IMG/VR virus record: IMGVR_UViG_3300046170_000062
Location: 1 to 25,648 of that record
From: a virus
Strand: one strand, 5' to 3'
DNA: 25,648 bases
The notes under the pieces are model-generated. The model had not been told where the DNA came from. It made no database searches and saw only the letters and a program-made list of their open reading frames with translations. A program made the translations under genes and the position numbers. Positions 1-25,648 of this stretch are shown in pieces (position 1 is the first letter of the stretch; every line of letters starts with the position of its first letter).

Positions 1-1
1 T

Positions 2-664
2 GGTCAAGAAGCTAGTCTCACACAGAAGTCTCAGCTTGTCGCTTCCCAGCGAAAAGAAGCTGAGGCAGCTATCGAAAAGAACCACCTTGTATTCCAAAAG
101 ATGCTGGAGAAAGCGCAAGAACGCTTTAAGCCATATAGCGAAGTGGACATGCTCGTTGCCAGCAAAACTATGGAAACAGAGGACTTTGCCCAACTAAGGA
201 AAGAAGCTCAAGACGCCTACAATGACTTGAAGTTCCTCAACGAAGAAGCAGATGCCTTTTACAAGGAAGTCAAAGAGAACACAGATCGCGCACAGCAGGA
301 CGCTGCAAAAGAGTGCGTAAAGGTTCTTCAAACAGAATTACCTGATTGGAGCAACAAGCTCTATGACGATATTCGGGCTTATGCAGTGCAACAAGGATTA
401 CCTAAAGACCAAGTTGATCAGTATGTGGACCCCAACGTGATCGTGTTGATCAATAAGGCCAGACTGTATGACGAGGGTAAGAAGGTAGCTCTAGTTAAGA
501 AAAAGACTGCAACAAAGAATAAGGTTCTTAGATCCAAGAAATCTCCAGACCAGAAGTCATCAGCTAAAGCTAATGCAGAAAGAGCAAGGCAGAAGATGGT
601 CGCTAATGGTGGAAGAGACTTGGATGATATTGCTGCCGCTATTCTTGGTAACTGGGAGACATAA
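2..664 (+). CDS. Capsid scaffolding / assembly protein, C-terminal part
   Basis: The reading frame is open from base 2, so the true start lies outside the window; the first in-frame ATG inside it is at 101. The visible 220 residues are highly charged and mostly helical (Lys/Glu/Gln/Ala-rich, coiled-coil-like), with a very basic stretch (KKKTATKNKVLRSKK) followed by a short tail ending GNWET. Scaffolding proteins of podoviruses have this composition and lie directly before the major capsid gene, as here (39 bp gap). The likely role is to direct procapsid assembly and then leave or be degraded. The call rests on position and composition; no catalytic motif is expected. Portal and terminase should lie further upstream, outside the window. 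Confidence 0.75.
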   Translation, partial: GQEASLTQKSQLVASQRKEAEAAIEKNHLVFQKMLEKAQERFKPYSEVDMLVASKTMETEDFAQLRKEAQDAYNDLKFLNEEADAFYKEVKENTDRAQQDAAKECVKVLQTELPDWSNKLYDDIRAYAVQQGLPKDQVDQYVDPNVIVLINKARLYDEGKKVALVKKKTATKNKVLRSKKSPDQKSSAKANAERARQKMVANGGRDLDDIAAAILGNWET

Positions 665-703
665 TCCAAAACACATTGCTAAAAAGAAGGGAAAACCCCA
701 AAG

Positions 704-1597
704 ATGGCAATCTATAAGACCTATGAACAGATCGGCCTTGCCGAAGATGTTTCAAACATTATCAGTGACATAACGCCCACTGATACCCCCATGTACAGCA
801 TGATCAAGACCGAAAAGGTCCATGCTCGTCAGTATCAATACATGACTGATACGCTTGCAGCCGCAGCCTCAAACGCACAGCTTGAGGGCTTCACTGCATC
901 AGCAGGCACAGCTATCCCAACGGTAATGATCAACGGGAACACACAGATCCTCCAGAAGACATTTCAGGTTTCAGCCACAGCTGATGCTGTAAAGGCTTAC
1001 GGGAGGGCTAAGGAGACTGCGTATCAACTGTCTAAGGCATTGAAAGAAATCAAAAAAGACGTAGAACACGCCTTTGTTGGTGCTTCAAATGCAACAGTAG
1101 CTGGTAACGCAACCACAGCCCGTGAGATGGCTTCTGCTGATCAACTGATCGATTCATCAGTTTCAACAGATGCAGGATCGAACTCAACAGACGCACTTAC
1201 AGAAGCAAAGCTGCTTGTAAACATGCAAGCTGTCTATGAAGCTGGCGGTGAGCCATCAATTCTCATGGTAAAGCCAGCAGACTCCCTGATCATTGCAGGG
1301 TTTACTGGTGCTTCTGGACGTACCCGTGACTTCAACGATGGTACTACCACGCTGACTAACGTGGTCAATCTGTATGTGTCACCTTTTGGTGAGTACAAGG
1401 TGGTCCTTAACCGCCACCAGATGTCCACACATGCGTTCCTTTTGGACCCATCAATGTGGCGTACCGCCGTCTTGCGTCCTTTCGCACGGACACTCCTTGC
1501 TAAAACAGGCGACTCCGACACCCACATGGTTGTTGGTGAAATGGGCCTGATGCACAAGAACCCGAAAGGCTCAGGTCAGATCACTGGCCTTAGCTAA
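704..1597 (+). CDS. Major capsid protein (SU10-type, DUF5309 family)
   Basis: This 297-residue protein resembles the SU10/DUF5309 major capsid family (HK97 fold), which forms the icosahedral shell. Recognisable features are the N-terminal MAIYKTYEQIGLAEDVS, the IxDITPTDTPMYSMI segment typical of the family's start, the central KALKEIKKDVEHAFVG helix and the C-terminal GEMGLMHKNPKGSGQITGL. It follows the scaffold gene and is followed by a strong hairpin and a new ribosome binding site, as expected for the most highly expressed virion gene. It does not look like T7 gp10, which matters because the replication genes in this window are T7-like. The start at 704 is supported by the length and by the family-like N-terminus. 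Confidence 0.88.
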   Translation: MAIYKTYEQIGLAEDVSNIISDITPTDTPMYSMIKTEKVHARQYQYMTDTLAAAASNAQLEGFTASAGTAIPTVMINGNTQILQKTFQVSATADAVKAYGRAKETAYQLSKALKEIKKDVEHAFVGASNATVAGNATTAREMASADQLIDSSVSTDAGSNSTDALTEAKLLVNMQAVYEAGGEPSILMVKPADSLIIAGFTGASGRTRDFNDGTTTLTNVVNLYVSPFGEYKVVLNRHQMSTHAFLLDPSMWRTAVLRPFARTLLAKTGDSDTHMVVGEMGLMHKNPKGSGQITGLS

Positions 1598-1613
1598 GTC
1601 GGACTGAGTTGGC

Positions 1614-1660
1614 GTGAGGGGATAACGGGGGCTTTTGCTCTCCTTACCCCCGCCCCTCAC
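1614..1660 (+). terminator. GC-rich hairpin after the capsid gene
   Basis: GTGAGGGG (1614-1621) pairs with CCCCTCAC (1653-1660), and CGGGGG (1626-1631) pairs with CCCCCG (1647-1652), giving a 14-bp stem in two blocks. It begins 17 bp after the capsid stop codon. No T-run follows, so it may be a partial terminator for the phage polymerase or an RNA processing/stabilising structure. T7 also has a terminator just after its capsid gene, which is the basis of the call. Confidence 0.6.
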
Positions 1661-1682
1661 CCACTTCCTCAAGGAGATACAA

Positions 1683-1991
1683 GTGAATAAGAAAATAGAC
1701 CTAGTTGGAGTCAACAATGACTTCAGCGAAGAGGCTGACAGTCTCGTTAGAACGGACAGCCAGCACATCAGCCAATCCTTCCTAGATGATCTCAAAGATA
1801 AACGGAACGAAAGCACCAACCAAGTGGAAGGTGAGTTTCAGCATGTAGCAAGCATACCAGTAATCTTTGTCGAGAAATGGAAGAAGGAAGGCTTCGACAT
1901 CATGGACGGCTCTATTCCCTTAAAAGAGATCGTGAAGAAGCTGAAGGCTGAAAACCTAGATGGATTCATGGCAACAGAAAAGAGTGTTTGA
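1683..1991 (+). CDS. Small protein of unknown function downstream of capsid
   Basis: A GTG start at 1683 is preceded by AAGGAG at 1671-1676, an excellent ribosome binding site, so I prefer it to in-frame starts inside the upstream hairpin. The 102-residue product begins VNKKIDLVGVNNDFSEE and is charged, soluble and without obvious motifs. I do not recognise the family. Its place between the capsid gene and the head-tail adaptor suggests a head-completion or head-decoration role, but that is inference from order alone. It overlaps the next gene by one base (TGATG), implying translational coupling. Confidence 0.75.
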   Translation: MNKKIDLVGVNNDFSEEADSLVRTDSQHISQSFLDDLKDKRNESTNQVEGEFQHVASIPVIFVEKWKKEGFDIMDGSIPLKEIVKKLKAENLDGFMATEKSV

Positions 1992-2227
1992 TGGGTTATT
2001 CAGGTCCAAAGAAGTTTAGCAAGAAAGTTGGCAACAAGACCGTCAGATACGGTGCAAAAGGCTACAAAGTCAAAGCCGGAACCAATGCTGGTGACAACTA
2101 TTGCACCCGTTCCAACGGACAAATGAAGAAACACCCAAAAGCAGCCAAAGACCCTAACTCACCGCTGAGGCTTTCACGCAAGAAGTGGAAATGCGTCGGC
2201 AACAAAAGCAAAAGGAGCAAAGCATGA
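1991..2227 (+). CDS. Small basic protein, unknown function
   Basis: The ATG at 1991 overlaps the upstream stop codon (TGATG). The 78-residue product is strongly basic (many Lys, plus Arg) and Gly/Asn-rich, with two Cys. It reads MGYSGPKKFSKKVGNKTVRYGAKGY at its start, split here only for description. Such small basic proteins near capsid genes of marine phages may bind nucleic acid or be minor virion components; neither role is shown by the sequence. It overlaps the next small gene by an ATGA junction. Confidence 0.7.
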   Translation: MGYSGPKKFSKKVGNKTVRYGAKGYKVKAGTNAGDNYCTRSNGQMKKHPKAAKDPNSPLRLSRKKWKCVGNKSKRSKA

Positions 2228-2319
2228 CACCGTGCAAAACATGCCCTCACAAAATGAAATGTAGGAAGGCAGGAAAGTGCCTTGGCAAGCATAAGAAACC
2301 AACCAGAAGGGGCTACTGA
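2224..2319 (+). CDS. 31-residue cysteine-rich basic protein
   Basis: The ATG at 2224 overlaps the upstream stop (ATGA). The product contains CKTC and later two more cysteines (MKCRKAGKC), a four-Cys pattern compatible with a small zinc-binding knuckle, and has many Lys/Arg residues. The ORF is short, but the start-stop coupling on its left and the next gene starting 2 bp after its stop argue that it is translated. Function unknown; nucleic-acid binding is a guess from charge and cysteines. Confidence 0.6.
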   Translation: MTPCKTCPHKMKCRKAGKCLGKHKKPTRRGY

Positions 2320-2321
2320 TC

Positions 2322-2483
2322 ATGGCTAGACGAGGCTTATATGCCAACATCCACGCGAAGAAGAAACGGATCGCGGCTGGTTCGGGTGAGAAGATGCGGC
2401 GGGTTGGAACCAAAGGTGCGCCCACGGCTGCTAACTTTCGCAAGGCAGCAAAGACAGCGAAAAAGAAAAAGACAGGGGCTTAG
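2322..2483 (+). CDS. Short basic conserved phage protein
   Basis: This 53-residue protein begins MARRGLYANIHAKKKRI and continues with AGSGEKMRRVGTKGAPT, ending in a Lys-rich tail. I recognise this pattern as a short conserved protein often found near structural genes of marine T4-like and T7-like phages; its function is not established. It starts 2 bp after the preceding stop and ends 3 bp before the adaptor gene, so it belongs to the same transcript. Charge suggests nucleic-acid or virion association. Confidence 0.8.
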   Translation: MARRGLYANIHAKKKRIAAGSGEKMRRVGTKGAPTAANFRKAAKTAKKKKTGA

Positions 2484-2486
2484 TCA

Positions 2487-3107
2487 ATGAACTACGGCGA
2501 TATCAAAAGTCATTTCGCTGACCTCCTCAACAGGTCAGACCTCACCGCAACCCTAACAACACGGTTTATCGACCAAGGTATCGCCCGTATCCAAAGACAG
2601 CTTCGTGTTCCAGCTAATGAGAAGTTGCAGACCTACACTATTACTAGCAGGACTGCATCACTAACTTTACCAACCGACTTCCTAGAGATCGTAAGTCTCT
2701 ACCATACGACCAACGAACTTGAGCGTGTGTCGATGCGGCGGTTCAGAGAGCTTAGTGGTAGCACTTATGCGGGTGTTCCAATGTTCTTTGCAAGACAGCA
2801 GGAGAAGCTGTTTTTATACCCAGAACCTACAGATGGTAACTTGGTTCTTTATTACTACGGTGAGTTTGACGCGATGTCAGCCGATAGTGACGAGAACATA
2901 CTAGCCAAAGTAGCTCCTGATCTCATCATCTACGGCGCATTAACCTATGCCGCCGATTATTACCTAGACACAAGAACAGAACTGTTCGAGCAGAAGTTCA
3001 ATCAGTTTATGGCTGAGATCCAAGAACAAGCAAACGATCAAGAGTTGCAAGGCGGGACACAAGCAATCCTTCCAGCATACAGATATCAGGAGGGGGTTTA
3101 TGAGTAA
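2487..3107 (+). CDS. Head-tail adaptor protein (phage adaptor, DUF6682-like)
   Basis: The 206-residue protein shows the typical layout of small adaptor/connector proteins that attach below the portal: an N-terminal helical MNYGDIKSHFADLLNR..., a LTLPTDFLEI segment, a FLYPEP...LYYYGEF beta region, then an APDLIIYGALTYAADYY helix and a C-terminal helix ending in AYRYQEGVYE. This pattern is common in non-T7 podoviruses and siphoviruses and is unlike T7 gp11 in detail. Expected role: completes the head and joins it to the tail. Its 3' end overlaps the tail fibre start by 8 bp. Confidence 0.72.
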   Translation: MNYGDIKSHFADLLNRSDLTATLTTRFIDQGIARIQRQLRVPANEKLQTYTITSRTASLTLPTDFLEIVSLYHTTNELERVSMRRFRELSGSTYAGVPMFFARQQEKLFLYPEPTDGNLVLYYYGEFDAMSADSDENILAKVAPDLIIYGALTYAADYYLDTRTELFEQKFNQFMAEIQEQANDQELQGGTQAILPAYRYQEGVYE

Positions 3108-6045
3108 ATCAGGCTTCTTTAACAATAGTGGCACAAGCTCAACTGTAGAGAACACAATTCAAGGCTCCGTGGACGCAGCCGCCGCATCAGCCGCAGCAGC
3201 GGCGTCTTCAGAAACAGACGCACAAACTGCACAGGCTGCATCCGAAGCTGCCCGTGACGCCTCACAGACTGCTCAAACAGCCAGTGAGACAGCCAAGACT
3301 GCATCTGAAGCTGCGAGAGATGCAGCCCAAGTAAGCCAGAACGCAGCGGCAACATCAGCCGCAGCCGCATTAGTAAGTCAGAACGCAGCGGCATCCAGCG
3401 CAACAAGTTCAGCAGCGGATGTTGTCTCAACTAATGCGGATGTCGTTTCGACTAACGCTGACGCAGCATCCACTGCTTCAGACCGAACAGCAGCGGCGTC
3501 TAGCGCATCTTCTGCTTCAACATCAGCTGCCACATCGACCACAAAGGCATCCGAAAGTTCGACTTCAGCAGCTGCATCGTTAGCCAGTCAAAACGCAGCG
3601 GCAACTTCAGCGGCAGCGGCACTTACGAGTCAGAACGCAGCGGCGTCAAGCCAATCTGCAACGGCGGCAGACGTTGTCTCCACAAACGCTGACGCTGCAT
3701 CTACGGCTTCAGACCGCACAGCTGCGGCCTCTTCGGCATCATCTTCCGCCGCATCCGCTGCAACTGCGACTACAAAGGCATCAGAGGCATCCACCTCTGC
3801 CTCAAACGCAGCCAGTAGCCTTAGTAGCTTCAACGCTGTCTACAGCACAGGCTCCAGCGACCCGACATCGAACCTTGATGTCGGTGACTTATTCTACAAC
3901 CAGTCGGCTGGGGTACTTAAAGTCTACACGGGTTCGGCATGGGAACAGGGAGTTACTGCTGGGTCTGGATTCCTTGCTTTGACTGGCGGGCAGCTTACAG
4001 GCAACCTTACAACGACTGGTCTGATTGATGGTCGTGATGTAGCAGCAGACGGAACAAAGCTGGATGGCATCGAAGCATCAGCAGATGTCACAGACACCAC
4101 AAACGTAGTCGCAGCCTTGACCGCTGGAACAGGGATTACAATCGCTGGGAACGGAACGATTGCCTCAACAGCATCATCAGACTTGGTGGATGACACCACT
4201 CCCCAGCTCGGCGGTGATTTACAAAGCAACGGAAACGATATTGTCTTTGCCGACAACGACAAGGCCATCTTTGGTGCTGGGTCTGACTTGCAGATTTATC
4301 ACGATGGCAGCAACAGCTACATTGACGATGCGGGAACTGGTAAACTCTTCACTCGCAGCAGTCAATTTCAGGTGCAGAAATACACTGGCGAAAACATGAT
4401 TGTCGCGGTGGCAGACGACAGGGTTGACTTGTATTATAACAACAGCAAGAAACTCGCCACCACCAGCACAGGCGTGGATGTCACTGGTACTGTGACGGCT
4501 GATGGGCTGACTGTTGATGTCAACAATGCTGGCATCACAATGACAGACAGTTCTTCAACAGCGTTTGAGGCAATAAAAACAACCACCAGTGATGCCTTGC
4601 AGTTTTCATCTGGCGGCTCTGGTTCATTTATGAACTTCTACACCAATGCTGGCAATGAACGTATGCGCCTGACAAGTGCGGGTTCGCTAGGGCTGGGAAC
4701 TACAACGCCTAGCCAAAAGGCTCATATTTACGGCGGCTCATTGTTAATTGATAATGGTTCAAGCGCGGGAACAATATACTTTCACGATACAACAAACTAC
4801 ATAAATCTTTCGGGAGATGAACTTCAGTTTGCAAACAACGGTTCAGAACGTATGCGCATCGACAGCAGCGGCAACGTGGGCATTGGCGTATCCAGCATGA
4901 CGAATAAGTTGGTTTTGCCAAATGCAGCTTATTTTGCGATGCAGGATACTGGCGGCGCAGAAAGCCTAGCTATCAGGGCAAATAGTTCAAATGCTATGGA
5001 GTTTCTGACTGGCGGCGGTTTACGCCAGACCATTGACAGCAGCGGGAATCTGCTGGTGGGTAAGACGAGTGTTGACTACACAACTGTCGGATTTGAAGCG
5101 ACACCATCAAGTTCATTTCAAGCCAATGCGATGACCGCTGACGGTAAAAAGGCGCTGTTGCTTGCTAGAAAAACGACCGATGGTGGCATTGTAGAGTTTC
5201 GTAAAGACAGCATAGTGGCTGGTTCAATTGGTAGTTTTGATAGCGGCGCAAACATATACATCGGGTCTGGAGACACTGGGGTAACATTTAATCCGACTGT
5301 GAACGGTATTTTGCCACACAATCCCAGCACTAATTCTCAACTAGATAATGCTATTGATTTGGGCTACCCCACTTATCGTTTCAAACACGGTTATTTTGCC
5401 AACACTGTCTACACAGCATCTGTTGCTGGAATTACTGACAACGATACTTACATCAACTTTGCTAACAATAACATAATGCAATTCATCACTGGCGGCAGTG
5501 AGCGTGGGCGGTTTAATTCGGCAGGAAACTTGCTTTTAGGCCAATCCTCAACTGACACCCCAGGAACAGGAAACACGACAACAGGAACTTCACTGCGTGG
5601 GCTTGGTGACGGTTTCTTTAGCCGTTCTAATGGAGAGGCTCTTTACCTTAACCGTAATAATGACGGTGGTATGATTTCCATTCGCCGAAGCAACAGTCAG
5701 GTTGGAGTCATTTCAGTCACAACTAGTGGCACAACCTACAACACCACCTCTGACATAAGACTAAAGCAAGACATCGAACCTCTAGTCGCAACCGACAAGC
5801 TGATGCAGATGAACCCTGTGTCATACGCTTGGAAGTCTAACCCTGACGGCCCACGCAGTATGGGCTTCATCGCCCAAGAGATGCAGGAAGTCATGCCAGA
5901 AGCTGTAAGCACTGGCGATGACGATGATGCGATGATGAGTATGGACTACGGACGCATCACACCAATACTGGTGTCAGCGTTGCAGGATGCGCACAAGAAA
6001 ATCGAACAACTAGAACAGCGACTAGCTGATATGGAGGCTAACTGA
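3100..6045 (+). CDS. Tail fibre / tailspike with C-terminal S74 intramolecular chaperone
   Basis: This 981-residue protein is the likely host-recognition fibre. Residues about 20-245 are Ala/Ser/Thr-rich with QNAAATS and TNADAAS-type repeats, probably a trimeric shaft. Residues 250-880 carry repeated beta motifs (ERMRLTSAGSLGLG, ERMRIDSSGNVGIG, GGLRQTIDSSGNLLVG, ERGRFNSAGNLLLG) common in phage fibres. The last about 98 residues form a peptidase S74 autochaperone: S884-D-I-R-L-K888 is the Ser/Lys pair of that family, followed by MGFIAQEMQEVMPEAV and a closing coiled coil. The chaperone is expected to trimerise the fibre and cleave itself off. The start ATG has GGAGG nearby and lies inside the adaptor gene end. 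The next gene starts on the stop codon. Confidence 0.88.
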   Translation: MSKSGFFNNSGTSSTVENTIQGSVDAAAASAAAAASSETDAQTAQAASEAARDASQTAQTASETAKTASEAARDAAQVSQNAAATSAAAALVSQNAAASSATSSAADVVSTNADVVSTNADAASTASDRTAAASSASSASTSAATSTTKASESSTSAAASLASQNAAATSAAAALTSQNAAASSQSATAADVVSTNADAASTASDRTAAASSASSSAASAATATTKASEASTSASNAASSLSSFNAVYSTGSSDPTSNLDVGDLFYNQSAGVLKVYTGSAWEQGVTAGSGFLALTGGQLTGNLTTTGLIDGRDVAADGTKLDGIEASADVTDTTNVVAALTAGTGITIAGNGTIASTASSDLVDDTTPQLGGDLQSNGNDIVFADNDKAIFGAGSDLQIYHDGSNSYIDDAGTGKLFTRSSQFQVQKYTGENMIVAVADDRVDLYYNNSKKLATTSTGVDVTGTVTADGLTVDVNNAGITMTDSSSTAFEAIKTTTSDALQFSSGGSGSFMNFYTNAGNERMRLTSAGSLGLGTTTPSQKAHIYGGSLLIDNGSSAGTIYFHDTTNYINLSGDELQFANNGSERMRIDSSGNVGIGVSSMTNKLVLPNAAYFAMQDTGGAESLAIRANSSNAMEFLTGGGLRQTIDSSGNLLVGKTSVDYTTVGFEATPSSSFQANAMTADGKKALLLARKTTDGGIVEFRKDSIVAGSIGSFDSGANIYIGSGDTGVTFNPTVNGILPHNPSTNSQLDNAIDLGYPTYRFKHGYFANTVYTASVAGITDNDTYINFANNNIMQFITGGSERGRFNSAGNLLLGQSSTDTPGTGNTTTGTSLRGLGDGFFSRSNGEALYLNRNNDGGMISIRRSNSQVGVISVTTSGTTYNTTSDIRLKQDIEPLVATDKLMQMNPVSYAWKSNPDGPRSMGFIAQEMQEVMPEAVSTGDDDDAMMSMDYGRITPILVSALQDAHKKIEQLEQRLADMEAN
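3334..3816 (+). repeat. Tandem 84-codon duplication in the fibre shaft
   Basis: Residues 79-162 and 163-239 of the fibre are near copies in tandem. Both run SQNAAATSAAAAL, SQNAAASS, ADVVSTNAD, AASTASDRTAAASSAS and TTKASE in the same order. At nucleotide level the second copy starts 252 bp after the first. The first copy has an extra VVSTNAD heptad, so the second is 7 residues shorter. Third-position differences are common, so the duplication is not recent. Confidence 0.85.
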
Positions 6046-6365
6046 TGACTGCTTTTTCACCAGAGCATGAAGGCATTACTTGTCGGCTAAATCTTAATGG
6101 CTCAGGAACTGTCAGCATAAGAGACAGTTTCAATGTTTCAGGGGTAACCGACAATGGGGCTGGTGATTATACCACTGATTTTAGCACTTCAATGAGCAAC
6201 GCAAACTATATGGCTCAATGTAACGGTGGGGTTAGAAGCGTGATATCAGCAGAAACTAGATTATACTCTATTTCAACAACCAACGTCCGCTTCGAAATGA
6301 ATGAAAGCGGCGGTGCAATGACAGATAGTACGTTTGTTATGATTGTTTGTGCGGGTGATACTTGA
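6045..6365 (+). CDS. Tail fibre-associated small beta protein
   Basis: The 106-residue product starts on the fibre stop codon (TGATG). It contains SFNVSGVTDNGAGDYTTDFST followed by ANYMAQCNGG; this motif also occurs at the C-terminal ends of many phage tail fibre and receptor-binding proteins, where it forms a beta-rich tip domain. Here it is a separate protein directly after the fibre, so it may cap the fibre or act as a small receptor-binding tip. Function is inferred from the motif and position. Confidence 0.7.
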   Translation: MTAFSPEHEGITCRLNLNGSGTVSIRDSFNVSGVTDNGAGDYTTDFSTSMSNANYMAQCNGGVRSVISAETRLYSISTTNVRFEMNESGGAMTDSTFVMIVCAGDT

Positions 6366-6784
6366 TGCACCTAATTGACTCATTGACAGAGGCAAAGCAG
6401 AGGCTTGAGCCGCATCGGACAGACTACGCTGTTGTCTACGAAGATATGGATATGGACCACTGTGCTGTCATGCACCCAGACCCTAATGCGATGGCTGCAT
6501 TGATGGCTGGCGGTGTGTTCCCACCAGTATGGGTCTATTGGGAACTGGCAAAGGACGAGGCACAGCCTGACTTTAAACGTCACACTAGAGGCTACTTGAT
6601 GCACGACACACCAAGAGAAGGTCCGAAAACAGAAGAAGAAGCCCTGTTGTATCTCATTATGAAGGATGTGCCACAACATATCTGGAGAAACTACGAAACC
6701 AGCAACAGCGTAAAGATGAAAATCATTAGGCGTGAACAACAGCCAGACAGAGAGTTCCGAAACGCTTGGAGAATAGCGGCATGA
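6365..6784 (+). CDS. Tail-region protein with C-terminal FRNAW motif
   Basis: The ATG at 6365 overlaps the previous stop by one base (TGATG); a TTG three bases upstream is less likely. The 139-residue protein starts MHLIDSLTEAKQRLEPHRT, is rich in aromatic and acidic residues, and ends DREFRNAWRIAA. FRNAW is the start motif of a phage protein family found after tail fibres, and the next gene has it too. Role unknown; perhaps fibre assembly or a tail accessory protein. Confidence 0.7.
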   Translation: MHLIDSLTEAKQRLEPHRTDYAVVYEDMDMDHCAVMHPDPNAMAALMAGGVFPPVWVYWELAKDEAQPDFKRHTRGYLMHDTPREGPKTEEEALLYLIMKDVPQHIWRNYETSNSVKMKIIRREQQPDREFRNAWRIAA

Positions 6785-7137
6785 CAACAATTATATCAGA
6801 CAAGGACGGCAACGAGATTGCTGCCGCATCAGCCACAGTACCAAGCGACAGGCACTTCCGTAATGCTTGGGCTTTGGACGGCACGGTCATCACAGAGGAT
6901 TTGGTAACAGCCAAAGCAATCTTTGCCGACAAGATTAGAGAAGCCCGTAAGCCGCTGCTAGAGGCACTAGACGCTGACTACATGAAGGCTCTTGAGTCTA
7001 GCGCAGACACAGCCGCAACCGTGGCTGACAAGCAAGCCCTGCGTGATGCCCCGACTGCTGGCAACGGGGCAACCACAATCACTGAACTCAAAGCAGCTTG
7101 GCCTTCATGCTGCGGCACAAGCCCATACGAGGAGTAA
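6781..7137 (+). CDS. Tail-region protein, FRNAW family (possible fibre assembly protein)
   Basis: The ATG at 6781 overlaps the preceding stop (ATGA). Residues about 24-40 read DRHFRNAWALDGTVI, followed by an amphipathic helix DKIREARKPLLEALDADYMKALE; this arrangement is typical of a phage family placed after tail fibres and often called tail assembly or XkdW-like. It is 118 residues long with a Cys-Cys near the C-terminus. The function is not established. The next gene starts 3 bp downstream after a good GAGGAG site. Confidence 0.68.
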   Translation: MTTIISDKDGNEIAAASATVPSDRHFRNAWALDGTVITEDLVTAKAIFADKIREARKPLLEALDADYMKALESSADTAATVADKQALRDAPTAGNGATTITELKAAWPSCCGTSPYEE

Positions 7138-7140
7138 ATT

Positions 7141-7503
7141 ATGGCTAATTCATACACTTGGGACTTCCCAGCACTTGATGTTTGCAACGAGGCCCAGAAC
7201 GGACACTCTGATTGCATCAATACAATTCATTGGCGTTTGACTGCTGTATCTGACAGCGAGACTAATGCTGAAGGTGAAGCACTAAATGTCACAGCCTACG
7301 GCACCGCTGCTGTCGAAACACCAGACGAGGGTGACAGTGACTATGTTGCTTTCGATGACATTACAAAAGACTGGTGTAAGACAAAGACGCTTGAGGCTTT
7401 GGAAAAGACTGAGGCTGAAATGCAGACAATGCTTGATGACCAGATGACTGCGCTTGCTAATCCTCCAATGCGTCAAGCTGTTCCGGCTGGCTGGGCTGCT
7501 TAA
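7141..7503 (+). CDS. Conserved marine phage tail-region protein (DUF7936-like)
   Basis: The 120-residue product begins MANSYTWDFPALDV, has an INTIHWRLTAVSDSE segment and a C-terminal helical LEALEKTEAEMQTMLDDQM; this is the pattern of DUF7936-type proteins seen near tail genes of marine phages. GAGGAG lies a few bases before the ATG. It is probably a virion or tail accessory protein. No enzyme motif is visible. Confidence 0.72.
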   Translation: MANSYTWDFPALDVCNEAQNGHSDCINTIHWRLTAVSDSETNAEGEALNVTAYGTAAVETPDEGDSDYVAFDDITKDWCKTKTLEALEKTEAEMQTMLDDQMTALANPPMRQAVPAGWAA

Positions 7504-7523
7504 AGTTGAAGCTACAGCAAGTT

Positions 7524-7706
7524 ATGGAACCAGAACTCAAAGTCCAGATGGAACTGGATGCTCATGAAAAAGAATGTGCCATCCGTTATGAGATGGTGCA
7601 TGGCAAACTTGAAAGCCTCGACAAGCGTATGTGGAGGCTTGAGGCTCTGTTGATGGCCTCTACTTTATCTATACTGGCAGCAGCGGTAGGAATACTAACG
7701 ACATGA
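7524..7706 (+). CDS. Small single-pass membrane protein, possible lysis accessory
   Basis: I choose the ATG at 7524 over a TTG at 7506; neither has a strong ribosome site. The 60-residue product has an N-terminal charged helix with HEKECAIRYEMVHGKLESLDKRMWRLE, mentioned in parts as HEKECAIRYE and KLESLDKRMWRLE, then a hydrophobic C-terminus (ALLMASTLSILAAAVGILTT). A coiled-coil head plus a terminal membrane anchor is common among phage lysis-region proteins of unknown role. It overlaps the next gene by ATGA. Confidence 0.68.
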   Translation: MEPELKVQMELDAHEKECAIRYEMVHGKLESLDKRMWRLEALLMASTLSILAAAVGILTT

Positions 7707-7924
7707 CACAATTCGTCTTTGCTCTCGTCACGATGATGGGGCAACAGACGATCTCGACAGAATACTTCGAGAGCATCGATGTCTGCTTGTGGTACAGCAG
7801 CCGCCTAAACAAACAACATCACCACACCCACCACTTCTCACACGATCTAGCTGACAAGCATGTGTTTGCTCAGTGCATCCCTACGCGAGTCAATCCAGAC
7901 GATGTAACAATCTATAACCGATAG
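7703..7924 (+). CDS. Hypothetical protein, His-rich middle
   Basis: The ATG at 7703 overlaps the preceding stop (ATGA). The 73-residue product starts MTQFVFALVTMMGQ, which could be a weak signal peptide, and has KQHHHTHHFSHD in the middle. I do not recognise it. The histidine cluster could bind metal, but nothing else supports that. Its place in the coupled lysis-region operon argues that it is real. Confidence 0.6.
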   Translation: MTQFVFALVTMMGQQTISTEYFESIDVCLWYSSRLNKQHHHTHHFSHDLADKHVFAQCIPTRVNPDDVTIYNR

Positions 7925-7932
7925 AGGCACAT

Positions 7933-8628
7933 ATGGACCCCATTACGATTGCGTCAGCTACAGCCAGCTTTGAGGCAATTAAAAGGGGCCTATCGTTAGG
8001 CAAGGACGCTCTATCGCTAAGTGCCGAAATCGGCAAATGGATGACTTGTGCAAGTGATGCCGATCAACAGGCCCGTGAAGCAGCAAATCCCCCCCTTTTC
8101 AAAAAGATGTTCTCCAGCACCAGCGTCGAGGAAGAAGCAATCAACAGCTTCGCCTTAAAGAAGCGCATGGAACAGCAACGAGCAGACTTAAAGACTTGGA
8201 TCGAAATGACGCTGGGTCGCAAGGCTTGGCAGGATCTTTTGGAGGAAGAAGCCACCATAAGAAAGACCCGAAGAGACACACTCTACAAGCAACGTGAGAA
8301 ACGAAGGAAGTTTGTCGAGATAGTTGGTTGGATCGTCATGGGCTGTGTCGCTGCTGGTCTCCTCTACGGTTTCGTAATGTTCCTTAAAGGCCATGCAGCC
8401 AAAGCAGCCACCACACCTGAGCATGTCGTATGTCGATTGGTCGGTTGTGAGAAGATCGATGGGATGCGCTGGTGCGTCTACAGAGGCGCAGGGAACACAC
8501 AAGCCAGCATAATGCTGGAGTTGTCTGAGTGGTTCCCCCGCGAGTTTATGTGCAAATACGATCCCGACGCACCACCCCCACCCAACCTCAGAGATACATT
8601 GAAAGCCATCAAGGAGAGCCAACAATGA
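7933..8628 (+). CDS. Membrane protein with coiled-coil N-terminus, lysis/virion region
   Basis: The 231-residue protein has a helical N-terminus (MDPITIASATASFEAIKRG), a charged coiled-coil region (about 75-130), one clear membrane segment (FVEIVGWIVMGCVAAGLLYG, about 127-150) and a C-terminal domain with four cysteines (CRLVGC, CVYR, CKYDPD). If the N-terminus is cytoplasmic, the Cys-rich domain would be periplasmic and disulphide-bonded. Similar MDPITIA... proteins occur in marine phages near lysis genes without known function. AGAGG precedes the start. The next gene overlaps by ATGA. Confidence 0.7.
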   Translation: MDPITIASATASFEAIKRGLSLGKDALSLSAEIGKWMTCASDADQQAREAANPPLFKKMFSSTSVEEEAINSFALKKRMEQQRADLKTWIEMTLGRKAWQDLLEEEATIRKTRRDTLYKQREKRRKFVEIVGWIVMGCVAAGLLYGFVMFLKGHAAKAATTPEHVVCRLVGCEKIDGMRWCVYRGAGNTQASIMLELSEWFPREFMCKYDPDAPPPPNLRDTLKAIKESQQ

Positions 8629-8825
8629 TACTAAAATATGTTTTCTTAGTAATCGTCATCCTGCCAAGCGGAGAAACCAGTGTTCGCTCCTCGCCAGTAG
8701 ACGCTTGCCCTAACATTCGACTTGTCCACGAAGGCTACGAAAGCCTAGTTGAGTCAGGAGACATTAAGCAGTGGGACGCTCAATGTATTCTCTTTCAGTT
8801 TGAAATACCGAAGGAACAAACATGA
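8625..8825 (+). CDS. Small secreted or membrane-anchored protein
   Basis: The ATG at 8625 overlaps the previous stop, making this start preferable to in-frame ones further upstream inside the neighbouring gene. The 66-residue product begins MILKYVFLVIVILPSGET, a short hydrophobic signal-like segment, followed by a polar domain with two cysteines. It is placed directly before the holin and could act at the envelope during lysis. Similarity to a known spanin is not evident; function unknown. Confidence 0.65.
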   Translation: MILKYVFLVIVILPSGETSVRSSPVDACPNIRLVHEGYESLVESGDIKQWDAQCILFQFEIPKEQT

Positions 8826-9193
8826 TTGCCGCGCTGATCCCCGCTGTCAGTGGGCTACTTGACAAGTTTATACCCGACGCAGATGAGAAAGCTAAGATTG
8901 CCCATGACATCGCAACCATGTCTGAGAAACACGCTCAGGAACTTGCGCTTGCTCAGATCGAAGTCAACAAGGCCGAAGCCAAAGGCAACTGGTTCCAGTC
9001 AAGCTGGAGACCTTTGACTGGCTATGTTTGTGTGTCTGGATTTGCAGTGAACTTCCTTATATCACCCTTAGCTGCTGGCTTTGGCATCGATATTCCACAG
9101 GCTGACACAAGCACTATGCTCCCTGTGCTTATGGGAATGTTGGGCTTAGGTGGCATGAGATCCTTTGAGCGTGTCAAAGGGGTAGGCAAGTAA
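8822..9193 (+). CDS. Holin of 3-TM type
   Basis: The 123-residue protein matches the layout of the 3-TM holin family also found in gene transfer agents: N-terminal IAALIPAVSGLLDKFIPDADEKAKI, described in parts as a hydrophobic start then an amphipathic KAKIAHDIATMSEKHAQE helix, a conserved NWFQSSWRPLTGYVC turn, then hydrophobic segments (GFAVNFLISPLAAGF and MLPVLMGMLGLGGM) and a basic tail RSFERVKGVGK. The role is to form inner-membrane lesions that let the endolysin reach peptidoglycan. It overlaps the previous gene (ATGA) and its stop overlaps the next ATG (TAATG). Confidence 0.8.
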   Translation: MIAALIPAVSGLLDKFIPDADEKAKIAHDIATMSEKHAQELALAQIEVNKAEAKGNWFQSSWRPLTGYVCVSGFAVNFLISPLAAGFGIDIPQADTSTMLPVLMGMLGLGGMRSFERVKGVGK

Positions 9194-9393
9194 TGGCTAA
9201 ATGGGGGCTACATGAGAGGACCACAGAAGAACAAGCGAGGATAAACCATGCCAGAAGTAACTATGGAAAGAGTGTTAGCTTGGAAGCTCCTGCCGAGGCT
9301 GATGATGCTTGGGATGTCGCTATCAAGCTGGCGGGTAGTGGAGTGGTTTATGACTTTAGAGGAGCCAACAAGCCAACAGGCGGCCCTAGTTAG
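9193..9393 (+). CDS. Possible overlapping ORF of unknown function
   Basis: The ATG at 9193 sits on the holin stop (TAATG), which favours translation by coupling. The 66-residue product is polar and unrecognised. Its last 146 bp overlap, in another frame, the small membrane protein at 9248-9451, which I recognise with more confidence. It may be a genuine overprinted gene, or only its first part may be translated. Low confidence. Confidence 0.35.
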   Translation: MAKWGLHERTTEEQARINHARSNYGKSVSLEAPAEADDAWDVAIKLAGSGVVYDFRGANKPTGGPS

Positions 9394-9451
9394 TGTGGTT
9401 ACTGGTGTTCTAGGAGGAGCTTTTGCTGTCTGGTTAGGACATGAAAAGTAA
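9248..9451 (+). CDS. Small two-pass membrane protein, lysis region
   Basis: The 67-residue product has a hydrophobic WKLLPRLMMLGMSLSSWRVVEWFM segment, quoted here in parts as WKLLPRLMML and WRVVEWFM, then EEPTSQQAALVSVVTGVLGG and a C-terminal FAVWLGHEK. I recognise this pattern (LLPRLMM, VEWFM, TTQQ/TSQQA, VVTG) from small membrane proteins near endolysins of marine phages. AGGA lies 9 bases before the ATG. It could be a second holin or antiholin; the role is inferred from topology and position. Confidence 0.75.
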   Translation: MPEVTMERVLAWKLLPRLMMLGMSLSSWRVVEWFMTLEEPTSQQAALVSVVTGVLGGAFAVWLGHEK

Positions 9452-9546
9452 TGGAATGGTGGGAAATGTGGCTAGTTGCCATGATCACAACCAACACTTT
9501 AGTCAACGTCATTAGATGGGCTTTGGATATAAGGAAAAACAAATGA
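9451..9546 (+). CDS. 31-residue single-pass membrane peptide
   Basis: The ATG at 9451 overlaps the previous stop (TAATG), and its own stop overlaps the endolysin start (ATGA). The product begins MEWWEMWLVAMITTNTLV and ends in a basic IRKNK tail: one hydrophobic helix with a positive end. The tight coupling on both sides makes it likely that it is translated. It may tune holin function; that is inference. Confidence 0.6.
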   Translation: MEWWEMWLVAMITTNTLVNVIRWALDIRKNK

Positions 9547-9956
9547 ACAGAGAGCGTATCAGAGAGCAGCTTATATTACATGAGGGGCTCAGGCTGGAGC
9601 CTTATCGATGTACGTCCGACAAGCTCACGATTGGAGTGGGCCGCAACCTAGATGACCGAGGTATCTCAGAGGTAACTGCAATGCAGATGCTCGATGAGGA
9701 CATCGATATCGTCTACGAGGAGCTACAAAAGGTCTTCGAGGACTTCACAGATATGCCAGAGATCGTCCAAGAATCACTGGTCGATCTTGCCTTCAACATG
9801 GGTACTCCGACCTTACTAAAGTTTAAAGCCGCTGTACGGGCCTTAAAAGCCCAGCAATGGGGTACTGCTGCCGACCAGATATTGGATTCGAGGTACGCAA
9901 GACAGGTGGGTCAGAGGGCACAAACTGTCGCTGACAACATAAGATCATGCGGCTAA
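9543..9956 (+). CDS. Endolysin, GH24 lysozyme (muramidase)
   Basis: This 137-residue enzyme cleaves the glycan strands of peptidoglycan. The GH24 active-site pattern E-x8-D/C-x5-T is E14 (LHEGLRL), C23 (YRCTSD) and T29 (LTIGVG), with Cys in the place of the T4 lysozyme Asp, a variant known in the family. The following GVGRNLDDRG and DLAFNMGTPTLLKFK segments are also typical. No signal peptide is visible, so release should depend on the holin. I choose the ATG at 9543, which has AAGGA upstream and overlaps the preceding stop; an in-frame ATG at 9516 would add nine unsupported residues. Confidence 0.9.
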   Translation: MNRERIREQLILHEGLRLEPYRCTSDKLTIGVGRNLDDRGISEVTAMQMLDEDIDIVYEELQKVFEDFTDMPEIVQESLVDLAFNMGTPTLLKFKAAVRALKAQQWGTAADQILDSRYARQVGQRAQTVADNIRSCG

Positions 9957-10114
9957 GGAACCATGTTGCTAAGACACTGAGGGAGGCCAGATACAAACCT
10001 AAAGTGATCAGGAGCAAGAAAGTCTATAATCGTAAAAAGCAAAAAACACCGATACGAGGCCCAATGAGGCTATCGGTGTTTTTTAGTTTTGCGTTAGATC
10101 GGATGATCAGTTAA
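9947..10114 (+). CDS. Short basic phage protein (DUF7230-like) at the end of the late operon
   Basis: The ATG at 9947 lies 10 bp inside the endolysin end. The product begins MRLRNHVAKTLREARYKPKV and is very basic (RSKKVYNRKKQK); short N-VAK-L-x-x-x-R-Y-x-x-x-V proteins of this type follow endolysins in marine phages and match DUF7230-like proteins in my memory. The first about 33 residues carry this pattern; the frame then continues through the terminator hairpin to a stop at 10112-10114, so the C-terminal 22 residues may be non-essential. 55 residues in total; function unknown. Confidence 0.6.
   Translation: MRLRNHVAKTLREARYKPKVIRSKKVYNRKKQKTPIRGPMRLSVFFSFALDRMIS
10041..10084. terminator. 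Bidirectional intrinsic terminator between convergent operons
   Basis: AAAAAACACCGATA (10041-10054) and TATCGGTGTTTTTT (10071-10084) form a perfect 14-bp stem around a 16-nt loop. The A-run and T-run provide a U-tract in both directions, so it can end both the rightward late transcript and the leftward replication transcript. Confidence 0.9.
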
Positions 10115-10127
10115 GAACCTGTGCAGC

Positions 10128-10204
10128 GGTTCCGTAGCTCAACTGGATAGAGCAACTGCCTTCTAAGCAGTAGGTTCGGGGTTCGAGTCCTCGCGGAATC
10201 GCCA
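10128..10204 (+). tRNA. tRNA-Arg (anticodon UCU)
   Basis: A complete cloverleaf of 77 nt including encoded CCA. The acceptor GGTTCCG pairs with CGGAATC (one G-U), discriminator G. The D-arm region GTAGCTCAACTGGATAGAGCA is normal (D-stem GCTC/GAGC). The anticodon stem ACTGC/GCAGT encloses loop CTTCTAA, giving UCU, which reads AGA and AGG. The T-arm is CGGGG-TTCGAGT-CCTCG with one G-U. It lies after the late terminator, and its CCA directly abuts the stop codon of the leftward zinc-ribbon gene, so leftward transcripts run antisense across it. It probably supports AGA-rich phage translation or replaces a host tRNA. Confidence 0.95.
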
Positions 10205-10354
10205 TTACCTTTTAGGATCATAGATGCGTGGTTTGCGCTCTTCCTGTGGTGGTAGTTCCTTGATTGCACAATCAGCACAGATGTACCAACCACTGCGATC
10301 ATAGAAAGCATAGTTCTTTCTACACTTGTCGCACTTGGGTCGCTCTCTTGTCAT
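10205..10354 (-). CDS. Small zinc-ribbon protein
   Basis: The 49-residue product starts MTRERPKCDKCRKNYAFY and has a second pair CADC about 19 residues later; two CxxC pairs at this distance form a zinc-ribbon. Its ATG overlaps the ribonucleotide reductase stop (ATGA), and its stop is directly next to the tRNA 3' end. It is the last gene of the leftward operon. Function unknown; such ribbons often bind nucleic acid or proteins. Confidence 0.75.
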   Translation of the reverse strand: MTRERPKCDKCRKNYAFYDRSGWYICADCAIKELPPQEERKPRIYDPKR

Positions 10355-12303
10355 GACGCGATATCCACGATCTCACATGCTCCAGAAGTACACGCCAAGG
10401 TCTGTGATCCAGAGGTGCTGTCTTCAAGCTCATAGAACCTAAGATCATCCCACACCAGCTTTACAGGCATCTTAGCTTTCATCTCATCATACTCCTCCTC
10501 AGTACATTCTTGGTAAGGAGCTTGAGCGTATGTGTGGTCGGAGTGTGGTAGAAAGCTGATACCACTGCACAGATCGAAGTTCTCATAGACCCATGCGCCC
10601 ACTGCAAGCCACTCAGGATCACGAACTGTGATGGTCACAGATGGTTTATGCTCACACCACTCCTCAGCATAGGTCTTCCAAAGCTCTAGCTGTTCCACGG
10701 CTGTCATCTTGTTTCTTGTGACTGCACCTTTTGGTGACTTAGTTGGAAAGCTAAAAACAGTAGTGCTGTCGGGCTTCATGACATCAGGCTCCGCTGGTAT
10801 CCCCGCATCCTTCAGGAATTGTGTCAGCGGGTCTTTGTTATCGCCCCGCACTGTGCGGATGTAATAGTCAGAATGTCGTGCGTGGATGCCACTAGCACTG
10901 TCAACTAATTGACTGACTGTGCCGGAAGGTTTGACACAAGTAATAGCGGCAGAGACCTCTATTCCCATCTTGTCTGCATACTCTTTGTTAGTATCAATGG
11001 CAGTCTGCTTCATCTCAGCCAACCAGCGTGGGCTATCGACGTTCTTAGACAACACAGGATGATCCATGATTCCTGTCAGAGACACGCCCAGCAGCCGCTC
11101 CTCAGCAGTGTTCTTAGTCCACACTTTGCGAAGGTAAGGCATGTGAGTAAACGTAGCCTGTGCTGTACCAAGGATCGTGGCAAGTCTGACCTTACGCTTA
11201 AGGCTCTCCAGATCATCATGCTCCCGCACGACAACCTCAGTCAGATTGCAGAACTGACCACCAGTACCAGCTAGGTAGTTACCGTTGCTGTCTATCTTTG
11301 GTCCTCTTAGGATGATCTCGCTACATGGGTTTGTGCCCCAAGCATAGCCTGTGTCTCGTCTACCGTTCTTAGCCACATGAGCTTCTGCTGCTACACGGCT
11401 GAAGATACCACGCTCACCAGACTTAGACTCAACCAGAGCAAGCCATTCCCGCATGAATGTCTCCATGTCAGGCTTCTCTGTATAGCAAGCTGAGTTATTA
11501 GCCAAAGCTCGTTGCGGCTCAGTCTCCCACCACTGGCCAGACTTTGCATGGGACATTCTCTGGTCACTTAGGTTGCTGAGGCTGATCATTGCTGATCTGC
11601 GTACACCACCCACAACGACGACCTCACCGATCTTACACATGATGTCATGGACTTCGATGCTATTGAGCTTGCGTCCAGCAGCACCCTTAAACTTGGCGAC
11701 AACAAACTTAAACAGATCATCAAGAGGCTCAGGACCACTGGCGCGGCCCCCAAACGTCTTGAGGCGGCTACCAGCAGGACGTACTTTGCTTAGATCCCAG
11801 CGTGGTATGTCGCCAACATAGAGAAGACTGATGAGCTTACGCAGTGCAGTAGCCCACCCCTCCTTAGAGTCCTTAACCACGATGACATCTTCGCCGTCTT
11901 CGATGGACCCACAGATATCTGGTAAGCAGTTAATAGACTGCCTTTCGACTGAGAACCCAACACCTGTGCCACATAAGAGGATGAACATTGCCTCATCAAA
12001 GGCTCTTGGGTGATCTACAGGCAAATAAGAACAATTATATATACAAGTGTTATCACGATCAGCAGCAACACCAGCGGTCATCAAGGCTCTCATAGATGGC
12101 ATGACCTCTAAGCCAAGTATTGCATCCTCAAGCTCCTCAAGATCAGAGGCTGAGAGGACTACATTGTCACTCTCTGCGAGGTAATCTATGTAACGCTGGA
12201 CTGTCTCAGACCATGTTTCGCGCCTGTTTTCATCTTCAAGCCATCTAGCGTATCTGCTTGTAGCAATAAAGGTCTGGTAGTCTGTAGGCAATAGGTTACT
12301 CAT
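10351..12303 (-). CDS. nrdJ: Cobalamin-dependent ribonucleoside-triphosphate reductase (class II)
   Basis: This 650-residue enzyme makes deoxyribonucleotides with adenosylcobalamin and does not need oxygen or a second subunit. The Cys residues of the monomeric class II family are present: C91 in YNCSYLP, the catalytic N325-P-C327-S-E329 loop, C352 in QFCNLTE, and the C-terminal redox pair C638/C643 (ACTSGACEI). CGTGVGFSVER and VGGVRRSAMISL are further family motifs. The start at 12303 follows GGAGG and gives the family-like MSNLLPTDY; in-frame starts further upstream lie inside the neighbouring gene. Phages with this enzyme would need host or environmental B12. It lies at the end of the replication operon with MazG and exonuclease, so its job is dNTP supply. 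Confidence 0.93.
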   Translation of the reverse strand: MSNLLPTDYQTFIATSRYARWLEDENRRETWSETVQRYIDYLAESDNVVLSASDLEELEDAILGLEVMPSMRALMTAGVAADRDNTCIYNCSYLPVDHPRAFDEAMFILLCGTGVGFSVERQSINCLPDICGSIEDGEDVIVVKDSKEGWATALRKLISLLYVGDIPRWDLSKVRPAGSRLKTFGGRASGPEPLDDLFKFVVAKFKGAAGRKLNSIEVHDIMCKIGEVVVVGGVRRSAMISLSNLSDQRMSHAKSGQWWETEPQRALANNSACYTEKPDMETFMREWLALVESKSGERGIFSRVAAEAHVAKNGRRDTGYAWGTNPCSEIILRGPKIDSNGNYLAGTGGQFCNLTEVVVREHDDLESLKRKVRLATILGTAQATFTHMPYLRKVWTKNTAEERLLGVSLTGIMDHPVLSKNVDSPRWLAEMKQTAIDTNKEYADKMGIEVSAAITCVKPSGTVSQLVDSASGIHARHSDYYIRTVRGDNKDPLTQFLKDAGIPAEPDVMKPDSTTVFSFPTKSPKGAVTRNKMTAVEQLELWKTYAEEWCEHKPSVTITVRDPEWLAVGAWVYENFDLCSGISFLPHSDHTYAQAPYQECTEEEYDEMKAKMPVKLVWDDLRFYELEDSTSGSQTLACTSGACEIVDIAS

Positions 12304-12601
12304 GGCTTGGGTTCCTCCCTTCAAGCTGGTTGATACGCATTTCGCAGTAGCGGATGGCTTTTCTGATATCGTTGATCTCTGATTGAACAGAGTCTTGGTT
12401 TGGGTAGAGCTTGGTCCCTGCTCTGGACACATACTTGATGACGTTACCCACCCAAAAAGAAAGCCCGTTAGACATGATGAAGTCTACGGGCTGGAGCCTG
12501 TGTTGAGCGTAATGCTCTGGTTGTTTTATTGTATCAGGTGGCGGGGGTTTCTCGTAGTGTCGTTCTCCCGCTTTATTCTTCATAAACTCTTCATGCCGCA
12601 T
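12296..12601 (-). CDS. DUF3310 family protein
   Basis: The 101-residue protein contains the DUF3310 core: KQPEHYAQHRLQPVDFI, then SFWVGNVIKYVSRAGTK and a C-terminal helix DIRKAIRYCEMRI. The family is widespread in phages next to nucleotide-metabolism genes; some members are labelled nucleotide kinase without good evidence. It overlaps the exonuclease end by 11 bp and the reductase start by 8 bp, consistent with one translationally coupled operon. The start ATG follows GGGAG. Confidence 0.85.
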   Translation of the reverse strand: MRHEEFMKNKAGERHYEKPPPPDTIKQPEHYAQHRLQPVDFIMSNGLSFWVGNVIKYVSRAGTKLYPNQDSVQSEINDIRKAIRYCEMRINQLEGRNPSHE

Positions 12602-13340
12602 GGCTGGCTCCCGTATAGAGTATTGGTTTCTTCTTCTTAGCGTCCCAATCTTCCCACCTCAGTATTCGAGCAAGACGGGCTTGGGTCAGTGCATCTTCCT
12701 CAGTAAGACCCGCATCTAAATAAGCCTTTTCGACAAGGGACCATGCGGGTCTCTGTCCTAGCAGCTTCTCAGCAGTCTTCGGCCCGTACCCTTTGAGGCC
12801 GGAATAGCCGTCAGTGAGATCCCCTGTGAGGCACTGCATCAAGAAGTGCTTGTCAGCTTCTTCAAGCGATGTATGAAACCGCTCTTGAGACATTGGCCTG
12901 TAGAGCTTTGCTGGGATGCTCTTCATGTCCTTGTCGTCAGACACGATGATGGCTTTGCCCTTGTTCTCAGGCTTAGTGGCTAAGATGCCCATGACATCAT
13001 CAGCTTCGAGGCTAGGCATTGTAATTGTGTCAAAGTGGTGCTTTGCCCAATCAAGCATGGCGATATAGCCAAGAGGCTTTCGGGTCTTTTTCCTGTTACC
13101 TTTGTATGTGCTGCTGACTTGTTTGCGGAAGTTAGATGTAGACGACAAACATAGAAGCACCTTGTCACTGTGGAGAGTTTCTCTGAACGTATCTACTTGA
13201 TCGAAGAACAACTCCTTAGCCAGCTTTAGATCAGTGTCTAAGCTCCACAGATTAGCTCCCTCATCTTCATCCCAGCAGATTTCCTGTTCTGTCGCAGCCG
13301 TGGCCCGATACAGATACAGATCGGCGTCAATCAATAACAT
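12591..13340 (-). CDS. 5'-3' exonuclease (T7 gp6 / flap nuclease type)
   Basis: The 249-residue protein has the motifs of the PIN-like 5' nuclease family: N-terminal LLIDADLYLYRA (metal-binding Asp), YKGNRKKTRKP (substrate arch), LEADDVMGILA and VSDDKDMKSI (metal-binding Asp/Glu cluster), and GDLTDGYSGLKGYGPKTA, a helix-3-turn-helix DNA-binding motif. In T7 the equivalent degrades host DNA and removes RNA primers. Its start overlaps the preceding gene's end by 14 bp. Confidence 0.9.
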   Translation of the reverse strand: MLLIDADLYLYRATAATEQEICWDEDEGANLWSLDTDLKLAKELFFDQVDTFRETLHSDKVLLCLSSTSNFRKQVSSTYKGNRKKTRKPLGYIAMLDWAKHHFDTITMPSLEADDVMGILATKPENKGKAIIVSDDKDMKSIPAKLYRPMSQERFHTSLEEADKHFLMQCLTGDLTDGYSGLKGYGPKTAEKLLGQRPAWSLVEKAYLDAGLTEEDALTQARLARILRWEDWDAKKKKPILYTGASHAA

Positions 13341-13677
13341 TCTCTAGCTCCCTCAAGTATTCGCCACCAAAGTCTGAGAGGTGCCAGATGTTGCCCCACT
13401 CTTCTTCGGATAGCTTAGTTGTGATTAGGTTTTCTGTGGCTGCTACAGCGATCATGGTTGCAGCGTCCCGTGCGAACTTGGACTTTGTGGTGAACCCGCC
13501 AAGCTGGGCTTTCTTCAGAACAACAAACATAGCCAGTAAGGCTTCGTCTGTTCTTTGGTCGATGTCAGTGGGTGTCAGCCCAGCTTCTTCCGACTGCATA
13601 CTCTGCGTCGATTGGGATTCTGAGGCTGTACGCTTCTCCAGCTTCTTTCGCGCATCTTCGAGCGAGATCACCGACAT
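13327..13677 (-). CDS. Conserved phage protein of unknown function overlapping DNA polymerase
   Basis: The 116-residue product begins MSVISLEDARKKLEKRT after AGGAAG, a good ribosome site, and continues with ALLAMFVVLKKAQLGGFTT and a C-terminal HLSDFGGEYLREL, possibly a winged-helix-like end. The first 113 bp lie inside the DNA polymerase gene in another frame. I have seen similar ISLEDA-type proteins between polymerase and exonuclease in marine podoviruses, without a known role. An internal ATG (MQSEE) could be used instead, but has a weaker site. Confidence 0.72.
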   Translation of the reverse strand: MSVISLEDARKKLEKRTASESQSTQSMQSEEAGLTPTDIDQRTDEALLAMFVVLKKAQLGGFTTKSKFARDAATMIAVAATENLITTKLSEEEWGNIWHLSDFGGEYLRELENVID

Positions 13678-15337
13678 ATTCTTCCTGTCCTTTCCTGACT
13701 GCGATCTGCACCTCGTCGTGAATCCACCCGACAATCGTGCAGTCCAGTTTCTTTTCTTTGATTGCTTTGGAGATAAGGGAGACCCACTTCGAGCAAATGA
13801 CTGCTCCTGCTGATTGCAAGAGACTGTTCAAGCTCGTATGGCTGGAGTTGACCTTAATGCGGTTACTACCAAGGGTCTTAATGAAGCCCTTTGATGCTGC
13901 TTTCTCCACATTGGTCTTTAAGAGACCATAGGCAGGGACGGCTTCAATGAAGTTATCCTTTAGTCTTTTTCCTTCTTTGGCTCCTTTGCCAACGATGGAA
14001 CCGACTTTGGCATCTCCCGCTCCGTAGAGTGTAGCGTAGAGCCATGTTTTTGCTTGGTCCCGTGTAGCAAGTCCCGTTGCCTTCTGGTTGTAGCTATGGA
14101 TATCGGATTCGAGGATGACTTTCGCATATTCACCTTCATCGTAGAGTGCGAGGAAATGGGCAAAGAGCCTGATCTCTATTCCTGACAGATCACTACCAAC
14201 TAAGGAGTATCCTGACGGCACAGTGAACAACTCACGACACTGCTTGCCATAAGGTAGCCGCACGGCTGGCACCTGAGACAGATTCGGCTGTATGTGTGTA
14301 CAGCGTAGTGTCCTAGTTGACGGTGAGATGATCCTGTGCCGGAGCTTGCCGTCACTATCGACCTTCTTCATCCATGCCTGTGGACCCTCTGCGAGTTGAC
14401 CAATGCGTTTCTGTATTAAGAACAATTCAGACAGCTTCTTGGCTTCTGGGTAGTCAAGAGAACCAAGAACGACATCATCGATAATCGCATGACCCTGTGG
14501 TGTAGTTTTAACGGGTTTCCACCCATACTTCTTGGTCAGACAGAACTCGATATGACGCCTTGAGTTGTGGTTGAACTCGACTGTCTTTGTCTTGATGAAC
14601 GGCACACCCTCGACATAGCCAAGGGTCTTGTTATTGCGCTTGGGTATGAATGTCTCAGAGACCTCCCACGGCTCGAACAAGTCCTGTAGCTCATGGTCTA
14701 ATTCTTCTCGCCTGACACAAAGCTCTGCATACAGCTTGCCAGCCTTTGCCTCATCAAAGGTCCACCCAGCATTGCCAATGTCATCAGCAATAGCTGATAT
14801 CTCATGGGCTAGATCGACAGCTTCGGTAGTCTGCTTCTCCGGTTTTAAGAAGTTGTAGAGTGCCATCGTCACTCGTACATCCTGTTCACAGTAATCTTGC
14901 ATAGCCTGTGACCAGTGTTCCCAACCGCCGTCATAATCACCTTTTAGGAAATCACCATTTAAACGGTTTTGGAGTCTCATGCCCCACGCTTTGAGGCCGT
15001 GGGAGCCATAGAACTTCTTGGGCATGACATCGTTAGCCCAGTTGTACTCAAAGTCCTCGTTCTTCAGATCTGCTCTGATTAAGCGAGACAAAACCAATGT
15101 GTCCGTGCGCTTACCTTTGAAGGGCCACGATGGATATAGCTTCTCAATAACCTTGAAGTCGTAGCCAAGACCATTGTGAGCAACTAGCTCATCAGCCTTG
15201 CAAAGCATTTCCAGACCTTCTTTGATCTCATCGGGGCCATAGCTCCACACAGGCTGGCCTTCTTCGCCGACAGCAATGCAATGGATAACATCAGGGTCCA
15301 GCCCGTCAGTCTCTAGGTCAAAGAACAGCCGCCTCAT
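13565..15337 (-). CDS. DNA polymerase, family A, with 3'-5' exonuclease
   Basis: The 590-residue replicative polymerase has an active-looking proofreading domain (D7 and E9 in FDLETDG, D60 in HNGLGYDF, D153 in YCEQDV) and the polymerase motifs: A with D383 (GSDLSGIEIRLFAHF), B with R426, K430, Y434 and Y438 (RDQAKTWLYATLYGAG), C with H540-D541-E542 (GWIHDEVQ). Y434 corresponds to E. coli Phe762 and T7 Tyr526. It is shorter than T7 polymerase (704 residues), chiefly in the linker and thumb. No 5' nuclease domain is present; that activity is the separate downstream gene. The start overlaps the MazG stop (ATGA). Confidence 0.95.
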   Translation of the reverse strand: MRRLFFDLETDGLDPDVIHCIAVGEEGQPVWSYGPDEIKEGLEMLCKADELVAHNGLGYDFKVIEKLYPSWPFKGKRTDTLVLSRLIRADLKNEDFEYNWANDVMPKKFYGSHGLKAWGMRLQNRLNGDFLKGDYDGGWEHWSQAMQDYCEQDVRVTMALYNFLKPEKQTTEAVDLAHEISAIADDIGNAGWTFDEAKAGKLYAELCVRREELDHELQDLFEPWEVSETFIPKRNNKTLGYVEGVPFIKTKTVEFNHNSRRHIEFCLTKKYGWKPVKTTPQGHAIIDDVVLGSLDYPEAKKLSELFLIQKRIGQLAEGPQAWMKKVDSDGKLRHRIISPSTRTLRCTHIQPNLSQVPAVRLPYGKQCRELFTVPSGYSLVGSDLSGIEIRLFAHFLALYDEGEYAKVILESDIHSYNQKATGLATRDQAKTWLYATLYGAGDAKVGSIVGKGAKEGKRLKDNFIEAVPAYGLLKTNVEKAASKGFIKTLGSNRIKVNSSHTSLNSLLQSAGAVICSKWVSLISKAIKEKKLDCTIVGWIHDEVQIAVRKGQEEYVGDLARRCAKEAGEAYSLRIPIDAEYAVGRSWADTH

Positions 15338-15678
15338 CGGTTGTCTCCTGACCCTTTAATTAGGTCTAGCTGCATCCTACGATCCAACTTACGGAGGTTC
15401 ATCTCAGCCACAGAAGAAAGGTCGAACTGGAACTGTGCTGCAAGGACAGCGAGATACCACAGGACATCACCAGCCTCTTTCATGACTTCGAGGCGTTTGT
15501 CATAGTCCATGTCAGCCAGTGGCTCACCTTGGTCGCGTAGGTGTTTCTTGAGCTTGTCACAGATTTCGCCGACCTCAGATGACAGGCCCAAGGCAACATA
15601 CTCAATCTTGTTCTCTTCCACGATAAAGGTTGTTTCAGCTTGCCGCTGGTACTCATCAAGTGTCAGTGGGTTTGTCAT
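15334..15678 (-). CDS. MazG-like nucleotide pyrophosphohydrolase
   Basis: The 114-residue protein has the MazG/all-alpha NTP pyrophosphatase pattern: LGLSSEVGEICDKLKKHL with the first acidic metal ligands, then KEAGDVLWYLAVLA with the E-x2-D pair. Such enzymes hydrolyse (d)NTPs to monophosphates; in phages they may sanitise dNTP pools or alter host nucleotide signals. GGAG lies before the ATG. The stop overlaps the DNA polymerase start. Confidence 0.85.
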   Translation of the reverse strand: MTNPLTLDEYQRQAETTFIVEENKIEYVALGLSSEVGEICDKLKKHLRDQGEPLADMDYDKRLEVMKEAGDVLWYLAVLAAQFQFDLSSVAEMNLRKLDRRMQLDLIKGSGDNR

Positions 15679-15832
15679 TGGTTGCTCCTTGTTTTCTGAG
15701 AGATCGTTTTGCTTTGCGTTCCAAAGCTGCTAACCGCCTTCTTTTGGATCTTGTTCGCTTTGTCCTCAAAACGCCGCTTTTGGCAAACCACGAATCACAG
15801 GTACTGTTCCCCCGTATTTCAACCATCGTCAT
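15656..15832 (-). CDS. 58-residue very basic protein, unknown function
   Basis: The ATG at 15832 overlaps the primase-helicase stop codon (TAATG), and the frame ends inside the first codons of the MazG gene. The product is extremely basic (RTKRTRSKRRRLAALERKAKR) with one Cys; part of it is quoted as TKRTRSKRRR. It fills the 150-bp gap that would otherwise exist in a tightly packed operon, which is the main support. DNA/RNA binding is suggested by charge only. Confidence 0.55.
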   Translation of the reverse strand: MTMVEIRGNSTCDSWFAKSGVLRTKRTRSKRRRLAALERKAKRSLRKQGATNDKPTDT

Positions 15833-17439
15833 TAGAACTCACTCCCTTCTGGGACCAATCGTCCCGTGTCTCTGTTGTATTGAATGTTCCCTGCCCAGCC
15901 TGTTTCACCGCTCCAGCGGTTCTTGAGGACTGACAGGATGCGGGTGTCGCTGTCTGGATCGTCTTTATCGACGGCCATAGACAGGCACATATCGGATAGC
16001 TGGGCGATTGAGGCTGACCCTCGAAGGCTCTGGAGCGTGGGCTTTTCACCCTGCTCGAACCCCTTGTCGCCTGATGGTCGCCTCAGATGGCTTACAATGA
16101 TCAAGCCAATGTTTAGCTCTTGGACGACCTCAGACCGCAGCCGTGTCATGGCTATGTCAATGAGCTTACGTTCATCGTTAGTTGCTAGACCGCTAACTAG
16201 AATACTTATGTGATCGAGGACCACCCACTCGACGCCAAGAGCTTTGACCATGAATGTAATGCGCTGAATGATCGTGTCGATGTTGCAGCTACCAAAGTGA
16301 TCGTAGAGGTACACCTGTCGATCCTCTGGGAACAACGCATCAAAGGCTTCTTCGATCTCTTCCCTCGACGCTTGGTCTTTGTTGACCGTAATGTTCTTGT
16401 TGAGGTGGATGCCTACTAGCCCTTGCAGTGTGCGTTTGTTGGTCTCCTCCAAACACAAAAGGCCCAGCTTTTGACCGTCTTGATGTAGACTGTAGGCAAT
16501 CTCTCTAACCAGAGTAGTTTTACCCATCCCAGAACCCGCTGTGATGGTCACAAGTTCCCCGCGCCGCAAACCGCCAGTTATGGCGTTAAGCTGGTCGTAA
16601 GGGTACTTAATGGACGAAGCAGCATCATCCTGACCTATCACTGTTCTGAGATCGGCAGCGGCGACTATGCTATCAGGGCGATATTCTTTCGCCTCGAAGA
16701 TAGCACTCACCACGGCTGCTGTTTTGCCAGCCACTAGGCACTCATTGATATCCTTCATCGGAAGGGTGGCTATAAATGCTTTGCCCACAGGAAGGATTTG
16801 TGCAGCTTCGAGACTAGCCTTCTTTCCTGCGTCGTCTTGGTCAAAGCAAAGTACCACCTTGTCCCAACCAGACACGAAGTCATAGTTGTCTTTGATGGCA
16901 CGAACCGCGCTTTGACAGCCGTTAGGGAGACCAACTGTGCCAGCGTGGTATTTGCCAAGGCAAGCTGCTGCTGAGAGCGTATCAATCTCACCCTCACAGA
17001 TGACAAGTAGCTTACCCTTGGCCCATAAGTGACTACCAAACAATGTTGCTTGCTTGGAGTTACCTAAAACTGAAAAGTCTTTGCCTTTAGTCCTAACCTT
17101 CTGTGCAACTACCAAACCGTTCTTGTCACGGTAGTTTGCAACTTGGACAGGCTCACCGCTCTTCTTTGCAACGAAGTAATCAAAACGCCTACACAGATCC
17201 TCACTCAGCTTGCGGCTGTGAAGGGCTGTAAAGCGACCAGTAAGGAGACCACTAGGCAAAGTGGAGGGAGCAGTAATTGCCTTTTCTGTGGTCTCCCCAC
17301 TAGCTTGCACGGTAGTCCCGCAAGAGAAACAATGCGTGTGCCCATCGTCATACAGAGAGTTTGCATCGGAACTGCCGCACTCTTCGCACGGTAAGTGCCT
17401 AACGAACTCGCTCTCATTCTTCTGTAATTGGTTGTCCAT
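15832..17439 (-). CDS. Primase-helicase (T7 gp4-like)
   Basis: The 535-residue protein joins a primase and a replicative helicase. The N-terminal zinc ribbon is C18-x2-C21 and C37-x2-C40, which recognises primer start sites. The TOPRIM domain has E149/E151 (VICEGEIDTL) and D200-Q-D202-D203. The RecA-like helicase has Walker A G302-SGMGKTT, a Walker B VVLDHIS and LIIVSHLRRP, then LRGSASIAQLSD. Together with the family A polymerase and SSB it forms the replisome. GGGAG precedes the start at 17439. Length is close to T7 gp4A (566). Confidence 0.94.
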   Translation of the reverse strand: MDNQLQKNESEFVRHLPCEECGSSDANSLYDDGHTHCFSCGTTVQASGETTEKAITAPSTLPSGLLTGRFTALHSRKLSEDLCRRFDYFVAKKSGEPVQVANYRDKNGLVVAQKVRTKGKDFSVLGNSKQATLFGSHLWAKGKLLVICEGEIDTLSAAACLGKYHAGTVGLPNGCQSAVRAIKDNYDFVSGWDKVVLCFDQDDAGKKASLEAAQILPVGKAFIATLPMKDINECLVAGKTAAVVSAIFEAKEYRPDSIVAAADLRTVIGQDDAASSIKYPYDQLNAITGGLRRGELVTITAGSGMGKTTLVREIAYSLHQDGQKLGLLCLEETNKRTLQGLVGIHLNKNITVNKDQASREEIEEAFDALFPEDRQVYLYDHFGSCNIDTIIQRITFMVKALGVEWVVLDHISILVSGLATNDERKLIDIAMTRLRSEVVQELNIGLIIVSHLRRPSGDKGFEQGEKPTLQSLRGSASIAQLSDMCLSMAVDKDDPDSDTRILSVLKNRWSGETGWAGNIQYNRDTGRLVPEGSEF

Positions 17440-17460
17440 ACGATTGCTCCCTTGCGTGAA

Positions 17461-17943
17461 TTACTCCTGCAACCACGCATCAGGGATCGTCTTACTGGCG
17501 TACCTAAAACCATGCTTCTCACACCAATCGGCATAAGAAGTCTTAGAGCCTTTGTAGAGCTTTTGGTTTTGGTTGCTGAATACGAACCTGATGTCGATGT
17601 CAGGACATTGTGCTTTGATCAAAAGGTGTTTCTGCCTGTCACCAGCGATGAAACGCCCCTTGCTTTCGACATAAAAAAACCGCCCAGAGGCGGTGATGAT
17701 CTTGAAGTCTGGTGTGTACTTAGATGACCGCGGAGGCCACTCATAACTGAGCTTCTCTTGCTCATAGAGGACATCACGACCAGCAGCCTTCAACTGCTCT
17801 GCTATCTTGATCTCTAAGCCACTCCTGTAACCTCGTTGAAACGGTGTTCGTTTCCTAGAAGTCGGAATCGAACTCGTCCGTTTCTTGTTTCGTATCTTTC
17901 GGTGCCACGAAGCCACCCTCAACGGCCCCAAAGTCGTCACCAT
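17461..17943 (-). CDS. Endonuclease I, Holliday junction resolvase (T7 gp3-like)
   Basis: The core matches T7 endonuclease I closely in its active-site layout: RSGLE (Glu), KYTPDF (Asp) and FYVESKG (Glu and Lys), then KHLLIKAQCPDIDIRFVFS, quoted in part as DIDIRFVFS, and KLYKGSKTSYADWCEKHG. It resolves branched DNA before packaging and helps degrade host DNA. The start is uncertain: no ATG lies between the SSB stop and the conserved core, so translation must begin inside the SSB gene. I give the ATG at 17943; a GTG at 17916 is equally possible. Confidence 0.88.
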   Translation of the reverse strand: MVTTLGPLRVASWHRKIRNKKRTSSIPTSRKRTPFQRGYRSGLEIKIAEQLKAAGRDVLYEQEKLSYEWPPRSSKYTPDFKIITASGRFFYVESKGRFIAGDRQKHLLIKAQCPDIDIRFVFSNQNQKLYKGSKTSYADWCEKHGFRYASKTIPDAWLQE

Positions 17944-18385
17944 CATTACCATTGCCCTCCGACAGCTTAATGATTTGGACTGCACCTAAATTAAGGGACA
18001 CACCGCAGTTTGCTCCTTTGTCATAGGCTGTCATCGTTCCAGCCACACGCAGTGTCGAGCCGCCCCAAACTTGTGGGATCTCACCGACCATCATTTGTGC
18101 GCTACTGTCTTTGAACTTAGGCGCATACTGGCTTTTGGTTTTGAAAATGATCTGGCCTGTATCTTCGTCAGTCTCATATGGCAGACGGGCCTTCGACATC
18201 TTTTTCCCAAGGTGTTCTTGGGCAAACTCATTGATCTTGTCGATCAGATCCTGAGCTTTGTCTGAGTCCACAAGAAGGTTCGTCTTGAATACACCCTCAT
18301 CGTGGAACTTCGTGTCGGCCTTGTTCAGCCAAGGATAGATGGCGATGCCTTGAGGGGTTGTGTAGTTTAGTCTTGGTGCAGCCAT
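17855..18385 (-). CDS. Single-stranded DNA-binding protein (T7 gp2.5-like)
   Basis: The 176-residue protein has an OB-fold-type body (GIAIYPWLNKADTKF, VFKTNLLVD, RVAGTMTAYDKGANCGV, VSLNLGAVQIIKL) and a strongly acidic C-terminal tail ending DEFDSDF with a terminal Phe, as in T7 gp2.5, where the tail contacts polymerase and helicase. GGAGAAACC precedes the ATG. The tail region overlaps the start of the endonuclease I gene in another frame. Confidence 0.88.
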   Translation of the reverse strand: MAAPRLNYTTPQGIAIYPWLNKADTKFHDEGVFKTNLLVDSDKAQDLIDKINEFAQEHLGKKMSKARLPYETDEDTGQIIFKTKSQYAPKFKDSSAQMMVGEIPQVWGGSTLRVAGTMTAYDKGANCGVSLNLGAVQIIKLSEGNGNDGDDFGAVEGGFVAPKDTKQETDEFDSDF

Positions 18386-18552
18386 TTTGGTTTCTCCTTA
18401 TCGTCTGCATTGGTGTCTACTGGCTTAGGTTGACCCATGTGCGCCATGCTGATGCCTAGTGCATCGGCCTTGGCTAATAGGTCTACTGGAACTGGCTGAC
18501 CTCTGAGTTGGCAAAGCCTCGCCTGTTCCAGCACTCTCTCACGAGGGTGCAT
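18367..18552 (-). CDS. Small hypothetical protein upstream of SSB
   Basis: The 61-residue product starts MHPRERVLEQARLCQLRGQP after AGGAGA, a strong ribosome site. An amphipathic helix is followed by VPVDLLAKADALGI and a charged tail. Its end overlaps the SSB start by 19 bp. Similar short E-x-A-R-L-C-x-x-R-G proteins occur upstream of gp2.5-like genes in marine podoviruses, in my memory; no function is known. Confidence 0.7.
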   Translation of the reverse strand: MHPRERVLEQARLCQLRGQPVPVDLLAKADALGISMAHMGQPKPVDTNADDKEKPKWLHQD

Positions 18553-18600
18553 GGTGTTTCTCCTGCCTATTCTTTTTGTTTTTATTGGGAGCTAGAAGTG

Positions 18601-18660
18601 CCAAGAGACCAAAGCCCCCGTTTAAGGCAGGGTCTATGGCCTCTTGGTCTTTGGATCTCT
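18601..18660 (-). promoter_or_regulatory. Strong intergenic hairpin with an alternative pairing, between RNAP and SSB operon
   Basis: In the 143-bp gap after the RNA polymerase gene, CCAAGAG (18601-18607) pairs with CTCTTGG (18641-18647), with inner CCA/TGG, AG/CT and CCC/GGG pairs. A second, competing stem joins AGAGACCAAAG (18604-18614) and CTTTGGATCTCT (18649-18660) with one bulge. No U-run follows in the leftward direction, so it is either a phage-polymerase terminator, an RNase III site or a switch. Confidence 0.6.
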
Positions 18661-18695
18661 AGCTGTCGCTGATGCAGCAACTACACTAAAGATCG

Positions 18696-21428
18696 TCAAA
18701 GGAAACAGTATTCGCTGTCCCTAATCTGTTTTAGATCCAGATTACCTTTGGGTGGTATGTCTGGCAGAGCAGCCTCATCTGGCTTGTCTAACTGTTCGAC
18801 CACGCTCTGCTTTAGTTTCTCGTAAAGACAACCATTGTCATATTGATCAATGAAAGCCTCGCGGATCGCGTAGTACAAGTCACCTGTCCTCGCTGGCGTT
18901 GTCGCAAAGCTGTCATGAATCAAGAAGAAGTCTTTAATGCCATAGTTGTCTAGGCACTTGAGAACCGTCGCGTGTAAGTGGTTTGAGTCCAAAGAGTGCG
19001 TGTGATTAGCAGCACAGGCTGCTCCGGCCTTCCTCGAGTCCACTGTACGCCCATCAGGGTTCTTCAATGTCACCTGTGTTCTCTTGAGAGCCTCGAACTC
19101 CCTGTCAAACAAGAATACTTTAATTGGCTTGCTGAGGAGCTTGGTGTATCTGTTGACCACAGGGAACCCCAATGGCGTAACCCATGACATCAGCTTGCCC
19201 TCTTTGCTACACGCCTCACAAAGAGCTTGGATAAAAGCCATGCCTTCATTGGCACCTTTAACTACTGTGTTTACTGCTGTCCAGCTTTTACGCGCTAAGT
19301 AGTCAGCAGCCAATCTACCCTCGTCTGGCCCCCTGCTCTCTCCTGTCTTCTTGTCGAAAGCCTCAACCTCAAAAGGATTGACTGTGTGTCCTTGCCACTC
19401 TTTGCCCTCGTCAATCAGATCGTTGATTGGCTCCATGAAGTCATCGATGATCTGCTGCTTGAAACCAAAGAGGTTTGAGCCGTAGTTTTTAGTCATCACA
19501 TTGCGCTTTAAGGTTTTGCGACCAACTCTGAACTCCTGCCAAGCCTCGATCACAGGTTTCAAGTCACGCCCATGAACAGTGTGGTTCGTGTCGTTGTCGA
19601 TAGCCTCGCGCACCACTGCCGCCACGGTCTCATAGAGATCAGCTGGCTTTTCGCTTGGCACCAGATTGACATATGAACCCTCGACCTCGTTAGTTGCCAA
19701 TGCGCTGAAGTGCTGTAGTCCACTGTTGCTACCATCAAGCCCACAAGGAAACCCAGATTCGTAGTTGAGAGGGTCAGCCAAGTAGTTGGTCAACTCAATG
19801 CAAGCAGCGAGAAAACCAAAGGGCTTGTCGGCCTCGCTCCAGTACAGCTTTGTGTCGTCTGTACCCTCAAAGGACACCTTAAAGTCCTTAGCAACCTCGA
19901 CGATCTTTTCAAGGTTTGCCTCAGTCCACTCAAGCCTCGCCTGTAACGACTGCTTACTGATCTTACCGAAGTCACCAAGATCAGCGACCTTCAGAGCAAT
20001 CCACAATGCACCCTGCTCACCAACCAACTCTTTGTTGGCTAAGACCATCATGTGTTTGATGTGATCTGAGCGGCAGTGGTTGAAAGTGCTGACAGGGTAC
20101 ACACGACCTCGAAAGTCCCAGCTTGCCCCGACGTAGAAAGGTGTATCGACAAGCTCACTTGCCACCCTCAAGTCTTGGTTCATCTGGGCAATGCCGCCCT
20201 TGATGGCTTTGTTGCGCTTATTGCGCCGTCGTGCTTTCAACCTCCAGCGTTTCTTAGACTTCTCTGGTAACTCGTCGTAGTTCTCTGGGAATTGCAGCTC
20301 GTTTAGCTCTTTGGAGTGGGGAAACTTACCAGCGACATGATTGTTATCCCAACACCAGACCACTGCTTCGAGGATGGGTGTGTTGATGGCAAAAGGCGTG
20401 GCCTGAATGGCGTTGAGTGCCCTCATCATAGGGTCCATTGAGCCGTCTTTGATGCCTTTGTATATCATCTCCTGCTGCTGAGGGTTCGCTCCGCGCACCA
20501 GAGGCACCAAGCCACCCAATGCAGCATCAAGATACACACCAGCAGTCCGTCGCGCTGGGTCTAAGTTCGTCAGGTCTTTGTAAGTCTGCCAAGGGACAGG
20601 AGGAACGGTCATTGGGCCAAACATAGGCTCCATCCAAGAACTTGCCTCGTTCATGGCGTCTAGTTTGTTAGCAGCCTCAGACATCAAGCCAATCCTGTGG
20701 ATGGTCTTGTACTTGTGCTTGCCTCTATGCGTCGTGCGCTCGACATCCTCCCAGACCTCGAACAGCGTGGTGGCAGTCATAACAGCGTTGAACAGTAAGC
20801 TGCCAACTTTAGTACACTCAGCGTCGCTACTACCAGCCGACCAAGATTCAGGGATATCCCACTCGCGCTCTGTTGCCACTTTGTTGACGATAGCCTTCAT
20901 GGCTGTTCGACGATACCTGTAGCTGGTGTGGTCTTTCATCACCTTGGCAAGAACCCGTCGCTCGACCTCCTTGTCTTGATCTCTGAGCCACAAAGCCCAC
21001 TGTTCCATCTCTACGGCTCGACCAAGTTTTGTAATAGTGGGAGTTCTTTTAGCTGAAGCTCCAGCCGCATCGAACATAATCGACAAAGCAAGGACAGCTA
21101 GAGTCTGTGTGTCGATGCCTTCAACCTTGTCGAGCCATGAGAACTGTCGTCCTGCTGGATTGTTTTGCTGTTTAATGATTGCATCAAGATAATCGACAAC
21201 AGCAACTTGCTCATTACTGATGACATTCTGTGTGTTCTTTTGGTTGCTGCTGGTCTTGGAGTCTTTCAGTCGTTCCATGAACCGCTCATGACCAAGGCGT
21301 CGCATGTCAGCCTCGCGTCTCAGCTCTACCTGATGCTCAGGAGACAAAGAGAACTTGATCTGTGACAGTTTATCGAAAGGATTACTGCTACCAATGATAG
21401 TGTTGTCAGGTGATTTAAAATGATTCAT
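18696..21428 (-). CDS. Single-subunit DNA-dependent RNA polymerase (T7-type)
   Basis: The product is 910 residues from the ATG at 21428, which follows GGGAG; a second in-frame ATG 12 bases upstream adds four residues, and the numbering here counts from that one. T7 catalytic residues are conserved: D569 (GLDGSNSGLQHFSA, T7 D537), R641, K645 and Y653 (RKTLKRNVMTKNYGS, T7 R627/K631/Y639), H842-D843 (FLIHDSFATTPA, T7 H811/D812), and SWDFRGRVYPVS (T7 DWRGR). The C-terminus ends SEYCFL, like the T7 hydrophobic foot. It should transcribe phage middle and late genes from phage-specific promoters. It is preceded by a hairpin and an 18-bp motif shared with the right end of the window. Confidence 0.96.
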   Translation of the reverse strand: MNHFKSPDNTIIGSSNPFDKLSQIKFSLSPEHQVELRREADMRRLGHERFMERLKDSKTSSNQKNTQNVISNEQVAVVDYLDAIIKQQNNPAGRQFSWLDKVEGIDTQTLAVLALSIMFDAAGASAKRTPTITKLGRAVEMEQWALWLRDQDKEVERRVLAKVMKDHTSYRYRRTAMKAIVNKVATEREWDIPESWSAGSSDAECTKVGSLLFNAVMTATTLFEVWEDVERTTHRGKHKYKTIHRIGLMSEAANKLDAMNEASSWMEPMFGPMTVPPVPWQTYKDLTNLDPARRTAGVYLDAALGGLVPLVRGANPQQQEMIYKGIKDGSMDPMMRALNAIQATPFAINTPILEAVVWCWDNNHVAGKFPHSKELNELQFPENYDELPEKSKKRWRLKARRRNKRNKAIKGGIAQMNQDLRVASELVDTPFYVGASWDFRGRVYPVSTFNHCRSDHIKHMMVLANKELVGEQGALWIALKVADLGDFGKISKQSLQARLEWTEANLEKIVEVAKDFKVSFEGTDDTKLYWSEADKPFGFLAACIELTNYLADPLNYESGFPCGLDGSNSGLQHFSALATNEVEGSYVNLVPSEKPADLYETVAAVVREAIDNDTNHTVHGRDLKPVIEAWQEFRVGRKTLKRNVMTKNYGSNLFGFKQQIIDDFMEPINDLIDEGKEWQGHTVNPFEVEAFDKKTGESRGPDEGRLAADYLARKSWTAVNTVVKGANEGMAFIQALCEACSKEGKLMSWVTPLGFPVVNRYTKLLSKPIKVFLFDREFEALKRTQVTLKNPDGRTVDSRKAGAACAANHTHSLDSNHLHATVLKCLDNYGIKDFFLIHDSFATTPARTGDLYYAIREAFIDQYDNGCLYEKLKQSVVEQLDKPDEAALPDIPPKGNLDLKQIRDSEYCFL

Positions 21429-21469
21429 AACACTCCCCATTACTTGTGATTTCCGCCGCCGCTATTCGC

Positions 21470-21487
21470 TATGGGTGGACACAAGTT
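21470..21487 (-). promoter_or_regulatory. 18-bp shared motif upstream of RNA polymerase
   Basis: On the minus strand this reads AACTTGTGTCCACCCATA, ending 42 bp before the RNA polymerase ATG. An exact copy in inverted orientation lies at 25225-25242. Two exact 18-bp matches in non-coding DNA are very unlikely by chance. The position fits a phage promoter or an operator; no host -35/-10 pair is evident. Confidence 0.55.
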
Positions 21488-21530
21488 TAAGTCATTGTAA
21501 TTGCTGCTAATTTAAAACAGCACAAAACGA

Positions 21531-21563
21531 CCACTTTCAGACGCTAAAACAGCGACAAAGTGG
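21531..21563 (-). terminator. Intrinsic terminator-like hairpin before the RNA polymerase gene
   Basis: CCACTTT (21531-21537) pairs with AAAGTGG (21557-21563), with an inner CGCT/AGCG stem (21542-21545 / 21551-21554). On the minus strand it starts 2-3 bases after the stop of the 70-residue gene and is followed by TCGTTTTGTGCTGTTTT, a T-rich tract. It would end or reduce early transcription before the polymerase gene. Confidence 0.6.
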
Positions 21564-21565
21564 CT

Positions 21566-21778
21566 TTAACTAGGAGTGTTTTGTTGGGGGTCTGGCCTCT
21601 GGTCTCCGAAGCCAAAAGAAATAGATAATTTAGGAACCGACGCGGCTCTTGCGAAGTAGGTAGTCTTGAACTTATCGTAGTGGCGTGGTGGCGCGGTAGG
21701 CCAGTCATCGTCGCCCCTCGTAGAGTGAAGATTACGCTCTTTGCGGCTCAATCCTTCTGTTGCATTTCCTTTTGTCAT
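21566..21778 (-). CDS. Small hypothetical protein between integrase and RNA polymerase
   Basis: The ATG at 21778 follows GAGG at a good distance. The 70-residue product is polar, contains GDDDWPTAPPRHYDKFKTTYF, quoted in part as DDDWPTAPPRHYDKF, and ends PDPQQNTPS. I do not recognise it. It is followed by a terminator-like hairpin, so it may end the early transcript. Moderate confidence that it is translated. Confidence 0.55.
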   Translation of the reverse strand: MTKGNATEGLSRKERNLHSTRGDDDWPTAPPRHYDKFKTTYFARAASVPKLSISFGFGDQRPDPQQNTPS

Positions 21779-21848
21779 CACAAGCCTCGTCTTGGTCTGT
21801 CCTACTATGTTATAACCCTAACTTAATATTTACTGTTACTTTATAATC

Positions 21849-22754
21849 TTAAGCAGACTTCCGACCGTCTGCAAGGGACTGCATCTTCGCGGCTGCATCT
21901 TTTGCGGTGTCTGTCTCCAACTTCACATACTTCATCGTTGTCTTAATGCTCTTGTGACCCATGAGCTTCGACACTATTAAGCTACTGAGATTTAGCCTGT
22001 TTGCGAAATGCGTCGCTGCTGTGTGTCGTGTCACATGGAACACAAAGTGCTTATCGTCAGGTGCGACCTTCTCGCGCAGACGATTCCATGTTCTGTAAAA
22101 CTCTGTGTCGCAGAAGAAATGACGCTTTCTACTGCCCCCAGACTTCAGACCCTCGTTAATCGCGTTTAGAGAGTCATACGCGGCCTTTGCGTCGTGGGTA
22201 AGGTGGAAGTACCTCTCACAACCATTCTTGCTGTCAGGGAGCCACAGAACGGGATCACCGTCGTCGTCGTGATATAGCTCTGCGTCAACGCCAATTCTGA
22301 TGATCTCGCCAAGCCTCGCGCCAGTGTGCAGCGCAAAGGTAAACATGTGTTCCATCCATGCGTTTCGGGAGTATCTCAGGAACGTCGTGATCTTCTTGAT
22401 CTCGTCGTCAGAGAAATAGCGCGGTCTCCCACGCTGCTCCTCGTAAAGATCGACGGAAACCTTGTGATTCACACTGCCGTTGTCCAAGGCGTTGTTCATC
22501 ACAGCGGTCACAGCGACCCCGTAGCGGTTAGCTGTAGACTCTGAGAGCTTCAACTTACTGACGACATGATCCATAAAGATATGTATATCATTGGTCCTTA
22601 CGTCGCTGATGGGTCTGTCGCCACAGCCTCTGAACTCGCCGAACTTTATGATCCGGCGTCGCGCATCTTTCTTGTGTTTGTCACCGCTCTTACGAAAGAT
22701 AATGTCGTGGTGAGACTCAGCATATTGAGCGAAAGTGTATTGGTTGGTCATCAT
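21849..22754 (-). CDS. Tyrosine-family integrase / site-specific recombinase
   Basis: The 301-residue protein has a SAM-like N-terminal DNA-binding domain (about 55-105) and a complete catalytic set: R147 (HTGARLGEI), K176 (PDSKNGCER), H240 and R243 (FHVTRHTAATHF), H267 (LMGHKSIKTT) and nucleophile Y276 (MKYVKLE). It should join phage attP to a host attB, usually within a tRNA gene. GAGGAGG precedes the double ATG; the second (22751) has better spacing. It is the last but one gene of the early block; a tRNA-like element at 24932-25014 is the best attP candidate. Confidence 0.94.
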   Translation of the reverse strand: MMTNQYTFAQYAESHHDIIFRKSGDKHKKDARRRIIKFGEFRGCGDRPISDVRTNDIHIFMDHVVSKLKLSESTANRYGVAVTAVMNNALDNGSVNHKVSVDLYEEQRGRPRYFSDDEIKKITTFLRYSRNAWMEHMFTFALHTGARLGEIIRIGVDAELYHDDDGDPVLWLPDSKNGCERYFHLTHDAKAAYDSLNAINEGLKSGGSRKRHFFCDTEFYRTWNRLREKVAPDDKHFVFHVTRHTAATHFANRLNLSSLIVSKLMGHKSIKTTMKYVKLETDTAKDAAAKMQSLADGRKSA

Positions 22755-22762
22755 TTACCTCC

Positions 22763-23128
22763 TCAGTGACTAATGTTCACGGCGATCTCGCCATATTGGT
22801 TTTTGTAAAAGCCCTCGATGTAGCGGCCCCAATAGCCCGTCGCGTCGCGCATGTCGCTGATGGTGCCTACAAGGTGTCGCGGGTCTGCAAAGAAGCCAGC
22901 CCCATCGACCTCAAAGTGACCTCGCGCTTTGATACCGTCGCGCTCGTACACAAGCTCGTAGGTGCCACCTCTAAGTTTGTCGCGGTAGCCTTTAACTTTG
23001 GCCCTGTAGTCTGGCTTGTAGATGTCGTCCTCATTAGCTCGAAACGCAGAGTCGAGTGTTCTGACGGTCCTGTATATCGACCACTCCATTGGCTGCGCTG
23101 CTGCTGCTATCCGTGCGTAGGCGTTCAT
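22763..23128 (-). CDS. Hypothetical early protein
   Basis: The 121-residue product begins MNAYARIAAAAQPMEWSIYR and includes KVKGYRDKLRGGTYELVYERDG, quoted in part as LRGGTYELVYERDG, and a GYWGRYIEGFYKN segment. Its start overlaps the upstream stop (ATGA) and it ends 9 bp before the integrase start. No family recognised. An excisionase role is possible because it lies directly before the integrase, but it lacks a clear helix-turn-helix and is longer than most. Confidence 0.7.
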   Translation of the reverse strand: MNAYARIAAAAQPMEWSIYRTVRTLDSAFRANEDDIYKPDYRAKVKGYRDKLRGGTYELVYERDGIKARGHFEVDGAGFFADPRHLVGTISDMRDATGYWGRYIEGFYKNQYGEIAVNISH

Positions 23129-23430
23129 TGCATCACCTCCGAACTTGGGTGAGCGTCGCGCTCGTCATCTGATATGAACTCGTCCCATCGTGTCACCGAA
23201 TACGGCAAGTCGTGATGGATTGCGTAGCCGATGAGTTGATATGTTTTTAGCTCGTCAACCAGAACTGATGGATCGATGTGCAGCAGCAGCTTTTCCCCGT
23301 CGTTGTCCATATCCAGCAACCTCACTGAATAATCACCGTCGCCCCATGCCATGTCGCCGCCTTCTGTCGTAGCGGTGCAGGGTCCGACCATCGCGGAGAT
23401 GTAGCTTATGTGCCATGCTTTCCTGCTCAT
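23125..23430 (-). CDS. Hypothetical early protein, acidic
   Basis: The 101-residue product starts MSRKAWHISYISAMVGPCT and is acidic overall (DMAWGDGDYSVRLLDMDNDGE, quoted in part as RLLDMDNDGE; SDDERDAHPSSE). The start overlaps the upstream stop (ATGA). No family recognised. The acidity, the location in the ArdA cluster and the coupling suggest an early host-takeover or anti-defence protein; this is inference. Confidence 0.68.
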   Translation of the reverse strand: MSRKAWHISYISAMVGPCTATTEGGDMAWGDGDYSVRLLDMDNDGEKLLLHIDPSVLVDELKTYQLIGYAIHHDLPYSVTRWDEFISDDERDAHPSSEVMQ

Positions 23431-23705
23431 TGCTCTGCCTCCTGCTCGTCAACGCCATAAAGGCTGGTCTCAAAACGCTTTGCAGCAGCCTCGCGCTCTG
23501 CTTCCTCAGCTTTTAATTGCTCCTTACGATATTCGACCCAACAATCGGCAAGCCTCGCCATGCGGCGAAGCTCTCCCTTTGCCATCTGTCGTGACTCGTA
23601 GCTCTCGCCCTCGTGAACCAGTGCGATCAAGGGTCTTACTAAACCCTCCCATGTTGGCGTCGCGTCGAGGCGTCTGGTGCCCTTTTTAATAACGGTGTGT
23701 TCCAT
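23427..23705 (-). CDS. Hypothetical early protein with coiled-coil C-terminus
   Basis: The ATG at 23705 follows AAAGGA and overlaps the upstream stop (TAATG), so I prefer it to in-frame starts further upstream. The 92-residue product starts MEHTVIKKGTRRLDATPTW and ends in a charged helix EEAEREAAAKRFETSLYG, likely a coiled coil. No family recognised. It belongs to the tightly overlapping early cluster. Confidence 0.68.
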   Translation of the reverse strand: MEHTVIKKGTRRLDATPTWEGLVRPLIALVHEGESYESRQMAKGELRRMARLADCWVEYRKEQLKAEEAEREAAAKRFETSLYGVDEQEAEQ

Positions 23706-23920
23706 TATGTCGTCCTTTCTGATGTCGGTAATGCGTCCCAATCGGCGCGAGAGATGCGCCAGCGGTCATGTTGGATAGGTGTGCAGAGGTGGACCCACTT
23801 ATAGCCAACGACAGCCCAGACATAGCGGGTGCCGCAAACGGGCCATCTCAGGTTGTAAAAGTCAGCTTGGAAAAGCCGCGCCTTTGCCCAGCGCGACCAT
23901 GGGGGTCTGGGGGTACTCAT
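23705..23920 (-). CDS. Hypothetical early protein, Trp-rich
   Basis: The 71-residue product starts MSTPRPPWSRWAKARLFQAD at an ATG that overlaps the upstream stop (ATGA). It is unusually rich in Trp and aromatic residues (LRWPVCGTRYVWAVVGYKWV) and ends WRISRADWDALPTSERTT. No family recognised. Aromatic-rich small domains can bind proteins or DNA, but nothing specific is visible. Confidence 0.65.
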   Translation of the reverse strand: MSTPRPPWSRWAKARLFQADFYNLRWPVCGTRYVWAVVGYKWVHLCTPIQHDRWRISRADWDALPTSERTT

Positions 23921-24045
23921 GACGCACCAGCCAGACGGACCATCAAGCCCCAGTAGGTGTACTCTGGTCCCCAGATGTTGAGCCACGGGATGGTGGCTGC
24001 AACTAAGATCAAGGTTCCGATGATGTTTGTGATAAGGTTGCTCAT
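23917..24045 (-). CDS. 42-residue membrane peptide
   Basis: The product begins MSNLITNIIGTLILVAATIP, one clear membrane-spanning segment, followed by a Trp/Tyr-rich WLNIWGPEYTYWG part. It starts 10 bp after the ardA stop and overlaps the next gene by ATGA. It fills an otherwise unexplained 130-bp gap. Early phage membrane peptides can act in superinfection exclusion, but there is no direct evidence for that here. Confidence 0.65.
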   Translation of the reverse strand: MSNLITNIIGTLILVAATIPWLNIWGPEYTYWGLMVRLAGAS

Positions 24046-24054
24046 GATTGCCCC

Positions 24055-24603
24055 CTAACCCGCGTGGTAGATGTACTGCGTCCCAGCAACATCTATCGCG
24101 GTGTAACCGTCATAGGAGAGATCACGACCGAAGGCTTCATAGTCGATGTAATGAGAGAGGTGTTCAGGGATCTCGCCCAGCAACCCATCATCGACGAACT
24201 GCTCTGCAAGCTCCGTAAATGTCACATTCTCATAGATCGCCAAGTCCTGAGCCACGTCATCGCTGGGGCAGTACTCATCGAACTGGCAGGTATTCAGGCC
24301 GTCACCGTAGACGATACAAGCCCTCACAATGTCATCATCGTCCCAAGTTTCTACAGCCTCGAAGAAAGCAGACAATGTTGATTGATTAGGCTTTACTGCG
24401 TTAAACAAAACGACCTCAAGCGCCTTACCGTCAACCAAATCAATCTCGTATTCCTCGACAGCTTGACCGTAAACGTTCACATGCTTTGCAGCTTTCGCTT
24501 TGTATTCCTTCATTGTGTCGAAGTGGAAACCAGCGGCACTCAAGTCGTAGGGCTGCGCGAACAAGCTCAACCCCTCGACCTTCACAGCAACAGCGGCACT
24601 CAT
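24055..24603 (-). CDS. ardA: Antirestriction protein, ArdA family
   Basis: The 182-residue protein is strongly acidic and ends with IPEHLSHYIDYEAFGRDLSYDG, of which YIDYEAFGRDL is the hallmark C-terminal segment of ArdA. ArdA proteins mimic bent B-form DNA and block type I restriction-modification enzymes, protecting incoming phage DNA. The FDEYCPSDDVAQDLA and ELAEQFVDDGLLG segments fit the elongated acidic fold. It is the second gene from the right end of the leftward early block, so it would be among the first made after infection. The start overlaps the upstream stop (ATGA). Confidence 0.82.
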   Translation of the reverse strand: MSAAVAVKVEGLSLFAQPYDLSAAGFHFDTMKEYKAKAAKHVNVYGQAVEEYEIDLVDGKALEVVLFNAVKPNQSTLSAFFEAVETWDDDDIVRACIVYGDGLNTCQFDEYCPSDDVAQDLAIYENVTFTELAEQFVDDGLLGEIPEHLSHYIDYEAFGRDLSYDGYTAIDVAGTQYIYHAG

Positions 24604-24902
24604 GATGCACCCCCTTCGACCAGAGCCTTGGCGGTGCCACTAGCACTATAGTCACTGATCGTTTCTTCAGGTGCATTAACGTGGATCAGGTAAACCCAAG
24701 TGCCATCCGCGAATCGCAAGTTGGCAGAGTCACAAGCCTGTGCCTCACTCCAAAGGTGATCGAGTGTCGAGTCCAGAGAATGTGCTGGTTCGTAACCCGT
24801 GTCAGGATCACGCGCGTCATACGCATCATCAGTCTCGTAGAAAACGTGGAAACTAAGGTTTTGGGCCTTAGCAGCTTTAAGAAGTTGGTATCCTGTATTC
24901 AT
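24600..24902 (-). CDS. Acidic hypothetical protein, first gene of the early block
   Basis: The ATG at 24902 follows GGGAG at proper spacing; an in-frame ATG at 24917 overlaps that site and is less likely. The 100-residue product starts MNTGYQLLKAAKAQNLSFHV and is acidic (YETDDAYDARDPDTGYEP). It directly precedes ardA and overlaps it by ATGA. No family recognised; a second DNA mimic or an ArdA partner is a reasonable guess from charge and coupling. Confidence 0.7.
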   Translation of the reverse strand: MNTGYQLLKAAKAQNLSFHVFYETDDAYDARDPDTGYEPAHSLDSTLDHLWSEAQACDSANLRFADGTWVYLIHVNAPEETISDYSASGTAKALVEGGAS

Positions 24903-24917
24903 CGTTTTGTCTCCCAT

Positions 24918-24932
24918 GTGACATTATGTCAC
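24918..24932. promoter_or_regulatory. Perfect 15-bp palindrome upstream of the early block
   Basis: GTGACATTATGTCAC: two 7-bp arms around a central T. It lies 16 bp before the first early ATG and touches the tRNA-like element. The size and symmetry fit an operator for a dimeric repressor, which would control early genes in a temperate phage. No repressor gene is recognisable in the window. Confidence 0.5.
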
Positions 24933-25014
24933 TAGAGACCTTTCGATGATTAAGCGGGGTATCTCGAACCCCCAACCTGCTGATTAGAAGTCAGCTGCCA
25001 TCTAAGGTCTCTAG
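24932..25014 (-). other. tRNA-like element (anticodon UCU, no D-arm); candidate attP
   Basis: On the minus strand, CTAGAGACCTT (25014-25004) and AAGGTCTCTAG (24942-24932) form a perfect 11-bp outer stem. Inside are an anticodon arm GCTGA-CTTCTAA-TCAGC (anticodon UCU) and, after AGGTTG, a T-arm-like hairpin GGGGT-TCGAGAT-ACCCC with the usual GGTTCGA sequence. There is no D-arm, and 14-15 extra bases precede the 3' outer strand, so it is not a normal tRNA gene. The anticodon-to-T-loop part looks like the 3' half of a bacterial tRNA-Arg(UCU), the usual content of a phage attachment site for tyrosine integrases. Confidence 0.6.
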
Positions 25015-25142
25015 CCAGTCTCATGACACTGAATCACGCGAATCCATATGTCAACAATAAATGTGCATTTGGCGACACAAATAGACATCAGCAACACATG
25101 CCTCCACAGAGGACCATATATATAAGTGTCGAAAGTGTGACC

Positions 25143-25181
25143 TCTGGCGGTGTTCACAATGGGTGCTTGCGCACTGCCAGA
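25143..25181. promoter_or_regulatory. Imperfect hairpin in the control region
   Basis: TCTGGCGGTG (25143-25152) pairs with CACTGCCAGA (25172-25181) with a single G-T pair, around a 19-nt loop. No T-run follows on either strand. Role unknown; it could be a protein-binding site or part of an untranslated RNA. Confidence 0.45.
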
Positions 25182-25224
25182 ACCACTCACCAAAGGCCAC
25201 GAAAGCACCCTAGACCCTCCGCAC

Positions 25225-25242
25225 AACTTGTGTCCACCCATA
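25225..25242 (+). promoter_or_regulatory. 18-bp shared motif, second copy (inverted)
   Basis: AACTTGTGTCCACCCATA on the plus strand, an exact inverted match to 21470-21487. If the motif is a promoter in the orientation that would drive the RNA polymerase gene, this copy points rightward, out of the window, toward where the late genes would begin on a circular map. Identity is certain; function is inferred. Confidence 0.55.
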
Positions 25243-25365
25243 AGGAACATTGGTTTAACCCATGGTGTGTACATATGAATCTAGTGATTAGACTTTGACA
25301 AGGTATCAAGGTGGCAAAGTGGTAGCTGTAACAGTCAATCATTGTCGATACCTAGAACTAAGATC

Positions 25366-25384
25366 AACCTAAGTTACTTAGGTT
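25366..25384. promoter_or_regulatory. Perfect 19-bp palindrome in the control region
   Basis: AACCTAAGTTACTTAGGTT: two 9-bp arms around a central T. Like the palindrome at 24918-24932 it has an odd length with a T centre, but the sequences are unrelated. It is a candidate operator or recombination-accessory site. Confidence 0.45.
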
Positions 25385-25648
25385 CACAAGTCCCGATTTC
25401 TTACAAAGACAAAAACAGCCCACCACAGACAATATTCAGAACTGAGCCACTCAATGCCTAATGTCTGTGTGTTGTCGGGTCATCTGTGTGGCTGACGTAA
25501 CATCAGCAGCACATAATAATCTAAGTATTACAACGGTTTACACAGGATCACGCTGCGTTTCGGGACTCCTGCGCTGTTTTTAGACCCCCGTGGCCCTCGC
25601 GCTGATCTCAATTCCAAAAAGCCGCTAAAGGTTGCTGTTGTTGTTGTT

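Follow-up and report, generated by a model that had tools for sequence, protein, structure and literature searches.

What is the 83-nt element that lies just ahead of the early genes of a T7-like phage: a phage attachment site (attP), a folded RNA, or both? The window analysed here is a 25,648-nucleotide stretch of viral DNA (IMG/VR record IMGVR_UViG_3300046170_000062, positions 1 to 25,648), and the element lies at 24932-25014. A sequence-only reading had described there a UCU anticodon arm, a T-arm-like hairpin, a perfect 11-bp outer stem and no D-arm, which complementarity and folding confirmed, and had left all three answers standing. The best answer is both, in that the element is an attP and part of a folded mRNA leader; the further suggestion of a tRNA-like RNA species did not hold, and only the attP-spanning stem and a competing pairing with a Shine-Dalgarno sequence are conserved.

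The strand to read is the minus strand, which also carries the early genes. Folding of 25014-24932 as RNA gave -34.4 kcal/mol with a z of -4.36, a stability that none of 200 shuffles reached. The outer stem of 11 bp encloses an inner stem (GAUGG/UCAUC), the anticodon arm and a shifted T-arm; a D-arm is absent. The outer arms, CTAGAGACCTT (5' arm, 25004-25014) and AAGGTCTCTAG (3' arm, 24932-24942), were 100% complementary; composition shuffles of the left flank gave an equal helix about 7 times in 1,000 (p ~0.007), which makes a chance origin unlikely for the 11-bp stem by itself. Extra copies of the arm motif were not in excess within the window. Inside the outer stem, GATGG (24998-25002) pairs with TCATC (24945-24949), the anticodon arm GCUGA-CUUCUAA-UCAGC (anticodon UCU; fold and tRNA alignment) spans 24979-24995, and the shifted hairpin GGGGU-UCGAGAU-ACCCC (GGGGT/ACCCC in DNA) spans 24956-24972, its 3' strand being phage sequence, not tRNA.

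On the same strand, a candidate early promoter was read upstream of the element (25026-25054; TTGACA at 25054-25049 and, 17 nt on, a weak -10 box, CAGTGT, at 25031-25026). Its TTGACA is kept in a close relative (IMGVR_UViG_3300029448_000272), and sigma70-like boxes are clearer at the equivalent position in further relatives. Downstream lie a small hairpin, GTGACA-TAA-TGTCAC (24918-24932), within a larger one that hides the Shine-Dalgarno sequence, and then the GGGAG read as the Shine-Dalgarno sequence of the first early gene (24911-24915), which the relative keeps. That gene (24600-24902) likely starts at ATG 24902-24900; the ATG chosen by the open reading frame caller, at 24917, is absent from the close relative. 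Its stop overlaps the start of the second early gene (24055-24603, minus strand), which matches the ArdA antirestriction protein (PF07275, 8e-10). The 3' arm can pair with the 5' arm or, through GTCTCT (24934-24939), with the Shine-Dalgarno strand GGAGAC (24909-24914). This structure of the attP leader is well supported: the element is part of the 5' leader of the early mRNA on the minus strand, and the outer stem is not an acceptor-stem mimic.

The 33-mer GCTGACTTCTAATCAGCAGGTTGGGGGTTCGAG had exact matches in 68 public genome stretches, of which nearly all came from SAR116 and Rhodobacteraceae. Each alignable case was a tRNA-Arg(UCU), and most shared 36 nt (base 25 to T-loop base 59) before the phage sequence departed. 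Because SAR116 and other Alphaproteobacteria have a tRNA-Arg(UCU) that contains this 36-nt core (24963-24998, minus strand) without a mismatch, the core is, by sequence, very probably the attP of a T7-like integrase phage. The host tRNA that the sequence-only reading had proposed to look for therefore exists, in SAR116 and Rhodobacteraceae, and its suspicion of the shifted T-arm was right, in that the match ends at T-loop position 59 and the tRNA 3' end is left unrestored by the phage. In the close relative the core is 100% conserved within surroundings that are about 87% identical. By analogy with other tRNA-targeting tyrosine integrases, the crossover region is probably the anticodon arm (24979-24995).

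The phage's tyrosine integrase (21849-22754, minus strand) has a SAM-like core-binding domain, matched from residue 7, and a catalytic domain (Pfam PF00589, 2.3e-18). A search for an N-terminal arm-binding domain gave no match, the core-binding match already starting at residue 7-8. A temperate T7-like phage of SAR116-type Alphaproteobacteria is the best explanation of these features, and lysogeny of the window phage itself is putative. A scan of 136 SAR116 genomes, tolerating up to 3 mismatches, turned up no integrated copy, and one of 395 Rhodobacteraceae genomes no related integrase at E<=1e-30 (a search run with no positive control). Two SAR116 single-cell genomes, AG-894-E05 and AG-895-F06 (L054, L071, L012, L016), hold two to three tRNA-Arg(UCU) 3' halves within a few kilobases, which suggests stacked integrated elements.

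With identity going no further than the T-loop, the host tRNA would lose its proper 3' end on integration. The window also carries a complete tRNA-Arg(UCU) (10128-10204, plus strand; ARAGORN), a probable replacement tRNA, which differs from the SAR116 host tRNA at six bases forming three compensated pairs, all between tRNA bases 28 and 66. The close relative keeps this tRNA, with a fourth compensated pair. In SAR116 genomes, none of 41 matches was the phage version; all were the host version, though the search pattern permitted the phage version. Judged on sequence, the design fits "tRNA-dependent lysogeny" (PMC10865867) and the replacement-tRNA proposal (PMC8631192): the tRNA is not rebuilt at the junction, and the phage carries a tRNA of the same isotype. 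A replacement tRNA without the att motif has been proposed to prevent super-integration (PMC8631192). Replacement tRNAs have been described before (PMC10865867, PMC8631192, PMC11288001), and the attP and replacement tRNA are known designs, here in a new phage.

Mycobacteriophage Fionnbharth (Guerrero-Bustamante and Hatfull 2024, PMC10865867) has a core of about 10 bp and a lambda-like integrase with an arm-binding domain, whereas the window phage has a core of 36 nt, an integrase in which no arm domain was found, an attP inside a structured leader, and lysogeny that is putative. The Rhizobium Autographiviridae vTRX32-1/RHEph01 (PMC8631192) resemble it as temperate T7-like phages with a complete replacement tRNA lacking the att motif, but their tRNA is Leu, their motif is 12 bp, and their attP is followed by a terminator, not a Shine-Dalgarno hairpin. 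Rhizobium phage RHEph01 (L334, 4750-4940) and Mesorhizobium phage Lo5R7ANS (L175, 8640-8780), both T7-like, have inverted repeats around att, with a terminator-like hairpin downstream in place of a Shine-Dalgarno partner. The Rhizobium phages were set aside as further cases of a leader switch, the inverted repeat being present but the design that of a terminator.

The outer stem was then compared across lineages. In the one close relative known, the core is unchanged, as are 9 bp of each arm, and the two innermost outer pairs are lost; the inner stem is improved (GATGG to GATGA, G-U to A-U), and the hairpin before the Shine-Dalgarno sequence changes from GTGACA/TGTCAC to GCGACA/TGTCGC, which is compensatory. 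Searching IMG/VR with the tRNA core returned a dozen further contigs from this phage family, in which the shared order of elements is lysozyme, terminator, promoter, attP, early genes, integrase, RNA polymerase. Their tRNA 3' half is complete, and their arms are unrelated to those of the window yet mutually complementary (AGAAGTCCTTC/GAAGGACTTCT, ACTTGAAGGC/GCCTTCAAGT and GAGACCTACTCAG/CTGAGTAAGTCTC). The same was true of integrase relatives with other tRNA targets (Met/Ile-type CAU, another Arg) and of two more contigs. The 5' arm is complementary to the 3' arm in every lineage, and the spanning stem straddles attP whatever the tRNA (Arg, Met/Ile, Lys, Cys, Leu), the tRNA half or the next gene. 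Conservation of the outer stem, which the sequence-only reading had named as a test, was thus present as complementarity between differing arm sequences; loss of the stem together with lack of a host tRNA sharing the core was to have counted against both roles, and the opposite was found on each count. No attP was recognised in the sequence examined of six other loci (L112, L113, L120, L122, L127 and L094). The attP sites of HTVC119P, HTVC200P and S-TIP37, used as negatives, had no spanning helix, and on this finding Votkovvirus and S-TIP37 were set aside; the three negatives indicate that recombination itself does not require the helix.

In these attP leaders the 3' arm is complementary both to the 5' arm and to the Shine-Dalgarno sequence of the next gene (CCTTCTAG/CTAGGAGG in L107, CTTCAAGTTT/AAACTTGGAG in L077, CCTTTAG/CTAAAGG in L221, and GTCTCT/GGAGAC in the window). 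The two pairings overlap in bases and so are mutually exclusive. Shine-Dalgarno occlusion alone was common among gene starts in the window and did not discriminate (shuffle p for the window, 0.36). RNAduplex with dinucleotide shuffles over long flanks was significant for most lineages and weak for L075 and G080, so a swap test was used, in which, for sixteen leaders with fixed flanks, every 5' flank was paired with every 3' segment and every 3' segment with every Shine-Dalgarno region. With the caveat that the flanks and the positions of the Shine-Dalgarno sequences were chosen manually, and that some of the lineages are related, 0 of 200,000 permutations equalled the matched set for the 5' arm with the 3' arm, and again 0 of 200,000 for the 3' arm with the Shine-Dalgarno region. 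The result held with one representative per lineage, and a 13-lineage version was also run.

Predicted pairing of the two arms just before the Shine-Dalgarno sequence is made was 0.96 in the window and 0.73-0.99 in 12 of 14 members; in L221 the best nascent helix was other than the spanning one. Predicted pairing of the Shine-Dalgarno sequence in the window was 0.47 with the 5' arm and 0.80 without it, and was higher without the arm in 12 of 14 members. At equilibrium, the predictions for many members made the full lytic leader no more than bistable, and for the close relative (L003) they put Shine-Dalgarno pairing at 0.79 whether the 5' arm was there or not; a switch model therefore needs co-transcriptional folding, in which the folding order matters.

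Isolated pelagiphages have the same arrangement. In HTVC019P, HTVC105P, HTVC109P, HTVC131P and relatives, the gap between the integrase and RNA polymerase genes holds attP within a long stem (GAAGTAGCGGA/TCCGCTACTTC in HTVC105P), whose 3' arm matches the Shine-Dalgarno sequence of the RNA polymerase gene (CTTCTCT/AGAGAAG in HTVC105P, TATTCTC/GAGAATA in the HTVC019P group). For eight pelagiphages together, 17 pairs are predicted in the spanning stem, and compensatory changes occur at two of them. The tRNA fragment of the HTVC019P group is antisense to the gene, so the design is independent of a tRNA promoter. Pelagivirus members (HTVC019P, HTVC105P) thus share with the window the attP stem and the layout of 3' arm and Shine-Dalgarno sequence, and differ in having RNA polymerase as the next gene and Cys or Leu as the tRNA. 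None of the papers found in the searches describes this RNA feature in Pelagivirus pelagiphages. HTVC019P (L173) has its own tRNA-Cys(GCA) (8946-9019, minus strand), and its attP core (in 4627-4877) is a tRNA-Cys(GCA) fragment; it is possibly a further case of tRNA-dependent lysogeny.

Integrated relatives were found in SAR116 genomes. A complete genome (2,753,527 bp; G082) contains a related prophage with integrase, RNA polymerase, polymerase and capsid genes, whose attL and attR lie 39.9 kb apart in tRNA-Lys with about 50 bp common to both. At attL the Shine-Dalgarno sequence of the first gene, the integrase gene, is fully paired (GTCTTTAAC/GTTGGAGAC; shuffle p ~0.005), and strands complementary to the sequence after attL, GACTTTGGG and TCACATGACA, sit at the attR end. 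Four more SAR116 elements with this integrase family have a first Shine-Dalgarno sequence predicted to be paired at 0.80-1.00 (shuffle p <0.03 for two). A degraded prophage of the same family lies at 7129-16026 of another contig (G080:C13, L186), with att sites about 8.8 kb apart in tRNA-Lys, a broken integrase gene, and lysozyme kept beside attR. With the arms 39.9 kb and about 8.8 kb apart, integration does separate them in nature, and by position it splits the control element in two in both genomes.

The attP in this early-operon leader probably serves also as an RNA switch; by breaking it, integration would lock translation of the adjacent gene. Support for this reading comes from the identity of the core, the 3' end that is not restored, the replacement tRNA, the lineage-specific complementarity of both pairings, and the separation of the arms in integrated elements. 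We infer the following course, its crossover point and co-transcriptional folding order included. On unintegrated DNA the leader would be made from the early promoter, and the 5' arm, emerging first, would capture the 3' arm around the att core; this would uncover the Shine-Dalgarno sequence and allow translation of the first early gene. When the integrase recombines the core with tRNA-Arg(UCU), as lysogenic behaviour of the window phage would entail, the promoter and 5' arm would be carried to the far end of the prophage, and the host tRNA 5' half would stand ahead of the 3' arm, the Shine-Dalgarno sequence and the early genes. Any transcript running in from the host would then lack the 5' arm, and the 3' arm would pair with the Shine-Dalgarno sequence and lock translation until excision rejoined the arms; the phage tRNA-Arg(UCU) would replace the disrupted host tRNA. 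A 4-nt overlap joins the first early gene to the second, and several later early genes overlap in the same way, so translational coupling could spread the lock. The gene under this regulation would differ: the early operon in the window, integrase in the SAR116 prophages, and RNA polymerase in the pelagiphages. As a generality, that attP serves widespread temperate marine T7-like phages as an RNA sensor of integration, a three-strand switch that loses one strand by DNA rearrangement with no ligand or repressor, seems to us to have the balance slightly in its favour.

Among the alternatives, an attP whose flanking inverted repeat is a DNA-level feature with no RNA role, whether arm-type sites for the integrase or a directionality factor or a cruciform, is unlikely, even though attP identity itself is very probable and RHEph01 has an inverted repeat around its att motif with a terminator downstream and no obvious Shine-Dalgarno partner. 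The arms differ wholly between lineages, yet the Shine-Dalgarno strand covaries as a third partner, which models of DNA sites do not predict, and the hairpin between the 3' arm and the start codon carries a compensatory change. Attachment sites without the helix (HTVC119P, HTVC200P, S-TIP37) and integrases without a detectable N-terminal arm-binding domain also speak against this explanation. Arms acting as integrase arm sites were not favoured, given the missing arm domain and the third covarying strand.

More doubtful still is a leader switch that has nothing to do with integration, in which the choice between the two hairpins would set the timing of early translation, or answer to a ligand or a processing event, with attP simply lying within it. 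The bistability of many members at equilibrium would suit it, but the spanning stem always straddles attP, with any tRNA, tRNA half or next gene, a constant placement explained only if integration matters. A functional or processed tRNA-like RNA with its own role, either a D-armless tRNA or an 83-nt species, is very improbable despite the stable fold and the order of anticodon arm and T-arm-like hairpin. ARAGORN called no tRNA at 24932-25014, its sole call in the window being the tRNA-Arg(TCT) at 10128-10204 (plus strand), and Rfam gave no tRNA match in 24400-25648 even at E<=5; a tRNA gene or tmRNA was thereby ruled out, the cloverleaf not being recognised by tRNA models. The element moreover has no CCA-bearing acceptor and a shifted T-arm, relatives carry plain tRNA 3' halves with the outer stem away from the acceptor position, and a full tRNA-Arg(UCU) is present elsewhere in the phage. 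Rfam motifs other than tRNA were absent from ten related contigs and seven pelagiphage loci. A chance inverted repeat, which a single 11-bp repeat near a fixed site with so modest a shuffle p (~0.007) might suggest, is the least credible of all, recurring as it does independently in many lineages with different arms, and is contradicted by the permutation test.

The switch reading has partial precedents. In lambda, int retroregulation by sib depends on an RNA hairpin across attP, through which expression is controlled as long as the phage is unintegrated and which integration takes away; sib acts from downstream, via RNase III and mRNA decay. In the window phage, by contrast, the arms belong to the leader, and it is translation initiation that they are proposed to act on. 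Mycobacteriophage BPs (PMC4557955) likewise has its attP placed so that integration alters expression of an adjacent phage gene, but there the repressor protein is truncated, whereas the effect proposed here is an RNA refolding that hides the Shine-Dalgarno sequence. The freely readable literature that was searched described no attP-spanning RNA stem competing with a Shine-Dalgarno sequence. The outer stem and this competition are the new part, and there is a real chance that they represent a new class of RNA switch.

SAR11 and SAR116 bacteria, the hosts of these T7-like phages, are among the most abundant in the sea, and little is understood of how such phages could keep the lytic programme silent once they have integrated; T7-like cyanophages do integrate, though with no stable lysogeny (PMC8776855). 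If the model is true, a switch broken by integration would be a repressor-free lock on RNA polymerase or integrase, and the virus would sense its own integration, with translation of the adjacent gene reporting the integrated or free state. As a genetic part it would be compact, turning a DNA recombination event into an on or off state of translation, and the isolated phages permit a direct test.

The complete tRNA-Arg (10128-10204) and the attP element (24932-25014) flank the early/replication module, one at either end, and point in opposite directions. Relative to its relatives this module is inverted in the window, where the tRNA follows lysozyme and a terminator, the place that attP has in the relatives. 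A past integrase-mediated inversion of the module is possible.
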